Part shown: piece after piece, positions 1-64,000 of the stretch
How positions within the stretch are numbered: the first letter of the stretch is position 1
How the letters are laid out: the number at the start of each line of letters is the position of its first letter
From: Coprococcus phoceensis
Lineage (GTDB): Bacteria; Bacillota; Clostridia; Lachnospirales; Lachnospiraceae
NCBI RefSeq assembly: GCF_900104635.1
Contig: NZ_FNWC01000005.1
Location: 62,001 to 126,000 of the forward strand
Direction of reading: 5' to 3'
DNA length: 64,000 nucleotides
Program-made: the position numbers and the translations under genes
Notes under the pieces: model-generated
Told to the model about the DNA's origin: nothing
What the model saw: the letters and a program-made list of their open reading frames with translations, nothing else
Database searches by the model: none

Positions 1-251
1 TTGCATAGCTCATCTCCAGATACACGGGCTTCCATGCCATATACATCAAATACGGTTACGTCCATTTCATAGTCATCTTGTATAGCAAAGGAATTTACCT
101 TGATTTCTGGAAGCTCACAGAATGATTTTTCATGGTCTGAGAGAAACTTCATGTGCCTGTCATAATCTTTGACGGTCGTGTCAATAACTCTTTTTACCAG
201 AGTATCAAACTGCAAGCGGATTGCATTTTCAAATGTGGTCGGCTTCATCAT
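1..251 (-). CDS. Sigma-70-like regulator of a Tn916-family ICE, N-terminal part (runs off the window)
   Basis: The reading frame begins at ATG 251 (a second ATG follows at 248) behind a strong GGAGGAGG ribosome binding site and stays open to the left edge, giving about 83 residues. The start (MMKPTTFENAIRLQFDTLVK) resembles the N-terminus of the small sigma-70 region-4 proteins that sit near xis and int in Tn916/Tn1549-type ICEs. The helix-turn-helix part would lie outside the window, so the assignment rests on N-terminal similarity recalled from the family and on gene order. It lies downstream of the Orf9-like repressor region, as in Tn916. A short leader ORF and a terminator-like hairpin precede it, suggesting attenuation. 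Confidence 0.6.
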   Translation of the reverse strand, partial: MMKPTTFENAIRLQFDTLVKRVIDTTVKDYDRHMKFLSDHEKSFCELPEIKVNSFAIQDDYEMDVTVFDVYGMEARVSGDELC

Positions 252-375
252 TACACCTCCTCCCTGTCTGCTGTGAAAGATTGTTCTATCCCTCTTTCCG
301 CACCAACACTCGATTGAGAGGTGTGATTTGCTAACCAATTTTTGAAAAAATTCAAAAAATTTTTTTGAGCATGAA

Positions 376-410
376 AAAAGCCCGCACAAAATAACGGTTC
401 TGTACGAGCT
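376..410 (-). terminator. Hairpin with T-run upstream of the sigma-like gene (possible attenuator)
   Basis: Read on the minus strand, AGCTCGTACA can pair along all ten positions (two to three as G-U) with TGTGCGGGCT, and the stem is followed by TTTTTT. It lies between the 12-codon leader ORF and the sigma-like gene, where termination or read-through could set expression of the latter. Confidence 0.6.
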
Positions 411-446
411 GAAAATACGGTATGTATGGTTGTTAAGGCAGTTTGA

Positions 447-485
447 CTAGATAAACTTTTTATAGATTATGTCTTGTGTTTCCAT
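447..485 (-). CDS. 12-codon leader ORF
   Basis: A minus-strand AAAGGAGC ribosome binding site is followed after nine bases by ATG and a 12-residue frame (METQDIIYKKFI) ending in TAG. It lies just upstream of a hairpin with a T-run and of the sigma-like gene. Short leader ORFs with terminators are known in front of tet(M) in Tn916, so a leader role is plausible. Expression is not shown by the sequence. Confidence 0.4.
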   Translation of the reverse strand: METQDIIYKKFI

Positions 486-594
486 TATGATTTTGCTCCT
501 TTTGTGACAGAGTTTATACTTTCCCTATATAACTATCTTATCAACCAAAACTGTCCAAATTCTGTCTAAATTATCACTTTTCGGCAAGAATTGA

Positions 595-621
595 AAAAAG
601 CCATTGAAATTCAACGGCTTA
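595..621 (-). terminator. Intrinsic terminator after the small-gene pair
   Basis: On the minus strand AAGCCGTTGAA pairs with TTCAATGGCTT and is followed by a T-run. It overlaps the stop codon of the 121-residue gene and closes the transcript of the two small genes. Confidence 0.65.
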
Positions 622-984
622 ATATTCCTGCTTATTCTCTTTGATAAGTGTACGATAGTATTCCTGCCTGTCCTCTGGTATCTGGGAGCAAAAATCCTCA
701 ATCCATTTGTCATATTTCTCATAGATTTCTTCATCATCATAATATTCTGGATATTCTAAATAGATTTCTCTTTCCCGTTCCTCATGTTCTTCAAGTTCCA
801 CAGCTAAATCCATGTGCAGACTACAAATAAGCTGTGTATAGGGTATGAAGCCCAGTGCCATAGTGATATGTGTGATACGTTCAAAATCCTCTTTCTTCAT
901 TTCTTCTTTTCCCGTCAGCACATCTCTGTCATAAGCAGAACAGATAGATAGGAAGATGTTCTGTTCTTCTTCTGATTTCCTCAT
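619..984 (-). CDS. Small acidic ICE protein of unknown function
   Basis: A 121-residue acidic protein starting MRKSEEEQNIF. I chose the ATG at 984 because GGAG lies about nine bases upstream and the preceding gene stops only 16 bases earlier; a longer frame to 1128 would overlap that gene for no reason. The middle contains charged E/D/Y-rich stretches and no signal peptide or membrane segment. I do not recognise the family. It pairs with the 74-residue gene in front and occupies the segment between the Orf9-like repressor and the sigma-like gene, so a regulatory or accessory ICE role is likely but unproven. Confidence 0.65.
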   Translation of the reverse strand: MRKSEEEQNIFLSICSAYDRDVLTGKEEMKKEDFERITHITMALGFIPYTQLICSLHMDLAVELEEHEEREREIYLEYPEYYDDEEIYEKYDKWIEDFCSQIPEDRQEYYRTLIKENKQEY

Positions 985-1000
985 AGCCAGTTCTCCATTT

Positions 1001-1225
1001 CTACGGTCTAAAATTGTTTGTAGCGATACATAAAAATTCTTCTGGGGTAGGTGTCTTGTTTCCGAAAAGTCTGTGAAATTCTGCCTGTGCGTCTGGGTCT
1101 GGATTGTTTCTGGCTTCTTCAATAGCAATTTCCAGTTCCTCTCGAACCTCGGAAACAGAAATACCTCTTAGTCGTGCCACTTGCTTTAGGATTTTTTTGC
1201 TGTCCCGTTTGGTATATCTTACCAT
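1001..1225 (-). CDS. Small ICE protein of unknown function (74 residues)
   Basis: Begins MVRYTKRDSKKILKQVARLR, with a basic N-terminus and a predicted helical, charged middle. GAGGTGG lies just upstream of the ATG. It is transcribed away from the divergent XRE gene and precedes the 121-residue gene by 16 bases, so the two probably form an operon. No known domain is recognised. The basic helical start would fit a nucleic-acid-binding protein, but that is only an inference. Confidence 0.6.
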   Translation of the reverse strand: MVRYTKRDSKKILKQVARLRGISVSEVREELEIAIEEARNNPDPDAQAEFHRLFGNKTPTPEEFLCIATNNFRP

Positions 1226-1383
1226 GTATTACACCACCTCTTTTCTTGTAAACTATCATACAACATAAATAAAATGAATAAAACTATAACTTATACAATA
1301 GTTGCCTTTATTAGTCTATTATAAAGCATTTCTACAAAGGTTACAATGTATAAGAATAGTTTTATGAAAGGAGTGTGCCAGCT

Positions 1384-1752
1384 ATGGAGCTTGATTATAA
1401 GGCAATCGGGAAAAGAATAAAAATCGCTCGTATCAAGAAAAATCTTACCCAAGAAGCCATTGCTGACAAAATCGGTATCACTCCGCAACACGTCAGCAAT
1501 ATTGAAACTGGAAATGCTTCGGTCAGTCTAACAACCCTAGTAGCGATTGCAAACACATTAACTGTTTCTGTAAATGATTTATTATGCGATACGGTCTTGA
1601 TTTCAAAAGCCGTATTTGAAAAAGAAGCAAAAGAATTGTTTGAGGATTGCAATGAGTATGAAATCCGTGTACTGGTTGATGTATTGAAAGCAACAAAGCA
1701 GTCTTTACGGACAGTTAAATTATTTGAAGATAAGATAGAAGATAACAGATAA
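1384..1752 (+). CDS. XRE-family repressor, Orf9-like, of the ICE
   Basis: A 122-residue protein with a classic helix-turn-helix in residues about 5-65 (IGKRIKIARIKKNLTQEAIA, then PQHVSNIETGNASVS) and a short C-terminal helical tail. ATG 1384 is preferred over the in-frame GTG at 1375 because AAAGGAG lies about ten bases upstream. It is the only backbone gene at this end of the ICE on the plus strand, as is Orf9 in Tn916, which represses the transfer and regulatory genes. A bidirectional terminator follows. Confidence 0.85.
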   Translation: MELDYKAIGKRIKIARIKKNLTQEAIADKIGITPQHVSNIETGNASVSLTTLVAIANTLTVSVNDLLCDTVLISKAVFEKEAKELFEDCNEYEIRVLVDVLKATKQSLRTVKLFEDKIEDNR

Positions 1753-1800
1753 AAACCGTACCTGTCAGATCACACAAGTGTGAAAACAGTTACGGTTTTT
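1751..1800. terminator. Bidirectional terminator between the XRE and wHTH genes
   Basis: AAAAACCGTA and TACGGTTTTT form the outer stem, extended by CTGT/ACAG. It has A/T runs on both sides and separates convergent genes. A shorter second copy is found at 7699-7745. Confidence 0.8.
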
Positions 1801-2215
1801 CTTCACTGAATTTATAGCCCACACCCCAGACAGTGATAATGTATATCGGATTGTCTGGGTCGGGTTCTATCTTTTTTCGCAATTTACGAATGAACGAGGG
1901 AAGATTACTAGTATCTTTTGGCATATCTTCAAATCCCCATACATTCTCGTAAAGCTGTTCTTTGGTAAATACCTGTCCTTTATGTAAATAAAGGAAGTAT
2001 AATAAATCAAATTCTTTTGAAGTCAAGGAAACAGCAATACCATTTTTGTCTATAACAGTTCTCTTAAATAAGCTGAATTGCAGTTCCTTTGATTTATTTT
2101 CTGAAATGGCAGAAGTAGATAACTGCTCAGCAATCCATTCAATAGCCTGCTGAACTATTTTTTCTTCATTGTCTGAAATTTCAATTAGTATAATTTTCCC
2201 ATGCTAATCGCTCCT
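1753..2215. repeat. Direct repeat copy A bracketing the ABC/two-component cassette
   Basis: This segment (terminator plus wHTH gene) recurs at about 7700-8160 in the same orientation. From the conserved wHTH coding part to the start region I see only single-base differences (for example GGCAGAAG versus GGTAGAAG), while the terminator ends differ more. The two copies enclose the transporter and two-component genes. Confidence 0.85.
1790..2202 (-). CDS. Winged-helix (OmpR-type) DNA-binding protein, copy A, frame broken after codon 3
   Basis: The open frame encodes about 135 residues. The C-terminal 78 are a clear OmpR/PhoB winged helix (SKEFDLLYFLYLHKGQVFTK ... WGVGYKF); the N-terminal 58 are not a receiver domain. 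An excellent start (AGGAG, eight bases, ATG at 2202) lies in the wrong frame: it reads ATG GGA AAA and then stops three codons later, while the long frame requires a -1 shift at GGGAAAA. Either one A was lost after the start, or GGGAAAA acts as a slippery site. A near-identical copy with the same feature lies at 7735-8147, so the state predates the duplication. The fallback start is TTG at 2026. Confidence 0.6.
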
Positions 2216-2848
2216 TTACTTGTCAATTTTTAACTCTCCACGTTTTAGACGAAATATGACATCAGCTCTTTTTGCAATCTCATTTGAATGAGTAACAATT
2301 ACAGCACATTTGTTCATCTGATGTACGTTTTCTTCCAATATATCCATAATTGCCATTGCTGTATCTTCGTCAAGATTTCCTGTCGGCTCATCAGCAAGAA
2401 TGACAGGTGCTTCTGTTGCCAATGCACGAGCAATCGCTACACGCTGTTGCTGTCCGCCAGAAAGTTGTAGCACATTTCTTTTTGCTTCTTCTTTTGTCAG
2501 CCCCATTTTTTCTAAAATTGGAATTGGGGGCAACTTACTTGTCAATTCTACATTTTCTTTCGGTGTCAGATAATCAATTAAATTATAAGACTGAAAGATA
2601 AAAGATACATGATTACGTCTGTGATAAGCAAGTCCTTTTTCAGTAATATCTTCTCCATTAAAAAATATTTTTCCTTTTGTTGGACTGTCCAATCCGCCAA
2701 GCAATGAGAGAAGTGTTGTTTTTCCACAGCCAGATGAACCAAGGATTGCATAAATCTTTCCAAGTTCTAATTCCGCGTTCAGACCCTTAAACACCGTTTT
2801 CTTTTGATTGTAACTATAAGATAAGTCTATAAATGATAGTATGCTCAT
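2216..2848 (-). CDS. ABC transporter ATP-binding protein (MacB/LolD type)
   Basis: A 210-residue ATPase with Walker [10 protein letters not shown] (residues 37-45), Q-loop FIFQSYNL, signature [15 protein letters not shown], Walker [15 protein letters not shown] and the switch histidine in VIVTHS. Length and motifs fit the MacB/LolD/FtsE class that powers FtsX-type permeases. A GGAGG site precedes the ATG. It is the last gene of the operon, 13 bases after the first permease. With the two permeases it forms a complete mechanotransmission-type ABC system, which in Firmicutes often handles antimicrobial peptides. The substrate cannot be read from the sequence. Confidence 0.92.
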
Positions 2849-2861
2849 AATAAAATTCCTC

Positions 2862-4172
2862 CTATTCCATTTTTGTTAAAATATCTTTTGGTCGTAAACG
2901 AATGATTGTATAAGAAGCAATTATGACCGCAAGACATATCAATATGAAACCAATTCCAAATACTTTAATCATATCTGATGTAGCAATCTGAATATTCAGA
3001 TTAGAGATATTTTCTCCCGCTTTACTGATAATGAATGAACCAATCTGATTGGCAAGTCCAAAAGATAATGCCGTTGACGCAAAGATGGATAATATTCCAA
3101 TCAATATATTTTCTACTAGGAACTGTGCGATAATCTCCACTTTACTTCGACCAACTGCAAGTAAAATAGCAATTTCCTTATTACGACTTCTTGTCCATAA
3201 AACAAGGAACAATACAATAATAAGCATACCGATGACTGTTATTGTCAATACCGCTGTATCAACCATACTTCCAAAAGAGGAAAGTGGAGTAGATACCATA
3301 TCAAAATCCTCTGTATTAACATCAAAAGTAAAGGTTTTTCCTTTCACTTCTGGAAGATCCTTGATGGTTTCCATAAGTTCTTTGGCTTCCTCTGGAGAAT
3401 GTGTATAAATATCAAGATTGTCATATCCTTCTAATTTTTCATTTCCTCTGCTATAAAACTTTTTAAGTCCTTCCATATCAATATAGCCACAGTTCGCAGG
3501 AATACCATCTGGTGTGATAGCCTGCTTTGTTGTTCCCTCTGTACCGCTATAAATTCCTACAATGGTAAAGGTACATTCAGTTTTTCCCGTTTCAAACTCT
3601 TGAAAAGTAATTTTATCTCCTACAGATAGATTATTTCTATCTGCCAGTTCTTTAGAAATTAAAGCAGTACAGGAATCATTGGGGTTAATATGCCGTCCTT
3701 CTTCTAGTTTGTATGAACCATTTAGAAATTTTACATCTAATGAAGAATCCAATATTGCAGTATAAGGAATTGACAACCCTGGTGCATTGACCATGCCTGG
3801 GATTGGTTCAAAATTTTCAGGAAGTCCCCAATACGCATCTTCTATTTTAGCATTATAACTTACGACATTTGGAAGTTCTGCAATAGAGTTAATTATTTTT
3901 TCTGTAATTCTATCACCATTATAGGTATAGCCAGAAGCACCATTTCCCAAATCCTCGGCTGGACCAAAATTATTTTGATTATTCATATCAATTTCCATAC
4001 GAACGGAAGCACCTACTGTTTCCTTTATCTGCTTTGTTCCTTGCTGGACTGCTTTTTCGCTGGAAAGTGCAATTAAAATAGTTGTAGATAGCAGAGTAAA
4101 TGTCAAAAATAGCAATAGACTTCGTAACTTCTGTCTGGCACTATATTTTATAGCTCGTTTGAAAAAATTCAT
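2862..4172 (-). CDS. FtsX/MacB-type ABC transporter permease
   Basis: A 436-residue protein with one N-terminal membrane segment (about residues 15-37), a large extracellular MacB periplasmic-core-like domain, and three C-terminal membrane segments (about 310-335, 355-380 and 400-425) typical of FtsX domains. It ends KDILTKME; its sister permease ends in the closely matching KEILTKMS, showing they are paralogues. It lies 12 bases downstream of that sister and just before the ATPase. Inferred role: half of a heterodimeric membrane pump or sensor module, perhaps for antimicrobial peptide defence. Confidence 0.9.
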   Translation of the reverse strand: MNFFKRAIKYSARQKLRSLLLFLTFTLLSTTILIALSSEKAVQQGTKQIKETVGASVRMEIDMNNQNNFGPAEDLGNGASGYTYNGDRITEKIINSIAELPNVVSYNAKIEDAYWGLPENFEPIPGMVNAPGLSIPYTAILDSSLDVKFLNGSYKLEEGRHINPNDSCTALISKELADRNNLSVGDKITFQEFETGKTECTFTIVGIYSGTEGTTKQAITPDGIPANCGYIDMEGLKKFYSRGNEKLEGYDNLDIYTHSPEEAKELMETIKDLPEVKGKTFTFDVNTEDFDMVSTPLSSFGSMVDTAVLTITVIGMLIIVLFLVLWTRSRNKEIAILLAVGRSKVEIIAQFLVENILIGILSIFASTALSFGLANQIGSFIISKAGENISNLNIQIATSDMIKVFGIGFILICLAVIIASYTIIRLRPKDILTKME

Positions 4173-4184
4173 TGTAATATCCTC

Positions 4185-5507
4185 CTAGCTCATTTTTGTT
4201 AAAATCTCTTTTGGCTTCAATGACAAGATGGCTCCACTGCATACAAGAACCGTCACAAAAGTGCCTAGACTTTCTAAAACAAACAATATAGCAAAGTGCA
4301 GAAAATCTGGTTGCAAGTAATTCTTATGAACAGTTGCCTGTGTTATCGAATCAAATAGGAATGAATTAAATGTATCCGCAAGTGGAAGAAAGATAATAGT
4401 TGAAAGCAAAAATCCAAGCGACAGTAAAATCATTGCTTCCAATAGAAATTGCCCGATAATCTGCTGTTTTGTTTTTCCTATCGCAAGAAGAATACCAGCT
4501 TCCTGTATTCTTCCACGAATCCTCAATGTCAGTATCAGCATGAGTACCACAAGTCCTAATATCGAAGTAATTATAGTCAATGCTATAACGACTTTTTGCA
4601 TACTTTGTAGCTGTTCTGCAATTTTGGAATACTTGAAGTCGTTCGTATTGATGATATGATTTTTCCAGTCAATCGAAGCAATATCTTTAATTTCTGTTAC
4701 CATTTTATCAAGGCGTAGTGGGTCAGCAATGAAAAAAGAAATTTCTCCCTCATAGATACCTTGTGTCTGCTCTTTCAGATTTATAAGCAGTTGACTATCT
4801 GAGAAAAGAAGATTTTCTACCTTTTTTGCTGTTGGATTTAAGGCATTATCGGAATTGTTTTTTATTTGATAAATGCCTTTTATCTCCACCGTTTCATAAG
4901 CACTTTTTTCTTTTATTAGGTCTGTATAAACACCTTTATCTGAACCTAATTTTGCATGGGTAAGGGTAATCTTATCTCCGACAGAAAGATGATTCTGCTT
5001 TGCAAGAGCTTCACTAATAAGTATTTTATCCTTATCTTCTGGTTTGATATGCTCGCCTACGCTCAGTTCGTATTCCTCATCTAAAAAATTTTGACATAAA
5101 CTGGAATCTCGAACCGCTTTTACAGTTCCCATATTGCTTTCTTCATTGTGTCCTGCTCCTGCCAAGAATGTAAGTTTTTCTCCTTTTACATAGCCCGAAT
5201 GTTCCGTATTATAACATTTCAGTTCTTTCCCAACTGCTGAAATAACACGCTGAATAGACTGTTCATCAATCGTAGGAGTTCCTTTGCTGGAAACCTGTCC
5301 ATTATCCATGTCAAATTGTTCATACGGTCTAATAGAGAAAGATGCACCAATATTGGAACGTAAATCTTTAGAAATTTGCTGTATTCCTAGATATACTGAA
5401 CTTCCAGCCAGTAAAGAGAATGAAATCAATAGAAATACAATAGCAAGCAATAGATTTTTTCCTTTTTTGCGGGTCAGATATAGAAAAGCCCGCTTTTCTA
5501 AGTTCAT
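4185..5507 (-). CDS. FtsX/MacB-type ABC transporter permease
   Basis: About 440 residues with the same layout as its neighbour: N-terminal membrane segment, extracellular MacB-like domain, and three C-terminal membrane segments in an FtsX domain. I use ATG 5507; an in-frame TTG at 5516 sits nearer the AAAGGA site and may be the true start. It is the first gene of the transporter operon. A TATACT -10 box lies upstream, with an array of ATTTAGATTTG repeats where the -35 box should be, suggesting activation by the adjacent response regulator. Confidence 0.9.
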   Translation of the reverse strand: MNLEKRAFLYLTRKKGKNLLLAIVFLLISFSLLAGSSVYLGIQQISKDLRSNIGASFSIRPYEQFDMDNGQVSSKGTPTIDEQSIQRVISAVGKELKCYNTEHSGYVKGEKLTFLAGAGHNEESNMGTVKAVRDSSLCQNFLDEEYELSVGEHIKPEDKDKILISEALAKQNHLSVGDKITLTHAKLGSDKGVYTDLIKEKSAYETVEIKGIYQIKNNSDNALNPTAKKVENLLFSDSQLLINLKEQTQGIYEGEISFFIADPLRLDKMVTEIKDIASIDWKNHIINTNDFKYSKIAEQLQSMQKVVIALTIITSILGLVVLMLILTLRIRGRIQEAGILLAIGKTKQQIIGQFLLEAMILLSLGFLLSTIIFLPLADTFNSFLFDSITQATVHKNYLQPDFLHFAILFVLESLGTFVTVLVCSGAILSLKPKEILTKMS

Positions 5508-5566
5508 AATAAACAAACACCGTCCTTTCTTTACTTTTACAGTATAAGAAAGAACGGTTTAAATTC

Positions 5567-5600
5567 GATTTAGATTTGATTTAGTTTTGATTTAGATTTT
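5567..5600 (-). promoter_or_regulatory. Probable response-regulator binding array upstream of the transporter operon
   Basis: Three to four direct repeats of GATTT(A/T)(G/T) form GATTTAGATTTGATTTAG and a further GATTTAG copy. On the minus strand they precede a TATACT -10 box that lacks a good -35. The same TTTAGATTTGATTTAG string recurs at 7667-7687 upstream of the response regulator gene. OmpR-type regulators bind such direct repeats with about 10-11 bp phasing. The array overlaps the last codons of the kinase gene. Confidence 0.6.
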
Positions 5601-6960
5601 GCGAATTTAATGTGATTTCAAAACAAACGCTGTCATTTATATTTTCAATCTTAAAAGATAAATTATGCTGTTCCAAAATAATTTTTACAAGATATAGCCC
5701 AAGTCCACTTCCACCAGTCAATCTGTTATGTGATTTTTCCACACGATAGAAAGGCGTAAACAGCTTGTCCAAATCTTCCTTTGGAATATTAACACCACTG
5801 TTTATAACACAAAGAGATTGAGGAGATAAGTCTATTTTCATTTCAGCTCTGTTGGGAGAATGTCTTATTGCATTATTGATAATATTGTGGACTGCCTTTT
5901 CCAAAAGTGGTTCATTCCCCATAAGTATAATATCTGCTGAAATATTATTATTAACGTGGATATTTTTTTCTGTCGCAAGTGGAGCAAGATGTTCACATAC
6001 ACGTTTAAGAATATCTGTAAGAGAGATAAACTCCATATGATTGATTGCATTCATTTCCAGTTTGGATATAGAAAGTATCTCCTTTACTAACTGTTCCATG
6101 TTCTCTATTTCTTTTAATGTTTCTGGAAGTACCTCATGTGTATCTTTGTATCTTCCAATCCCCATAATCATACTTTCCACTTGCCCTTTGATAATAGTGA
6201 TAGGAGTTTTCAATTCATGGGAAGCAGTTGCAAAGAAATACTGACGTTGTTTATTCAATTCATCTATATGCTCCATGTCCTGTTTTAAATGTTGGTTTGC
6301 TGTTTCTAATTCCATCATTGTATTTGATAAATTGTGTGACATGGAGTTAAGACTGTTCGCCAAAACACCAATTTCATCAGTGCGGTTGATTCTACATTCC
6401 CATGTCATATCCAAATTTGCCATTCGTCGGGAAATTTCGCTGATTTCTGTAATAGGTCTAACAATAATACGACTGCATATCCACGCAACCAAAAGAGAAA
6501 CTGAAAAAATAAGAGCAAGAAGAAACGGCAATAATTTCAATAAGGCACTTATCAATTCTTGATTGGAAGAAGTAAGAGAAACAATCGTAAAAAGGTACGA
6601 TTGAGGTCTATCAGCAAACATCATTTCCTGTGATAATGATGATATTTTATCTGTGCTTGTTTTCACTTTATTCGTATCGCCATATTGATAAATTCTTCCG
6701 TTTTCTTCAAAAGAAACAATCATTTGATTCTTTTTACAAAAATCTTCAATGACGTTTTCTGCGTCCTCAAATTTAGTATTTACAAGAGTTTCAGAAAGGT
6801 TTCCGATTTCTGATTCGATATGTGTAGATAAAATCATTTCGTAACTTCTAGGCAGAAAAAACAGTATGCTTCCATAAATAATCAGACAGCATAAAACCAA
6901 AGCACTAAAAATCCATAAAAAAACTTTTATGTTAAGACTATCTTTAATCTTCACTTTCAA
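5581..6960 (-). CDS. Two-component sensor histidine kinase
   Basis: A protein of about 459 residues with two membrane segments flanking a short extracellular loop of about 110 residues, a HAMP linker, the phosphoacceptor H-box (SHELKTPITII), N-box (IINNAIRHS) and G-box (GGSGLGLYL). The likely start is TTG 6960, eight bases after GGGGTGGG and overlapping the regulator gene by 17 bases; a GTG at 6954 is the alternative. The small sensor loop and the linked ABC genes suggest it detects an extracellular ligand such as a cell-envelope-active peptide. This is inferred from context only. Confidence 0.93.
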   Translation of the reverse strand: MKVKIKDSLNIKVFLWIFSALVLCCLIIYGSILFFLPRSYEMILSTHIESEIGNLSETLVNTKFEDAENVIEDFCKKNQMIVSFEENGRIYQYGDTNKVKTSTDKISSLSQEMMFADRPQSYLFTIVSLTSSNQELISALLKLLPFLLALIFSVSLLVAWICSRIIVRPITEISEISRRMANLDMTWECRINRTDEIGVLANSLNSMSHNLSNTMMELETANQHLKQDMEHIDELNKQRQYFFATASHELKTPITIIKGQVESMIMGIGRYKDTHEVLPETLKEIENMEQLVKEILSISKLEMNAINHMEFISLTDILKRVCEHLAPLATEKNIHVNNNISADIILMGNEPLLEKAVHNIINNAIRHSPNRAEMKIDLSPQSLCVINSGVNIPKEDLDKLFTPFYRVEKSHNRLTGGSGLGLYLVKIILEQHNLSFKIENINDSVCFEITLNSQNLNQN

Positions 6961-7615
6961 ATTTATATCCCACCCCTCGTACCGTTTGAATACAGTCAAT
7001 ATCCAGCTTGCGTCGAAGATTCATGACGTGGATATTGACAGCCTTTTCATCTCCTGTAAAATCATATCCCCATACTTGATTGATGAGGTTATCTCTGGTC
7101 AACACTTGATTTCTATGTTTCATAAATACTTCCAATATATCAAATTCCAACTGTGTAAGATTTATTTCTTTCCCATTTACTTCAACGGTATGTCTATTTG
7201 TATCCAGCTTGATACCATGAGAAATAAAAATGTTGTGATTTTCTACTTTTTCTTTAGTGCGTCGAAGTACAGCTTCTATTCTCATTAAAACCAGTTTTAA
7301 AGAAAATGGTTTTGTAATATAGTCGTCAGCCTGTAATTCAAATGCTTTAACCTGTGCTTCTTCTTCGTCCATAGCTGTGAGCATGATAATTGGAATATCT
7401 GAATTTTTGCGTATTATCTCACATACCGCATACCCGTCGATTTTCGGCATCATAATATCCAGCAGTATCAGTGAGAAATACTGTTTTTCAAATTGTGAAA
7501 GACCCTCCAAGCCGTCATTTGCTAAAGTAACTCTATATCCAGCTTCTGTCAGTAATTCATATAGAACAGACTGAATGGCTTTTTCATCTTCGATTATCAA
7601 TATATTATCAATCAT
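6944..7615 (-). CDS. OmpR-family response regulator
   Basis: A 223-residue protein. The receiver domain has the acidic pocket (IEDE), phosphoacceptor Asp53 (in LLDIMMPKIDG), the conserved Thr of MLTA and Lys of TKPF. The C-terminal winged helix ends VRGVGYKFESED. It overlaps and is translationally coupled to the kinase gene. Direct repeats upstream of this gene match those upstream of the transporter operon, consistent with autoactivation and control of the pump. Its DNA-binding domain is only distantly similar to the duplicated wHTH genes that flank the cassette. Confidence 0.95.
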   Translation of the reverse strand: MIDNILIIEDEKAIQSVLYELLTEAGYRVTLANDGLEGLSQFEKQYFSLILLDIMMPKIDGYAVCEIIRKNSDIPIIMLTAMDEEEAQVKAFELQADDYITKPFSLKLVLMRIEAVLRRTKEKVENHNIFISHGIKLDTNRHTVEVNGKEINLTQLEFDILEVFMKHRNQVLTRDNLINQVWGYDFTGDEKAVNIHVMNLRRKLDIDCIQTVRGVGYKFESED

Positions 7616-7666
7616 ATAAGCACCACCTAATAGTTATTATTCAATGTTCATTTTATCATACAATTA

Positions 7667-7687
7667 TTTAGATTTGATTTAGATTTG
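7667..7687 (-). promoter_or_regulatory. Probable response-regulator binding site upstream of its own operon
   Basis: TTTAGATTTGATTTAG followed by ATTTG repeats the array found upstream of the transporter operon. It lies about 50 bases before the regulator start, just upstream of TATGAT/TAAAAT -10-like boxes. Confidence 0.55.
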
Positions 7688-7698
7688 TTAAATAAATA

Positions 7699-7745
7699 GA
7701 AAACCGTAGCTGTCAGATCACACAATGAAAACAGTTACGGTTTTT
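7699..7745. terminator. Terminator, second copy
   Basis: AAACCGTA pairs with TACGGTTT, with CTGT/ACAG inside and T-rich flanks. It is a divergent copy of the terminator at 1751-1800 and lies at the left edge of direct repeat copy B. Confidence 0.7.
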
Positions 7746-8160
7746 CTTCGTTGAATTTATAACCTACGCCCCAGACAGTGATAATGTATATCGGATTGTC
7801 TGGGTCGGGTTCTATCTTTTTTCGCAATTTACGAATGAACGAGGGAAGATTACTAGTATCTTTTGGCATATCTTCAAATCCCCATACATTCTCGTAAAGC
7901 TGTTCTTTGGTAAATACCTGTCCTTTATGTAAATAAAGGAAGTATAATAAATCAAATTCTTTTGAAGTCAAGGAAACAGCAATACCATTTTTGTCTATAA
8001 CAGTTCTCTTAAATAAGCTGAATTGCAGTTCCTTTGATTTATTTTCTGAAATGGTAGAAGTAGATAACTGCTCAGCAATCCATTCAATAGCCTGCTGAAC
8101 TATTTTTTCTTCATTGTCTGAAATTTCAATTAGTATAATTTTCCCATGCTAATCGCTCCT
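7700..8160. repeat. Direct repeat copy B bracketing the ABC/two-component cassette
   Basis: Same orientation and nearly identical to 1753-2215 through to the ATCGCTCCTT upstream of the wHTH start, after which the sequences diverge. Confidence 0.85.
7735..8147 (-). CDS. Winged-helix (OmpR-type) DNA-binding protein, copy B, frame broken after codon 3
   Basis: Nearly identical to the gene at 1790-2202: the same winged-helix C-terminus (one Ser to Asn change in the final YKF(S/N)EEKP), the same upstream 58 open codons with one Ala/Thr difference, and the same ATG GGA AAA start in the wrong frame behind AGGAG. The upstream codons have stayed open in both copies, which argues against long decay. 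It probably marks the original position of this gene next to tcpC, with the cassette inserted by recombination that duplicated it. Confidence 0.6.
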
Positions 8161-8217
8161 TGTAAAATAATGTGAAATTTAAATTTTAATGAAACACTCT
8201 TAATATATATTGCAAAT

Positions 8218-8409
8218 TTAACGTATTTTAACCTCCTTAGGTATAACAATCATAAGAATGATATATGCAATAATGATTTTTGGAAAAACAAAAACCGTTA
8301 CAGTAAATAGTAATCTTACTATTTTAGCGTCTACATTAAAACACTTTGCTAAACCACCACAAACCCCAAAAAAGATTTTCCCTTTTCTTATTCTATATAG
8401 TTTATTCAT
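8218..8409 (-). CDS. PspC-domain membrane protein
   Basis: A 63-residue PspC protein: the N-terminal (Y/L)R(I/S)..GK.(I/L)(F/G)GVCGGLA motif is present as KGKIFFGVCGGLAKCFNVD, followed by a C-terminal hydrophobic stretch (about residues 32-55). PspC proteins sense or respond to envelope stress. It overlaps the fused tcpC fragment by eight bases (stop/start overlap), indicating co-translation with the fragment's membrane tail, which may derive from the usual pspC partner gene. It belongs to the cargo segment. Confidence 0.85.
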   Translation of the reverse strand: MNKLYRIRKGKIFFGVCGGLAKCFNVDAKIVRLLFTVTVFVFPKIIIAYIILMIVIPKEVKIR

Positions 8410-8988
8410 TAGCCTTTTTCCTTTGTCTATGGTTTAAATTTTTTAATAAGATAGCTGAGATACAACCGCATAAGATCAATATTCCCAAACTACAAATATA
8501 ATTCTGAATAGTTGTTTCGTAATACCCAGAAATACCAAATATTGCTGTGATATCAGCGTCCACGCTTGCGTCTGCTTCTGCTGTCTTTGGTTCATAGTCT
8601 GATTTTTGGATTGCTGGTGCAAGGGTAGGGTTCTGAATGATTACCATATCCCCGTCAGAGTCTACATGGACTTTTACGGTATAGGTTGCCTTGACCGCTG
8701 TTGTCTGTTCTCCCTCTTTTATCTGCTGATCTACTTCGTAGGTAGCAGAAAAAGTGTCCGTTCCCGACTGTTCGATATTCCATACAATCACATCTGTAAC
8801 TGTGGAACTAGTCGGTATATCGGTTCTAATGGTATCCACATTCAAGTCCTGCAATTCTTTTGTCAGATAAACGCTGATTGCCTGTGTCCTTGCTTTGATA
8901 GCTTCTTTGCTGTTGTTCCATGTGTAATAGGACTTCTCAAAGTTCTTCACGAAATTTTCAATCCCGTTGGTATCGTTTAATCGTAACT
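8402..8988 (-). pseudogene. Truncated tcpC copy fused to a foreign membrane tail
   Basis: The frame from about 8988 to 8551 duplicates the central part of tcpC at 10959-11393 (same GIENFVKNF, SYYTWNNSKEAI and EQSGTDTFSATYEVDQQI segments with few changes). The N-terminal membrane anchor and the whole C-terminal NTF2-like domain are missing. An in-frame TGA stands just upstream, so translation could start only at the internal GTG/ATG near 8950. After ADASVDAD the sequence switches to an unrelated tail of about 50 residues with one membrane segment (residues about 150-172) and a basic end (RQRKKANE). This looks like a recombination junction; the tail may belong to a gene once paired with pspC. 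The hybrid frame is open and could be expressed. Confidence 0.75.
8551..8985. repeat. Direct repeat of an internal tcpC segment (copy 1)
   Basis: About 435 bp nearly identical and in the same orientation to 10959-11393 inside the intact tcpC. The two copies bracket the DUF4865/LysR pair. Confidence 0.85.
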
Positions 8989-9141
8989 GTATAGTTTGTC
9001 AGCCTTGTGTATTCATGCCTTTTAGAAGTAATGTTTAAATTTAATCCCAACCTACCACATAGCTTTTTAGTAGATATAGCCCCATAGCCAGTTGCATTTG
9101 TTTTTTTGCATATTTAAGTATTCAATATTTCAAAACATATT

Positions 9142-9666
9142 TTATTGTGACAAATGCAAAATTGAATAAATTTTTCCAATAGTTTTTTTAATAGGTCTAT
9201 CTTTATAGAAATAGTATTCCACATATTTCCATTTATCTGGATTGTATATTAACACTTTACTTGTACAGTCATCTTTCTCCAATGAAAAATTTATAGCTTT
9301 CATTTGTTTCATTGGTGTAATTTCATGTTCAATTTCAAGAGCAAACTTTGACAGATTAAAGTCTTTTCCTAAACAACATGTTATTGGAATACCTATATTT
9401 ATTTTTTGCCAACCGAATGAACTTAAAATATTATCATAGTAACCATCAAAAATGAATTTGTTCATGCCATCATTATTCTGCCATATATATAGTGGAGAAT
9501 ACTCATTACAACTCTTTGAAGAATCTCTTTTTTCAGATATGAGATATGCTTTAAATATTAAATCTTGAAAGCCATCCGTTCTATGTCCATTATCAGCTAC
9601 TCGCTGTCTAATCACATTCATGTCGTAGTTATCTGGTAGTGAAATCTTATATTGCATAGCAATCAT
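9142..9666 (-). CDS. DUF4865 family protein
   Basis: A 174-residue protein beginning MIAMQYKISLPDNYDMNVIR behind AGGAGG, with the pattern (GHRTDGFQDLIFKAYLISEK, PLYIWQNNDGMNKF) that I recall for DUF4865 proteins. It has no signal peptide or membrane segment. DUF4865 genes commonly stand next to a LysR regulator, exactly as here, with divergent promoters. The function is unknown; a small cytoplasmic enzyme-like or stress-related role has been supposed. The AT-rich codon use differs from the surrounding conjugation genes, consistent with cargo. Confidence 0.8.
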   Translation of the reverse strand: MIAMQYKISLPDNYDMNVIRQRVADNGHRTDGFQDLIFKAYLISEKRDSSKSCNEYSPLYIWQNNDGMNKFIFDGYYDNILSSFGWQKINIGIPITCCLGKDFNLSKFALEIEHEITPMKQMKAINFSLEKDDCTSKVLIYNPDKWKYVEYYFYKDRPIKKTIGKIYSILHLSQ

Positions 9667-9704
9667 TATTTTTTCCTCCTATCTATCCTGCTTCAAATTT
9701 CAAT

Positions 9705-9740
9705 TTAATTATACATATTAGTTCGTTATGTGTATAATAG
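9705..9740. promoter_or_regulatory. Divergent promoter with imperfect palindrome (LysR site candidate)
   Basis: Between the DUF4865 and LysR genes lies ATACATAT-N8-(TATGTGTAT), an imperfect inverted repeat overlapping a TATAAT -10 box (about 9733-9738) for the LysR gene. LysR regulators typically bind such sites in divergent intergenic regions. Confidence 0.45.
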
Positions 9741-9788
9741 TTGTAAATGATGATATATATCATTTTAAATAATACTGGAGGTGCTATT

Positions 9789-10640
9789 ATGGAAAGTCTG
9801 GAACTTAGAATATTTAGAGAAGTTGCTTATACAAAATCAATATCGAAAACTGCGGAAAATATGGGGTATGTTCAATCTAATATAACTGCACATATCAAAA
9901 AACTGGAAGGTGAATTAAACACGACACTATTCATTCGCCATAGCAAAGGCGTAACCCTCACAAAAGATGGAGAAAAATTACTGTATCAAGCAGAAAAGAT
10001 AATCTCTTTACTCGATAAGACCTTACAATCTTTTCAGAACAATCCTAAAACTTTAAAAATTGGCACAACGCAGACAATAGCTGGTTATTTATTGCCCAAA
10101 TGTATCATTGAATATCAAAAACAGTTTCCAAATGTGTCATTGTCAGTTTCCACACTAAATCAAGACGACTTAGACCATAGCCTATATAATGGACTATTAG
10201 ATTGTATAATCACTAACAGTACCCACAATATTACACAAGGTAAGCAGGTTTTGGAATTTCAAGAAAATTTAATGCTGGCAACTCCATGCTCCTGCAATTC
10301 CATAAATGATATCTTTGCATATCCAATTATCATAAATAATATCAAGTCCTGCCCCTACAGAGAAGCCCTTTTGGATTGGTGGAACTTACATCAATCGAAA
10401 TCACCAATGATAATTGAATTAGATACTGTAGAAGCAATTCTTAATACCGTTACTATGGGCGGTGGAATATCATTATTACCAAAATATATTTTAGCAGATA
10501 AACAAAATATCAATAGCTTCTATATTGAAGATTTGCAATATACATCAATTCACATGTGGATTGCTATGAATAAGCTTACATCAGAATATTTTACTTTAAA
10601 GGACATTCTAAAAAAACAATTTAAAATAGATAACAACTAA
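9789..10640 (+). CDS. LysR-family transcriptional regulator
   Basis: 283 residues from ATG 9789, with GGAGGTG seven bases upstream; a longer frame to 9747 lacks a ribosome binding site. The N-terminal winged HTH (LRIFREVAYTKSISKTAENM, then TAHIKKLE) is followed by a periplasmic-binding-protein-like effector domain with the usual LKIGTTQTIAGYLLP opening. It is divergent from the DUF4865 gene and probably controls it. It runs opposite to the conjugation operon and converges on tcpC, with a terminator between. Confidence 0.92.
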   Translation: MESLELRIFREVAYTKSISKTAENMGYVQSNITAHIKKLEGELNTTLFIRHSKGVTLTKDGEKLLYQAEKIISLLDKTLQSFQNNPKTLKIGTTQTIAGYLLPKCIIEYQKQFPNVSLSVSTLNQDDLDHSLYNGLLDCIITNSTHNITQGKQVLEFQENLMLATPCSCNSINDIFAYPIIINNIKSCPYREALLDWWNLHQSKSPMIIELDTVEAILNTVTMGGGISLLPKYILADKQNINSFYIEDLQYTSIHMWIAMNKLTSEYFTLKDILKKQFKIDNN

Positions 10641-10674
10641 GGCAGATAACCACGGCATGGTGTACCTGCCTTTT
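10639..10674. terminator. Terminator between the convergent LysR and tcpC genes
   Basis: AAGGCAG and CTGCCTT form the stem, with a T-run on the plus strand and an A/T-rich start on the minus side. Confidence 0.65.
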
Positions 10675-10680
10675 ACTATG

Positions 10681-11583
10681 TTATCCTACAATCTTCCAGT
10701 TATTATCTTTATGTAGCACTAGCTCAAACTGCGATACCTGCGTTGCCTTTGTCTGATTATCAAGGAATTTTACTGCTACCTTGACTTTTACATTGTCCCC
10801 GTCCTTTGTAAAGATAGGGGTTACCAATTCAGAATAAAGGTAGTCCCTGCCGATAGGTTCAAGCACATTTCCCGATACATAATAGGCAAGCTCTTTTTCT
10901 GTGGCTGTCGGGTACAGCTTAAAGAATGTTTCCAGAAATGCGGTAGCGTCGTTGACGGTATCAGCGTCTACACTTGCGTCTGCTTCTGGTGTCTTTGGCT
11001 CATAGTCTGATTTTTTGATTGCTGGTGCAAGGGTAGGGTTCTGAATGATTACCATATCCCCGTCAGCGTCTACATGGACTTTTACGGTATAGGTTGCCTT
11101 GACCGCTGTTGTCTGTTCTCCCTCTTTTATCTGCTGATCTACTTCGTAGGTAGCAGAAAAAGTGTCCGTTCCCGACTGTTCGATATTCCATACAATCACA
11201 TCTGTTACCGTGGAACTAGTCGGTATGTCGGTTCTAATGGTATCCACATTCAAGTCCTGTAATTCCTCTGTCAGATAACCGCTGATTGCCTGCGTCCTTG
11301 CTTCAATCGCTTCTTTGCTGTTATTCCATGTGTAGTAGGACTTTGCAAAGTTCTTCACGAAATTTTCAATCCCGCTGGTGTCCTGCAAACGAAGTTCAAT
11401 GATTTCTTTTTCATGGGTCGTGTGCTGGTCGATAGCGGTAAAGTTCTTATATACTCCAAAGCTCACGCTTGCGATAAGCACCACCCACAACGCAATCACG
11501 GTTTTCTGATGTGTGCCTACCTTGACAGTACGCACCTTTTTTTCTTTGATAGTTTCTGTCTGTTTCTTATTCTTCTTAAACAT
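10681..11583 (-). CDS. tcpC: Conjugal transfer protein TcpC (Orf13-like)
   Basis: About 300 residues: basic N-terminus, one membrane segment (about residues 27-46) and a two-part extracellular region with NTF2-like folds, as in TcpC of pCW3 and Orf13 of Tn916, a VirB8-like component of the transfer channel. ATG 11583 lies ten bases after AAAGGA; TTG 11592 is less likely. It directly follows the NlpC/P60 gene, the order seen in Tn916. An internal 430-bp segment is duplicated at 8551-8985. It is the last intact gene of the transfer operon before cargo begins. Confidence 0.9.
   Translation of the reverse strand: MFKKNKKQTETIKEKKVRTVKVGTHQKTVIALWVVLIASVSFGVYKNFTAIDQHTTHEKEIIELRLQDTSGIENFVKNFAKSYYTWNNSKEAIEARTQAISGYLTEELQDLNVDTIRTDIPTSSTVTDVIVWNIEQSGTDTFSATYEVDQQIKEGEQTTAVKATYTVKVHVDADGDMVIIQNPTLAPAIKKSDYEPKTPEADASVDADTVNDATAFLETFFKLYPTATEKELAYYVSGNVLEPIGRDYLYSELVTPIFTKDGDNVKVKVAVKFLDNQTKATQVSQFELVLHKDNNWKIVG
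10959..11393. repeat. Direct repeat of an internal tcpC segment (copy 2, in the intact gene)
   Basis: Matches 8551-8985 in the same orientation with only scattered base changes. Similarity ends inside TATCAGCGTC at one side and near the codons for DTSGIENF at the other. Confidence 0.85.
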
Positions 11584-11599
11584 ATTTTTCAAGTCCTTT

Positions 11600-12607
11600 C
11601 TATTGTTTTACTCGTCCTACACCGATTAAGTGCTGTTGCCAGTAACTACTACTTAGGTCTGTATATCCTATCGGGTCGCCTGCATGGTACATCTGGTTAT
11701 TCCCTACATAAATTGCAACGTGCGTTACATAAGTACCAGCGTTATAGGTGGAATGGAAAAACACCAAATCGCCTGCTTTTGCCTGCGAGAGTGGAAGATG
11801 TTGGGTTGCGTCATACTGTGCTTGTGCCGTTCTCGGTAAGGAGATACCAGCTTTTCCATAGCACCATTGCGTAAGTCCCGAACAGTCAAAGGAAGTGTTT
11901 GGATTGCTACCGCCATATACATACTTCCAGCCTTGATATTTCAACGCTTCATTCATTACCTTTTGTGCCAGTTCTCCCGATACCTGCGGAACAGTCAAAT
12001 ACTGATTGACTAATTCGACATAGAACATATTTCCATAGCCATACCGCCAGCCCCCGTTCTTCGCAACGGCTATCGGGTTGGTGTAGGTTATTTTCTTTCC
12101 ACCCGATTTCTCACGAGCGAAGCTCTCTGCAAGATTAAAAGTGTGTTTCTTTCCTTTTCCTGCCACATATCCCACATAGCCACCGCCATAGTTATAGGAC
12201 TGTATCGCTACATTCAAATCGTCGATACCTTGATTTTTGCAGGAAGAAAGCAGGGACGCAAAATACTTACACCCCTGCTTGATTGAACTTTCTGTATCTA
12301 AAGAGTTAGGTGGTAAACCAAGACTTTCCGAACTCTGCATAACATCTTCTGCCGTACCGCCACTTTCTACTTGAATGATAGCAAGCAGTACATTGACATA
12401 CTCGGAGATACCGTTTTCTCTGGCGTATTTTTCCACCATAGGCTGATGTTTCAAAACTTCTGCGGATAGGTTCATACCCGTAATGCCAGAAGAAAAGTTG
12501 CTGTTCTCGTCGTCGCTGTCCGCACTAATCAAGACACCAAAGAAAAGAACTACGGAAAAGAGGATAGGAAACAGACTGCCAATGATAGCGATATGTTTCA
12601 GTTTCAT
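11600..12607 (-). CDS. Conjugation cell-wall hydrolase: lysozyme-like plus NlpC/P60 (Orf14-like)
   Basis: 335 residues with an N-terminal membrane anchor (about 8-28), a lysozyme/transglycosylase-like domain (about 55-190, catalytic Glu in QVESGG) and a C-terminal NlpC/P60 peptidase (about 205-335) with the Cys of FDCSGLTQWCYG and the His of THVAIYVG. It locally opens peptidoglycan for the transfer channel, as Orf14 of Tn916 and CwlT of ICEBs1 do. The start overlaps the stop of the upstream gene by four bases (ATGA), so the two are translationally coupled. Confidence 0.94.
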   Translation of the reverse strand: MKLKHIAIIGSLFPILFSVVLFFGVLISADSDDENSNFSSGITGMNLSAEVLKHQPMVEKYARENGISEYVNVLLAIIQVESGGTAEDVMQSSESLGLPPNSLDTESSIKQGCKYFASLLSSCKNQGIDDLNVAIQSYNYGGGYVGYVAGKGKKHTFNLAESFAREKSGGKKITYTNPIAVAKNGGWRYGYGNMFYVELVNQYLTVPQVSGELAQKVMNEALKYQGWKYVYGGSNPNTSFDCSGLTQWCYGKAGISLPRTAQAQYDATQHLPLSQAKAGDLVFFHSTYNAGTYVTHVAIYVGNNQMYHAGDPIGYTDLSSSYWQQHLIGVGRVKQ

Positions 12608-14790
12608 TTTTTCTTCTGTCCTTTCTTCGTTACAAGGTTACGGTTCTTCTCTGTGGTCTGCGTTTGCTGAACCTTTGTCCTGCGGTCTTTGGTGTAATTC
12701 TGGCGTGTTTCCTGCGATACTACTTTTTCTACATTCTGCCTATGTACTGGCTGTGCCGACTGGGTCGCTTTTCTATCAGAAGCACCAGAAGATAGCGGAC
12801 GCTCTTTGATAACAGTTGTCTTGACTGGCTCACTTGCTTTTGAAGTGGTCGCTGTGGCAGGTCGTTTGACTTCCTTCGTTTTTTCCGCACTCGGTTTTGG
12901 AATGATTGAAGTTGTGGCTGGTCGCTCATGGGGACGGGTAGCTCCCGTTGTCGCTGATCCGTCCGTCTTTCGTGCCTGCCTTGCTTCTTGTGCCTTTTGA
13001 AGCTCCATACGTTTGTCAGCGATATTTTTCTTACGCTGTTCCTGCTTTTCCAATCGTCCCGTCTGTCTGGACTGCTGTTCCTGCACCATGCCACGCTTGA
13101 AGTCGGACACGCTGGACTTTGCCTTTTCCTTTGCGGAATACACCGCATAAGCAGTCTGTGTCGGCATATCCTTGATATTCTCTTTGACAGCGTTTGCCTT
13201 ATCTTTCACTTTATTTTTCGTATCTAAGACAGCACCCACCTTTGAGCCTGCCTTACTTCCCATAGAAGTATTGTTACGCTGTGGCTGTGTGTTGGTACGG
13301 TTTCGCTTATTTTCTGTATTAGAAGATAAAAGAGAACCTGCCATAGCCCCCGTTCCAGCTCCAACCATACTTCCATGACTAACAGCCCTTGCCATGCGTC
13401 GCTCCATACGCCTAGCCCGATGTCGCATAAACAGATACGGTCTGCGGAATATGCGTCGTCCCATGCTTTGACTGTCGCCAGCATTAAGTGAGAACATACT
13501 CATTAAGTCGCCCAGCTTCATGTAGATACCAGCGAAACATACTATCTGCAAGAACGCCACCATGAAGAACGGATAGTCCGTGGATATGTTATAAAACATA
13601 CTGGAAATGCTGAACGCCACCGTTACAATGAGCGTTATGCCTGCCCGTGTCATTATGGTATTAAATACCCTCACGATTGCCTGCTTTGCCATGCTTTCAT
13701 AGCTCGGTATCATAGAAAGTAGAAAGCTGATAGGCAGAAACATTGCAAAGATAATAAAAAGTATCTGGCTGAACAACATCATGCCCGTAAGCAAGAATAC
13801 AAATATTGTGATACCTAAGTTAAAAAACAGTAGGAAGAACACCATACCCAAACGGTTTACCACCTGCGGTATTGTCAGATTGTTGTTGTCGTTGTCCTCT
13901 ATTTCTGTTTTCACGACTTCTTCTCTGGTCTTTCCGTCCTCGTCCTCTGGACTAGCCGATACAAGAGCTTCCACACGGTCTGTCCCGATTTCTTCTGCGT
14001 TGCTGTTGCCGAATTGTAAGAGTAGCCACGGCTGTTCTACTTGAATAGAAAATAAACTGTCCCGTATCAAGTCCACGCTGTCCTTGCCCTCGCTGTCAGA
14101 GTTGGGGAGCATGATTTTTGTTCCCAAGTCCAAAGAAGCGGTACTGATGTCACTGGAAAATTCATTTATCTTCTTGATGTAGTCGGGAGCATAGGCAATA
14201 AACGAAGCGGACAGAATGAACACCACTACAAAGTTGATAACGGCGTGAAGTGCCTTGCTGGTTTCCCGTTTTATCAGTCCCGTATAGGCAACATACATTC
14301 CCACCACTAAGATAATGAGAAGCAGGAAACCAACATAGAAGCCCGTAGAAGAAAAGCCATTCTCGGTAACGCCTGCAAGGGTCTGTATGCTTTTTCCGAT
14401 ACTGTCTGCCATATCATTGATGAAGTCCAGCTTATAGGCTTCCTGCACCACATAGCCCGTAGCATTGCTTAAATATAAACTGATAGTCCAGACAAAATTA
14501 GTAATGCAGTAAAGTCCGTACTGCACCGATTTTCCGATACCGTCCAGCCAGTTCCACGGAAGCCACGACCAGCTATTATCCACATAAAAATCAAGCTGGT
14601 AGTTGGAAAGGGGATATTTTGAATATAGATTTTCTGCGTTTATGGTATCGTCCACAAGCCCCGTCGCATGAGCCACCGTCCCCAAAAGTGAAAGCAGGAT
14701 AAGGGAGAGTGCCACCACGAACAGAGCCATTTTGAGAAAGTGGAAAATCTTCTTTTTTGTGAACGCACCTTTTATCCTTTCTTTCATCAC
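12604..14790 (-). CDS. Polytopic conjugation membrane protein (Orf15-like, VirB6 role)
   Basis: 728 residues. An N-terminal signal-like segment is followed by about seven more hydrophobic segments (roughly residues 90-110, 150-170, 185-205, 310-340, 345-370, 385-405 and 410-430), then a long basic, low-complexity cytoplasmic tail of about 280 residues rich in K, R, Q and T, ending TKKGQKKK. This is the architecture of Orf15 of Tn916 and TcpH-type proteins, thought to form the inner-membrane channel with the VirB4-like ATPase. It overlaps both neighbours by four bases. Confidence 0.9.
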   Translation of the reverse strand: MMKERIKGAFTKKKIFHFLKMALFVVALSLILLSLLGTVAHATGLVDDTINAENLYSKYPLSNYQLDFYVDNSWSWLPWNWLDGIGKSVQYGLYCITNFVWTISLYLSNATGYVVQEAYKLDFINDMADSIGKSIQTLAGVTENGFSSTGFYVGFLLLIILVVGMYVAYTGLIKRETSKALHAVINFVVVFILSASFIAYAPDYIKKINEFSSDISTASLDLGTKIMLPNSDSEGKDSVDLIRDSLFSIQVEQPWLLLQFGNSNAEEIGTDRVEALVSASPEDEDGKTREEVVKTEIEDNDNNNLTIPQVVNRLGMVFFLLFFNLGITIFVFLLTGMMLFSQILFIIFAMFLPISFLLSMIPSYESMAKQAIVRVFNTIMTRAGITLIVTVAFSISSMFYNISTDYPFFMVAFLQIVCFAGIYMKLGDLMSMFSLNAGDSQSMGRRIFRRPYLFMRHRARRMERRMARAVSHGSMVGAGTGAMAGSLLSSNTENKRNRTNTQPQRNNTSMGSKAGSKVGAVLDTKNKVKDKANAVKENIKDMPTQTAYAVYSAKEKAKSSVSDFKRGMVQEQQSRQTGRLEKQEQRKKNIADKRMELQKAQEARQARKTDGSATTGATRPHERPATTSIIPKPSAEKTKEVKRPATATTSKASEPVKTTVIKERPLSSGASDRKATQSAQPVHRQNVEKVVSQETRQNYTKDRRTKVQQTQTTEKNRNLVTKKGQKKK

Positions 14791-17237
14791 TCCACCTCAT
14801 TTCTCTGTACGGGCGGTCTGGTATCAAAAGCGTGTAACAGTTCTTCAAAGACTGGGTGTATCTGTACCACACCGACACGCCCGTATAAGTCCTGCAATAA
14901 GCATTGTCCGTTCTCTAAATTACGCAAGCGTTTCTGGTTGTTCTCGTCGTCCTTGTCGATACCGAAAAACTCTAAGGTCTGCTTTATCTCGTTAATGTCC
15001 GTAGAACGAAAGGCAAATTTCAAGCCGATATTGTTTTTCAGACTTTCCTTTGATACGTCGCCAGAAGATTGTGTAACGAAATAAACGCCTGCCTGCATAG
15101 CTCGTCCAGCACGAACCAGCTTATTTGATAAAGTTTCGCCTTGTGCCACGTTTAAGAACGCCCACGCTTCGTCCAAATCGACAATCTTGAAAATGCTTCT
15201 GTCCGAATGGATAAAATCAAGGGCAAAGGTACTAATCACAATCAGCATAGACACCGACAATAATTCAATGGTCGTGTATTCCTCAAAGGTCGTGTCCTTA
15301 TCTGGCAAGACAAGGTCGGCTACTTGAATGATATTGAGCTGGTTATCCAGACTGATAGCATTTTCTACCGTACCGTCCGAAAACAGCAGGTGTGCAAAAT
15401 CATAGTCCGTGAAGCTGTCAATATGGTCTGCAATATTTCTTGATATGGGTGTATCTTCACGGCGTAGCTCGTCTATCACATGGAGCAAACCCCGACTGTC
15501 GCTCTGGGTAACGGAACGCACCGCTTTTCGTAACACGGGGAATTTTTCGCCGTCCCTAGAGGAAATACCCGTTAAAAATGTCAAGATGTCGATAGCCAGA
15601 CTTTCAGCGTCTTTTACATTCTTCATAATCACAAATGGGTCAAGAAGTCCTGCATTGTCCTTGTCGCTGGTAAGGTTTACGATATTGATTTCATGGGCGA
15701 TTTCTGGAAGTGTTTCTTTCCAGTTGCCACGCTCACTTTTAGGGTCTAAGATAACCGCTTGTCCCCCAAAGAGAACAGAGTAGTACACCAGAAGATTGTT
15801 GCAGAACGACTTCCCACCGCCAAGCGAACCGACAAAAGCAGAAGCAAGGGCGTTGGTAACTGTACCTTTTACACCTTGACTGGCAAGGGACGGTTGCAGG
15901 TACACATTTCTTCCCGTATCAACGGAATATCCCATATAGATACCCGTAGTTTCCCCTAACTGCTGGGTAGCACCAAAGCCAAGTCCTGCCAAGAAGTCTG
16001 ATTTTACATACTGCACATAATCATTGATATATCGCTTGCTGGCAGGAAGAAATTCAGAATGAAGCCCCAGCATATCCCCAGCAGGACGCACCAGCTTTAC
16101 ATTGAGGTCGTCGTAAAAGTCCTTGACTTCATCACAACGGCGTTTCAGCTCGTCAAGATCGGGTGCAGACACCCGTATCACGTAGCTTAACTTATACATA
16201 CTTTCTTTGCCCTGGTCTAAGTCTGTTTCCAGTTCGTCCACGCTGTCTAATGCGTCCACCACATTTGAGCTGGTTTCACTTCCTGCTTGATAAGCGTGAT
16301 TGTCAAGGTCTTTCAATTCCTTTTTCTTATTTCTTACTGTGGTAAGAGCCTTCCTGTTCTCCACGATTTCTACATTCATAGAAGTATCAACGGGGAATGT
16401 GAATTGCTGTTGCTGGAAATAAAAGATTTCACTTGACGGAAAATCAAGCTCGCCTACAATCGCATTGACGGTAAAATAAGACACATAGCTTTCCTTGTCC
16501 CCATGTTCCAATCGTAAATACCGCTGGCTTTCCTCAATCACACACCTTGTCGGACGGATAAGGTCGTAGTATTTTATCAGAGTTTCTTTGTTCAATTTCT
16601 TCTTTGGTAGCTGATACTCATAATCTTCATAGGCAATACCGTCCCTGCCGTAAAGATGTTCCATAAGATACCCAAAATCATTGATTTCCAAGCGACGCAC
16701 CTTAAAGCGACGGGAGATTTTATTTTCCAGAAGTTTTTCCATTTTCATGTAACGGTTGATTTCATCATTCGGCATGGAAACAAAATCATTCATCAGCGTG
16801 TGGTTCACTTCATGGAGAAATTCCGTAAACGTCAGCCACGCCGATTTTTTGATGTTCTTCAGATTGAGCTGTTCTTCCGTAACCATGAGCTTAAAGCCAA
16901 GAAAAAAGCGGTAGTCCACTTGATTGTCCCCAATCATAGATACTAACGCTTCGGTCTGTTCGTCTATCTTCTGATAGGCAACTTCCTTTAATTTTCCGGT
17001 TACCAGCTTCTTTGACTGTTCCTGCATACTGCGGATTGAGCTTTCTGTGGCAATCTGCAACGCATGAATTTTACCCTCACGGGACTGGGCGATAAGCTGT
17101 CGAAAACTGTCATGCACGATAAATTTCTGCTCTGCGGATAGGAAAGAATAATTGTATGGTATCAGCTCATAGTAGGCGAACACCTCATTGTCCTTGTTCC
17201 AGACAAGGTTGTTGTCAATATATTTTATCGGGAACAT
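14787..17237 (-). CDS. VirB4-like conjugation ATPase (Orf16/TcpF-like)
   Basis: 816 residues. The C-terminal half has Walker A GSLGGGKSFCNN, an AVILDPKSERG strand and Walker B IFKIVDLDEAWAFL; the N-terminal half is the CagE/VirB4-like region. It powers assembly or transfer through the type IV secretion-like channel. ATG 17237 follows AAGGAG by eight bases and lies inside the end of tcpE (23-base overlap). Length and context match Orf16 of Tn916. Confidence 0.94.
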   Translation of the reverse strand: MFPIKYIDNNLVWNKDNEVFAYYELIPYNYSFLSAEQKFIVHDSFRQLIAQSREGKIHALQIATESSIRSMQEQSKKLVTGKLKEVAYQKIDEQTEALVSMIGDNQVDYRFFLGFKLMVTEEQLNLKNIKKSAWLTFTEFLHEVNHTLMNDFVSMPNDEINRYMKMEKLLENKISRRFKVRRLEINDFGYLMEHLYGRDGIAYEDYEYQLPKKKLNKETLIKYYDLIRPTRCVIEESQRYLRLEHGDKESYVSYFTVNAIVGELDFPSSEIFYFQQQQFTFPVDTSMNVEIVENRKALTTVRNKKKELKDLDNHAYQAGSETSSNVVDALDSVDELETDLDQGKESMYKLSYVIRVSAPDLDELKRRCDEVKDFYDDLNVKLVRPAGDMLGLHSEFLPASKRYINDYVQYVKSDFLAGLGFGATQQLGETTGIYMGYSVDTGRNVYLQPSLASQGVKGTVTNALASAFVGSLGGGKSFCNNLLVYYSVLFGGQAVILDPKSERGNWKETLPEIAHEINIVNLTSDKDNAGLLDPFVIMKNVKDAESLAIDILTFLTGISSRDGEKFPVLRKAVRSVTQSDSRGLLHVIDELRREDTPISRNIADHIDSFTDYDFAHLLFSDGTVENAISLDNQLNIIQVADLVLPDKDTTFEEYTTIELLSVSMLIVISTFALDFIHSDRSIFKIVDLDEAWAFLNVAQGETLSNKLVRAGRAMQAGVYFVTQSSGDVSKESLKNNIGLKFAFRSTDINEIKQTLEFFGIDKDDENNQKRLRNLENGQCLLQDLYGRVGVVQIHPVFEELLHAFDTRPPVQRNEVE

Positions 17238-17613
17238 AGTTCACACTCCTTACTGCCGTGATTGTTTCGTTCAATATCTGCTTATGCAGTTTTACGGCTT
17301 TTCCTCCATAAGTGATTTTAGGTCGCAGGGCATAGGTTATCTGTGATTTCAAAAAGCTGTACGGCTTCTTTCCGTCAAAGGTTTTCTGCGACATAAACCA
17401 AGTGAGAGCAACGGGAATACCGAAGTATTTGAGAAATGCTCCCTCAATCATGGAAAGTGGGGGAATATCCCCAAACAGAATGATGAGAAATTCCGTAATC
17501 ACAAACCATGTAATCTGTGTAAAGGTAACGGGAAAGGGTAAGTTAAAGTCATTGATTGCATATAAGACTTTTTCCACGTTCCAGATACCCGTATAAGATT
17601 TAATCTTTTTCAA
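17215..17613 (-). CDS. tcpE: TcpE-family conjugation membrane protein (Orf17-like)
   Basis: 132 residues starting at TTG 17613, nine bases after AGGAGC. Two adjacent hydrophobic segments at about residues 28-70 are typical of TcpE/PrgI-type small membrane proteins of the transfer channel. It is the first gene of the block tcpE-virB4-orf15-orf14-tcpC and is preceded by a hairpin with a T-run. Confidence 0.85.
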   Translation of the reverse strand: MKKIKSYTGIWNVEKVLYAINDFNLPFPVTFTQITWFVITEFLIILFGDIPPLSMIEGAFLKYFGIPVALTWFMSQKTFDGKKPYSFLKSQITYALRPKITYGGKAVKLHKQILNETITAVRSVNYVPDKIY

Positions 17614-17637
17614 GTTCTTTCAGCTCCTTTCAAAATA

Positions 17638-17668
17638 GAAAAGGACAGCCATGTTTCCGACTGTCCCT
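17638..17668 (-). terminator. Hairpin with T-run between ardA and tcpE
   Basis: On the minus strand GGACAG pairs with CTGTCC around a 12-base loop and is followed by TTTTC. It sits only about 25 bases before the tcpE start, so it is either the end of the ardA transcript or an attenuator for the transfer operon. Confidence 0.6.
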
Positions 17669-17720
17669 TAAAAGAGAAACGCTGTCAGTAGCAACAATGC
17701 TTGTCACTGATCTTCCAGCG

Positions 17721-18224
17721 TTAATATGGTATTTCGCACATACCTCGGCTTGTTTCAATGAAGCAACCGCCCATATCCAAATCTCGCCCGTAGGCTTCAT
17801 AGTCAATGTAGTTCTGCAAGCTGGGTGGAATATCCCCAAGTGCCTGTAATTCGTCTATGTAGTAGTAGGCAACGTCTGTCATGGTTTCACAATCGGGATA
17901 ATAATAAATATCGTCCTTATGTTCCACGACTTCTTCCAGCGTTCCGTAGTGGCTGATAAATTCGTTCAGACACTCTACGATATAGTCGGGAAGTTCCTCT
18001 ATCATTTCATACATCTCATTGAGTTCTTCAATGGAAACATATTCCCCTATGTCGATAGGGAAGTTGTCGGTATCATGGATAGCGTATTCCTCATACTGTT
18101 CATTCAAGCCGATTTTTTCTGTTACATCTTCCTCGTCAATGGGGAAAGTGAACCAAGCACCCACTAAATAGCCCTCGTTGTATTTGCCAAGGTTCGCAAT
18201 ATAAACCGCCATATCATCAATCAT
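17721..18224 (-). CDS. ardA: ArdA-family antirestriction protein
   Basis: 167 residues, strongly acidic, with the ArdA pattern of DNA-mimic proteins (VAVYIANLGKYNEG-like start here as DDMAVYIANLGKYNEGYLVG, then the C-terminal YIDYEAYGRDLDM motif). ArdA mimics B-DNA and blocks type I restriction enzymes when the ICE enters a new host. ATG 18224 follows GAGGTGG. It lies 17 bases downstream of a second ardA-like gene. Tn916 carries one ardA (orf18); two tandem copies are unusual. Confidence 0.92.
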   Translation of the reverse strand: MIDDMAVYIANLGKYNEGYLVGAWFTFPIDEEDVTEKIGLNEQYEEYAIHDTDNFPIDIGEYVSIEELNEMYEMIEELPDYIVECLNEFISHYGTLEEVVEHKDDIYYYPDCETMTDVAYYYIDELQALGDIPPSLQNYIDYEAYGRDLDMGGCFIETSRGMCEIPY

Positions 18225-18241
18225 AAGCACCACCTCTTTTC

Positions 18242-18745
18242 CTACTCTGGAAGTTCAAAGACACTGTGTTCCGTTACAAGATAGCATCTGTTTTCCAGCA
18301 AGTGAGAAGCGTAGGCTTCAAAGTCGAAATAGTATTCTTGACAGTCCTCGGACAAATGCTTGAATGTGGGGTCATTCATCAGCTTTTGCTTTGCAACATC
18401 AATCATGCTTTTACAATCGTGATAAACCGTAATCACGTTCCTGCAAATATAAAGTGCTTCTAAGTTCTCAAACACGGTAAGAAGTGCTACATATTCTTCT
18501 TGCATATCGGCTGATAGCTGGCGGTACATAAAATCTAATTCATTAATCTGATACACGCTTGTTTGTTCGTGGACTTCATCAGCATAAGGCAACACCTTTT
18601 CGATAATGCGGTAATCTTGACTTTCTGCACCGACACCTAGCTTTTCTTCAAACTCGGCAACATCTATCGGCAGGTCAAACCAGTACGACGTTGTTTCTTC
18701 GCCAGTTGTTCTTCCCGTTTCCACCAGCACCCTTGTTTCCTGCAT
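18242..18745 (-). CDS. ardA: ArdA-family antirestriction protein, second copy
   Basis: 167 residues, acidic, with the YYFDFEAYASHLLE motif that matches the C-terminal ArdA motif of its neighbour, but otherwise well diverged from it; it is therefore an old paralogue and not a fresh duplication. AAAGGA lies 11 bases before ATG 18745. The N-terminus overlaps the preceding 98-residue gene by 82 bases in another frame. Probable role: protection against a different set of restriction enzymes. This is inferred. Confidence 0.85.
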   Translation of the reverse strand: MQETRVLVETGRTTGEETTSYWFDLPIDVAEFEEKLGVGAESQDYRIIEKVLPYADEVHEQTSVYQINELDFMYRQLSADMQEEYVALLTVFENLEALYICRNVITVYHDCKSMIDVAKQKLMNDPTFKHLSEDCQEYYFDFEAYASHLLENRCYLVTEHSVFELPE

Positions 18746-18960
18746 TGTTCTTCACGTCCTTTCTGTTGTTTCATCACATCTTTTAAGGTCTGGTACGACA
18801 TACCAAACACATACTTTGAAAAATCTTCCAACTGCTTTTCATCATAGTCGGCAGGGTTCAGCAGTTTCATTTCATGCCACACTTTCCGCTTGTAAGAGGG
18901 CAGGTCGGAAAGATATTCACAGCCGATTTTTGCCTGCATATCCTTAAAAATATCGTTCAT
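18664..18960 (-). CDS. Small ICE protein of unknown function (98 residues)
   Basis: Starts MNDIFKDMQAKIGCEYLSDL, with GGAGTG a few bases upstream of ATG 18960. The first 66 residues look like a folded small protein. The last 32 overlap the ardA start in another frame and have odd composition (KQQKGREEQCRKQGCWWKRE), so the C-terminus may be an overlap extension. It lies between the terminator of the yjdF cargo and ardA. I do not recognise the family. Confidence 0.55.
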   Translation of the reverse strand: MNDIFKDMQAKIGCEYLSDLPSYKRKVWHEMKLLNPADYDEKQLEDFSKYVFGMSYQTLKDVMKQQKGREEQCRKQGCWWKREEQLAKKQRRTGLTCR

Positions 18961-18990
18961 TTCATCACTCCAATCTGAAATTTAGGTAAG

Positions 18991-19023
18991 AAAAAAGCAG
19001 TCAATCCTAAGACTAACTGCTTT
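18991..19023 (-). terminator. Intrinsic terminator of the yjdF unit
   Basis: On the minus strand AAAGCAGT pairs with ACTGCTTT and is followed by TTTTTTC. The same sequence, with small changes, ends the metallo-hydrolase cargo at 25539-25571. Confidence 0.85.
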
Positions 19024-19072
19024 GTGTAGATATGAACTTATAAAATTTTAGTTTATGATATAGCAACATCAT

Positions 19073-19489
19073 TTAATGTCCTCTGTGTTTTGCTTTTTTC
19101 TTTTGTTGCTTCAACTTAAACTTTTGTTCTGCTTCCATTTGCTTTTTATGTTTGGAATTAGATTTATATTCTTCTTTTTTTAATTCATGTTGTAATTTTA
19201 AAGCTTGTTGCGATTTTGTCCCAATTCCATTGTTCTGTAATTGTTTCTTTACATCTCTAAGAACTCTTTTAGGATTTTTCTTATCCTTTTTTACAATCGT
19301 TTCAACTGCTGGACTAAATTGTAAATCATAATAATGTTTCAACACAAATTCTTGAATATCATAATCTTTTGGCTCTGCACCAAATGTTACCTTTGCTACG
19401 GAAAGTTTGCCATCACAAATTCGTTCAAAAATTCCAATCCAAAAAGGTTCTGCAAAATACACAGTCAATTTACATTTTATTGTCTTCAT
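19073..19489 (-). CDS. yjdF: YjdF family protein (DUF2992)
   Basis: 138 residues from ATG 19489, eight bases after AAGGAGG. The protein has the YjdF pattern: KLTVYFAEPFWIGIFER, then VTFGAEPKDYDIQEFV, NPKRVLRDVKKQL, a long charged coiled-coil-like helix (LQHELKKEEYKSNSKHKKQ) and the terminal KAKHRG(H/R). YjdF genes are controlled by the yjdF riboswitch, which binds azaaromatic compounds; the protein is thought to help detoxify them or bind RNA. A riboswitch-like leader lies directly upstream. The gene and its terminator look like a self-contained cargo unit. Confidence 0.92.
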   Translation of the reverse strand: MKTIKCKLTVYFAEPFWIGIFERICDGKLSVAKVTFGAEPKDYDIQEFVLKHYYDLQFSPAVETIVKKDKKNPKRVLRDVKKQLQNNGIGTKSQQALKLQHELKKEEYKSNSKHKKQMEAEQKFKLKQQKKKAKHRGH

Positions 19490-19499
19490 ATCAATCCCT

Positions 19500-19625
19500 C
19501 CTTGTTTATTTCTAAACAAAGAACGGACAACCCGGAGGGGCAGGTTACTTACCCTATAAACATAGGACGGCTGGGCTACCTACCAGCTCTCGCATAATAA
19601 AATGCTTTGCGTTTTTATCTTTGTC
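19500..19625 (-). ncRNA. yjdF (azaaromatic-sensing) riboswitch candidate
   Basis: The minus-strand leader contains ACGCAAAGC, later GCGAGAGCTGG and GTAGGTAGCCCAGCCGTCC, then an ATAGGG/CCTGCCCCTCC segment before the AAGGAGG site. These blocks match the layout I recall for the yjdF RNA motif, and the downstream gene is yjdF. The loose pairing TAGAAATAAACAAGGAGG near the start codon suggests translational control. The family call depends on memory of the consensus; a covariance search would decide. Confidence 0.75.
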
Positions 19626-19701
19626 ATTTTAGATAATCGTTTTTGATTGATTATCTCTCTTAAAAATTATACCATTTCCATATCAGCACTACAATAAAAT
19701 T

Positions 19702-19923
19702 TTATGCACCGATAATCTTGTTGAATAGCTCTAACAGTACATCTTTCACACCGCCAGCGTTGAATACCAATCCGACAGCAACAAGGGCAACTACCAAGAA
19801 GCCGATAAGTTTTGAAAACTCACGCTTGAACCCTAAGTAGATACCGATAACCACAATCGCCATAAGCACTAAGCTCTGTGCGTTGCTTAAAAACCATTGA
19901 TACAAATTTTGCCCGAAATTCAT
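19702..19923 (-). CDS. TcpD-like small conjugation membrane protein
   Basis: 73 residues with two hydrophobic segments (about 17-32 and 38-58). The start MNFGQNLYQWFLSNAQSLVL and the position downstream of mobT match the TcpD/Orf19-region membrane proteins of Tn916-like ICEs. The ATG immediately follows the TAA of the upstream small gene (TAAATG), indicating coupled translation. Confidence 0.8.
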   Translation of the reverse strand: MNFGQNLYQWFLSNAQSLVLMAIVVIGIYLGFKREFSKLIGFLVVALVAVGLVFNAGGVKDVLLELFNKIIGA

Positions 19924-20058
19924 TTAATTGTCCTCGCTTTCTTTTAATTGTTTCATTTTATAGTCAGCTTCTTTGCCAACACTCAAAATACACATCAAGA
20001 CTACGCCGATACCCATTCCCATAGATACCAGCAGGAAGTCTTTTACTAATTCCCACAT
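19924..20058 (-). CDS. DUF3789-like small membrane protein
   Basis: 44 residues: MWELVKDFLLVSMGMGIGVV with one membrane helix and a charged tail (KQLKESEDN). AGGAGTG lies ahead of ATG 20058. Small DUF3789 proteins stand directly downstream of mobT in Tn916-type ICEs. It lies 11 bases after mobT and abuts the next gene. Confidence 0.75.
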   Translation of the reverse strand: MWELVKDFLLVSMGMGIGVVLMCILSVGKEADYKMKQLKESEDN

Positions 20059-20069
20059 TTTTATCACTC

Positions 20070-21266
20070 CTAACTTTCCACCAAATCTTTTGTAGGGGTC
20101 GTCTGCTGTTTGATTATCATTTCATGTTTTTCACTCAAGGTTGCCTGCTTTTCGATTGTTTCCATGTAGTCTGTACCGTTTCCCTTATCAATCTTTTTCA
20201 GCATTTTCAAGGTCGGTGCTACCTGCCGTTGTACCCAACGCAATGTGCGGTCTAAGGTATAAGGCTCTGGCTTTGTCGTCAGTTTCAGACTTTGCCGATT
20301 ATCGCCGATAAACCACGCCCAGCGGTCATTGAGTTTCCAGTCATTTTTTCGCTTGTCGGGTTGTTCATCAACAAACCGCACATACTGGTTGATGATAGAA
20401 AAGGCGGTCTGTTCTGCGTCATAATAGGTCAGCAAATCCCGTACTGCATAATAGGCACGTTCATTACGAAGCCGTATCTCAAAACGATTGATAATGTCGG
20501 CTTCCTCCAGCGGTGTCCCTAACTTAACGTACTGCTCATAGTCCTTTTCATAGATACAGAAATACACATCTGATTTCAGCGAACCAAGATAAAGGGTACG
20601 TCCCATATATTCTCTGTCGTCCTCTCTGTGCTTGATAAGCTCGCCCGACTGGTAAAACTTATAACTTCTGGACTTTCCGATATATTCCCGTTTCCTGCAT
20701 TTTTCCGCAAGCTCTGGAATATCCAAAATGCCCGTATGGTCGTTGATAGCAAGGTCGATACGCTTCATCACGCCACCGTCTACTAATGCGTCCATAAGGA
20801 AGTCATACCAGCTTCTTTGCTGTGCCAGCAGGTAACTTTCAAACTGCCTGCAACCACGCCCCTTTAACTCTAAAAGGACACCTTTTTCTTCGTCAGCCGA
20901 CGTATAGATAAAGATGTCCCCTAATGAATAATGCTCCGTATAACTGTAATGTCCGTAATCTTCATGGAGCATATAATTGATATTCAGTTTTAATATATCT
21001 TTGATGATATGCTGTATATCCAGCGTGGGAAAACGAATTTTCACATAATCAAACAGCATGGTAAGCGGTGCTTCTGGATTGAACCTTGCCAGTTCCTTAT
21101 GCAGAGTATTCATAAGTTCCTTTGACGGTTTCATTTTTCCGCTTTCTATCTTGTTGAGATATTCCCTTGTAATGCCAGAAGCCACCGCCAGCCTGCCTTG
21201 TGAGATACCGTAAGCAATCCGTTTCTCCCGTAATTCTTTTATCCCTTGTTCTTCATTCAGAACCAT
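20070..21266 (-). CDS. mobT: MobT-type relaxase (Rep_trans fold, Orf20-like) of the ICE
   Basis: 398 residues. An N-terminal XRE HTH (about 9-60) precedes a rolling-circle Rep_trans catalytic domain; the MKRIDLAINDHTG and YLGSLKSDVYFCIYEKDYEQ motifs are shared with the two other mobT genes of this window, and the nicking tyrosine should lie in these regions. MobT nicks oriT and starts single-strand transfer and rolling-circle replication of the ICE. An oriT-like hairpin region lies just upstream, as in Tn916. The start at ATG 21266 has GGGGG very close, so it may be adjusted by a few codons. Confidence 0.94.
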   Translation of the reverse strand: MVLNEEQGIKELREKRIAYGISQGRLAVASGITREYLNKIESGKMKPSKELMNTLHKELARFNPEAPLTMLFDYVKIRFPTLDIQHIIKDILKLNINYMLHEDYGHYSYTEHYSLGDIFIYTSADEEKGVLLELKGRGCRQFESYLLAQQRSWYDFLMDALVDGGVMKRIDLAINDHTGILDIPELAEKCRKREYIGKSRSYKFYQSGELIKHREDDREYMGRTLYLGSLKSDVYFCIYEKDYEQYVKLGTPLEEADIINRFEIRLRNERAYYAVRDLLTYYDAEQTAFSIINQYVRFVDEQPDKRKNDWKLNDRWAWFIGDNRQSLKLTTKPEPYTLDRTLRWVQRQVAPTLKMLKKIDKGNGTDYMETIEKQATLSEKHEMIIKQQTTPTKDLVES

Positions 21267-21282
21267 ACCCCCAATCTGTAAA

Positions 21283-21450
21283 ATGTGAAGTTTTTTCAGA
21301 CGACTTCACAGCTGATTTTTGCTAGGAAACCATGCCAGAAGCCTTATGTTTCCTATGTTTTTCGTCTATTGTCTATTTGCAAACGTACCCCTCTGTTAGA
21401 TACCGAGGGGTTTTACCTGCTGGCGTGGCTAACGCCACACCAGCAACGGC
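21283..21450 (-). other. oriT: Probable oriT of the ICE
   Basis: The segment between mobT and tcpA holds three inverted repeats: GTGAAG/CTTCAC at about 21281-21307, the CCCCTC...TATCTAACAG...GGGG hairpin (minus strand, 21383-21410) and a near-perfect GCTGGTGTGGC/GCCACGCCAGC at 21419-21444. The CTAACAG-in-loop hairpin recurs beside the other two mobT genes. In Tn916 the oriT lies at this same place, between orf20 and orf21. Confidence 0.75.
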
Positions 21451-22057
21451 TAGTCCGTGCCGTCGCCTTTCGCTTCGCACGTCGCCGTCCCGTCCTGCCT
21501 TGCTTGTGCAAGAGTACCGATTGTCTGCAAAAAATCATGTTCTTTTGGGACTAAAGGCGTGTAAAATTCACTTATGACGCTTGTTCCCACATCACAATAG
21601 CCACGCCCCTTGATACGTTTCTGGAAAAACTGCTTTTTCACATCTGAACCAAAAAGCATACCGTAACCTAATTCGCTGATACGCCCAAGTCCCACACGGA
21701 AATTGAAGTTATCTCTGATACCGTCCGAGAAATACTTTGCGTCTGGACGCTGGCAGGCAACGATAAGAAAATATCCTGCCTGCCGTCCTAGCATGACGAT
21801 TTTCTTTAACTGGCTAAGTAAGCTCACACTTTCCTTTGTCCCCAGCATTTCAAAAAACGCCACATATTCATCAAAGATAAGAAAACAGGGTGGCAGTCCC
21901 AGATAGGCGTAGTTTTTGCCCGTCTTATAGTTCGGGTGTCGCTTCATTTCCTCACTTCGCTGTACCATGCCCTCATAAAAGGCATTGACGCAGTCTATCA
22001 TTTCTTCTTTGGTATGGTAGACGTTTGGCATGACCGTTCCTAAGTCTGCAAGGTCAG
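21450..22057 (-). CDS. tcpA: TcpA (FtsK/HerA-type coupling ATPase, Orf21-like), exon 2
   Basis: Second exon, read from 22057 to 21450 after removal of the group II intron. Joining CCG AAG AAC G (exon 1) with CT GAC CTT GCA gives LDPKN-ADLADLGTVMPNVY, the sequence expected for TcpA. This exon holds Walker B (CFLIFDEYVAF) and the sensor region (GYFLIVACQRPDAKYFSDGI). Joined length is 1395 bases, or 464 residues, normal for the family. Alone the exon has no proper start; the upstream codons belong to the intron. Confidence 0.92.
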
Positions 22058-24725
22058 ATAGCGATAGGTAACTCTTTGATGTTATCTCCAAGTTTTCCCC
22101 CGCTTCACACCGTACATGAAACTTTCGCTTCATACGGCGTTCCATCATATTCAAATAGATTCATAAGTTCTGGTTATTTTATTGCTTGGTATCCATAGTT
22201 CGCTCGTATTTTGTTCAGCTTTTTCTTTTGTTGACTGCTCAAGCCATAGTTCATCAACCACATTTTCGCCTGTTGTACTGATTCAGTCAGTATCGCTTTT
22301 GATATTGGTATTTCAACAAATACAAGATTTTGGTATTTATCTCTATCTGTTTCGGTAATATTCTTGTAGATACAAACCATATCAGTCGGGCTATGCCTTC
22401 GATTAGTGATATAGCAATTGCCTTGTTGGGCTATAAATACCGAAATTCGATTATCATTAAATTCAACACTCTTTGTGGTGTCTTTATACTCTAAAAGAAT
22501 CCGTATCTCTCCTTTCGTTACCAATGCTATTTCCTCATGTATTTTGCTTCTTCCGTGTTCTGTAAAGTTGCATATATCCTGTGAGAAATTCAGCGGATTT
22601 TTGTGTTTTACTCCGTTGATTGGCAATAGAGGAGTATCGGCAATCATAATAATTTTTGTTTGTGGTCGTATTCCAGTTGTTTTCATCTGGAAATCTTGAC
22701 TTGTAGTTTCAAAAGGTATTAGCTTTGCAATCTTTTTAAAACGAACTCTGGTGGTCGGTAAGAGAGCGTAACTTACTTCTGTTAAATTGTTGTATATATT
22801 CGTAGCCACACAATAATAATTCTGCATTCCCATAACCGCCAGATTATAACGTGCAATCTGGAAAGTAGTTGTGTGCCTGACTATATCCTTGACTTTTAAC
22901 TTTAGATTTGTTTTTGCTTTCTTTAGTGCTTTTTGGTTCATATCTGTTTTGGCAACATATCCATGTTTTGTCTTCCCTTTTGGAATCACTTTAATTTTGA
23001 ATCCCAGAAAATCAGATGAATTTTTCTTCAGATTTACTACCTTTGATTTTTCTGGACTGATTTCTAATTTCAGCCTTTTGTTTAGAAAATCTACGGTACT
23101 GTGATAGAATCGCTGTGCTTCTTCATAGGTCGAACACATAATTTTAAAATCGTCAGCATAACGCACAATAAAGCCACTTTTTAACCTCGTATGTTTCTTT
23201 GCATATTGAAACCAACCGTTTTTATTACGGTGGTTTGGCTGGAAAGTTTCCCATTGACTGCTTACCCACCAATCCAATTCATTAAGGACTATGAGCGAGA
23301 GCAGGGGACTTAACAGACCGCCTTGCGGAGTTCCTTTTTCTGGAACACCCTCGCCGTCAATTTCAGCTTTCAGCATTTTACTAATAATGCAAATCAGTCT
23401 TTTATCTCGAATGCCAAGTGTCCAAATCTGTTTTAACAATTTCCCGTGGTTGACATTATCAAAGAATCCTTTAATATCTACATCAACGCAGTAATGATAC
23501 TTTGATATGTTTATCAAACTGGTTACTCTGCCAAGTGCATGGTGGGCACTTCGATTCGCACGGAATCCATAGGAATGATTATGGAACTTAGGTTCGCATA
23601 TCGGTTCTAGGACTTGTAAGATACATTGTTGTACAAGTCTGTCCCAGATACAGGGGATTCCGAGAGGTCGCCTTTTATCGCTTCCAGATTTAGGAATAAA
23701 AACCCGTCTGACTGATTTTGGTTGGTAATTATCCAGGCTGCTTCGGACTTTCATAATAATATCTTCATCACACAAATGTTTAATATCATCAATCGTTAGC
23801 CCATCTGTACCAGCGGTTTTGCTTCCGCTGTTTGTTTTTAAATTTCGGTATGCCAAGCAGATATTTTGTTCTGAACCAACAATTTCCAGTAACTTATAAA
23901 AGTTATTACCATTTTTGCTCTGTGCGTATAACTCATCATAAATATGTTGCATATCATAATATTCGTTATAGCGGAGCTTGTCTTTCTTTAGCATGGTCTG
24001 TACCCTCCTTAATTACAGGAGCAAGTACATCTCTTAGTCTTACTCGAACCCATACCATTCTTAGTAATTCTATTCTTCAATGACTAGTGGCTATCCCTCC
24101 ACCGTTTGTTATCACGGTTTCATAGGTACTGTGCCACTACTTTCACTGGCATAAACACACCTTATATTATTGCTAATCTCACAACAACCTTATGATGTGA
24201 ACACTTCATAGACAGTAAAATCTCCATGTTGCCAGCTTTCAACGTTCCAAACACACTATCTGTACATATATATCCGTAGGTTTCTTCTCTAAGCCTGCTA
24301 CTTTGATAATGCCTGTAACATTATATGGGTTTTCATAAAAACGAGTCTTACTCACCCACAGTAGCGACACTATTTGTGTCACTGGACATTTCTATCCAGT
24401 CCCGATATAGACCTGTACATTCAAAGATTCGTCAGTAGACCGCTCATCTACATACTAACCATAGATATTTTATAGACTTCCGGCATATAGGATACGACCC
24501 CCACCTCTGGGTATCTTTCGACAGCGCTATCTGTTACGGTATCTCTCTGCCGACTTCACCGAGCTTCTGACAGACCTATGTTTATTCATAATCCTGCCAG
24601 TCGGAGTATTAAAGTAGCCTTTCAGGGCGTTACCCCATCATTCGACTATTCGTGTGTTCAGTTCTCCAACACAATTTTAATTGATTGTGCAGTGTCTACT
24701 TTTTTCAAGTAGAAACGTCTCGCAC
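22058..24725 (-). mobile_element. Group II intron inserted in tcpA
   Basis: A 2668-base intron on the minus strand. The 5' end reads GTGCGAGACG, fitting the GUGYG consensus; the 3' end is ...CGCTAT (AY). Domain V is recognisable at about 22108-22139 (GCCGTATGAAGCGAAAGTTT, then CATGTACGGT). A 606-residue reverse transcriptase/maturase lies in domain IV. About 730 bases of structured noncoding RNA precede the ORF. The boundaries are fixed by exact restoration of the tcpA frame. Confidence 0.95.
22174..23994 (-). CDS. ltrA: Group II intron reverse transcriptase/maturase
   Basis: 606 residues. The RT domain carries the motifs GTPQGGLLSPLLS and the catalytic FIVRYADDFKIMC; the YADD aspartates are intact. 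A maturase (X) domain follows at about 370-450. The C-terminal part (about 520-606) resembles the H-N-H endonuclease position of chloroplast-like introns (CYITNRRHSPTDMVCIY), but I cannot see a complete set of HNH residues, so the endonuclease may be degenerate. The protein helps the RNA splice and mobilises the intron. Confidence 0.95.
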   Translation of the reverse strand: MLKKDKLRYNEYYDMQHIYDELYAQSKNGNNFYKLLEIVGSEQNICLAYRNLKTNSGSKTAGTDGLTIDDIKHLCDEDIIMKVRSSLDNYQPKSVRRVFIPKSGSDKRRPLGIPCIWDRLVQQCILQVLEPICEPKFHNHSYGFRANRSAHHALGRVTSLINISKYHYCVDVDIKGFFDNVNHGKLLKQIWTLGIRDKRLICIISKMLKAEIDGEGVPEKGTPQGGLLSPLLSLIVLNELDWWVSSQWETFQPNHRNKNGWFQYAKKHTRLKSGFIVRYADDFKIMCSTYEEAQRFYHSTVDFLNKRLKLEISPEKSKVVNLKKNSSDFLGFKIKVIPKGKTKHGYVAKTDMNQKALKKAKTNLKLKVKDIVRHTTTFQIARYNLAVMGMQNYYCVATNIYNNLTEVSYALLPTTRVRFKKIAKLIPFETTSQDFQMKTTGIRPQTKIIMIADTPLLPINGVKHKNPLNFSQDICNFTEHGRSKIHEEIALVTKGEIRILLEYKDTTKSVEFNDNRISVFIAQQGNCYITNRRHSPTDMVCIYKNITETDRDKYQNLVFVEIPISKAILTESVQQAKMWLMNYGLSSQQKKKLNKIRANYGYQAIK

Positions 24726-25512
24726 CGTTCTTCGGGTCTAAGATGTAAAGGACAGCGTTTGTATGCAGTAAGGCTTCAATGAGCGTTAGCAAAAAATAGG
24801 TTTTACCACCACCAGTCCCACCAGCAATCAGAGCGTGAGGGAGTGCGTCATATTCCCAGACAAGATTTTTCATCAGTCTAAGACAGCCGTTCTCTGCACG
24901 TACTTCATCAATGGCAATGCGGTTCGCTATCATATCATAAAGCAAGGTATATTCGATATAGCCGTCATGTAAGGTCTTGTCGGTCAGCTCGCAATACAAG
25001 CCACTTTCCAATTTATCCTCTAACCGTAAAAGCTGGTCTTGATATTTTCCCAACGTGATTTCACAGCGGATATGAAGCAGTCCCTTTTCCATTTGATAAT
25101 AAATCTTTGGAAACCAGACAATTTTTTCCCTTGATCTGCTTTGCAGGTCAGTAAAAAAACCGCTGTCTTGTACGGTATCGGCTTCATACCACTTATTTTC
25201 CAGTATCATTCTTGCCAGCTTTTGACGGTGCAGTAGCTTCTTGAAACTGTCGTAACAGAAGCGGTAATACCCAAAAGCGACCAATGCACAAACACCAGTC
25301 GCTATCAGTATGGTTATGAAGTTGTAAGGGGAAAGCGTCAAGCCGTTTTCTAACAAGCTGAAATGCTCCCAGTCGGTACGCATGAGCTGTTTGCTATTCA
25401 GTAGCAGGAGAACTGCCACGAACACAAACAGAAGCGTCTCTATGGAAAAATGATAAACAAGGTGCTTGTCGCTGGCTCTGATACGGTGTCCTTTGTTCCA
25501 AATCATACGCAT
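24726..25512 (-). CDS. tcpA: TcpA (FtsK/HerA-type coupling ATPase, Orf21-like), exon 1
   Basis: First exon from ATG 25512, with AAAGGAG upstream, to the intron at 24725. It codes two N-terminal membrane segments (about 27-42 and 60-82), the linker, and Walker A (AGGTGGGKTYFLLTLIEALL). It then reaches AVLYILDPKN, where the intron cuts. Without splicing, translation runs on for about 22 intron codons and stops at 24658. The protein couples the relaxase-DNA complex to the transfer channel, so transfer of the ICE depends on intron splicing. Confidence 0.93.
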
Positions 25513-25538
25513 AAATCAATCACTCCTTTCTGGGTATG

Positions 25539-25571
25539 AAAAAAACAGTCAATCCTAAGACTAACTGCTTT
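25539..25571 (-). terminator. Intrinsic terminator of the metallo-hydrolase unit
   Basis: On the minus strand AAGCAGT pairs with ACTGTTT (one G-U) and runs into a T-tract. The sequence is a near copy of the yjdF terminator at 18991-19023. Confidence 0.8.
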
Positions 25572-25610
25572 GTGTGTAGGGATATAAAATTGTAAAACTA
25601 AGATTGCATT

Positions 25611-26375
25611 TCAGATATGGATTTGAAACCCCTCATAGCTGAATATACCATTCCCTTGTTTCAATTTCCCTTCATTTGACAAGTTGTGAAAAGCTGTCTC
25701 TATCTTGTCAATTATAGTAACTGGAATAGATAAATGATGATGCCCTGGCAAAATTCGACTTATCTTTAAAGATTGAATTTTTCTAACAGACTTCCAAAAT
25801 TCTTGTGGGTTTGTTGATGGATAAAAAGCATCAAGGCAACCGCTATATATCAAATCGCCGGAATACAGATATTTTCTATCCGCTTCATAGAAACAACAAT
25901 GTCCGGGAGAATGACCGGGCGTGTGAATAACTACCAACTTTCTGTTCCCTAAGTCAATACAATCTTCATCATGTAAAATCATTTGCGGAACCCCTTGAAA
26001 AATCTGATATTTCTCTACCTTAAAATCCGAGGGGAAATCACATGGATTGCACATAATATTGTTTTTTACCACTTGCAAAGGTATAGGGAATTTGACCGAT
26101 AGCCATTCTTTTTCTGCTTCATGAACTGCAATAGACCGAAAATATTTATGTCCACCGATATGATCCCAATGAACATGAGTAGTGATTACTGTAATGGGCA
26201 GTTTCGTCAATCCATCAATAACCTCTCTGATGTTGGAAACACCTAAACCTGTATCAATCAGAATGGCTCTTTTTGTCCCACACAATAGATAACAATGTGT
26301 TTCTTCCCAGTGTTTGTATTCGCTGATGACGAATGTATCTTGGTCTATTTGTTCGACGGTAAACCAACTGTCCAT
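25611..26375 (-). CDS. Metallo-beta-lactamase-fold hydrolase
   Basis: 254 residues with the metal-binding signature TTHVHWDHIGG, a later HTPGHSPGHCCFYE histidine and GDLIYSG, and a final GHHH; all ligand positions for a two-zinc centre of the MBL fold are present. There is no signal peptide, so it is cytoplasmic. MBL-fold proteins include glyoxalase II-like, lactonase and phosphodiesterase enzymes; the substrate is unknown. It is inserted between tcpA and the DUF961 genes, which are adjacent in related ICEs, so it is probably cargo. An A/T-rich upstream region separates it from the DUF961 gene. Confidence 0.9.
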   Translation of the reverse strand: MDSWFTVEQIDQDTFVISEYKHWEETHCYLLCGTKRAILIDTGLGVSNIREVIDGLTKLPITVITTHVHWDHIGGHKYFRSIAVHEAEKEWLSVKFPIPLQVVKNNIMCNPCDFPSDFKVEKYQIFQGVPQMILHDEDCIDLGNRKLVVIHTPGHSPGHCCFYEADRKYLYSGDLIYSGCLDAFYPSTNPQEFWKSVRKIQSLKISRILPGHHHLSIPVTIIDKIETAFHNLSNEGKLKQGNGIFSYEGFQIHI

Positions 26376-26476
26376 ATACTATTCTCACTCCCTAAAAATT
26401 TTAATTTGTCGCTTTCTTCATACCCATATTATAACAGTTCCGTATATCCTCTACAACGAAAATCTATTCAGCAAGT

Positions 26477-26860
26477 CTATTTTTTCGGTTGTCCCTGCGG
26501 TGTATGGTTCTGTGTATTGCCTGCGTTCTGGTTGCTTTTATTCTTCAATACAATATCCTCTGCCTTTACATACCAGTCCACATCTGCACCCGTATAGGTT
26601 TTTCTTGATACCGTATCGGCTACGGGATTGACAAGCTCCACAACTGCATTGTACGGAAATTCCCTTAACGGCACTTCTGGCGATACGGACACGGGGATAA
26701 TTCCACCATGCAGACTGCACTTCAAATCATAAATACGCTTTTTAAGCTGGGTACTCGGTGTCCCGTCCTCATTCTGCAAGAACACATCACGCACCGCTGT
26801 AAACTTTAATTCTCCAAATGTTTTCTCTCTGTCAATAACAAACCCGTTTGATAATCTCAT
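26477..26860 (-). CDS. DUF961/YdcP-family ICE protein (Orf22-like)
   Basis: 127 residues beginning MRLSNGFVIDREKTFGELKF, sharing the FG(E/T)L(K/E)F core with the next gene. DUF961 proteins (YdcO/YdcP of ICEBs1, Orf22/Orf23 of Tn916) are found at the start of the transfer operon upstream of the coupling ATPase; in ICEBs1 one works as a helicase-processivity factor for rolling-circle replication (HelP). The C-terminal N/Q-rich tail looks disordered. It is preceded by the second DUF961 gene, 15 bases away. Confidence 0.88.
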   Translation of the reverse strand: MRLSNGFVIDREKTFGELKFTAVRDVFLQNEDGTPSTQLKKRIYDLKCSLHGGIIPVSVSPEVPLREFPYNAVVELVNPVADTVSRKTYTGADVDWYVKAEDIVLKNKSNQNAGNTQNHTPQGQPKK

Positions 26861-26875
26861 AAATTCTTCACTCCT

Positions 26876-27202
26876 TTACTTTTCTTCAACTGCTACAATA
26901 TCATCAGCAACTAGCACATAATCGGTATGTCCCATATCCCCGATTGCGTAACCTCTGCCGTATAACTTCGGATTGACAAGTTTTACTTTCTGCTCATACT
27001 TGAAATGCTTTTCGCCAGCCTGCACGGGAATTTCTACCACAACATTTTCCCCTCTCTGCACATCTGAATAAAGGTTGTAGCTTCTTCTTGCGAAAAATCT
27101 GCGGTTATCTTTATCTCTGTCAAAAACATGGTCGCTTTCGCCTGCAAATTCAAGAGTTCCAAAAGACTGTGCCATATCTGGCACGACATATTTCATTTCC
27201 AT
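26876..27202 (-). CDS. DUF961/YdcP-family ICE protein (Orf23-like)
   Basis: 108 residues: MEMKYVVPDMAQSFGTLEFA, then a beta-rich middle (GENVVVEIPVQAGEKHFKYE) and LVNPKLYGRG, the family pattern. ACGAGG lies ahead of ATG 27202. It is the first gene of the transfer operon proper. A conserved stem-loop with a GCGTAAGCA loop lies about 90 bases upstream. Confidence 0.88.
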   Translation of the reverse strand: MEMKYVVPDMAQSFGTLEFAGESDHVFDRDKDNRRFFARRSYNLYSDVQRGENVVVEIPVQAGEKHFKYEQKVKLVNPKLYGRGYAIGDMGHTDYVLVADDIVAVEEK

Positions 27203-27292
27203 ATTGTTTTACCTCGTTTCTTTCTATTTTTGATAAGTTTGTTGATTGTGATTTCTTATTCTGGCGGTTTGGGAAGTACCAGCAAGCCCCCA

Positions 27293-27335
27293 GATAGTAA
27301 AGGGTAAAATAAATGCTTACGCACCCTTGACTATC
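27293..27335 (-). promoter_or_regulatory. Conserved GTCAAGGG/GCGTAAGCA stem-loop, ICE copy
   Basis: On the minus strand GATAGTCAAGGGT pairs with ACCCTTTACTATC (12 of 13 positions) around a loop starting GCGTAAGCA. The same hairpin, with compensatory changes, occurs twice in the 7-kb element at about 32200 and 33790. It may be a replication or regulatory signal upstream of the DUF961 genes. Confidence 0.6.
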
Positions 27336-27440
27336 CGTGTTCTTGCAGGTTGTTGGCAGACAAGCCAGAATAAGCGGAAGTCTGCCATTTGACAGCTTCG
27401 GCGGAGAACGTGATTTTTCTTTCCTCATACCGTTACCGCC

Positions 27441-30400
27441 TTATGATTTCTTCATTTTACGGCGTTTGTAAAGATATGTTCCAGCCAGTCCACCAGCAGA
27501 TGTAAGCAACATCACAAGAAACGCCATGACATTTGTGGTGTCGCCCGTTTTGGGACTGTCGTTCGGTCTGCTAGGCTTTTCTGGTGTCTGTGGTGTTTCG
27601 GGTTTCTCTGGTTCTTCTGGTTCTTCTGGCTTTTCCTTAAAGGTAATCGTCTGTCCCTCGTCCTCAATGTCCTTATGCTCCGTAACTTTCTTCGGCTCGT
27701 CTGGATTGCTGAAATCGTACAATTCTTCAAAAGTTACAAGCTGTTTGCCGTCAAAAGAAGTAGCGTCAAAGGTAAAGGCAACTTCCGCTTTCATAGTTTC
27801 GCTGTCAGCGGTAAAGGTGTAATCACTTTCCACACGTTTCCCATTGATAAGAAGTTCTGCATTTTCTTCTTTCAACATCTGCCAGCCTACAAGTTTGTAC
27901 TGTGTACCGACTTCCAAGCCCTCTAAGGTTACGGTATCAATGATTGTAACGTCTTTTCCAGCTTCAATCTCTTTGTTGCCGTCTTTGTCGGTAGCAGTCG
28001 TATGTATCTTGATGATACGTTCTGTAATCAATACAGTTTGTCCGTCGTCCTCAATGTCTTTGTGTTCCGCAACTTTCACGGGTTCGTCTGGATTGCTTAA
28101 ATCGTATAATTCCTCGAATGTTACCAGATTTTTACCGCCAAGCTCGGACGCATTGAATGTATAAGAAATTTCCACTTTCATTTCTTCATCATCAGCGATA
28201 AAAGTATAGTCATTTTCCACACGTTTTCCGTCAATGATAAGCTCTGCATTTTCTTCCTTTAACATCTGCCAGCCTTTGAGCTGATATTTTGTACCTTTTG
28301 TAAGCCCGTCTAATTTGACAGTATCGACGATTGTTACCTCTTTTCCTGCAAGGATAGTCTTTTCGCTGTCTTTGCTGGTCGCTGTGGTATGGATAGAGAT
28401 TTCTTTTTCGTATTCATCAGTCAAAGTCCCTAAATCAATCACAAGGTTATTTCTTGATACCACGATTTCAAAAGGTGGGATAAGTTCAAAGCCTTTGTTA
28501 CTATCGCAACGCATTTCTTCAATGATGTAAGTATCATAAGGCAATGCACCTTTGCTGTCGTCTGCTTCAGAAGTTCCAAACCACACACCGTCCTCGCTGG
28601 TCTTGCCTGCGTTAGTATTGTGCTTATGAGAAGTCCATTCAGCAGAAGTGGAGAATTGCCCGTTATCATCAGTAACTACAACATGACTTTCTCCCGTCGT
28701 CTTGCTTGTGATCCTAAAGGGAACATCAGCAAGACGCTTGTGTGTGCCTGCACCGATTTTCACTCCCTCAATATCCCCACGCTTAATCTGATTGTAGATA
28801 GAGTGGGCTTCGTCGGTTAAGTCCACGATTTTTCCATTCTCTGTGATTGCAAAGTCAATCGGTTTTGCACCGTCAGTTAAGTAACCGTCGGGAGCTTCAC
28901 TTTCAACGATACGGAATTTTCCATAAGGTAAAAGGTCAGCAGAAGTAGAAGCGACACCCTCAAGGTCTGTATGGATTGTTTTTACCACTTCATTTTTCTT
29001 GTAGAACTTGCCCTCAACCAATACCGCATTATCATTTAGGGAAATAATGTCAAAGGCAGTATCTTTCAAAGTGGCACTTCCTTGTGGTTTGGTATCGCCC
29101 GTTTCTAAATCTCGTTTCTGAATTTTCACACCGCCACGGATAACCTTGTCTGATACGGAAAACTGGTTACTTCCAGATAGTACGGCAAGGTCGCCGTCCT
29201 CGGTAATCTGTGTTACATATAAGCCCTTAATCTGTTCGGACTTATCGCCAGCCTGCATATATGCTCCCTCTAACAAGTAGCCGTTTGGAGCTTTTGTTTC
29301 TTCTACGGTTAGCGTCCCAAGTGGAAGAACCGCTTTGCTGTCCTGCATATAGAAGCTGTCGCCAGATACCTTGTATGCGTCCGCTAATTTTGTAATGTAG
29401 TGGGCTGTCCCGTCGCTGTCTGTTTCAGCGATTGTCTTTGTAACCCATGTACGAGTAGCTTCGGCAGGAAGATTGTCTTTATTATAGAAGCCAGCATAAT
29501 ACTTCCATGTAAATTCCGCGCCTGCTAGAGAAGCGTTCCCTTGCGGATTGTTTTTCTGTGTTTCCATGTCAATCTTGAAAAGTTCAATCAAAGTGTCCGT
29601 TACTTTTGGCGTATCAGATACTTTCAAAGTCGCTGTCTTTCCAGCTTCAACCTTTAAGGAATATACAGTTTTATCTACCTTATATCCTGCTGGTGCGGAT
29701 AATTCCTTGATATAGATTGTGCCTGCTTTTACCTCTACAACATCTGTATTTCCGTTTTTATCAGTCGTAAGGGTGGCAAGCTGTTTTGTGCAGTCCTTAT
29801 CAGCAAAGACACCGTATGTTGCACCAGCAATAGAGTAATTTTCGTTACCGTCTGTAATGCCGGTATTACTGGAAGTCTTTTGAAGTGTAGCATTTCCGAC
29901 ATTCAACTTCGCCCAGAATTGCCCTAATTCCTGCCCCTCGCCAGAGTAGATATAACCGCCACATTCATAGCGTCCTTTATTCTCTTTGACAAAGGCTTTC
30001 GCACCAGAGAAAACTTCGTCCTGCGTTGCCTTTGGAATTTCATCATAAGAAGCTCGCACGTTATCACATTGCCAGCCAAGATGTACGCTCAATCTCTGCC
30101 AGACAACAAGCTGTCTTAAAAGGTAGGCGTGATTGTTGCTTATTCCGCTGTGGCTGTCTGTGTACTGTTTTACATATTCGATAGATAAGGCAACGTCGCT
30201 TATCTGGTCGGCACTCATACGGGTGCTTACGTCAGCTCTGGTTTTGTAGCCGTTTCTAAAATCTGTGTTAATGTCGATACAGTAAGCGTCCTCGCCCTCA
30301 ACGGTCAAATGCCCCTCGTTAAAAGTAGAACCAATCGAACCGTCATTCATTACTTTTTCAACGATACCGACACGCTCCTTTGACTCCGTCCAGTATTGCT

Positions 30401-30494
30401 TGCTTTCTGCATGGACGGGTGTCGTCGGTAAAGCAGTAACGACAGTTGCAAGAGCTAAGAAGCCCGTACACAATCGTTTTAACATCTTTTTCAT
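27441..30494 (-). CDS. VaFE/Cna-B repeat surface adhesin with thioester domain and sortase signal
   Basis: 1017 residues from ATG 30494 (AAAGGAGC nine bases upstream). Order of parts: signal peptide (1-30, cleavage near VHA-ES); a thioester-type head with Cys72 in AYCID and a matching VWQRL glutamine; several Cna-B/SpaA-like isopeptide domains; two VaFE repeats (both with KYQLKGWQML- and LVTFEELYD-type motifs, about residues 700-935); a P/E-rich stalk; the sorting signal SPKTGD, a membrane helix and a KRRKMKKS tail. SPKTG is a class B-like sortase motif seen in Clostridia. It is a wall-anchored adhesin of the ICE, perhaps aiding mating contact or host binding. Confidence 0.92.
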   Translation of the reverse strand: MKKMLKRLCTGFLALATVVTALPTTPVHAESKQYWTESKERVGIVEKVMNDGSIGSTFNEGHLTVEGEDAYCIDINTDFRNGYKTRADVSTRMSADQISDVALSIEYVKQYTDSHSGISNNHAYLLRQLVVWQRLSVHLGWQCDNVRASYDEIPKATQDEVFSGAKAFVKENKGRYECGGYIYSGEGQELGQFWAKLNVGNATLQKTSSNTGITDGNENYSIAGATYGVFADKDCTKQLATLTTDKNGNTDVVEVKAGTIYIKELSAPAGYKVDKTVYSLKVEAGKTATLKVSDTPKVTDTLIELFKIDMETQKNNPQGNASLAGAEFTWKYYAGFYNKDNLPAEATRTWVTKTIAETDSDGTAHYITKLADAYKVSGDSFYMQDSKAVLPLGTLTVEETKAPNGYLLEGAYMQAGDKSEQIKGLYVTQITEDGDLAVLSGSNQFSVSDKVIRGGVKIQKRDLETGDTKPQGSATLKDTAFDIISLNDNAVLVEGKFYKKNEVVKTIHTDLEGVASTSADLLPYGKFRIVESEAPDGYLTDGAKPIDFAITENGKIVDLTDEAHSIYNQIKRGDIEGVKIGAGTHKRLADVPFRITSKTTGESHVVVTDDNGQFSTSAEWTSHKHNTNAGKTSEDGVWFGTSEADDSKGALPYDTYIIEEMRCDSNKGFELIPPFEIVVSRNNLVIDLGTLTDEYEKEISIHTTATSKDSEKTILAGKEVTIVDTVKLDGLTKGTKYQLKGWQMLKEENAELIIDGKRVENDYTFIADDEEMKVEISYTFNASELGGKNLVTFEELYDLSNPDEPVKVAEHKDIEDDGQTVLITERIIKIHTTATDKDGNKEIEAGKDVTIIDTVTLEGLEVGTQYKLVGWQMLKEENAELLINGKRVESDYTFTADSETMKAEVAFTFDATSFDGKQLVTFEELYDFSNPDEPKKVTEHKDIEDEGQTITFKEKPEEPEEPEKPETPQTPEKPSRPNDSPKTGDTTNVMAFLVMLLTSAGGLAGTYLYKRRKMKKS

Positions 30495-30529
30495 AAATCT
30501 AATGCTCCTTTCATTTTGGGTAATAAAAT

Positions 30530-30583
30530 AGCCGTCCAATAAGAACGGCTGAAAATAGAAAAGGAACGTCATTTTAGGCGTTC
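30530..30583 (-). terminator. Two tandem hairpins in the leader of the adhesin gene
   Basis: Minus-strand GGAACG/CGTTCC (30562-30583) is followed by TTTTCTATTTT, and then AGCCGT/ACGGCT (30530-30550) by ATTTTATT. Both lie within 90 bases of the adhesin start, so they may attenuate it or stop transcripts entering the ICE. Confidence 0.5.
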
Positions 30584-30664
30584 CATAGTCTATAAAATAT
30601 TCAATTTTTTTCTTGTTTCAATACTGATGTGCTGTACCATATCTTTGCATATCTAGGAAAACTG

Positions 30665-30780
30665 GCGTATCAAGGCTCATTCAATGGTAGTAAATAAGTA
30701 GTAAATTGATGTATTTGTTCCCTTGAAAATGCTGATAGATACTGTGTTTTAGCGGATAATCAGATTTTTATTGTGTTTTT
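30665..30780. other. Right terminal arm of the ICE (integrase arm-site candidates)
   Basis: No gene. The segment has GGTAGTAAAT-AAGTAGTAAATTG, two direct TAGTAAAT repeats like the arm-type sites bound by the N-terminal domain of Tn916-family integrases, and CGTATCAAGG nearby. A diverged inverted copy of the whole approximately 115-base segment lies at 33545-33662. Backbone genes end just left of here and gene remnants begin just right, so the ICE end is probably close. Confidence 0.5.
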
Positions 30781-30794
30781 ATATGGAAACATAT

Positions 30795-31013
30795 CTATTT
30801 TTTGGTCTGATTGGAGAAAAAGTGGATGGCCGGAAAATTGCGGTAGGGTTTAGGCTGTGGATTAGATGTTAGCTTTTCCGGATTTGGTTCATTGTAAATC
30901 AGTCGATACAGCGGATGTTTGATAGTTTTTTCCTTGCCACTGGTACCGGTGTATTGATATACATGGACTGGCAGACCAGCAATAGATTCAGAAAGAATCC
31001 CATAGGTCATCAC
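30795..31013 (-). pseudogene. Phage portal protein remnant
   Basis: The frame reads YGILSESIAGLPVHVYQYTG, then KHPLYRLIYNEPNPE, the pattern of HK97-type portal proteins (ILAESVAGLPLHVY ... HPLYxLLxxEPNPE). Only about 50 of roughly 400 residues remain; after EPNPE the sequence is unrelated, and nothing precedes it. It is a fragment of a former prophage, cut on both sides. Confidence 0.65.
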
Positions 31014-31077
31014 TTCCTTTTAAAAATGGGTATAAGAAAAGCACCTCTGAAGAGATGCTTTCTTAAAAATTTCTTTT

Positions 31078-31545
31078 TTATTCTGAAATCAACCAATCAA
31101 TCAAGTTGATGGGTTTAATACCATCATAGGAAGAATCCATTCCGGTATTTAAGGATAGAATTATTTTTTCGTAGTTATCGCTGATTTTCTGGAGTGGTGG
31201 TAATTCTCGCTTGCGAACATCTTTGCTGGTCATGGTCTCTGTGACCTGAACATAAAGTTTGTCATCTACTTTTGTTGCGATAAAATCCACTTCGGAATTA
31301 TCCACTTTACCAATAGAGACATCATAGCCTCTACGTAGCAGTTCAAAGTAAACAACATTTTCTATTGCATGTCCGCTATCACGATCCCTGAATCCAAGCA
31401 GATAGTTTCTAAGTCCGATATCAACAATATAATACTTTCCAAGAGTACGTAAGAATTCCTTTCCTTTAATATTAAATCTCTTGATGTCATAGAAGAAGTA
31501 TGCTTCCAGTAGCGCATTCACATAGGCCTGAACAGTGTGAGCGCT
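31078..31545 (-). pseudogene. DUF4143-type AAA ATPase, C-terminal fragment
   Basis: About 155 residues (PSAHTVQAYVNALLEAYFFY ... NLIDWLISE) match the C-terminal DUF4143 nuclease-like region of archaeal-type AAA ATPases, including VDFIATKVDDKLYVQV. The Walker A ATPase half is absent: the frame is closed by TGA near 31548, and upstream lies a different fragment (RETKSALGGTRRQAFDKTGE) in another context. It is truncated and very likely non-functional. Confidence 0.75.
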
Positions 31546-31892
31546 TGGAGTTCATAGTGTTCGCCGGTTTTATCAAATGCTTGCCTGCGTGTGCCACCTA
31601 ACGCACTTTTGGTTTCTCTTATTTCAAAATCATGGAATGTTATAATCTTATTCAAGTTTATGCACTGAAATGCAGAAACTATTAAAATTTGACAATTTTT
31701 GCATTTTACAAGAAGAGAATGCCTCTATCATCGTAGACAGAAGCACCGGTATTATTTCCACAGCGGATAGCACGGTCGAGCTTATGATGGGGAGATTATT
31801 TGATGAATTATGTGCTAATATTCTGCAATTCTACTGCTGGTCGATTGATTTATGCACACTCTCATTATAATATGTGTGCAGGAGGTGGATAT
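31546..31892. other. Gene-poor remnant region
   Basis: No complete gene is visible. The minus strand keeps a short coding-like piece (SALGGTRRQAFDKTGEHYEL, about 31550-31610), and the plus strand keeps IISTADSTVELMMGRLFDEL (about 31751-31815), both without starts or continuation. They look like debris from earlier insertions. The end contains an AGGAGG site for the XRE gene. Confidence 0.45.
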
Positions 31893-32029
31893 ATGTATCA
31901 GATTAGTAATGAAAAATTTGGTTTATTTGTAACCGAATTAAGAAAGGAAAAGAATTTAACTCAAAAGGATTTGGCTGAAAAATTATATGTATCAGATAAA
32001 ACAGTTAGCAAATGGGAACGTGGAGTTTC
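31893..32029 (+). pseudogene. XRE-type membrane regulator, 5' part (split by the 7-kb element)
   Basis: From ATG 31893 (GCAGGAGG upstream) the frame gives an XRE HTH: MYQISNEKFGLFVTELRKEK, then DLAEKLYVSDKTVSKWERGV. At codon 46 it enters foreign DNA (SQTKGY, stop). The missing remainder begins at 39077; joining base 32029 to 39077 gives KWERGV-SVPDSDMLISIS with no base missing. The intact gene would code 176 residues. Confidence 0.85.
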
Positions 32030-32162
32030 CCAAACAAAAGGATATTAAGAAATAACCTGTGTTTTCCTGCTTGCGAATAAAAGAATAGTGTGATTAAGTT
32101 AGAAATACTGCATAAATGTGCTGGTATCTCTTTTTCGTTGCCTTGAAACAGCAGACTATTTC

Positions 32163-32285
32163 ATTTCTGCTTGATTACTCTAAACTTATCAGGCTGTGGT
32201 TTGTCAAGGGCTTGTTGCGTAAGCAATGCTTTGGCACCCTTTACAAATTATGGACGGTAAAGTAGCTTTTCAAAAGCAGAAAAAA
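32163..32285 (+). ncRNA. Structured leader, copy 1 (GTCAAGGG/GCGTAAGCA hairpin)
   Basis: Outer stem TTTCTGCTT/AAGCAGAAA encloses an inner stem TTGTCAAGGG/CCCTTTACAA around CTTGTTGCGTAAGCAATGC. Copy 2 at 33749-33870 has the same design with a compensatory G-C to A-T change. A TTGTAG-N17-TATAAT promoter follows at about 32309-32337. It could be an RNA leader, a small RNA or a single-strand replication origin. Confidence 0.55.
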
Positions 32286-32399
32286 GTAGTCTTAAGATTT
32301 TGAAATATTGTAGCGGGTAGTGGAAAATGGTATAATGTGAATACAGAGAAACATATAAATTTGTATTTAACAATCAATAAATTGAGAGGGCTTAATCTT

Positions 32400-33134
32400 A
32401 TGACTAAACAAAAGAAGGTAATTTGGATAATATTGGGAATAATTATTTTTGTGTTTAGTGTTTTTCTAGGGCTTGGATATTTAGGTCAAATAACAGGTGG
32501 AAATAGTTTAATACAAAGAACAGAAATGAACGATAAATATGTTCCGGAAGAAATAACAAAATATTATCCAATAGAAGATTTAAACTCAAAAGAAAGTTTA
32601 CTTTCTGATAAAAATTATGCAAACTCAATACAGGATGCTCTGTTAAGTGCCTCTATTGAGTTTGAACAAGGCGAAGAATATAAAACACATATTGATAAGA
32701 TTATAAAGGAGTTTGAAAACGAAAACTATAAAAGTGTTTTGTATATATCAGAAAAAAACGATATAGAGTCAAGTTTGACATTTTCAAAATTCAAAATTAA
32801 GGAAGTAGATGGTAAAAAGAGATATGCTCATATTACAAGTGTACATGAGGTTATAAAGAAAGACCGCCCGTATGACAAAGATACGATGTCGTTACTAAAA
32901 TCACAGTTAGCATTAAGTGATAGATTGCAAGACTTAAATATCAGTCCAGACAATAGTCGCTTTTTATATGGATTTGTACATGATGAAGATATTTACAATA
33001 CAAAAATAGAAAATAAAAAACCCGATGAAATTATTTATTTTGAACTTTGTGAAAAGCCTTTCTATTTTTGGTATTATGAAAATTTTCAAAGTGATAAATC
33101 TGGAAAATCTTTAAGTATAGAAATTGAAAGATAA
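32400..33134 (+). CDS. Membrane-anchored protein of unknown function
   Basis: 244 residues from ATG 32400. One N-terminal membrane helix (about 7-27) is followed by an extracytoplasmic, charged domain of about 215 residues (EEITKYYPIEDLNSKESLLS ... FELCEKPFYFWYYENFQSDK). No lipobox cysteine is seen. It is AT-rich compared with mobT and the recombinase downstream. I do not recognise the family. It stands behind a structured leader and its own promoter as first gene of a cargo group in the mobilizable element. Confidence 0.7.
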   Translation: MTKQKKVIWIILGIIIFVFSVFLGLGYLGQITGGNSLIQRTEMNDKYVPEEITKYYPIEDLNSKESLLSDKNYANSIQDALLSASIEFEQGEEYKTHIDKIIKEFENENYKSVLYISEKNDIESSLTFSKFKIKEVDGKKRYAHITSVHEVIKKDRPYDKDTMSLLKSQLALSDRLQDLNISPDNSRFLYGFVHDEDIYNTKIENKKPDEIIYFELCEKPFYFWYYENFQSDKSGKSLSIEIER

Positions 33135-33169
33135 TAATAGAACAATTCCAGGTTGTAGAGGTGATTAGA

Positions 33170-33478
33170 ATGAAGAAACTATATTGCATGAACTGTGGTA
33201 CTGAAATAAAAGGAGGAATACCTAACGAATGTTCTTGTGGAGCTGAATTTGATTTAGCAGATACAAAAAACATAAAAAGAATAATTACAAGCATTATATT
33301 CTTTGTAATATTAATGTCTCCACTGCTTATTCTTATTCACTTTGGCAGACAATATTTACAAGCGTCAATTATTTTATATGCTTTGCTCCTGATTCTAGGT
33401 ATTTTTTGGTGTCGTATCGTACAAACTATTTTAGTTCGTCTTGGGTTAGTAACTATGACGAACATTGAAATTAAATAA
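33170..33478 (+). CDS. Zinc-ribbon small membrane protein
   Basis: 102 residues from ATG 33170, eight bases after GAGGTG. Two CxxC/CxC pairs in the first 25 residues (YCMNCGTE, ECSCGAEF) form a zinc ribbon, followed by two membrane helices (about 38-60 and 65-90). It lies 35 bases after the anchored protein and ends at a terminator. Function unknown. Confidence 0.75.
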   Translation: MKKLYCMNCGTEIKGGIPNECSCGAEFDLADTKNIKRIITSIIFFVILMSPLLILIHFGRQYLQASIILYALLLILGIFWCRIVQTILVRLGLVTMTNIEIK

Positions 33479-33505
33479 CAACAATAACATCTTCACAACT
33501 CTACT

Positions 33506-33540
33506 GAGCAGGAAATCTGAAAAGGTCTCCTGCTTTTTTA
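33506..33540 (+). terminator. Intrinsic terminator
   Basis: AGCAGGA pairs with TCCTGCT and is followed by TTTTTT; it closes the two-gene unit. Confidence 0.85.
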
Positions 33541-33544
33541 TACC

Positions 33545-33662
33545 AAAAAGATTAAAAATCCTATTATCCGCATAAACGCAGGAACTTTAAGCAATATGAA
33601 TGAAAATACAAAAGAAATTTACCACTAATTTACTACGATTGAAAGAACCTTGATACGACAAA
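33545..33662. repeat. Inverted, diverged copy of the ICE terminal arm
   Basis: AAAAATC..ATTATCCGC..AAAC.CA, then TTTAC.AC..ATTTACTAC.ATTGAA and CCTTGATACG.CA match the reverse complement of 30665-30780 in order and spacing. No gene is present. Confidence 0.7.
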
Positions 33663-33748
33663 GAAAATAGCATAAAGAAAAGCAAAATGGCATTTCATAC
33701 AAAATATGAGATGTTTTTTTGTTGCTGTAACACAGCACAATTTGTTCT

Positions 33749-33870
33749 TTTTTCTGCTTGACTATCTTTCATTTTTTAGAGCATGAATTGTCAAGAGCTT
33801 GTTGCGTAAGCAATGCTTGCACTCTTGATAAGGCATGGGATAAAAAATATTTTGACAGATAGCAGAAAAG
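33749..33870 (+). ncRNA. Structured leader, copy 2 (GTCAAGAG/GCGTAAGCA hairpin)
   Basis: Outer stem TTTTCTGCT/AGCAGAAAA and inner stem TTGTCAAGAG/CTCTTGATAA enclose the same CTTGTTGCGTAAGCAATGC loop as copy 1. TGACAT-N17-TATAAT follows at about 33874-33902, before the next gene pair. Confidence 0.55.
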
Positions 33871-33965
33871 TAATGACATGTGAGTTCTATAAATGATATA
33901 ATAAATTATCAGATAAAAAATCAATCGGTTAACAATTTGCAAAGAAATTTCTAGGAGAAAAGAGT

Positions 33966-34430
33966 ATGGGGAGAATAATTATGGTTTTATATATGGAAGC
34001 TTTATTGTTATCTGTTCTTACAATATGGTTTTTATATCACATAATAAAAAAGAAAAAAATCTTTCGTTGGGAAAATGCTCCATTGGACATGAGAGATTTT
34101 GTAAAGAGAAATGAAAAAAGGATGAATATGATTTCAAATGGTATTATAGGTATCATTTTGATTCCTGCGTTTTTGCGGGTAGTTCTTCCTGCTGTACAGG
34201 ATTTTCCAAACATAAATTCTGGCAATTATCTTGAAGTAGAGGGAACAGTAACATCTTGGAATTATAGTGATGAAGATAAAAACAAAACAAGAGCTATTGG
34301 AATTATGGATAATAAAACTAAAAAAGAAATATTTGTAACTGTTTATAGTAAAGGAATACAAAAGGGGGAATATCTGAGAGTTAGATATTTACCTAATAGT
34401 AGATATGGAGAGATTAAGGAGAATAAGTGA
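33966..34430 (+). CDS. Small membrane protein of unknown function
   Basis: 154 residues behind AGGAG. A membrane segment at about 7-27 and a second at about 56-78 frame a charged loop; the C-terminal part (residues 90-154) is a beta-rich domain (EVEGTVTSWNYSDED ... GEYLRVRYLPNSRYGEI) that resembles the DUF3592/OB-like extracellular domains of small Firmicute membrane proteins. The stop overlaps the next start (TGATG). Function unknown. Confidence 0.7.
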   Translation: MGRIIMVLYMEALLLSVLTIWFLYHIIKKKKIFRWENAPLDMRDFVKRNEKRMNMISNGIIGIILIPAFLRVVLPAVQDFPNINSGNYLEVEGTVTSWNYSDEDKNKTRAIGIMDNKTKKEIFVTVYSKGIQKGEYLRVRYLPNSRYGEIKENK

Positions 34431-34921
34431 TGAAAATAATAGGATTATTTTTTATGACATTAGTATTTGGAATAATATCTATGATAACAAGCAAAAAGTA
34501 TAAATTGCAAGGGGATTTAAAAGAATTATGCTTTCCACCTGTATTTTCTAAAATTTTATATGGGTGTTTCATTATTTCTATGATATGTTCAGTGGTTATT
34601 ATATATTTATGGCAAGATACTGGTATTACTATTTTGTTTTTGGTTATGGGGATTATTAGTGCTTTTACTGCATGGGCAATCAGTAAATATAAAATAATTA
34701 TAGAAGAACAGGAATTGATTGTTATTTACCCTATGAAGAAAAGAAAGATTTCAATTACAAAAATAGAATATATTGAAATCAGTACAAGCGGTAGTATAAA
34801 AATCATAGTGCAGAACGAGAAAAAAATAAATTTAGATGCAATGCTAATAGGGACTGAGTCTTTTATAGAATACATGAAGAAAAATGGAGTACCTATACAA
34901 GAAAATAAAGGAAATGATTAA
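34430..34921 (+). CDS. Small membrane protein with PH-like C-terminal domain
   Basis: 163 residues from ATG 34430. Three hydrophobic segments (about 3-18, 40-62 and 68-88) are followed by a cytoplasmic part (KYKIIIEEQELIVIYPMKKR, then ISITKIEYIEIS) resembling the bacterial PH-like fold that follows membrane pairs in many Firmicute proteins. It is translationally coupled to the preceding gene. The pair probably works together; the job is unknown. Confidence 0.7.
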   Translation: MKIIGLFFMTLVFGIISMITSKKYKLQGDLKELCFPPVFSKILYGCFIISMICSVVIIYLWQDTGITILFLVMGIISAFTAWAISKYKIIIEEQELIVIYPMKKRKISITKIEYIEISTSGSIKIIVQNEKKINLDAMLIGTESFIEYMKKNGVPIQENKGND

Positions 34922-35062
34922 ACAGACGGAGTGATCCAGACACGGTGGCAGGAAAATCTCTCAGATTTTTCTGCCATGTCTTGCAAGTGGCTGGTTCACT
35001 TCGTCTGTGAGCGAGCCTGTGGCGAGCGAAGATTAAGCCCCCGTTATCTAACAGGGGGGTAC
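34922..35062 (+). other. oriT: Probable oriT of the 7-kb element
   Basis: Nested inverted repeats ACAGACGGAGTGA/TCACTTCGTCTGT (34922-34934 and 34996-35008) and GGCAGGAAAATCT/AGATTTTTCTGCC (34947-34975) are followed by the hairpin GCCCCCGTTATCTAACAGGG with its G-run (35037-35062). The same hairpin occurs next to the ICE mobT. It lies 200 bases before the element's own mobT. The inner repeat may double as terminator for the preceding gene. Confidence 0.7.
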
Positions 35063-35261
35063 TATTACAAAAGACAAGAGCAAAAACAAATACAAAACTG
35101 CTGATATGCAACGATTTATAAGGTTATAAGAACTTATTTCACTTCACACCCTATTTTTTCTACCCGACAGGTCTAAAACAGCATATCAATAGAAAATAAA
35201 TATAAGATACAAGGTGTATGCTCCTATGAGTATATGCCTTTTTTGATTGGAGGAATAAAGC

Positions 35262-36428
35262 ATGAATGATATAAAATTTATTGAAACATTAAAGCAAAAG
35301 AGAAATGCCTGTGATTACTCGCAATCACGACTGGCACAGGAACTACAAATCAGCAGGCAGAACTTAAATGAAATTGAAAACGGAAAAACAAAAGCCAGTA
35401 AAGAAATGAAACATATACTTTTGCATTATCTTGATTATTGTAATTGTACTCAGCCTTTCACTTTAACGATTGACTACCTGCGTGTTCGTTTTCCCACCAC
35501 AGACGCATTGGAAATTATAAAAAATGTACTGGCAATGAAGAGCGAATATTTTATCCATGAAGATTACGGAATGTATGGCTATGAAGAACAGTATGTCTAT
35601 GGGGATATTAGTGTAAATGCTTCTAAAGATAGTTCTATGGGTGTTTTATTGGAATTAAGAGGTATGGGGTGTCGGAACTTGGAATATGTTTTACAGGCAA
35701 GAGGGATAGACTGGTATTACTTTTTAAGATGTTGTATAGATTATCAAGGTGTTTTTAAACGCATAGATTTAGCGGTCAATGATATGGGCGGACTGCTGGA
35801 TATAGAAATTCTAAGGGAACGCTATTATGCCAACAAGGTATGGAAACGTTCAAGAACCCATGAAGCAGTAGACAGCGGGAAATTATCGGGTACACATGGA
35901 GATACTGCAAAAACCTTTTATATCGGTTCAAAGAATAGTTCCATCTACTTTTGCCTGTATGAAAAAGAAAAGGAACAAAAAAGCAAAGGTATAAAAACAA
36001 ACATTAAGAACCGCTTTGAAATTCGTTTAAAAAATGGAAAAGCAGAACAAACGATAGAACAACTTGTTTTTACAAGAAATCCCGAACAGACCATAGCAAG
36101 CCTTATCCTCACACAGATAGATTTTCCCGATTATATTTTATGGGATATATTTTTAGATAATGTAACGACCTCACTTCCGTTTATTATGACGCCTGTTGCT
36201 GTCAATATGGAGAAAACAAAACGCTGGTTAGAAAGACAGGTCATGCCCTCTTTATTGATGATAAAAGAGATTGAAAAGAAAACAGGAGCAAATTATCTGG
36301 AAGAAATCGACAGACATACAAGACTAACAGAAAAGCAGGAATTAAAAATTAAACAAATGACAACAGACATAGCAGATATGATTGAGAAAGATACCGCTGT
36401 TCCACAAGGGAATGACGGTATTTTTTAA
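35262..36428 (+). CDS. mobT: MobT-type relaxase (Rep_trans fold) of the 7-kb element
   Basis: 388 residues behind TTGGAGG. N-terminal XRE HTH (QKRNACDYSQSRLAQELQIS-like region, about 9-62; the seen form starts LKQKRNACDYSQSRL) and a Rep_trans domain with FKRIDLAVNDMGG, FYIGSKNSSIYFCLYEKEKE and IKNRFEIRLKNG, each aligned with the ICE mobT but clearly diverged. It nicks the adjacent oriT so that the element can use the conjugation channel of a resident ICE. The same architecture occurs in the ICE copy; the pyrE element's mobT lacks the HTH. Confidence 0.93.
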   Translation: MNDIKFIETLKQKRNACDYSQSRLAQELQISRQNLNEIENGKTKASKEMKHILLHYLDYCNCTQPFTLTIDYLRVRFPTTDALEIIKNVLAMKSEYFIHEDYGMYGYEEQYVYGDISVNASKDSSMGVLLELRGMGCRNLEYVLQARGIDWYYFLRCCIDYQGVFKRIDLAVNDMGGLLDIEILRERYYANKVWKRSRTHEAVDSGKLSGTHGDTAKTFYIGSKNSSIYFCLYEKEKEQKSKGIKTNIKNRFEIRLKNGKAEQTIEQLVFTRNPEQTIASLILTQIDFPDYILWDIFLDNVTTSLPFIMTPVAVNMEKTKRWLERQVMPSLLMIKEIEKKTGANYLEEIDRHTRLTEKQELKIKQMTTDIADMIEKDTAVPQGNDGIF

Positions 36429-36464
36429 TTTCTTCAAAAAATCTGCAACAAAACGGTTACTTGC

Positions 36465-36815
36465 GTACAGATATGGTGCAAGGAAAGGAAATCTGACTTT
36501 TTTTGAAAACAGGTCATTAAATCGGTGGTTGCTGTCCCTATATGATGTGAAAGAAGAAACGATTTTCAATTTCAACTTAACAATCCGTAGTTTCCATTCC
36601 CTATATGGAGCAAAGAAAATCTTTCATTCCATAGTTGGTAGTAATAGTGTTGCATGGGTAGTTAGGGTGTGAAAAGAAAATCAGATTTTTTCATCACCAA
36701 CTTAGCAGAATGACACTTTCTTTCCCTATATGGTGCAGGAAAAGAGAAAAGTTTTGAAGATTGGTTACGCTTCTGCTCTTTTCCAACGCGGTATATAGGA
36801 AAGACGATTTTCTTC
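36465..36815 (+). repeat. Six degenerate repeats at about 60-70 bp spacing
   Basis: A degenerate unit near CCCTATATGGTGCAAAGAAA followed by A/T-rich ATCNTTTT occurs at about 36465, 36535, 36597, 36662, 36722 and 36788, separated by unrelated 30-40 bp stretches. In one plus frame the first three code the related peptides YRYGARKGNLTFF, SLYDVKEETIFNF and SLYGAKKIFHS before a stop. No complete gene is evident between mobT and the TnpW-like ORF. Confidence 0.55.
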
Positions 36816-37081
36816 TTTCATGTTCTTTGACAACTGAATAAAGCAGTTCAATACGTTTGACAGACAGCGAGCCGTTGAAACAGATACGCCATGACCTTTC
36901 CCCTGCAAAAGCGAGCGACAACTTATTTGTGTTCCTGTAAAAGATTTGTTCTCTTTTATCGCCATGACCTGTCCTGTCTGATAATGATACTCCCGTACAG
37001 CCACAGCTTGAGCGTTCAGAGCGTCGCACGCAATGGGTACGGCTACATAAGAACTATGCAGAGGTGGAACTCCTGTGGGCT

Positions 37082-37309
37082 ATGACAAAAGCCGTTGAAT
37101 TGCTTAGAAAAGATTTTTACAGAAAGGGGGTATGTGTTATTGCTGATATTGTAAAAACAAGGCAGGAAAAGACAAATAATAAGCGTGGCATTGACAACAG
37201 AGGAAAAACAAAGATTGTTATAAAAGAGCATTTTTCCGAAAAGGGAAAGACAATGGGAGAACTTCTGACAGATGTTATGCTGGAAAAAGCAAAGCAGACA
37301 ATCGCATAA
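37082..37309 (+). CDS. TnpW-like small protein
   Basis: 75 residues from ATG 37082; the open frame extends further upstream without a clear ribosome binding site. The C-terminal half (RGKTKIVIKEHFSEKGKTMG, then LLTDVMLEKAK) fits the TnpW pattern, a small protein placed before large serine recombinases in Clostridial transposons. A GAAAGGGGG-TATG start at about 37124-37132 would be out of frame, so the start is uncertain and a small frameshift is possible. Function unknown. Confidence 0.5.
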   Translation: MTKAVELLRKDFYRKGVCVIADIVKTRQEKTNNKRGIDNRGKTKIVIKEHFSEKGKTMGELLTDVMLEKAKQTIA

Positions 37310-37350
37310 AATCGGTGCAGTTGTAAGAAATAGATTGAATGACAAAAAGT

Positions 37351-37395
37351 ACCCGTGTTATACTTTACTTGCAAGCAGGTATTGTAAACACGGGT
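37351..37395 (+). promoter_or_regulatory. Promoter with ACCCGTGT/ACACGGGT inverted repeat before the recombinase
   Basis: A perfect 8-bp inverted repeat (37351-37358 and 37388-37395) encloses a TATACT -10 box at 37359-37364, with TTGAAT 18 bases upstream of it. The arrangement is suited to a repressor, or the recombinase, controlling its own synthesis. Confidence 0.55.
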
Positions 37396-37420
37396 TAGTT
37401 ATAAAGGAGGATAACTGACA

Positions 37421-39034
37421 ATGAAACAACAGATTTACAATACTGCACTTTATCTTAGGTTAAGCCGAGATGATGAATTACAGGGCGAAAGTTCCAGCAT
37501 TACCACACAAAGAAGTATGTTGCGTCTATATGCAAAAGAACATCATTTGAATGTGATTGATGAATATATTGATGACGGCTGGTCGGGAACAAATTTTGAA
37601 AGACCGAGTTTCCAGAGAATGATTGAAGATATAGAGGCAGGAAAAATCAACTGTGTTGTAACGAAAGACCTTTCCCGACTTGGCAGAAATTATATTATGA
37701 CAGGACAATATACAGAATTGTATTTTCCCAGCCATAATGTCCGTTACATAGCGATTGACGACGGTGTAGACAGCGAAAAAGGCGAAAGTGAGATTGCACC
37801 ATTTAAGAATATCATCAATGAATGGGTGGCAAGAGATACAAGCCGTAAAGTGAAATCTGCATTTAAGACAAAATTTGCAGAGGGTGCGTATTATGGGGCT
37901 TATGCTCCGTTAGGATATAAGAAACACCCCGACATCAAAGGAAAACTGCTGGTTGATGAGGAAACAAAATGGATTGTTGAAAAAATCTTCTCCCTAGCCT
38001 ATCAAGGTTACGGTAGTGCCAAAATCACAAAGGTACTGCGAGAAGAAAAAGTTCCGACAGCGTCTTGGCTGAATTTCACAAGGTACGGTACTTTTGCACA
38101 CATCTTTGAGGGAAAGCCCGAAAGCAAGCGTTATGAGTGGACGATTGCTCATGTCAAGGCAATCTTAAAAAGTGAAGTCTATATCGGAAACAGCGTTCAT
38201 AATCGACAATCAACAGTTTCATTCAAGAGCAAGAAAAAAGTGCGTAAGCCCGAAAGTGAATGGTTTCGAGTAGAAAATACCCATGAACCGATTATTGACA
38301 AGGAAGTGTTCTATCGTGTGCAGGAACAGATAAAATCAAGGCGTAGACAGACAAAGGAAAAAGCAACGCCGATATTTGCAGGGCTTGTCAAGTGTGCGGA
38401 TTGTGGCTGGTCTATGCGGTTTGCGACAAATAGGGCAAATAAAACGCCATACAGTTATTATGCTTGCAGTTACTACGGGCAGTTTGGCAAAGGTACTTGT
38501 TCTATGCACTATATCCGTTATGATGTGTTGTATCAAGCCGTATTGGAACGATTGCAGTATTGGGCTAAGGCAGTACAGCAGGACGAAGAAAAGGTGTTGA
38601 ATAAGATACAAAAGGCTGGCAATGCAGAGCGAATACGGGAAAAGAAGAAAAAGGCAAGTGCCTTGAAGAAAGCCGAGAACCGACAAAATGAGATTGACCG
38701 CTTGTTTGCGAAAATGTACGAAGATAGAGCCTGTGAGAAGATAACGGAACGAAACTTCATCATGCTGTCGGGGAAATATCAGAAAGAACAGATAGAACTG
38801 GAACAGCAGATAACCAACCTAAGAGAAGAATTAAGTAAAATGGAACAGGATATGATAGGTGCTGAAAGGTGGATTGAGTTAATCAAGGAGTATTCCGTAC
38901 CAAAGGAACTGACAGCACCGTTATTAAATGCAATGATAGAAAAAATCCTTATTCACGAAGCAACAACGAATGAGGAGAACGAAAGAATACAGGAAATAGA
39001 GATATATTACCGATTTATTGGAAAAGTAGACTGA
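37421..39034 (+). CDS. Large serine recombinase (TndX/TnpX type)
   Basis: 537 residues behind AAGGAGG. The N-terminal resolvase domain has the nucleophilic serine in LYLRLSRDDELQGES, plus DDGWSGTNFERP and VVTKDLSRLGRNY. A recombinase domain follows, then a zinc ribbon (CADCGWSMRF ... YYACSYYGQ, GTC) and a coiled coil (about 400-490, K/E-rich). It excises and inserts the 7-kb element by strand exchange at a GA/TC dinucleotide. It lies at the right end, about 40 bases from the junction with the split XRE gene. Confidence 0.96.
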   Translation: MKQQIYNTALYLRLSRDDELQGESSSITTQRSMLRLYAKEHHLNVIDEYIDDGWSGTNFERPSFQRMIEDIEAGKINCVVTKDLSRLGRNYIMTGQYTELYFPSHNVRYIAIDDGVDSEKGESEIAPFKNIINEWVARDTSRKVKSAFKTKFAEGAYYGAYAPLGYKKHPDIKGKLLVDEETKWIVEKIFSLAYQGYGSAKITKVLREEKVPTASWLNFTRYGTFAHIFEGKPESKRYEWTIAHVKAILKSEVYIGNSVHNRQSTVSFKSKKKVRKPESEWFRVENTHEPIIDKEVFYRVQEQIKSRRRQTKEKATPIFAGLVKCADCGWSMRFATNRANKTPYSYYACSYYGQFGKGTCSMHYIRYDVLYQAVLERLQYWAKAVQQDEEKVLNKIQKAGNAERIREKKKKASALKKAENRQNEIDRLFAKMYEDRACEKITERNFIMLSGKYQKEQIELEQQITNLREELSKMEQDMIGAERWIELIKEYSVPKELTAPLLNAMIEKILIHEATTNEENERIQEIEIYYRFIGKVD

Positions 39035-39076
39035 TAAAGAGGGTTCATATCTTTAACTAAGGGAAACTGGAATGTC

Positions 39077-39470
39077 GGTTCCTGACTCTGATATGCTGAT
39101 TTCCATATCAGAGGTTCTAGAAACCCCTGTTAGTATTTTACTTGGAGAAACTGTTGTTGAAACTAAGATCAGTGATTTAGAAGTAATTTCAGAAAAATTG
39201 GAGATTATAAATTTACAACTCGCACAAAAGAAGATTGCAAGACGAAAAATTATTCAAGGATTACTTATTATATTGTGTGCAGTTATCGTAATAATTTCAG
39301 CGGTCTTAATTGAATTAAACAGCCCCTATCTAAATTGGAATTATAATGACCCGGAAACAGCTGTTTTGGGAGTTGGTTTTCATACATTTGAATGGTTGTT
39401 TTTCAGGTTAGCGCCGATAGTCTTTGGTGGAGCAGTTGCTGGAATTTTCCTGACACGGAAGAAGGCGTAA
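39077..39470 (+). pseudogene. XRE-type membrane regulator, 3' part
   Basis: Continues the gene broken at 32029: VPDSDMLISISEVLETPVSI completes the HTH region, then a coiled segment, a membrane helix (about residues 110-130 of the restored protein), an extracellular stretch and a second helix before FLTRKKA. Membrane-anchored XRE proteins of this type are common in Firmicutes. As it stands, this half has no proper start and is probably silent until the element excises. Confidence 0.85.
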
Positions 39471-39563
39471 AACTCCGTTTAAAGGAGAAGTCAAGAAGTA
39501 TAACAAAACGCATGTATTAAGACATACTTTTTATAAAAATATGGAGATAAAGGAGAACAGGGA

Positions 39564-39926
39564 ATGAAATTAAAGAATATTTTGATTGTTGTAAAAGATA
39601 TTGAAAAGTCAAAACGCTTTTATCATGATTTGTTTGGGCTTGATATGGTACTTGACAATGACGGTAACATGATTCTGACGGAAGGTCTTGTGTTACAGGA
39701 TGAAAAAATATGGAAAAAATTTCTTGGAAAAGATATTATCCCGAAAAACAATTCTTGTGAGTTATATTTTGAGGAACAAAATATGGAAGCGTTTATTGAA
39801 AAACTGGAAACATTATATCCTTCGATTCAATATGTTAATCATCTCATGGTGCACAGCTGGGGACAGAAAGTAATTCGTTTTTATGATTTGGATGGCAATT
39901 TGATTGAGGTTGGAACGCCGATGTAG
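39564..39926 (+). CDS. VOC-family (glyoxalase/bleomycin-resistance fold) protein
   Basis: 120 residues beginning MKLKNILIVVKDIEKSKRFY and ending FYDLDGNLIEVGTPM, the paired beta-alpha-beta-beta-beta layout of the VOC fold. The conserved Glu of LIEVG is present and there is a His in HLMVHSWG. AAAGGAG lies upstream. The substrate is unknown; the family ranges from glyoxalases to drug-binding proteins. Confidence 0.88.
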   Translation: MKLKNILIVVKDIEKSKRFYHDLFGLDMVLDNDGNMILTEGLVLQDEKIWKKFLGKDIIPKNNSCELYFEEQNMEAFIEKLETLYPSIQYVNHLMVHSWGQKVIRFYDLDGNLIEVGTPM

Positions 39927-40015
39927 CGCGTTCTGTACCGTCAGTCTGGGGAATATGCTACAATTAGACTCACACAGAAGGCTTAAATATATAAAGGAAG
40001 AGAGGGAATCGTATT

Positions 40016-40729
40016 ATGTTTTCATATGAGGAGATACAAAAATACAACGAAACAGATATTTGTATTTATAAGTATATTGTTTCCAATATTGATAAGGTTC
40101 AATATATGACTATTCGGGAACTGGCAAAAGCAATACATATCTCTACTTCAACGATATTACGTTTTTGTAATAAAAATAATTTTGAGGGATACTCTGATTT
40201 TAAAGAAGCCTTGAAAAAGGAAATTGTCTTACAAAATACATATCCTCCAATGGAAGAATTGCAGGAACTTTCTGATTTTTTTGCCAGAGCAAATTCGAGT
40301 GCGTTTGAAAAGAAATTGTTGTTTGCAGTCGATGCTATTCGAAATGCAGATTTGACAATTTTTGTGGGTATGGGATCATCCGGCACACTCGCAAAATATG
40401 GAGCAAGATATTTTGCAAATATGGGACATTTTGCAGTAGGATTAGAAGATACGCTTTATCCGATTACAACATTTCAATGGAAAAATACAGTTGTAATTGC
40501 TCTTTCTGAAAGTGGCGAAACAGATCGGTTGATTGAAGCTATTCACCAGTTCAAGCAAAAGCAATGCACGATATTAAGTATTACGAATTCGTCTGCATCA
40601 ACGTTGGCAAAAATGTCTGATTGGAATTTTTCGTATCATTTGAGCACCAAACGTATCAATGGGGGATATAACGGAACTACACAGATTCCGGTTATTTTCA
40701 TCGTTGAAGCTTTGGCAAAGAGAATATAA
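40016..40729 (+). CDS. MurR/RpiR-family transcriptional regulator
   Basis: 237 residues with an N-terminal RpiR HTH (TIRELAKAIHISTSTILRFC) and a C-terminal SIS sugar-phosphate-binding domain (FVGMGSSGTLAKYGARYFAN, then ALSESGETDRLIEAI). It probably regulates amino-sugar or sugar-phosphate metabolism. The following acetyltransferase and HAD phosphatase genes are separated by a terminator, so coregulation is only possible. Confidence 0.92.
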   Translation: MFSYEEIQKYNETDICIYKYIVSNIDKVQYMTIRELAKAIHISTSTILRFCNKNNFEGYSDFKEALKKEIVLQNTYPPMEELQELSDFFARANSSAFEKKLLFAVDAIRNADLTIFVGMGSSGTLAKYGARYFANMGHFAVGLEDTLYPITTFQWKNTVVIALSESGETDRLIEAIHQFKQKQCTILSITNSSASTLAKMSDWNFSYHLSTKRINGGYNGTTQIPVIFIVEALAKRI

Positions 40730-40735
40730 GAAACA

Positions 40736-40769
40736 GGCTGTTACTTGCTTTGTAACAGCTTTTTTTCTA
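40736..40769 (+). terminator. Intrinsic terminator after the RpiR gene
   Basis: GCTGTTAC pairs with GTAACAGC, followed by seven T. Confidence 0.88.
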
Positions 40770-40793
40770 TTCTGAAGTCAGGAGGTGATACGA

Positions 40794-41387
40794 TTGACTG
40801 AATTAGAAAAATGTATGGCAGGGGAGTGCTATAATTGTCATGACAAAATTTTTCTGGATTTTAAAAGTCGTGCAACAAAATTATTGAAAAAATATAATGC
40901 ACTTGAATATGAACAGAAAGAAGAAAAAGAAAATATTTTAAAGGAGCTATTTGGAGAAATCGGTACAAAGGTATCAGTTGCATTACCGTTTCTCTGCGAT
41001 TATGGGCGGAATATTCATGTGGGAAATAATGTATCTGTCAATATGAACTGTACTTTTGTAGACTGCAATAAAATTACCATTGGTGATAATGTGCTGATTG
41101 CATCAAATGTGCAGCTTTATACAGCAACACATCCTGTCGAGTTGGCAGAAAGATATGTTGCAAACTTAGAAACAGAACAATTAATCCGGTGTACCTATGC
41201 ATTACCTATAAAAATTGGGAATGGTTGCTGGCTAGGTGGTGGCGTTATTGTTCTTCCGGGGGTAACGATAGGCGATGGCTCTGTTATAGGTGCTGGAAGT
41301 GTTGTTACAAAGGATATACCGGAAAATTCGCTGGCAGTAGGTAATCCGTGCAGGGTAATTCGTAAGATTAACGGAGAAAGTATATAA
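40794..41387 (+). CDS. Sugar O-acetyltransferase (Maa/LacA/NodL type)
   Basis: 197 residues from TTG 40794, seven bases after AGGAGGT. N-terminal Mac domain (about 1-60: EKCMAGECYNCHDKIFLDFK), then left-handed beta-helix hexapeptide repeats with the catalytic histidine in LYTATHPVEL and the CoA-binding GGGVIVLPGVTIGDGSVIGA turns. It transfers acetyl groups from acetyl-CoA to sugars such as maltose, glucose or galactosides. The stop overlaps the start of the HAD gene by one base (TAATG). Confidence 0.92.
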   Translation: MTELEKCMAGECYNCHDKIFLDFKSRATKLLKKYNALEYEQKEEKENILKELFGEIGTKVSVALPFLCDYGRNIHVGNNVSVNMNCTFVDCNKITIGDNVLIASNVQLYTATHPVELAERYVANLETEQLIRCTYALPIKIGNGCWLGGGVIVLPGVTIGDGSVIGAGSVVTKDIPENSLAVGNPCRVIRKINGESI

Positions 41388-42073
41388 TGTTTAAGATCGT
41401 TGCTTTTGATATGGATGGAACAATAGCAGACACAATTCCAATGTGTATACAAGCGTTTCAAAACAGTATATCGCCGTATGTAGACCATGAACTTGGCGAA
41501 AAGGAAATTATGAAAACATTCGGTCTTAATGAAATAGGTATGGTCAAATCTGTTGTTACCCAAGATTGGGAATCTGCAATAAAGGACTTTTACGACCAAT
41601 ACGAGCAGCTGCATGATAAAGTTACAGAAATGTTTCCGGATATGTTAAGACTATTAATGTTTTTGAAAAAGCAAAAAATTGTAGTAGCGTTGATTACAGG
41701 GAAGGGTGAAAAATGTTGTGCAATTACGTTGAGAAAATTAGGAATATCAAACATATTTGATGAAATACTATGCGGTTCAGAAAGAGCTGCGAATAAAAAG
41801 GAAAATATGGAATATCTTCTGTGCAAATATTCTATATCTAAAGATGAATTTTGTTACATAGGTGACACTGTTGAAGATATAAAGGTTTGCAGAGAACTAG
41901 GAGTGATGTGTATTTCTGCGGCATGGAAGAGACATGCAAGTACAATTAGCTTAGAAAAAGAGAATCCTGATTACGTTTTTCGTTATGTTCAGGAGTTATA
42001 TGAGTATTTTCAATTAGAAAAAGTTCCTCAATTGAAATCGCCCCCAATTTGTGGTAAGATTGAGAGGATTTAA
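41387..42073 (+). CDS. HAD-family phosphatase (phosphoglycolate phosphatase-like)
   Basis: 228 residues with HAD motif I (VAFDMDGTIADT), motif II (ALITGKG), Lys in the third motif and motif IV (YIGDTVEDIKVC). The small cap domain lies at about 15-80. It dephosphorylates a small phosphorylated metabolite; coupling to the acetyltransferase suggests a sugar phosphate. The last codons contain a promoter for the original pyrE position. Confidence 0.9.
   Translation: MFKIVAFDMDGTIADTIPMCIQAFQNSISPYVDHELGEKEIMKTFGLNEIGMVKSVVTQDWESAIKDFYDQYEQLHDKVTEMFPDMLRLLMFLKKQKIVVALITGKGEKCCAITLRKLGISNIFDEILCGSERAANKKENMEYLLCKYSISKDEFCYIGDTVEDIKVCRELGVMCISAAWKRHASTISLEKENPDYVFRYVQELYEYFQLEKVPQLKSPPICGKIERI
42032..42060 (+). 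promoter_or_regulatory. Promoter at the original pyrE upstream side
   Basis: TTGAAA, 17 bases, TAAGAT, inside the end of the HAD gene and about 40 bases before the truncated pyrE start. A related TTGAAA-N17-TAAAAT promoter with similar flanks drives the integrase gene at 46354-46382. Confidence 0.6.
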
Positions 42074-42098
42074 AAGGTATTTTTTGGAGGTTGAAAAG

Positions 42099-42131
42099 AT
42101 GGAAAGTTATAAGAAAGAATTTATAGATTTT
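42099..42131 (+). repeat. Left attachment repeat (attL), copy of the pyrE 5' end
   Basis: 33 bases starting at ATG and matching 47664-47696 exactly. A GGAGG site precedes it, so a 20-codon peptide (MESYKKEFIDFLTMLFHKLM) would be made from the separated pyrE start. Confidence 0.92.
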
Positions 42132-42229
42132 CTGACAATGCTTTTCCATAAGTTGATGTAACTTCTTAAACCCTTGTATTTACTGATGTTTTGCAAGATT
42201 TTGAAAATAGTAAAGTGATGTAATATATC

Positions 42230-42280
42230 ATAAAATGGTGTAGTTTGATACAAAAATGGTGTACTAAATGGTGTAGTAAA
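42230..42280 (+). other. Left integrase arm-type sites
   Basis: TGGTGTA occurs at 42236, 42257 and 42269, with related TGATGTA copies before. The same heptamer occurs at 47584 and 47595, with AGGTGTA at 47564, near the other end. Such direct repeats are bound by the N-terminal domain of Tn916-type integrases. Apart from these, 42132-42453 holds no gene. Confidence 0.7.
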
Positions 42281-42453
42281 TCGGAAAGAATTATTAAATT
42301 GAATGATAAAAAAATGTGAGACTATTGTTTGTAGAAATGCAAAAGTATGTATTTGGGTAAATATGTTAATTTTTATTGCTGCGATTACTGAAAAGTGATA
42401 TACTTAATTCATAAATTCAATGTTTGAAATTTTAAAGATAGGAGGATATTGAA

Positions 42454-42675
42454 ATGAAAAAATTTGCTTTAGGGATAATTTTATCTACTATTGGATTTAT
42501 ATATTCATTTGCCTGCTTTGTATATACTATTTTAAATCCATGTATTGTAAATGGTCAAAGTGGTTTAATCGTATCTTTTAGGGAAAATGATGTACTACTT
42601 CCCTTTTTAATTTCTATACTTATCCTTATTATAGGAGTATTGATTTGTGGATATGAAGCATATAGGAAAAAATAA
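42454..42675 (+). CDS. Small two-helix membrane protein
   Basis: 73 residues behind AGGAGG: MKKFALGIILSTIGFIYSFA with a second helix at about 48-66 and a basic end (YEAYRKK). Function unknown. It converges on the secreted-protein gene and shares a bidirectional terminator with it. It could act in immunity or sensing for that protein; this is a guess from position. Confidence 0.65.
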   Translation: MKKFALGIILSTIGFIYSFACFVYTILNPCIVNGQSGLIVSFRENDVLLPFLISILILIIGVLICGYEAYRKK

Positions 42676-42708
42676 AAGGTTGGGACTGCTTTTCCCAACC
42701 TTTATTTA
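42674..42708. terminator. Bidirectional terminator
   Basis: AAAGGTTGGGA pairs with TCCCAACCTTT, with A and T runs on both sides, between convergent genes. Confidence 0.88.
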
Positions 42709-42715
42709 TATATTA

Positions 42716-43369
42716 TTAAATTTTTTTGTCAATGCTATATTCTGCATAACGTAAAGGATTTTTAAATGAACCGCTGATTGAAGGACCTCTTCCCATATCT
42801 GTGATATAGTAGCCTTTATATGTACCTTTGTCAGCATAGAACTTTACTCTATACTCTCGACTATTATATGCACTATTTTCTGGTGGTCCTGAGAAAGATT
42901 TAGTTTTAGTATATGTTTTGGTAATAGTACCATTCAATTTTAAAGCGTTTTTTGCTTCTTTATGTGTTACAGATGCCGCAAGTGATTGAGTCCAAGTTTC
43001 GCTTAATGTGACTTTAGAACCTTTGGCAACAGATATAACAAAACTATCTTTATCCACATAATTCGATTGAGTTGTATTTTTTTGTGTGATTTCAACGCCC
43101 ATAACTAATCGAGGTTGAATCGTTGGTTCTGCTTCAACATAATTTGAAATTATAATTCTTGTATTAGGATTTTCACGTACAATTTCGGAAATATCTTCTT
43201 CTGGCATATTATATGCATTAGACTCAATAATAACTTCTGTATTGTTTTCCTTAGAATAGTATGTTCGTTCATAAGGTTGTGCTGATTCAGAAGCATATAC
43301 TTGTACTGGAAGAATTGTTGCTACTAATAAACAAGATAACATACCCATTAATTTTTTCTTAATCTTCAT
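42716..43369 (-). CDS. Secreted protein of unknown function
   Basis: 217 residues from ATG 43369 (AAAGGAGC upstream). A signal peptide (about 1-26, ending VYA-SE) precedes a charged propeptide-like part (KENNTEVIIESNAYNMPEED) and a beta-rich C-terminal domain (VISVAKGSKVTLSETWTQSL ... VKFYADKGTYKGYYITDMG). There is no membrane anchor or sorting signal. I do not recognise a family. It is the only exported cargo of this element, so it may benefit the host cell or act on neighbours. Confidence 0.7.
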   Translation of the reverse strand: MKIKKKLMGMLSCLLVATILPVQVYASESAQPYERTYYSKENNTEVIIESNAYNMPEEDISEIVRENPNTRIIISNYVEAEPTIQPRLVMGVEITQKNTTQSNYVDKDSFVISVAKGSKVTLSETWTQSLAASVTHKEAKNALKLNGTITKTYTKTKSFSGPPENSAYNSREYRVKFYADKGTYKGYYITDMGRGPSISGSFKNPLRYAEYSIDKKI

Positions 43370-43573
43370 AGAAACGCTCCTTTCTGAATGTAATACAAAT
43401 TTTAACAAAGAATTCTTAATATTTTACACATATACCATGGGAATCAATCCTCCTTGCTTTTAGATTTTTGGTTGTTATATCGTGTTTTTTACCAATAATC
43501 AATTATATTTGGGCGATTTTGATAAGAATATTATTATATGATGAAGTTAGTTGTACAATTATAGTGAGGTCAA

Positions 43574-43690
43574 GGATCAAGGCGAAGCCGATACGCCGTA
43601 GGGCAGTCCTTGACGGAACGGACACAGCCAACAGCACCATGATACAGCAGAGGACTTGAAAGGTCAGAAACCTTGCAAGTCCTCTTGTCT
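43574..43690 (-). terminator. Two strong hairpins downstream of the XRE gene
   Basis: GTCAAGGA/TCCTTGAC (about 43571-43614) and GAGGACTTG-AAGG/CCTTGCAAGTCCTC (about 43651-43686). The second is next to the XRE stop codon and could end its transcript. No gene is visible in 43370-43691. The first hairpin has a GTCAAGG stem like the conserved hairpins elsewhere but a different loop. Confidence 0.5.
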
Positions 43691-43691
43691 G

Positions 43692-44375
43692 TTACTGGGG
43701 GTTATGCTTTAAGTAAAGTGCTTCTTTTACCAGTTCTTTTTCAAATGCCTTTATGTGACCGCTCTGTATTCCATTGTCGATATAAAAGCAATCGTCAGCT
43801 TGTGAGTAGGACAGCGTGGAAACTTTCGGTTCATAAGTCTTTGTATCAATTCCATAATAATAGACGGTGGCAGTTGAAAGTTCCACGCTGATACTGTCAA
43901 AATCTCTTGTGAAAACGCTGTGCTTGTCTGCATGGAAAAAATCAGACGGACATTCGTAGAACTCGGAACTATCTTCTCTTAAAAATAATGGCAGTATGTG
44001 TACTTCATTTCCGCTTCGGTTGACAAGGACATAAAAGCGTGGAATGAGGGCGGAATACTGTGTTTTCATTGCGATATACATATCATCTAAATCATCAAGA
44101 AGATACTCGGAGCAGGAGTTGTTGTAAAAGACATATTGCAGAGCAGTATCATCTTTTTGAGCATTTTCCATAGGTACATTTTCCCCGTAAAGCCAACGCA
44201 AATCTACATCTAAAGAGTCGGCAATCAGTTCTAGTTTATCGGCTTTCGGATTGTACTGTCCCGAAAGATAGGAACTGAACGCTCCTTTGCTGATACCAGT
44301 ATCTTTGACTATATCTACTTGTTTTTTATTTTTTGCTTTCATGGCAAATTTAATCCGTTCTGCGATTGTATTCAT
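43692..44375 (-). CDS. XRE-family repressor of the pyrE element
   Basis: 227 residues from ATG 44375, eight bases after AGAGGG. N-terminal HTH (AERIKFAMKAKNKKQVDIVK, then GISKGAFSSYLSGQYNPKAD), a linker, and a C-terminal S24/LexA-like region without a visible autocleavage Ser-Lys pair. It is transcribed away from the DUF961-mobT-xis-int genes. A perfect GTTCAG/CTGAAC palindrome just downstream of the opposing promoter is its likely operator, so it probably keeps transfer and excision silent. Confidence 0.88.
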   Translation of the reverse strand: MNTIAERIKFAMKAKNKKQVDIVKDTGISKGAFSSYLSGQYNPKADKLELIADSLDVDLRWLYGENVPMENAQKDDTALQYVFYNNSCSEYLLDDLDDMYIAMKTQYSALIPRFYVLVNRSGNEVHILPLFLREDSSEFYECPSDFFHADKHSVFTRDFDSISVELSTATVYYYGIDTKTYEPKVSTLSYSQADDCFYIDNGIQSGHIKAFEKELVKEALYLKHNPQ

Positions 44376-44493
44376 CTGAAAACCCTCTCTTTCCATATCC
44401 TGTTATAACTTTTCATATCTTATCGTCTAAGGACACTATACCACAAGTTCAGAAAAAAGAAAATAAAAAGTTTATAAAAAACTAAACTTCCTA

Positions 44494-44548
44494 TTGCAAA
44501 ACAAATATGTCTGTGCTAATATACAATTAAGTTCAGAAATAACTGAAC
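44494..44548 (+). promoter_or_regulatory. Promoter and operator of the transfer/excision genes
   Basis: TTGCAA (44494-44499), 17 bases, TAATAT (44517-44522), followed by the palindrome GTTCAG-AAATAA-CTGAAC (44531-44548). Another AGTTCAG half-site lies at about 44447. The placement over the transcription start suits an XRE repressor. Confidence 0.75.
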
Positions 44549-44624
44549 CACAAACGACGTCGTAATAAGAAATTGAAAATATGAGAAACTGACCTATCGG
44601 TTCAACGGGGAGAAAGGAACGTGT

Positions 44625-44954
44625 ATGCAGATTACATTGACAAAAGAACAGGTAAAAGAAGCATTTGGAGAACTTCGTTTCATGGGTGCGGATAACTGTT
44701 ACCGCTATGATAAAGACAGTAAGAAGAAAACAGAGGAAGTGGAAGCCTTAAAACTTCATCTTGGAAGCATGAAGCTTGGGAACAGCGTGGATATTCGCTT
44801 GGAAGCAACGGAACTTCCGAAGATTGAGCCTTATGCGGTGGTGGAACTGGAAGAACCAGTATATGCCCCTTATGTGCAGAGAGGAAACTTTCCTGTATTA
44901 GTGGAGAAGATTACCTGTAAGGGTATCCGCCCTGTTGCAAACAAAAATATGTAG
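44625..44954 (+). CDS. DUF961/YdcP-family protein of the pyrE element
   Basis: 109 residues: MQITLTKEQVKEAFGELRFM, with the FGELRF core and VVELEEPVYAPYVQRGN near the end, in line with the two ICE DUF961 proteins. AGAAAGGA lies upstream of the ATG. It precedes mobT and may support rolling-circle replication of the excised element. Confidence 0.85.
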   Translation: MQITLTKEQVKEAFGELRFMGADNCYRYDKDSKKKTEEVEALKLHLGSMKLGNSVDIRLEATELPKIEPYAVVELEEPVYAPYVQRGNFPVLVEKITCKGIRPVANKNM

Positions 44955-45048
44955 GCGGTCAAAGTTCCTGTCCTCGTTCTGACGTACCAAACGGCAGGTT
45001 GAGGGCAGGGCAATGGCAACGCCATTGCAGATAGGAGGTATGGTAAAT

Positions 45049-46122
45049 TTGGAAGAAAGAAGCGGAAGTTTTCTTCCAGAACTCCCCTACACTAACAGGG
45101 GAGTAATACGACAGAAAGAAGAATTAAGTGCTTTGATAGACTGGTGTCAGATAACCATTAAGGAAGTTCCGTTAGAAGCAGTTATAGAAGATGTGCTGAG
45201 AATACCTTTGGAACTTATGACGGTAACAGGCTATGAAAAAGGGATTGCAGGGCATGAGGTTGTGGCAATCTTCGATAATATCAAGGTGCTAAAGCCGACA
45301 GGAAATGCACAGTATCAAGGCTTTCAGATTTTGATGAGTGGGAAAGGCTGTCGCAACTATGAGAATTTTTTACAACTCAATGAGGAAACATGGTTTGATT
45401 TCTTAAACAGAGTTTGTCAGTATCATATCAATGTTCCTCGGATTGATTTGGCGATAGATGATAGAAAACCGTATTTGAGTATTCCCGATTTGATTGTACG
45501 GACAAAAGAGGGATTGCTTTCCACAAAACTAAGGGAGATAGATTTTCACGACTCGGGAGAACTGAAAGAAGAAGTGTTTCAGAGTAAAGGTGGTAGTCTT
45601 TATCTCGGCAGTTCAGCCAGCAATTTGAGATTGGTATTTTATGAAAAAGGATATGAACAGAATAAAAAATATGGAACAGAATTAGACGAAAATTGGAATA
45701 GATATGAGTTGAGATTTCGGCAGGAAATGGCAGTTAGCGTAGTACAGGAATTATTGAGATATAGAGATGTGGCAGGACTGGCAATGGAAGTATTGAACAG
45801 CAAAATACGATTTTTAGAAAAGCCGACAGATAGCATGACAACACGAAAAAGACTTTATCCAACCTATCAAGCGTGGGCGGAACTGATGAAAGATATAGGC
45901 AAGGTAAAACTTACCATGCAACCACAGAAGAAAAGTCTGCAAAAGGTATGGGAGTGGTTGGAAAAGTATGTTGCCCCGTCTTTGAAACTGTTTGCAGAGG
46001 TTGGGAAGATAGAGAAAAGAGATTATATCGGTAATCTTGTAAAAAATGGAGAAATGAATATCACACAGAAACAGTTGTATGATGATTACATAAAAGCAAG
46101 AAGATTAGAGGAAAGGGGGTAA
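45049..46122 (+). CDS. mobT: MobT-type relaxase (Rep_trans fold) of the pyrE element
   Basis: 357 residues from TTG 45049, ten bases after AGGAGG; an upstream ATG at 45013 lacks a site. It lacks the N-terminal XRE HTH of the other two MobT proteins and begins directly with the catalytic fold (LIDWCQITIKEVPLEAVIED), with VPRIDLAIDDRKP and LYLGSSASNLRLVFYEKGYE motifs and RYELRFRQEM. The codons for PYTNRGVIRQ contain an oriT-like hairpin, so the presumed nick site lies inside the gene, as in some rolling-circle replicons. Confidence 0.9.
   Translation: MEERSGSFLPELPYTNRGVIRQKEELSALIDWCQITIKEVPLEAVIEDVLRIPLELMTVTGYEKGIAGHEVVAIFDNIKVLKPTGNAQYQGFQILMSGKGCRNYENFLQLNEETWFDFLNRVCQYHINVPRIDLAIDDRKPYLSIPDLIVRTKEGLLSTKLREIDFHDSGELKEEVFQSKGGSLYLGSSASNLRLVFYEKGYEQNKKYGTELDENWNRYELRFRQEMAVSVVQELLRYRDVAGLAMEVLNSKIRFLEKPTDSMTTRKRLYPTYQAWAELMKDIGKVKLTMQPQKKSLQKVWEWLEKYVAPSLKLFAEVGKIEKRDYIGNLVKNGEMNITQKQLYDDYIKARRLEERG
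45064..45110 (+). other. oriT: Probable oriT of the pyrE element, inside mobT
   Basis: GGAAG-TTTT-CTTCC (45064-45078) is followed by CTCCCCTACACTAACAGGGG with AG (45082-45104). The C-run, CTAACAG and G-run match the hairpins at 21383-21410 and 35037-35062. Confidence 0.65.
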
Positions 46123-46126
46123 TCGT

Positions 46127-46303
46127 ATCGAGAAAGCATTATTAAACGTAAAGGAACTTTCAGAATATCTAGGGATTGGTGATACGAAAGCAAGGGAGCT
46201 TTTACATAATCCATATAATAATTTTACGGTTAGGATTGGAAATCGTCTGTATGCTCACAAAGCAAGATTAGATAAATGGCTGAATAATCAAGTTGTAGAG
46301 TAA
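46127..46303 (+). CDS. xis: Excisionase (Xis), 58 residues, with non-standard start
   Basis: The frame IEKALLNVKELSEYLGIGDT continues to VRIGNRLYAHKARLDKWLNN, the winged-helix excisionase pattern of Tn916-like Int/Xis pairs (related proteins start MEK). AAGGGGG lies exactly seven bases upstream of codon ATC at 46127, where ATG is expected; no ATG, GTG or TTG is available. Either ATC is used at low efficiency or one base has mutated. It starts four bases after the mobT stop codon. It binds the element ends and directs Int to excision. Confidence 0.75.
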   Translation: MEKALLNVKELSEYLGIGDTKARELLHNPYNNFTVRIGNRLYAHKARLDKWLNNQVVE

Positions 46304-46353
46304 GAAAAGGACTATTTGACAGTTTTTCGTACATTTTTAAGGAAGTTCCTCGA

Positions 46354-46382
46354 TTGAAATAACAGGAAATATATGATAAAAT
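46354..46382 (+). promoter_or_regulatory. Promoter of the integrase gene
   Basis: TTGAAA, 17 bases, TAAAAT, 51 bases before the integrase start. The flanks AAGTTCCTC(A/G)A and TTGAGA(A/G)GATTTAA are shared with the promoter at 42032-42060. Confidence 0.65.
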
Positions 46383-46433
46383 TGAGAAGATTTAATAGTT
46401 CTTTTCCCGATTTTGCTAGGAAAGGAGGCAGTG

Positions 46434-46910
46434 ATGGGTAAATCACTTAACGGGAAAGAATTAGGGAATGGTATATCTCAAAGAAAAGACGGATTATATC
46501 AAGCCCGATTTATCAATCGTTTCGGTAAAAGACAGACAATTTATGCAAAAACTTTAAATGAGGTAAGACATAAGTTGCGAACCGAACAGTATAATGATGA
46601 AAAAGCAATCAATGTTGTTGATAAGAATATGACATTAGATGAATGGTTCGATATATGGCTAAGCACTTGCAAGAAAAATTGCAGAAGTTCTACAAAGGGT
46701 TCTTATATTACCCACTATAAGCGTATTCAAGAAGAATTAGGGTGGCGAAAATTAACGTCGTTGAACCTAATTGTTATGCAAGAAGCGTTTAATAAATTGA
46801 AAACAGATAATGCAAGGAAAAATTCTAAAAAGATACTGGTAGATATGCTGAATAGGGCAGTTGATACAGATTTGCTTGTAAAGAATGTCGCAAAACAGAT
46901 AATACTGTGA
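46434..46910 (+). CDS. int: Tyrosine integrase, N-terminal part (frame-split)
   Basis: 158 residues from ATG 46434 (AAGGAGG). It has the AP2-like arm-binding domain (GISQRKDGLYQARFINRFGK) and the SAM-like core-binding domain (TLDEWFDIWLSTCKKNCRSS), ending AKQIIL and TGA. The catalytic half follows in the -1 frame from 46907, with a four-base GTGA overlap. In related integrases these halves are one protein of about 380 residues. A lost or gained base, or programmed frameshifting or reinitiation, could explain the split. Confidence 0.85.
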   Translation: MGKSLNGKELGNGISQRKDGLYQARFINRFGKRQTIYAKTLNEVRHKLRTEQYNDEKAINVVDKNMTLDEWFDIWLSTCKKNCRSSTKGSYITHYKRIQEELGWRKLTSLNLIVMQEAFNKLKTDNARKNSKKILVDMLNRAVDTDLLVKNVAKQIIL

Positions 46911-47575
46911 TTGCCAAAGAAGAGAAAAAAGAAAGGCGTGTTCTGACAATAAGGGAAACAGAGCTTTTCTTGGAACAGGCAAAAGGAACATTTTATGAAA
47001 ATTTGTTTATTTTAGCATTAGAAACAGGATTGCGAGTGGGAGAGTTATCAGCTTTACAATGGGAAGATATAGATTTTAAGAAAAAAGTTATCCATGTAAA
47101 GCATACATTGTGTTATTTCAGTAAAAATGGAAAATATGTATTTGAAATGCACGACACCAAAACAAATAACGGAAAAAGAACCATTCCATTGACTGCAAAA
47201 GCAATCAATAGTCTAAAATGTCAAAAACTGCAAAAACAGGAAATCATTCTAAAAGGCAAAACTGCAAAGGAAGAATTTCAAAATCTTGTTTTTGTTACAA
47301 AGAATAATCAGCCGACACAACAGTTTTTAATCAATCAATGTATGCAGTTGGTTATTCAGAACATGAACAAAGCAGGTATAGATTTTTCCCCCTTTACATT
47401 GCACACACTTCGGCATACTTTTGCTACAAGAGCAATCGAATGTGGAATGAACCCAAAAACATTGCAGAAACTTTTGGGGCATGGCACATTACAAATGACA
47501 ATGGACTTGTACTGTCATGTAACAGAAGATACGCTATTCTTGGAAATGGAAAAGTTCGAGAAAAGGTGTAGTTGA
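46907..47575 (+). CDS. int: Tyrosine integrase, C-terminal catalytic part (frame-split)
   Basis: 222 residues from GTG 46907. All catalytic residues are present: Arg in TGLRVGELSAL, the beta-hairpin Lys, HTLRHTFATRA (His-x-x-Arg), LLGHGTLQ (His) and the nucleophile Tyr in DLYCHVTED. The start has no separate ribosome binding site, but stop/start overlap could allow reinitiation. If the halves associate, the element may still be active. Confidence 0.85.
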   Translation: MIAKEEKKERRVLTIRETELFLEQAKGTFYENLFILALETGLRVGELSALQWEDIDFKKKVIHVKHTLCYFSKNGKYVFEMHDTKTNNGKRTIPLTAKAINSLKCQKLQKQEIILKGKTAKEEFQNLVFVTKNNQPTQQFLINQCMQLVIQNMNKAGIDFSPFTLHTLRHTFATRAIECGMNPKTLQKLLGHGTLQMTMDLYCHVTEDTLFLEMEKFEKRCS

Positions 47576-47602
47576 GTGTGAAATGGTGTAAAAATGGTGT
47601 AG
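47563..47602 (+). other. Right integrase arm-type sites
   Basis: AGGTGTA (47564), TGGTGTA (47584) and TGGTGTA (47595), matching the left-end repeats at 42236-42275. Confidence 0.7.
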
Positions 47603-47663
47603 TAGGGGATAAAAATAGAAAATGAGGGCGTAAAAAGCCCATAAATACGGAGGTTTAAGAGAT

Positions 47664-47696
47664 ATGGAAAGTTATAAGAAAGAATTTATAGATTTT
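47664..47696 (+). repeat. Right attachment repeat (attR) within pyrE
   Basis: 33 bases identical to 42099-42131, comprising the first 11 codons of the intact pyrE. Confidence 0.92.
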
Positions 47697-48344
47697 ATGG
47701 TAGAGAGCAAAGTGTTGAAGTTCGGAGAGTTTACTTTAAAGAGTGGAAGAAAGTCTCCGTTTTTTATGAATGCGGGTGGATATGTAACAGGTTCTCAGCT
47801 GAAAAGACTCGGAGAGTACTATGCAAAAGCAATCCATGATAAATATGGAGATGATTTTGACGTGCTGTTCGGACCTGCTTACAAAGGAATTCCGCTTAGT
47901 GTTGTGACTGCAATTGCATACAGTGAGTTATACGGAAAAGAAATTCGCTATTGCTCAGACAGAAAAGAAGAGAAAGATCACGGCGCTGATAAAGGAAGTT
48001 TTCTTGGCAGCAGTTTAAAAGACGGTGACAGAGTTGTGATGATCGAGGATGTGACAACATCTGGAAAATCTATGGAAGAGACTGTGCCGAAAGTAAAAGG
48101 TGCCGCTGATGTGAAAATTGTTGGATTGATGGTGTCTTTAGACCGCATGGAAGTAGGAAAAGGCGGCGTAAAATGTGCATTGGAGGAAGTAAAAGATCTG
48201 TATGGATTTGAGACAAATGCGATTGTGACAATGGCAGAAGTAGTTAAATATCTGTATAACAAAGAAATCAATGGAGAAGTTATTATTGACGATACATTAA
48301 AAGCGGCAATTGACGCATATTATGAACAGTACGGAGCGAAATAA
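47664..48344 (+). CDS. pyrE: Orotate phosphoribosyltransferase
   Basis: 226 residues with the PRPP loop (DRVVMIEDVTTSGKS), the flexible loop (RKEEKDHGADKG) and FGPAYKGIPLS. It joins orotate and PRPP to give OMP in pyrimidine synthesis. The reading frame is intact; its first 11 codons are the attachment site and its ribosome binding site now comes from the element. Loss of the native upstream region means it is probably transcribed from promoters in the element. Confidence 0.97.
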   Translation: MESYKKEFIDFMVESKVLKFGEFTLKSGRKSPFFMNAGGYVTGSQLKRLGEYYAKAIHDKYGDDFDVLFGPAYKGIPLSVVTAIAYSELYGKEIRYCSDRKEEKDHGADKGSFLGSSLKDGDRVVMIEDVTTSGKSMEETVPKVKGAADVKIVGLMVSLDRMEVGKGGVKCALEEVKDLYGFETNAIVTMAEVVKYLYNKEINGEVIIDDTLKAAIDAYYEQYGAK

Positions 48345-48358
48345 GGAGGCGAGATTGC

Positions 48359-48511
48359 ATGGTAGAAAAAGCATATCGATCAATGAAAACAGTAGGTGCC
48401 GGAAATATCGCACTAGGGATTATCATGGCTGTTGTAGGTGTGACAGCAGGAATTTTAACGATTATCGGAGGCGCCCGTCTACTGCGGAATAAGCAGGAAT
48501 TGACATTTTAA
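48359..48511 (+). CDS. Small membrane protein (50 residues)
   Basis: ATG 48359 follows AAGGAGG by eight bases. MVEKAYRSMKTVGAGNIALG, one long hydrophobic stretch (about 16-42) and a basic tail (RLLRNKQELTF). It starts 14 bases after pyrE, so it is cotranscribed. Function unknown. Confidence 0.7.
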   Translation: MVEKAYRSMKTVGAGNIALGIIMAVVGVTAGILTIIGGARLLRNKQELTF

Positions 48512-48528
48512 CCGGAAAGGGAATTGTT

Positions 48529-49005
48529 TTGGACGCAAGAAAGAAAAGACGATTACGTATATTAGGGAAAATTTTATTTGTATTATACATTTTATTTGTG
48601 TTCTATTTTTTGATCTTTTCTGACTGGTATGGACGCACTGGTGAAATGCAGGAGTACCATTATAATTTGGTTTTGTTCAAGGAGATCAAGCGGTTTTGGA
48701 ATTACAGAGGACAGCTTGGAGCGTTTGCAACATTTACAAATTTATTTGGAAATATTGTCATTTTCCTGCCATTTGGATTTTTTATGCCGATGGCGAGCAA
48801 ATACAGAAGTTTTTGGGCAACTGCAGTGAACAGTCTGGCTTTGAGTCTTCTGGTCGAGACATTTCAACTGCTTACGAAAGTGGGATGTTTCGATGTGGAT
48901 GATCTGGTGTTAAACACGTTGGGGGGAATATTAGGCTATATCACATTCATGATATGCAATACGATAAGGAGAAGATACAATGCGAAAAGAAAAGGGAAAA
49001 AATAA
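48529..49005 (+). CDS. VanZ-family membrane protein
   Basis: 158 residues from TTG 48529 (GGAAAGGG upstream). Four membrane helices and the VanZ pattern: NLVLFKEIKRFW, FTNLFGNIVIFLPFGFFMPM, and a final FDVDDLVLNTLGGILGY. VanZ of Tn1546 gives low-level teicoplanin resistance; chromosomal homologues have unknown envelope roles. It overlaps the next gene by 26 bases. Confidence 0.9.
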   Translation: MDARKKRRLRILGKILFVLYILFVFYFLIFSDWYGRTGEMQEYHYNLVLFKEIKRFWNYRGQLGAFATFTNLFGNIVIFLPFGFFMPMASKYRSFWATAVNSLALSLLVETFQLLTKVGCFDVDDLVLNTLGGILGYITFMICNTIRRRYNAKRKGKK

Positions 49006-49339
49006 GGCAAAAGAAAGAAAAAAAAGAGCCAATCGCAAATATGGACAGGCAAAGCTGAAACACTCTAAAAAAGGGATACAGTCCTGTGTGATCGCGGGAA
49101 TTGTATTGGTGGCATTGGCTGCAATGATTGTGATTGCATACATTAGTGCAGGGACTGCGGCGCCTTACATCGGAGGACTGGCACTTGTCACTCTTATTCT
49201 TACAGTGACTGGGTGCGTGCTTGCAGTGAGAGGGCTGAAAGAACGAGAGAAAAACTATCTTACATGTAAGATAGGAATTGGTTGCAACATATTCTTTATC
49301 ATTGCATTTATTGCTATTTTTTGCAGGGGGCTATTTTAA
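48980..49339 (+). CDS. DUF6142-like membrane protein
   Basis: 119 residues with a very basic N-terminus (MRKEKGKNKAKERKKRANRK) followed by three hydrophobic helices (about 35-58, 65-85 and 97-117). This layout fits the DUF6142 proteins common in Lachnospiraceae. It abuts the M29 peptidase gene. Function unknown. Confidence 0.75.
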   Translation: MRKEKGKNKAKERKKRANRKYGQAKLKHSKKGIQSCVIAGIVLVALAAMIVIAYISAGTAAPYIGGLALVTLILTVTGCVLAVRGLKEREKNYLTCKIGIGCNIFFIIAFIAIFCRGLF

Positions 49340-51406
49340 ATGAAAGAAATCAATGAACAGATTATAGAGCGGTATATGCTTTCAATAGAAAGAATCCGCA
49401 GAATCACAGAAGAAGAGACGACAGAAGTTTTATATAGAGACTATTTTCGGAAAGTATCCGAATTTATTTTGAAGATCAATGAGATTCGGGAACGTATGCA
49501 GGACAAGCCATTTGAACAGTGTACGCTCGACGAATTAAAAAGAGAGAATGAAAGTATCTATGCAGATGTTGTGGGAGACCAGTACGATACAAGTTATGCG
49601 AATCCGGCATATGCGGTTTCTTTGTTTGGAGAAGAAATCGGACAGCTTTTGAGTTTTTTATACACAGAGCTTCGCGGGGAGATCGCTTATGTGTATGAGC
49701 AGCAGGTGGAATATCTTGCAATCTGCAACGAATTATTTATAGAGATATATAATTGTTTTGAGGGGACATTGACACCGGATTACAAGGAACTCAAAGAGAT
49801 TGTTTACTGGTATGCGAGTGATTACTGTGATGTATTTGTCGCTGACAGAATCGAAGAACAGTTGAATCCGGAATGTTCGTTTGCCGCAGATATCGTGACA
49901 AAAAGTAATTTAAACGATTTGCGTTATCTGTATCAGTATGGCGAATATGTGTCTGAGAATGAGTGGAAGACAGCGGAACATTTGAATACACTTCCACAGA
50001 AGACAATTGATCAGATGGCGGATGTATACACGGAAGGATATCGAATTGGATTCGTTAATGCGGGGATTGATCTGTCGAAAAAATCGGTTGTAAATATTCG
50101 TTATACACTTGGATTTGAGCGGGTAATCAAAAAAGCAATTGAAAATTTTGAAAAGATGGGACTAAGACCGACAATCTATCGGGCAGCAGTCAGTGTATTG
50201 ACAAAGCGACAGCACTATAAAGTAGGATATTACGGAGCAATTGCAAATAAGCAGTATGAGTATGATCACAGACAGGATCAGGGGCTGTTTTTGGATAAGA
50301 AGTTCATGGAGAGAAAGCTCGATGTCATGAAAAATGCCTACGAGAAGTACAGAGAGCTTGCAGGAGAACATGCGGGACCGGCTGTTATGGAGATATTCGG
50401 TGAAGAACCGTTTGCGCCGGTGCAAAAGCCGGAGTCAGTTGTGCTCACAGAAAAGCAGGAAAAATTATCGGTGCTGTTTGACAGCAAATCCGGACAGCTT
50501 ACGAATCAGTATATCAAAGGGGATGAGCGCAGTTTTACGATTGTCGCTTATCCGGTACCGGAGATTGGAGCACAGTATAAAGAGATTTTTGATGAAGTCA
50601 TTCGCATCAACACGTTAGATGCGAACGTCTATAAAAACGTACAACAGGCTTTGATTGATGCGCTGGATAAAGGTGAGTATGTGCATATTCTTGGGAAAGA
50701 TAAAAATGAGACTGACTTAAAAGTACAGCTTTATCGTTTGTCAGACCCGGCGAAAGAGACTATTTTCGAAAACTGCGTGGCGGATGTCAATATTCCGGTC
50801 GGAGAAGTATTTACTTCGCCGGTACTGGAGGGGACAAACGGAGTGCTGAATGTAAGTAAAGTATATCTCAATGAATTGCAGTACCGTGATCTGAAGATTA
50901 CATTTGAAAATGGAAAGATTACAGAGTATACATGCAGCAATTTCGAGGACGAGGAGCAATCGAAAAAGTATATCAAAAGCAATATTCTTCATAACCATGA
51001 TACGCTGCCTCTTGGAGAATTTGCCATCGGAACGAATACAACTGCGTATGTTGTGGCAAAGAAATATCAGATTGAGGACAAGATGCCGATTCTGATCGCA
51101 GAAAAGATGGGACCGCATTTTGCTGTGGGAGATACATGCTATAGCTGGAGCGAGGAGAATAAATTGTATAATCCGGATGGAAAGGAAATTGTTGCGAAAG
51201 ATAATTCGGTTTCAATACTTCGGAAAGAAGATGTGTCAAAAGCGTATTTCCAATGTCATACTGATATCACAATTCCGTATGAAGAGTTAGAAGAGATTGC
51301 GGTTGTGACCGAAAAAGGAGAGCGCATTATGTTACTGAAAGACGGCCATTTTGTGCTGTCTGGAACAGAGATTCTGAACGAGCCACTGAAGGAAGCTGGC
51401 GTGTAG
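49340..51406 (+). CDS. M29-family (aminopeptidase T-like) metallopeptidase
   Basis: 688 residues. The C-terminal half matches aminopeptidase M29 motifs: IPVGEVFTSPVLEGTNGVLN, LGEFAIGTNTTAYVVAKKYQ, then IAEKMGPHFAVG, which carry the Glu/His metal ligands. The N-terminal 300 residues form a helical extension not seen in the shorter classical enzymes. It starts directly after the previous stop. It probably releases N-terminal amino acids from peptides in the cytoplasm. Confidence 0.8.
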   Translation: MKEINEQIIERYMLSIERIRRITEEETTEVLYRDYFRKVSEFILKINEIRERMQDKPFEQCTLDELKRENESIYADVVGDQYDTSYANPAYAVSLFGEEIGQLLSFLYTELRGEIAYVYEQQVEYLAICNELFIEIYNCFEGTLTPDYKELKEIVYWYASDYCDVFVADRIEEQLNPECSFAADIVTKSNLNDLRYLYQYGEYVSENEWKTAEHLNTLPQKTIDQMADVYTEGYRIGFVNAGIDLSKKSVVNIRYTLGFERVIKKAIENFEKMGLRPTIYRAAVSVLTKRQHYKVGYYGAIANKQYEYDHRQDQGLFLDKKFMERKLDVMKNAYEKYRELAGEHAGPAVMEIFGEEPFAPVQKPESVVLTEKQEKLSVLFDSKSGQLTNQYIKGDERSFTIVAYPVPEIGAQYKEIFDEVIRINTLDANVYKNVQQALIDALDKGEYVHILGKDKNETDLKVQLYRLSDPAKETIFENCVADVNIPVGEVFTSPVLEGTNGVLNVSKVYLNELQYRDLKITFENGKITEYTCSNFEDEEQSKKYIKSNILHNHDTLPLGEFAIGTNTTAYVVAKKYQIEDKMPILIAEKMGPHFAVGDTCYSWSEENKLYNPDGKEIVAKDNSVSILRKEDVSKAYFQCHTDITIPYEELEEIAVVTEKGERIMLLKDGHFVLSGTEILNEPLKEAGV

Positions 51407-51467
51407 AAAAGATGATAGAACCATATTTGTGATAAGCATTTATAATTATTCTTAACAAGTGGAGATG

Positions 51468-51496
51468 TTGACATCCTTGAAATGTATTAGTAAAAT
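51468..51496 (+). promoter_or_regulatory. Promoter of the purEMND operon
   Basis: Perfect TTGACA, 17 bases, TAAAAT, about 65 bases before purE. Two ACTTATAAAT repeats lie downstream (about 51497 and 51528). I see no guanine riboswitch in this leader. Confidence 0.75.
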
Positions 51497-51561
51497 AACT
51501 TATAAATAGTGGAATATTTATTTTGATTACTTATAAATGAGACGAAGGAAGGAGAACAATT

Positions 51562-52074
51562 ATGCCAAAGGTAGGAATTGTAATGGGTAGCGATTCTGAC
51601 ATGAAAGTAATGAGCAAAGCAGCTGACATGTTAGAAAAATTTGGAGTGGAATATGAGATGACAATTATCTCAGCACACCGTGAGCCGGATGTTTTTTATG
51701 ACTATGCGAAATCAGCAGAAGAGAAAGATTTTAAAGTCATCATTGCGGGAGCAGGGATGGCGGCGCATCTTCCGGGAATGTGTGCGGCGATTTTCCCGAT
51801 GCCGGTAATTGGAATCCCAATGTCAGGCAAGAATTTGGAAGGGGTAGATGCACTGTATTCAATTGTTCAGATGCCGCCTGGAATTCCGGTAGCAACTGTG
51901 GCAATCGATGGAGGTGCCAACGCAGCGATTTTAGCAGCAAAGATTCTTGCAACATCTGATCCTGAGCTGTTGGAGAGATTGAAAGCCTACACAAAAGAAA
52001 TGAAAGAAACGGTACAGGCAAAAGCAGCAAAATTAGACGAGCTTGGACACAAAGAATATTTGAAACAAATGTAG
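51562..52074 (+). CDS. purE: N5-carboxyaminoimidazole ribonucleotide mutase
   Basis: 170 residues with the class I PurE signature [13 protein letters not shown], the ISAHREPD loop and [10 protein letters not shown]. It converts N5-CAIR to CAIR in purine synthesis. First gene of the run purE-purM-purN-purD; no purK is present in the cluster. Confidence 0.97.
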
Positions 52075-52096
52075 AACACATATTGGAGGAAGTAAG

Positions 52097-53122
52097 ATGG
52101 ATTATAAGAACGCAGGCGTAGATATTGAAGCTGGTTACAAATCAGTAGAATTGATGAAAAAACATATTCAGCAGACAATGAGACCGGAAGTGCTGACAAA
52201 TATCGGAGGATTTTCAGGAGCTTTTTCTATGGAGAAATTCAAAGATATGGAAAAACCAACTCTTGTATCCGGAACTGATGGTGTCGGAACAAAGTTAAAA
52301 CTTGCTTTTATTTTAGATAAACATGATACAATTGGTATCGACTGTGTGGCAATGTGTGTGAATGATATTGCCTGTGCAGGAGGAGAACCATTATTTTTCT
52401 TAGACTATATTGCCTGCGGAAAAAATGAACCGGAGAAAATCGCTACAATCGTAAGCGGTGTCGCAGAAGGATGTAAACAGTCAGGCGCAGCGTTGATCGG
52501 TGGAGAGACTGCAGAAATGCCAGGTTTCTATCCAGTAGATGAATACGATCTTGCAGGATTTGCAGTTGGTGTGGTAGATGAAAAAGATCTGATCACAGGA
52601 AAAGAATTAAAAGACGGAGATGTGCTGATCGGTATGGCATCTTCAGGTGTTCACAGCAATGGATTTTCTCTGGTAAGAAAAGTGTTCGACATGAAAGAAG
52701 AGGCATTGAAGAGAGAATATGATTCACTTGGATGCTCGCTGGGCGAGGCATTGCTTGCTCCAACAAAAATTTATGTGAAAGCACTTCGCACAATCAAAGA
52801 ATCTGGTGTGAAGATCAAAGCCTGCAGTCATATCACAGGTGGTGGTTTCTATGAAAACATTCCACGTATGCTCTGTGATGGGATGCACGCGGTTGTAAAA
52901 AAAGACAGCTATCCGATTCCGCCAATCTTTAAAATGTTAGCAGTGGATGGCGATATTGAAGAGACTATGATGTACAACACATTCAACATGGGACTTGGAA
53001 TGATTCTTGCAGTTGATAAAGAAAATGTAGATAAGACATTAGAGGCAATCAAAGCAGCCGGCGAGGACGGATATGTAGTTGGTCATATTGAAGCCGGAGA
53101 TAAAGGAGTTACTTTATGCTAA
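52097..53122 (+). CDS. purM: Phosphoribosylformylglycinamidine cyclo-ligase (AIR synthetase)
   Basis: 341 residues with the AIRS fold signature: [39 protein letters not shown] and [15 protein letters not shown]. It closes the imidazole ring to give AIR. Its end overlaps purN by seven bases. Confidence 0.97.
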
Positions 53123-53748
53123 AAGTAGTTGTGCTGGTTTCCGGAGGCGGAACGAATCTGCAGGCGATTTTGGATGCGGTAGACAGCGGTGCGATCACGA
53201 ACACAGAGATTGTGGGCGTGATCAGCAACAATAAGAATGCATATGCTTTACAGAGAGCAGAAGAAAAGGGAATTCCGAATGTCTGTGTCTCTCCGAAAGC
53301 GTTTGCGTCGAGAGCAGAGTTTAATCAGGCATTGTTAGATACCGTGGATCAGTTTCAGGCAGATTTACTGGTACTTGCAGGATTTTTGGTTGTCATTCCG
53401 GAAATGATGATCGAAGCTTACAGAAACCGTATTATCAATATCCATCCATCTCTGATTCCGGCATTTTGCGGAACTGGGTATTATGGTTTGAAAGTGCATG
53501 AGGCGGCACTTGAAAAGGGCGTAAAAGTCGTTGGAGCTACTGTGCACTTTGTGGATGAAGGAACCGATACCGGTGCGATCATTCTTCAGAAGGCTGTGGA
53601 AGTAAAACAGGGAGATACTCCTGAAATTTTGCAAAGAAGAGTGATGGAGCAGGCAGAGTGGAAAATTCTCCCACAGGCAATTGACCTGATCGCAAATGGA
53701 AAAGTGAAGGTTGTAGATGGCAAGGTAATGATAGAGGAAGAAGCATAG
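53116..53748 (+). CDS. purN: Phosphoribosylglycinamide formyltransferase
   Basis: 210 residues: [16 protein letters not shown], the catalytic Asn-His-Asp region ([10 protein letters not shown], then [13 protein letters not shown]). It transfers formyl from 10-formyl-THF to GAR. It overlaps purM and is nine bases before purD. Classical HPSLLPSF reads HPSLIPAF here. Confidence 0.97.
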
Positions 53749-53757
53749 GAGGTCGCA

Positions 53758-55029
53758 ATGAAAGTATTAATTGTTGGAAGCGGCGGAAGAGAACATGCGA
53801 TTGCATGGAGTGTGGCAAAAAGTGATAAAGTAGAGAAAATTTATTGTGCACCTGGGAATGCAGGGATTGCACAGTATGCAGAATGTGTTGCAATCGGTGC
53901 GATGGAGTTTGAAAAACTGGCAGCTTTTGCAAAAGAACATGAAGTAGACCTTACAATTGTCGGAATGGATGATCCGCTTGTAGGTGGAATTGTAGATGTG
54001 TTTGAAAGCGAAGGATTAAGAGTGTTCGGTCCTCGTAAAAATGCGGCTATTTTGGAAGGCTCCAAAGCATTTTCAAAAGATTTGATGAAAAAATATAATA
54101 TCCCCACAGCGGGATATGAAAACTTTGATGACGCAAAGAAAGCGCTTGCGTATCTTGAGACAGCGAAGTTCCCAATCGTGTTAAAGGCGGACGGACTTGC
54201 ACTTGGAAAAGGTGTACTGATCTGCAACACATTGGAAGAAGCAAAAGATGGAGTACAATCCATTATGCTGGATAAGCAGTTTGGAACAGCAGGAAACACG
54301 ATGGTCATCGAAGAATTTATGACTGGCCGTGAAGTGTCGGTACTTTCTTTTGTGGATGGAAACACAATCAAGACGATGACATCCGCGCAGGATCACAAAC
54401 GTGCAATGGATGGAGACAAAGGTTTGAACACAGGAGGAATGGGAACATTTTCTCCAAGCCCGTTCTACACAAAAGAAGTAGAAGAGTTCTGTAATAAATA
54501 TATTTATCAGGCAACAGTAGATGCTATGAAAGCAGAAGGAAGAGAATTTAAGGGAATTATTTTCTTTGGATTGATGCTGACAGAGGATGGACCGAAAGTA
54601 TTGGAATACAATGCAAGATTCGGAGATCCGGAGGCACAGGTTGTACTTCCTCGTATGAAAAATGATATCATCGAAGTTGTGGAGGCATGTATTGACGGAA
54701 CATTAGATCAGATTGATCTTCAGTTTGAAGACAATGCGGCTGTGTGTGTTGTGCTTGCATCAGAAGGATATCCGGTGAAGTATGACAAAGGACTTCCAAT
54801 CAGTGGACTGGAAGAATTTGAAAAACACGACGGATATTATTGCTTCCATGCGGGAACAAAGTTTGAAGGCGATAAGATCGTGACAAACGGCGGACGTGTT
54901 CTCGGGGTGACTGCAAAAGGAAAAGATTTGAAAGAAGCACGCGAAAACGCTTACAAAGCGACAGAGTGGGTGCAGTTTGCAAACAAATATAAGAGAAATG
55001 ATATCGGAAAAGCGATAGATGAAGCGTAA
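53758..55029 (+). CDS. purD: Phosphoribosylamine-glycine ligase
   Basis: 423 residues with ATP-grasp fold: VGSGGREHAIAW at the start, LKADGLALGKGV, and the GARS signature region RFGDPEAQVVLPRM. It makes GAR from phosphoribosylamine and glycine. Last gene of the operon; a terminator follows. Confidence 0.97.
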   Translation: MKVLIVGSGGREHAIAWSVAKSDKVEKIYCAPGNAGIAQYAECVAIGAMEFEKLAAFAKEHEVDLTIVGMDDPLVGGIVDVFESEGLRVFGPRKNAAILEGSKAFSKDLMKKYNIPTAGYENFDDAKKALAYLETAKFPIVLKADGLALGKGVLICNTLEEAKDGVQSIMLDKQFGTAGNTMVIEEFMTGREVSVLSFVDGNTIKTMTSAQDHKRAMDGDKGLNTGGMGTFSPSPFYTKEVEEFCNKYIYQATVDAMKAEGREFKGIIFFGLMLTEDGPKVLEYNARFGDPEAQVVLPRMKNDIIEVVEACIDGTLDQIDLQFEDNAAVCVVLASEGYPVKYDKGLPISGLEEFEKHDGYYCFHAGTKFEGDKIVTNGGRVLGVTAKGKDLKEARENAYKATEWVQFANKYKRNDIGKAIDEA

Positions 55030-55037
55030 CTCTTTGA

Positions 55038-55076
55038 TGGGGACGAAGTTTTTATAAAACTTCGTCCTTGCTTTTT
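55038..55076 (+). terminator. Intrinsic terminator after purD
   Basis: GGACGAAGTTTT pairs with AAAACTTCGTCC, followed by TTGCTTTTT. Confidence 0.92.
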
Positions 55077-55117
55077 CCGGAGATGATATTGTCTGAGAGT
55101 CAAAATAAAATAGAAAG

Positions 55118-55144
55118 TTGACAGAAGTAGGCGAATGCTATAAT
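55118..55144 (+). promoter_or_regulatory. Promoter of the GntR-clpC pair
   Basis: TTGACA (55118-55123), 15 bases, TATAAT (55139-55144); the shortish spacing suggests regulation. No CtsR-type heptad repeat (GGTCAAA) is seen. Confidence 0.6.
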
Positions 55145-55180
55145 ATCTATATAACAATCAGAAGAAAAAAGGTGAAAAAG

Positions 55181-55549
55181 ATGCTTATAGAAATTGATTT
55201 TAACAGTGATGAGGCAATTTATATTCAATTGCGCAATCAGATTATTATGGGGATTGCTACGTCTCAGATACAGGAAGGAGATACACTTCCTTCCGTGAGA
55301 CAATTGGCGGAAAATATCGGGATTAATATGCATACAGTGAATAAGGCGTACAGTGTGCTGCGAGAGGAAGGTTTCCTGCAGCTTGACCGAAGAAGAGGAG
55401 CCGTAATTGCGCTTGACATTGATAAGATACGGGCGATGGAAGATATGAGAAGATATCTGCGCGTGGCACTTGCCAAGGCGCATTGTCATAATATTACAAA
55501 GGAAGACATCTACGAGCTGGTAGATGAGATTTATGAAGATTATAAATAG
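55181..55549 (+). CDS. GntR-family regulator, YtrA type
   Basis: 122 residues from ATG 55181. N-terminal winged HTH (IYIQLRNQIIMGIATSQIQE, then LPSVRQLAENIGINMHTVNK) and a short C-terminal dimerisation tail, the size of YtrA-subfamily regulators, which lack a large effector domain. It lies 17 bases before clpC, in the position where other Firmicutes have ctsR/mcsA/mcsB. Confidence 0.92.
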   Translation: MLIEIDFNSDEAIYIQLRNQIIMGIATSQIQEGDTLPSVRQLAENIGINMHTVNKAYSVLREEGFLQLDRRRGAVIALDIDKIRAMEDMRRYLRVALAKAHCHNITKEDIYELVDEIYEDYK

Positions 55550-55566
55550 GTAGCAGGAGGAGATAG

Positions 55567-58011
55567 ATGCAGAAAGATTTTACAAAACAGGCTGCGAAAG
55601 TATTAGAGACAGCAAGGGCGCTTGCAAAAAAATGGAACCATCCATATGTGGGGACAGAGCATCTGCTGCTTGCTTTGAGAAGAGAATTTACAGGTGTTGC
55701 AGGCCAGATTCTTGCGGCTAACAAAGTGGAAGAAGAAAAGATTACAAAAGTGATCGAGGAACTGATTTCTCCGGGAACTGAGATGCAGACGAAGAGAACA
55801 TTGGAGTTCAGCCCGAGACTGGTATATCTTTTGGATAATGCGCTTTTGGAAGCAGTGCGATTATCTTCTGAGAAGATAGGAACAGAACATATGCTGCTTG
55901 CCATGTTAAAAGATGTAGACTGCGTGGCAACAAGAACATTGGTGACATTGAATGTGAATCTTGGCAAAGTGCAGGAGGGAATATTGGAAGTCATCGGAGT
56001 GAATCCGAGAGAATATATGGAGGACACCAGAGAGGACAAAAATGGTCGTAACAGTGTACTTGCACAGTACAGTACAGATTTGACGGCGCAGGCAGAAGAA
56101 GGAAAATTAGATCCGGTAATTGGAAGAGAGTCTGAGATAGAAAGACTGATGCAGATTTTAAGCAGACGGACAAAAAATAATCCGTGTCTAGTGGGAGAAC
56201 CTGGTGTTGGAAAGACAGCAATTATCGAAGGGCTGGCGAACCAGATTGCAACGGGGATTGTGCCGGATGGCATGAAAGATAAACGGATTGTGACGCTGGA
56301 TTTATCAGGAATGATAGCGGGATCCAAATACCGTGGAGAGTTTGAGGAACGGATGAAACGATTGATCCGGGAAGTGAGATCTGCCGGAAATATTATTTTA
56401 TTTTTAGATGAGGTGCACACGATGATTGGCGCAGGAGGCGCCGAAGGTGCGATTGATGCATCAAATATTCTGAAGCCATCTCTTGCAAGAGGAGAACTGC
56501 AGCTGATCGGGGCGACGACAATTGTGGAATATCGGAAATACATTGAGAAAGATGCTGCTTTGGAGAGACGCTTTCAGCCGATCACAGTGGAAGAACCGAC
56601 GAATGAGCAGTGTGAACGTATTTTAGAGGGAATCAAGGGAAAATACGAGAGTCATCATCATGTGACAATTGAGGAAGGCGCGTTAAAAGCGGCGGTGACT
56701 TTGTCAAGCCGTTATATCAATGACCGTCATCTTCCGGATAAGGCGATTGATGTGCTTGACGAGGCGTGTTCGAAGGTAAGTCTTGCAGGATTTAAAGTAC
56801 CGGACAGCCTGACAAGACTGGAACAGACATTGCAGGAAATCTCACTGGAAAAAGAAGAAAAGATTAAAAATGGAGATTTTGCAGAAGCATCATTGCTGCA
56901 CAAAGAGCAGGAGAGTGTGGGAAAAAAATTAGAGAGTGTGAAAAGACGTTTTCATTCGAACAATGCAAAGCGGAACCTGGTTGTCACTGAGGCGGATATC
57001 GAATCTGTTGTATCCTCCTGGACGAAAATTCCAGTGCAGAAGCTGGCGGAGACAGAAAGCGCAAGATTGAAAAAGCTGGAGCAGACGCTGCATAAAAGAG
57101 TAATCGGGCAGGAGGAAGCGGTGAGTGCGGTTGCAAGAGCGGTGAAACGTGGGCGTGTCGGACTAAAAGATCCAAGGCGCCCGATAGGTTCGTTCTTGTT
57201 TTTAGGTCCGACAGGAGTCGGAAAGACAGAACTTTCCAAGGCACTGGCAGAAGCTTTGTTCGGCGATGAAAATGCGATGATTCGCGTAGATATGTCAGAA
57301 TATATGGAAAAACACAGTGTATCGAAGATGATTGGCTCACCACCGGGGTATGTAGGTCACGACGATGGCGGACAATTGAGTGAGAAAGTTCGCCGAAACC
57401 CGTACTCAGTGGTACTGTTTGATGAGATTGAAAAGGCACATCCGGATGTATTTAACATTTTATTGCAGGTGTTGGATGACGGGCATATCACAGATTCGCA
57501 GGGAAGAAAAGTAGATTTTAGAAATACAGTCATTATTATGACTTCCAATGCAGGGGCAAAAGCAATTGTCGATCCGAAGAAATTGGGATTTGTAACAAAA
57601 GAAGATGCCGCCGGCGATTATAAAAAGATGAAGGCGAATGTGATGGACGAGGTGAAATTACTGTTCCGTCCGGAATTTTTGAACCGAATTGATGAGATTA
57701 TTGTATTCCATTCATTGACAATCGATCACATGAAAAAGATTGTTGGGTTGATGTGCAAAGAATTGATCAGACGTGTGAAGAACCAGATGAATATCACATT
57801 GACGATTCGAGATTCTGCAAAAAAATATATTGTGGAAAAGGGCAATGACCAGAAATATGGTGCAAGACCGTTGCGGCGTGCAATGCAGACGGAACTGGAA
57901 GATAAGCTTGCCGAGGCAATATTAGACGGAGAGATTTGCGAAGGAATGGATGTGGAAGTGGGAGTATCTAAAAAAGAACTAAAATTTTTCACAAAAGACA
58001 CAAAAAACTAG
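55567..58011 (+). CDS. clpC: ATP-dependent Clp protease ATPase subunit ClpC
   Basis: 814 residues. Clp N domain with two repeats (about 5-145), AAA-1 with Walker A GEPGVGKT and Walker B IILFLDEVHT, an M-domain coiled coil of UVR type (about 400-460), AAA-2 with GPTGVGKT and VVLFDEIEKAHP, and a ClpP-loop region. It unfolds proteins for ClpP. The operon lacks mcsA/mcsB arginine-kinase genes, so adaptor control must differ from Bacillus. Confidence 0.96.
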   Translation: MQKDFTKQAAKVLETARALAKKWNHPYVGTEHLLLALRREFTGVAGQILAANKVEEEKITKVIEELISPGTEMQTKRTLEFSPRLVYLLDNALLEAVRLSSEKIGTEHMLLAMLKDVDCVATRTLVTLNVNLGKVQEGILEVIGVNPREYMEDTREDKNGRNSVLAQYSTDLTAQAEEGKLDPVIGRESEIERLMQILSRRTKNNPCLVGEPGVGKTAIIEGLANQIATGIVPDGMKDKRIVTLDLSGMIAGSKYRGEFEERMKRLIREVRSAGNIILFLDEVHTMIGAGGAEGAIDASNILKPSLARGELQLIGATTIVEYRKYIEKDAALERRFQPITVEEPTNEQCERILEGIKGKYESHHHVTIEEGALKAAVTLSSRYINDRHLPDKAIDVLDEACSKVSLAGFKVPDSLTRLEQTLQEISLEKEEKIKNGDFAEASLLHKEQESVGKKLESVKRRFHSNNAKRNLVVTEADIESVVSSWTKIPVQKLAETESARLKKLEQTLHKRVIGQEEAVSAVARAVKRGRVGLKDPRRPIGSFLFLGPTGVGKTELSKALAEALFGDENAMIRVDMSEYMEKHSVSKMIGSPPGYVGHDDGGQLSEKVRRNPYSVVLFDEIEKAHPDVFNILLQVLDDGHITDSQGRKVDFRNTVIIMTSNAGAKAIVDPKKLGFVTKEDAAGDYKKMKANVMDEVKLLFRPEFLNRIDEIIVFHSLTIDHMKKIVGLMCKELIRRVKNQMNITLTIRDSAKKYIVEKGNDQKYGARPLRRAMQTELEDKLAEAILDGEICEGMDVEVGVSKKELKFFTKDTKN

Positions 58012-58076
58012 CAAAATAGTCTGATTTATTATATAATAGAAGTAGAAATTTTATACCATTTAGGAGGAAAAATAAG

Positions 58077-58490
58077 ATGGCAGCAGTAAAGGACTTATTG
58101 AGAGCAGAGGCAGATGGGACACTCAGTTTTGGGGATTACACACTTGCTTCAAAGACAAAATTAGACGGATTTGAATTCCAGGGAGATTTATATAAAGTAA
58201 AGACGTTCAAAGAGATTACAAAATTAGAAAAAAATGGAATGTTTGTATATGAATCAGTACCAGGAACTGCTGTAGAACATTTTAAGATGACAGAAGATGT
58301 GCTTTCATTTGAGGTATCCGGAGCAGAGGATGCACAGTTTACAGTTGAACTGGAGGCGGACAGTAAATACGAAGTCTACATGGATGATGTGAGTGTTGAT
58401 AAGATGACTACAAATTTAAGCGGAAAACTAAGTATCAGTGCTGAGCTGAATGAGAACAGCAGTGTGGAAGTAAAAATTGTAAGAAGATAA
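58077..58490 (+). CDS. Conserved Lachnospiraceae protein of unknown function
   Basis: 137 residues: MAAVKDLLRAEADGTLSFGD, then a beta-rich domain ending in ISAELNENSSVEVKIVRR. There is no signal peptide. I recall similar small proteins next to radA or clpC in this family of bacteria, sometimes labelled endosialidase without evidence. AGGAGG lies upstream and a strong terminator downstream, so it is its own short transcript or the end of the clpC transcript. Confidence 0.75.
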   Translation: MAAVKDLLRAEADGTLSFGDYTLASKTKLDGFEFQGDLYKVKTFKEITKLEKNGMFVYESVPGTAVEHFKMTEDVLSFEVSGAEDAQFTVELEADSKYEVYMDDVSVDKMTTNLSGKLSISAELNENSSVEVKIVRR

Positions 58491-58499
58491 TAGTTGGGT

Positions 58500-58533
58500 G
58501 AAATAGGTTGCGCCGAGGCGCAGCCTATTTTAT
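58500..58533 (+). terminator. Intrinsic terminator
   Basis: AAATAGGTTGCGCC pairs with GGCGCAGCCTATTT, followed by a T-rich end. Confidence 0.92.
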
Positions 58534-58568
58534 AATATATAAATTTTGTTATTAAGAAAGGAAGTCAT

Positions 58569-59924
58569 ATGGCAAAAGGAAAGAAGAGTGTTTTTTTCTG
58601 TCAAAACTGCGGACATGAAGAGAACAAATGGCTTGGGCAGTGCCCAATGTGCAAAGAATGGAATACGTTTGTGGAAGAGCCGGTTTCTTTTTCAAAGTCT
58701 GCTTCTGCGAAGCTGATAAAAGATGCGGAAGTGGTGGCTCTAAAACATGTGGAGACTGATCAGGAGGAACGAATTAAAACAAAGATAGAGGAACTCGATA
58801 GAGTACTTGGCGGAGGAATTGTTCCAGGGTCTCTTTTGCTGGTGGGAGGAGATCCTGGGATTGGGAAATCTACCCTTCTTTTGCAGGTGTGTCAGAGACT
58901 GTGTGAAGATAAGCACCAAGTGCTTTATATATCCGGGGAGGAGTCGCTCAAACAGATCAAACTCAGGGCAAACCGGATGGGAGAATTCACGGAAGATTTA
59001 CTGCTCCTATGTGAGACAAATTTAGAGATTGTGAAAAATGTGATCCAAAAAAGAAAGCCGGAAGTTGTCATCATTGACTCGATCCAGACGATGTACAGTG
59101 AGGAGGTGGCATCTGCACCGGGCAGTGTGTCACAGGTTCGGGAATCGACCAATGTATTTATGCAGTTGGCAAAGGGGCTTGGAATATCCATTTTTATTGT
59201 AGGACATGTGACAAAAGAGGGAACGGTTGCAGGACCTAGAGTGTTGGAACATATGGTGGATACCGTTCTCTATTTTGAGGGAGACAGGCATGCATCCTAC
59301 CGAATTTTGCGAGGTGTGAAGAATCGTTTTGGATCCACCAATGAAATCGGTGTGTTTGAGATGAGACAGAATGGACTTGTGGAAGTGGAAAATCCATCAG
59401 AATTTATGCTGAACGGAAAACCGGAGAATGCATCCGGGTCTGTTGTGGCGTGTTCCATGGAGGGGACAAGACCGATTTTAATTGAGATTCAGGCGCTTGT
59501 ATGCAGCAGTAATTTTGGGATGCCAAGGCGCACTGCGGCAGGTACGGATTATAATCGAGTGAATTTGCTGATGGCAGTTTTGGAAAAACGAGTAGGAATA
59601 CATCTGTCTAATTACGACGCATATGTCAATATCGCAGGGGGAATTAAGATGAATGAGCCGGCGGTGGATCTTGGGATTGTGATGGCGATTGTATCAAGTT
59701 ATAAAAATCAGCCGATTGATGAGAAGACGATTGTGTTTGGGGAGGTTGGTCTAAGCGGTGAGGTGCGTGCAGTCAACATGCCGGAGCAAAGAGTCGCCGA
59801 AGCAAAAAAACTTGGATTTACAACCTGTATTATGCCTGAAGTGTCAAGAGAGGTTGTAAAGAATATTAAAGGGATTAAGATTATCGGTGTCAAGACGATC
59901 AATGAGGCACTGCAAGTATTATGA
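58569..59924 (+). CDS. radA: DNA repair protein RadA (Sms)
   Basis: 451 residues: N-terminal C4 zinc finger (CQNCGHEENKWLGQCPMC), RecA-like ATPase with Walker A GGDPGIGKST, the RadA-specific KNRFGS motif, and a Lon-protease-like C-terminal domain. It promotes branch migration in recombinational repair and transformation. AAAGGAAG precedes the ATG. It is monocistronic between two terminators. Confidence 0.97.
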   Translation: MAKGKKSVFFCQNCGHEENKWLGQCPMCKEWNTFVEEPVSFSKSASAKLIKDAEVVALKHVETDQEERIKTKIEELDRVLGGGIVPGSLLLVGGDPGIGKSTLLLQVCQRLCEDKHQVLYISGEESLKQIKLRANRMGEFTEDLLLLCETNLEIVKNVIQKRKPEVVIIDSIQTMYSEEVASAPGSVSQVRESTNVFMQLAKGLGISIFIVGHVTKEGTVAGPRVLEHMVDTVLYFEGDRHASYRILRGVKNRFGSTNEIGVFEMRQNGLVEVENPSEFMLNGKPENASGSVVACSMEGTRPILIEIQALVCSSNFGMPRRTAAGTDYNRVNLLMAVLEKRVGIHLSNYDAYVNIAGGIKMNEPAVDLGIVMAIVSSYKNQPIDEKTIVFGEVGLSGEVRAVNMPEQRVAEAKKLGFTTCIMPEVSREVVKNIKGIKIIGVKTINEALQVL

Positions 59925-59927
59925 ACT

Positions 59928-59976
59928 AAAAAGGTGTGATTGTTGAAGCGCTGGCTTTCAATAATCACACCTTTTT
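59928..59976. terminator. Bidirectional terminator between radA and sdaAA
   Basis: AAAAAGGTGTGATT pairs with AATCACACCTTTTT, with TTGAA/TTCAA inside; both strands end in T-runs. Confidence 0.93.
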
Positions 59977-59983
59977 GGTAATG

Positions 59984-60856
59984 CTATTTACAGATCTCAC
60001 AGCCTAGTTTACAGCCGGTCGGTGTCCCGGCACAGCCGCCCATCGCAGTTTCCCGCAGTTCAAATGGAAGACTTTTTCCGACACGGAACATAGCTTCCGC
60101 CATCTCGTCAAATGGTATCGGATGTGAAATTCCACTCAAAGCAAGTTCGGCGGATGTAATCGCATTGGCTACTCCAATCGCATTTCTGCTTTGGCACGGG
60201 GATTCTACAAGCCCTGCGATTGGGTCACAGACAAGCCCAAGCAGATTGGAAAGCGCAAGGCTTGCAGCGGTCAGACACATATGGGGAGTTCCGCCCATCA
60301 TCTCGACAATGGCGCTTGCCGACATGGCACTTGCGGCGCCAACCTCCGCCTGACATCCGGCTTCCGCACCGGAGACAGAGGCATTTCGCATGAGGAGATA
60401 TCCGATGGCGCTTGCGTTTAAAAGCCCTTGGTAGAGTTTCTCATCGGATAATCCGTGTTCATCCTGCATTGCAAGCAGTACACCCGGAACGACGCCGGAC
60501 GAACCTGCAGTCGGGGCAGCGACAATCAGTCCCATCGATGCGTTGACTTCTAAAACAGCCATGCTATAGGAGATTGCCTTCGAAAGCATACTGCCACAGA
60601 CACAGGAAGTGGTTTTCCCATGATCGTTTACTTTTTTTGCTTCACCGCCAATCAATCCGCCGATAGATTTTCCAGGATGTAAGAGAGGTCTGGTTGCGGC
60701 ATTTTTCATAATAGAGAGCACTGTCTCTAACTTCGAATCAATTTCTTCAGATGAAAGAGATCCTGCCGTCATCTCGCGAAGTTTCATTATCTCAGAAATA
60801 GGAAGTGCTTTTTCTTTGCATGCTCCTATCAATTCTTGTCCGGTAAAAAAATCCAT
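59984..60856 (-). CDS. sdaAA: L-serine dehydratase, iron-sulfur-dependent, alpha subunit
   Basis: 290 residues. The C-terminal cysteines GGCAGTPTGCKLGCEIC and the CVCGSML cysteine serve as ligands of the [4Fe-4S] cluster; GGEAKKVNDHGK and APTAGSSGVVPG are SDH-alpha motifs. With the beta subunit it deaminates serine to pyruvate and ammonia. It lies 11 bases downstream of sdaAB and is oxygen-sensitive, as suits an anaerobe. Confidence 0.96.
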   Translation of the reverse strand: MDFFTGQELIGACKEKALPISEIMKLREMTAGSLSSEEIDSKLETVLSIMKNAATRPLLHPGKSIGGLIGGEAKKVNDHGKTTSCVCGSMLSKAISYSMAVLEVNASMGLIVAAPTAGSSGVVPGVLLAMQDEHGLSDEKLYQGLLNASAIGYLLMRNASVSGAEAGCQAEVGAASAMSASAIVEMMGGTPHMCLTAASLALSNLLGLVCDPIAGLVESPCQSRNAIGVANAITSAELALSGISHPIPFDEMAEAMFRVGKSLPFELRETAMGGCAGTPTGCKLGCEICK

Positions 60857-60867
60857 ACTAATCCCTC

Positions 60868-61536
60868 CTACATTTGAATCAGCATAAGATCAGATACATG
60901 CGGATTCGTTTTGATTTTATCTAATACAGCCTCTGGAATCGGTTCGTCAGATTCCACGACGGTATATGCGTTGGCACCTTTGTCTTCGCGGAATAATCTC
61001 ATGAATGCAATGTTTACTTCCTGTTCACTGAGTGCCTGTGTGATGTGAGCAACCACTCCCGGAGTGTCCTTTTGCTGCACGATCAAGGTACTGTACTCTC
61101 CGGTAAACTCTACATCGATGTTGTTGATGCGGACAATCTTCATCTTTCCACCGCCGATAGATTCACCGCGGATAGAGAGTGTATGTCCGGTCACGCCAAT
61201 AAGATCGATATCTGCTGTATTTGGATGTTCGGTAGCAGTTTTCTCATCGATGATATATTCATAGGTGATATTTCTATCTTTGGCAATCTGAAAGGCATCC
61301 CGGATTCGCTCGTCATCTGTAAAGAATCCAAGGATCCCACCAAGAAGCGCCCGATCTGTGCCATGTCCGTGATAGGTCTTCGCAAAAGAGCCGTATAGTG
61401 TGAATGTCACTTTTTTTATATCTTCCGGGAACATCTTGCGTGCCATTAATGCGATGGATACTGCTCCGGCTGTGTGTGAGCTGGAAGGTCCGATCATATT
61501 CGGTCCGATCACATCAAAAATACTTAAAAAATTCAT
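60868..61536 (-). CDS. sdaAB: L-serine dehydratase, iron-sulfur-dependent, beta subunit
   Basis: 222 residues: SDH-beta domain with FDVIGPNMIGPSSSHTAGAV and SFAKTYHGHGTDRALLGGI, then a C-terminal ACT domain (about 150-222) for amino-acid control. AGGAGG precedes ATG 61536. It forms a two-gene operon with sdaAA and is divergent from the DUF1538 gene. Confidence 0.96.
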   Translation of the reverse strand: MNFLSIFDVIGPNMIGPSSSHTAGAVSIALMARKMFPEDIKKVTFTLYGSFAKTYHGHGTDRALLGGILGFFTDDERIRDAFQIAKDRNITYEYIIDEKTATEHPNTADIDLIGVTGHTLSIRGESIGGGKMKIVRINNIDVEFTGEYSTLIVQQKDTPGVVAHITQALSEQEVNIAFMRLFREDKGANAYTVVESDEPIPEAVLDKIKTNPHVSDLMLIQM

Positions 61537-61732
61537 AATCGTTGTCCTCCTGTTGTATCTTCATTTAGTATAGCAGGAAATGAAAAGAAGTTACAGGGTT
61601 TAGCACGAGAAAAGTTTATAGAAAATTTTCTTTTTTGAGAATGAATTTCATGATAGAATAGAAGAGAAAAAAACGGATAAGAAACTTGTAAACTTAGATT
61701 CAGCCAAAGAAGGCAGAAAGGCGCGGAAACAT

Positions 61733-63271
61733 TTGAAATTATATCGTACAAAATTACTGGAAAAACTAAAGGAGTCATTGGGAGCAGTCTTACCAATTAT
61801 TGGGATTGTATTATTTTTGTGTTTTACAATCGCACCGGTACCGACTAGCATTCTGATGGCTTTTATTATTGGAGCATTGATGCTTATTGTTGGAATGATG
61901 TTTTTTACATTGGGAGCAGAAATGGCGATGACACCGATGGGAGAACGGCTTGGGACAAAGATGACGCAGACAAAAAAGCTTGGAGCGGTTGTGGTTCTCT
62001 GCTTTGTACTAGGGTTTATCATTACAATTTCAGAACCGGATTTACAGGTGCTGGCAGAGCAGGTGCCATCTATTCCCAATTATACATTAATCATAGCAGT
62101 CGCGGTCGGAGTAGGGATATTCCTTGTGGCAGCGGTGCTTCGAATGCTGTTTGGAATTGCATTGCCGCATATGCTTGTTGTGTTGTACCCAATTGTATTC
62201 CTGCTTGCATTTTTTGTGCCGGCGGACTTTTTAGCAGTTGCATTTGACTCGGGAGGGGTGACCACCGGTCCGATGACAGTGCCGTTTATTATGGCTTTTG
62301 GAATTGGTTTTTCGGCGGTGCGTAGTGATAAACATGCGGAAAATGACAGCTTTGGTCTAGTTGCTCTTTGCTCAATTGGACCGATTTTGGCAGTCCTGAT
62401 TTTAGGGCTTATCTATAATCCGCAGGGAAGTACTTATACTAGAACTGTTATTCCGGATGCGAGTGATTCTGTGGAATTGTGGAAACTATTTGCAGATGGG
62501 ATCCCAACATATATGAAAGAGATACTGATTTCATTGTTGCCGATTGTTTTGTTTTTTGCAGTTTTTCAGTGTATTTCACTGAAGTTGAAAAAACGAACGT
62601 TAGTGAAAATTCTTGTTGGAATTGTATACACTTATATAGGACTGGTGCTATTTCTCACAGGAGTAAATATCGGATTTATGCCGGCTGGAAATTATCTGGG
62701 ACAACTAATTGCGGCGCTTCCTTATCGTTGGATTATTATCCAGATTGGCATGATTATGGGATATTTTATTGTTAAGGCAGAACCGGCGGTATATGTATTG
62801 ACGGAACAAGTAGAAGAAATTACGTCCGGTGCCATTTCCAGAAATGCGATGGGGCTCAGCCTGTCAATTGGTGTATCTGTATCACTTGGACTTGCGATGG
62901 TTCGGGTTCTGACAGGAATTTCTATCTTTTGGTTCATCATTCCGGGATATGCGATTGCGATTGTTTTATCCTTTTTTGTGCCAAAGATTTTTACTGCAAT
63001 TGCATTTGACTCGGGCGGAGTGGCATCCGGTCCAATGACAGCAACCTTTTTATTGCCGTTTGCAATGGGAGCGTGCCAGGCAGTAGGCGGTAATATTGTA
63101 ACGGATGCATTCGGTGTAGTTGCTATGGTAGCGATGACCCCGTTGATTACGATTCAGGTGCTTGGAGCAATCTACAAACTACGTTCAAAACATGTGGCAG
63201 AAGAAACCAAAGAACCTGTTTTGGTATTACCGTTGGAAGCATTTGGAGATACAGATATTATTGAATTGTAG
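61733..63271 (+). CDS. DUF1538-family membrane protein (putative transporter)
   Basis: 512 residues from TTG 61733 (AGAAAGG about 11 bases upstream). It is an internal duplication: each half carries FDSGGV(T/A)(T/S)GPMT and a SEPDLQVLAEQV/AEPAVYVLTEQV motif, with about 12 membrane segments in all. DUF1538 proteins are thought to be transporters; the duplicated FDSGGV motifs may form a substrate or ion site. The linked P-II-like gene suggests a nitrogen-related or nucleotide-controlled transport function. The substrate is unknown. Confidence 0.9.
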   Translation: MKLYRTKLLEKLKESLGAVLPIIGIVLFLCFTIAPVPTSILMAFIIGALMLIVGMMFFTLGAEMAMTPMGERLGTKMTQTKKLGAVVVLCFVLGFIITISEPDLQVLAEQVPSIPNYTLIIAVAVGVGIFLVAAVLRMLFGIALPHMLVVLYPIVFLLAFFVPADFLAVAFDSGGVTTGPMTVPFIMAFGIGFSAVRSDKHAENDSFGLVALCSIGPILAVLILGLIYNPQGSTYTRTVIPDASDSVELWKLFADGIPTYMKEILISLLPIVLFFAVFQCISLKLKKRTLVKILVGIVYTYIGLVLFLTGVNIGFMPAGNYLGQLIAALPYRWIIIQIGMIMGYFIVKAEPAVYVLTEQVEEITSGAISRNAMGLSLSIGVSVSLGLAMVRVLTGISIFWFIIPGYAIAIVLSFFVPKIFTAIAFDSGGVASGPMTATFLLPFAMGACQAVGGNIVTDAFGVVAMVAMTPLITIQVLGAIYKLRSKHVAEETKEPVLVLPLEAFGDTDIIEL

Positions 63272-63285
63272 GAGACGAGAATTTT

Positions 63286-63975
63286 ATGAGCAAAGTATAT
63301 ATGATGGTTACAATTACAAACCGGCAATTACGCAATCAATTCCAAGACTTATTTGAAAAAAATGAGATGGCTCCTGTTTTTGGAGCATTGGGAAGAGGAA
63401 CTGCAGACAGTACCGTTTTGGATTATTTCGGATTGGAGGCAAGCGAAAAGGCGGTGTATTTTTCAATCGTAACGGAGAGTATGTGGAAACAACTTCGGCG
63501 GGAATTGATTATTAAGATGCAGATTGATGTGCCGGGAACCGGAATTGCATTTATCGTGCCAGTGAGCAGTATCGGTGGAAAAAAAGTGCTGCAGTATTTG
63601 ATTGGTGGGCAAGAGTTTGAAAAAGAGGAGGAAACAGTATTGAAAGATACAAAGTACGAATTGCTTGTTGCAATTGCAAATCAGGGAAGTATTGATAATG
63701 TTATGGATGCAGCACGGAGTGCGAATGCAGGTGGAGGAACGGTTATTCATGCAAAAGGAACCGGAATGGAAAAAGCAGAAAAATTTCTAGGAGTATCTCT
63801 TGCAGAGGAAAAAGAGATTATTTTGATCGTGGCGAAGACATCGCAGAAAAATGAGATTATGAAAGCGATTATGGAGCAGGCAGGGCTTGAAAGTAAAGAA
63901 AAGGCGATTGTGTTTTCACTTCCGGTAACAAGTACAGTGGGTGTCAGAATGCCGGAAGAAGAGTTTTTAGATTAA
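63286..63975 (+). CDS. P-II-like regulator, double domain
   Basis: 229 residues with two P-II-like halves. The second (about 118-229) has YELLVAIANQGSIDNVMDAA, then SANAGGGTVIHAKGTG, the classic GlnB-type T-loop neighbourhood; the first half is more diverged. It starts 14 bases after the DUF1538 gene and is almost certainly its cytoplasmic regulator. The Tyr51 uridylylation site of GlnB is not conserved. Confidence 0.88.
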   Translation: MSKVYMMVTITNRQLRNQFQDLFEKNEMAPVFGALGRGTADSTVLDYFGLEASEKAVYFSIVTESMWKQLRRELIIKMQIDVPGTGIAFIVPVSSIGGKKVLQYLIGGQEFEKEEETVLKDTKYELLVAIANQGSIDNVMDAARSANAGGGTVIHAKGTGMEKAEKFLGVSLAEEKEIILIVAKTSQKNEIMKAIMEQAGLESKEKAIVFSLPVTSTVGVRMPEEEFLD

Positions 63976-64000
63976 AGAATTACGGAGAATCCGGACATAA

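Follow-up and report, generated by a model that had tools for sequence, protein, structure and literature searches.

A conserved hairpin, present in three copies within a stretch of 64,000 nucleotides from Coprococcus phoceensis (contig NZ_FNWC01000005.1, positions 62,001 to 126,000; hereafter the window), is proposed with moderate confidence to function as a promoter that is active on single-stranded DNA and that would prime second-strand synthesis in the manner of Frpo or a single-strand origin (sso). The original prediction had offered three possibilities for this structure, namely a single-strand origin, a regulatory RNA leader or a binding site for a shared protein, and it is the first of these that is best supported, with the hairpin further predicted to hold a promoter with a pre-opened -10 box. 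A 2015 account stated that, for any ICE, practically nothing was known about how transferred DNA is made double-stranded (PMC4595007), and details of this conversion are known for very few elements. If the proposal is correct, a priming hairpin shared this widely would open second-strand synthesis to testing in many elements of gut Firmicutes, carriers of resistance genes included, and would provide sequence rules (a paired -35, an open -10) for single-strand promoters beyond the enterobacteria.

The sequence GCGTAAGCA, which caps a small hairpin (TGC-GTAA-GCA), was located at 27314-27322 (minus strand), 32217-32225 (plus strand) and 33804-33812 (plus strand), confirming the three copies. The copy within the ICE folds as a whole over 27255-27374 of the minus strand, where an outer stem (CTTATTCTGGC at 27364-27374 with GCCAGAATAAG at 27255-27265) surrounds the core hairpin GTCAAGGG-TGC-GTAA-GCA-...-CCCTTTAC (27289-27339; 61.6 bits with the family model, R1). 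The 3' arm of its core stem carries a -35-like TTTACT (27296-27301), and a -10-like TACTTC (27273-27278) follows after 17 nt; these boxes ranked second of the 1373 promoter-like sites in the window when scored for a paired -35 and an open -10. Directly downstream on the same strand are two DUF961 genes (26477-27202), and the MobT-type relaxase of the ICE (Rep_trans; 20070-21266) is also encoded on the minus strand. The remaining copies belong to a 7-kb MobT element and share the plus strand with its MobT-type relaxase (Rol_Rep_N and Rep_trans; 35262-36428) and serine recombinase (37421-39034). The first of them spans 32164-32282, closed by the outer stem TTTCTGCT (32164-32171) with AGCAGAAA (32275-32282), and its core hairpin (32195-32252; 58.2 bits with R1) is associated with a -35-like TTTACA (32240-32245) and, at a spacing of 17, a -10-like TAGCTT (32263-32268), ranked 18th of the 1373 sites by the same score. 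The second, which is the third copy of the window, spans 33751-33868 between TTTCTGCT (33751-33758) and AGCAGAAA (33861-33868); its core hairpin, with GTCAAGAG/CTCTTGA, lies at 33782-33837 (54.7 bits with R1), and its boxes, TTGATA (33825-33830) and TATTTT (33848-33853), are again 17 nt apart and ranked third. No hairpin accompanies a further MobT-type relaxase of the window, whose matches begin at 45040. Intrinsic terminators, consisting of a GC stem and then a T run, were also considered, and none was listed at the three hairpins.

The occurrence of GCGTAAGCA three times in the window compares with a mean of 0.31 in shuffled sequence, two of 100 shuffles reaching three, and the longer pattern GTCAAGRG-N2-8-GCGTAAGCA gave two matches versus none in 100 shuffles. 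As had been claimed, the stem changes in step from AAGGG/CCCTT to AAGAG/CTCTT and the second, outer stem is kept in the 7-kb element; the long outer stem of the ICE copy extends beyond that claim. The loop, described as constant, is indeed identical among the three copies of the window; relatives, however, have loops such as GTTA, GTA and GAA. With 18 distinct sequences chosen by the letters of the core alone, the eight flanking pairs were 89.6% paired versus 60.5% with shuffled partners (maximum of 78.5% in 2000 shuffles). Neither the absence of covariation nor the simple recent duplication that would have spoken against a selected structure was thus observed, and the three copies are not simple duplicates. 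Sorting of 48 stretches by eye gave 29 ICE/MobT forms, 9 that differ outside the core and 10 that are chance-like, and none of the latter was used for an alignment of 13 rows picked by hand (A2). In this alignment, 8 of 18 pairs are altered on both sides, all seven outer pairs among them; the sequence of the outer arms varies between members while their pairing is kept. Mismatches of the G-T type outnumbered A-C at the outer pairs (14 versus 4; one-sided p of 0.015 if the sites are independent), an excess that points to the strand carrying the hairpin as the likely folding one.

Strong covariation of this kind is RNA-like, and GTAA is a GNRA tetraloop of RNA as well. The hairpin might then be a structured RNA that influences how the conjugation operon is transcribed, as a leader or as a processive antiterminator of the type of canT in Tn916. 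In the ICEs it has a fixed position, sense-oriented and preceding DUF961, that would suit such a role, and the antiterminator of Tn916 is described as being, most probably, an RNA (PMC11658703). We nonetheless regard a structured RNA as highly improbable: GTTA and GTA loops are not GNRA tetraloops, none of the three places matched an Rfam family, whether at gathering score or with E as high as 5, canonically spaced promoter boxes would be useless in RNA, and canT sits elsewhere in its ICE. Moreover, a promoter-like site 3' of the third hairpin (33873-33902; 11 of 12 matches in a plain promoter scan) separates it from its genes, and a leader is disfavoured because several hairpins, those of the MobL and IS256 cases, lie antisense to the adjacent gene. 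Antitermination of the canT type was dropped because these antisense contexts and the IS contexts had emerged; the window copies precede DUF961 genes or gene pairs.

The promoter signal on which the proposed single-strand promoter depends was examined across the family. A search with the family model matched 95 places in 90 sources, and 82 of these were carried on, the others being 11 apparent near copies and two weak matches in one locus (L136). Together with seven viral loci picked by eye they made 89, which were cut by shared 8-mers to 65 representatives; weak matches were kept in the counts, and some weak members are probably chance matches. Four of the 65 were re-oriented by a rule of loop and spacer that did not use the -10, and subtraction of these and of the seven hand-picked rows left 54 for counting. 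The 3' arm has a promoter-like TTGACA followed, 16-18 nt later, by TA: the TA was present at this distance from the 3'-arm -35 box in 42 of the 54 and absent from 12, whereas the mirrored 5' arm had it in 11 of 54. Elsewhere on the 3' arm, three-base windows held TA in up to 19 of 54, and on the mirrored arm TA was found at spacer 24 in 16 of 54. The extended TAnnnT occurred 6, 12 and 11 times at spacers of 16, 17 and 18, versus 0, 5 and 0 on the mirrored arm, and among the 12 kept representatives that had not been found with the model the TA signal was 9 versus 4. Weighing against the proposal, plain promoter scans over regions of the window gave counts no higher than in shuffled sequence (23 versus 20.3; 11 versus 10.2), and the boxes of the ICE copy are weak ones for a promoter.

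For 62 of the 65 representatives, re-oriented and picked rows included, there was flank enough for folding with DNA parameters. Mean predicted pairing was 0.80-0.99 over the -35 and 0.68-0.92 over the spacer, 0.35-0.44 at -11 to -3, 0.49-0.52 at -2 and -1, and 0.67-0.77 further down, such that the predicted DNA fold, with its -35 and spacer paired, its -10 mostly open and its downstream region re-paired, looks like an opened promoter. An outer duplex with pairing above 0.5 was predicted for 34 of 62 real sequences versus 19 of 186 flank-shuffled ones, and this duplex combined with an open bubble for 27 of 62 versus 6 of 186. Opposite the bubble, 19 of 65 representatives have the motif CTTRAYT in their 5' flank, compared to 4 and 1 of 65 in controls. 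The arrangement characteristic of Frpo/ssi, a duplex -35 with a -10 at promoter spacing, was found on average and in the window copies, but not in every member. Hairpin tops of the types C-GNA-G and C-GNNA-G are unusually stable DNA mini-hairpins.

A -35/-10 signal would be correct in duplex DNA too, and the palindrome could simply contain an ordinary double-stranded promoter that reads toward and into the DUF961 genes or the gene pairs, the hairpin itself being regulatory or sensitive to supercoiling. Four representatives do have a perfect TATAAT, the boxes of L090 are TTGACA-17-TATAAT, and a plain scan lists those of the third window copy, TTGATA-17-TATTTT, with 9 of 12 matches. This explanation is considered unlikely: the ICE boxes, TTTACT and TACTTC, are weak as a promoter and the third copy has the better promoter-like site farther downstream, while a duplex promoter has no need of arm covariation and leaves unexplained both the outer duplex around a pre-opened bubble and the bias of G-T over A-C.

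Carriers of the hairpin family comprise Tn916-like ICEs, MobT and MobL elements, an inovirus-like prophage, mobilizable plasmids, several IS types and a MITE. No gene common to all of them was found, and hence a shared binding protein encoded by the elements, as entertained in the original prediction, is unlikely; the host's RNA polymerase is a better candidate for the binder. With MobT elements, the hairpin occupies the MobT/DUF961 strand in 42 of 42 hairpins, from 40 sources in which both were detected, some of them redundant. The hairpin of the inovirus-like prophage (43.8 bits) lies on the strand of Rep and most of the larger ORFs, the Rep strand carries the hairpin in L209 and L036, and in mobilizable plasmids, pCD-METRO among them, the hairpin is positioned just after repA. 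The inovirus-like prophage, MobT elements and mobilizable plasmids have single-stranded DNA phases, in keeping with an sso. Relatives of the prophage were sought with its Rep, which gave five loci including the query's own, and with its Zot, which gave the query's own only; L215-L218 showed no convincing match to the hairpin, the best scoring 16.4 bits. Scans of viral sequence with patterns returned mostly chance-like palindromes, and named phage records yielded no match when searched with the two window-type hairpins and with the L209 region.

The opposite strand relation was also observed. In the MobL group (L097, L102, L103 and L163), hairpin and relaxase gene occupy opposite strands, the hairpin of L114 is opposite a G2P-type Rep, and that of L164 is opposite what appears by eye to be a similar Rep-type protein; the MobL group, L114 and apparently L164 may speak against an sso. 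With L171, a serine recombinase alone was seen, again opposite the hairpin strand. Many copies adjoin IS transposases, for which there is no obvious need of an sso; an sso leaves their presence unexplained, and they pose a new question about transposition. It is possible, and proposed here only tentatively, that the hairpin is a portable start site at which the host polymerase begins single-strand copying, common to conjugative elements, mobilizable plasmids, inovirus and IS, in which case an IS with a copy-out step would release a single-stranded circle that has to become double-stranded, and would bring along an origin of its own for this.

These IS neighbourhoods may also suggest a mobile palindrome of the REP or MITE kind, or a binding site dispersed by transposition, in either case lacking promoter function. 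Some genomes hold several copies of the hairpin (in G441, 15 matches, of which 13 had identical scores), and in L060 it lies within what looks to be a MITE, with target duplications of 9 bp. In mobile palindromes the outer ends would be expected to be conserved; in this family it is the core that is conserved and the outer arms that vary, the promoter signals reside mainly on one arm, and the hairpin is common to unrelated carriers with its position in the ICEs fixed. Spread as such a palindrome is accordingly judged quite improbable.

From the computed structure, the promoter boxes and their spacing, the bubble and the strand relation, we infer a role for the single-strand promoter in which RNA polymerase binding, primer synthesis and replication would follow in turn. 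The displaced or transferred strand would fold such that the 3' arm (non-template) and the 5' arm (template) together form a double-stranded -35 and spacer, with the -10 box and start region situated in a bubble that is already open. Housekeeping RNA polymerase would then bind and make a short RNA copying the 5' arm and 5' flank, and extension of this RNA by DNA polymerase would convert the single-stranded DNA of an ICE, IME, plasmid or phage to the double-stranded form. The hairpin would thereby act as an sso.

The closest likeness is to Frpo/ssi of the F plasmid and its relatives, where a folded single strand of conjugative DNA is described as mimicking a duplex promoter with -35 and -10 (PMC11541004). 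The carriers described here are instead Firmicutes elements, including IS neighbourhoods and an inovirus-like prophage, with Frpo being compared by its description; the same source reports no significant similarity to Frpo in a Streptococcus pneumoniae island (PMC11541004). Furthermore, any transcript made from the folded strand would run antisense to the ICE gene located 5' of it, making priming likelier than early gene expression. The canT element is likewise an orientation-specific cis element of a Tn916-type ICE, but it is placed between orf8 and xis, has active fragments of about 340-450 bp and is described as most likely acting as RNA (PMC11658703). The sso's of rolling-circle plasmids and of ICEBs1 and Tn916 (sso1, sso916) are also orientation-specific folded regions for second-strand priming, associated with related relaxases, and many of those on Gram-positive plasmids are stated to use host RNA polymerase (PMC4595007). 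However, sso916 is reported between orf19 and ardA (PMC9632896), whereas the hairpin precedes DUF961. With filters off, R1 recognized neither whole pUB110, whole pC194 nor pTA1060 (8000 of 8737 bases), its best score on these records of known sso's being 15.0 bits (pUB110) and the others lower, nor did it recognize M13 within the 1008 bases searched, and this lack of a match speaks against the proposal. A scan for bubble promoters returned scattered moderate scores and no clear counterpart in pTA1060, pC194, pUB110 and M13, while 63 long-enough family members had a median best score of 0.39, with 39 of 63 above 0.3. The complementary-strand origin of M13/f1 is an RNA-polymerase-primed hairpin on the virion strand. 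The arms of an M13 intergenic hairpin, GTCAAGC...GCTTTAC, have the C-T mismatch of GTCAAGGG...CCCTTTAC; the rest of the sequence differs and the likeness may be due to chance.

The three copies of GCGTAAGCA reported in the original prediction were found where it had placed them, one before the DUF961 genes of the Tn916-type ICE (27255-27374, minus strand) and two in the 7-kb MobT element (32164-32282 and 33751-33868, plus strand), and the longer motif occurs far above chance. On the hairpin strand, the core reads GTCAAGGG; next come the mini-hairpin TGC-GTAA-GCA, which in the 7-kb element is TTGC-GTAA-GCAA, and a spacer that is T-rich or variable, followed by CCCTTTAC or CTCTTGA. Outer stems surround all three copies; that of the 7-kb element, TTTCTGCT/AGCAGAAA, is as first listed, and that of the ICE copy, CTTATTCTGGC/GCCAGAATAAG, is an addition to the list. 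The Coprococcus phoceensis genome carries eight close copies; one further copy, less closely related, was found with the family model R1 on a contig of 5.6 kb.

A pattern for the core only gave 48 stretches in the named genomes, judged by eye to be 29 ICE/MobT forms, nine that differ outside the core, and 10 with the look of chance. Both R1 and the alignment behind it (A2) were built from 13 hand-chosen sequences. Within A2, 91.4% of cells are paired versus 77.7% after shuffling and 31-46% after sliding, and both-sided changes occur at 8 of 18 pairs, all seven outer pairs among them. Independently of this hand choice, 18 distinct sequences picked by core letters alone were paired at 89.6% over the eight flanking pairs, versus 60.5% with shuffled partners. 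Pairing is kept above shuffles in both sets, in keeping with the covariation that the original prediction had read from three copies. With E-values that are only rough, R1 matches were present in 60 of the 391 genomes searched from the class (E up to 0.001) and in 16 of the 398 from the phylum (E up to 1e-5).

On the 3' arm, the last letters of the core are TTGAC or TTTAC. Among 65 family representatives, TA follows this -35 at spacers of 16, 17, and 18 nt in 10, 29, and 15, respectively, of the 64 that were readable. With 11 altered or hand-picked rows set aside, TA was found at these spacers on the 3' arm in 42 of 54, and on its mirrored 5' counterpart in 11; elsewhere on the 3' arm, windows of three bases gave 7-19 of 54, and the mirrored arm peaked at 16 of 54, at spacer 24. 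For the 12 kept rows found without the model, the counts were nine versus four. When aligned on TA (50 of the 65 representatives), the third base is T in 29 and the sixth in 30, with a -35 consensus of TTGACA. Under a score rewarding a paired -35, a paired spacer, and an open -10, the window hairpins rank 2, 3, and 18 among 1373 promoter-like sites in the 64 kb; a plain promoter scan of regions of the window gave no excess over shuffles.

When 62 members were folded as single-stranded DNA, mean pairing was 0.80-0.99 for the -35, 0.68-0.92 for the spacer, 0.35-0.44 for positions 24-32 after the start of the -35 (with a 17-nt spacer, -11 to -3), 0.49-0.52 for the next two positions, and 0.67-0.77 for positions 36-44. 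Pairing of the outer duplex with the 5' side was 0.52 for real versus 0.16 for flank-shuffled sequences, that of the inner spacer helix 0.73 versus 0.31, and that of the bubble 0.42 versus 0.52. Since flank shuffles lose both the outer duplex and the inner spacer helix, the real sequences preserve two helices with a gap between them, at the positions that have to be duplex and open, respectively, for RNA polymerase. The predicted outer duplex exceeds 0.5 in only 34 of the 62 members; by eye, a separate upstream hairpin near CTTAATT seems to replace it in a subgroup (loci L089, L095, L107, L108, L113, L115, and others). The motif CTTRAYT faces the bubble from the template side in 19 of 65; controls gave 4 and 1, and shuffles averaged 1.9.

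The hairpin is carried by Tn916-type ICEs with DUF961, FtsK, and MobT (divergent loci L064 and L091 included), MobT elements (among them one that lies upstream of dfrF in Enterococcus faecium), and MobA/MobL-relaxase elements. Locus L209 is probably an inovirus prophage, with a Zot-like ATPase recognized by eye for which Pfam gives AAA_14 alone (25.3 bits, cut-off 27). Three serine-recombinase loci (L114, L164, and L171) also bear it, as does a 5611-bp mobilizable plasmid of the source genome (contig C4), which encodes a MobC/NikA-like protein and a relaxase and is identical to a Waltera intestinalis plasmid over the tested 361 bp round the hairpin. In pCD-METRO, a mobilizable plasmid of Clostridioides difficile, 35 bp separate repA from the start of the hairpin (4037-4091); the main text of the replicon paper, searched by word, has no mention of single-strand, inverted-repeat, or stem-loop. 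Nearby transposases are of the IS3, IS256, IS110, IS6/IS240-like, and IS30-like types. In L060, from a Selenomonas MAG, a transporter gene contains what by eye appears to be a MITE of some 240 bp (2714-2971), with the hairpin mid-element, terminal repeats that are imperfect, and a target duplication of 9 bp. Two genomes hold 15 (G441) and 13 (G326) R1 matches; the one G441 copy inspected (L096) adjoins an IS3-type transposase, and a G326 copy (L092) adjoins an ORF that is identical, over the first 70 residues listed, to the IS6/IS240-like transposase of L090. The classification of carriers covers the 26 of 65 representatives that lie beside a mobile-element gene or inside an identified mobile element (L126 weakly).

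Several other features were observed in the window. GTTTCCCAAACAAA and the sequence following it (near 32028; near 7948 of L031) are common to the 7-kb element and the dfrF-bearing E. faecium element, and the preceding sequences differ by eye; GTTTCCCAAACAAA may mark the left boundary of the former. A pemK RNA family match (36981-37078, plus strand) lies between the MobT and serine recombinase genes of that element. A further MobT-type relaxase (about 44625-46300, plus strand, with matches from 45040) stands behind a DUF961-looking ORF that gave no Pfam match, and no R1-family hairpin was found there. The FtsK-type coupling gene of the ICE appears to be interrupted by a group II intron (22058-24666, minus strand; Rfam matches at 24469-24666 and 22058-22142), the 606-aa ORF of which looks by eye like an intron reverse transcriptase. 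An azaaromatic (yjdF) riboswitch (74.9 bits in Rfam) is located at 19507-19628, minus strand.

Outer-pair mismatches in 17 distinct pattern-found sequences comprised 14 G-T/T-G versus 4 A-C/C-A, an excess that points to the strand on which the hairpin reads as the one that folds. This is the MobT/DUF961 coding strand for 42 of 42 hairpins in the 40 sources with both detected; these sources represent few independent lineages, and some of the sources overlap. It is likewise the strand of the G2P-type Rep in L209 and L036, and is opposite to that of the relaxase gene in MobL elements. The hairpin is opposite the G2P-type Rep in L114 and a protein similar by eye in L164, and in L171 only a recombinase was seen, on the opposite strand; we cannot yet reconcile the strand relation in the L114 group with the rest of the family. 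An RNA role, including the RNA leader offered in the original prediction, is unlikely: some hairpins are antisense to neighbouring genes, promoter boxes are present, and the loops include GTTA and GTA.

Given the structure, boxes, and bubble found by computation, we propose that the hairpin strand, once single, would fold into a pre-opened promoter, and that RNA polymerase would start inside the bubble, copy the 5' arm together with the flank on its 5' side, and thereby supply an RNA to prime the second strand. All steps after folding are inferred by analogy with the F-plasmid single-stranded DNA promoter (Frpo) and single-strand origins (sso), as described in PMC11541004 and PMC4595007. Conversion of IS figure-eights to double-stranded circles by replication is known (PMC7780238). 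That an sso would be helpful to IS elements at this step is speculation. The IS6-type mechanism is a poor fit to an sso role in IS transposition.

A text search for three strings of core letters found none in the papers covered, and no title or abstract opening among the matches listed described such a hairpin family. R1 had no match on pUB110, pC194, pTA1060 (8000 bases searched out of 8737), or 1008 bases of M13, and for this reason the family is not assigned to any named sso class. An M13 intergenic hairpin has the arms GTCAAGC...GCTTTAC in common with it, which may be chance. The site of this hairpin differs from that of sso916, which is elsewhere in Tn916 (PMC9632896). By analogy, the family would nonetheless be like Frpo and sso sites in its way of working.
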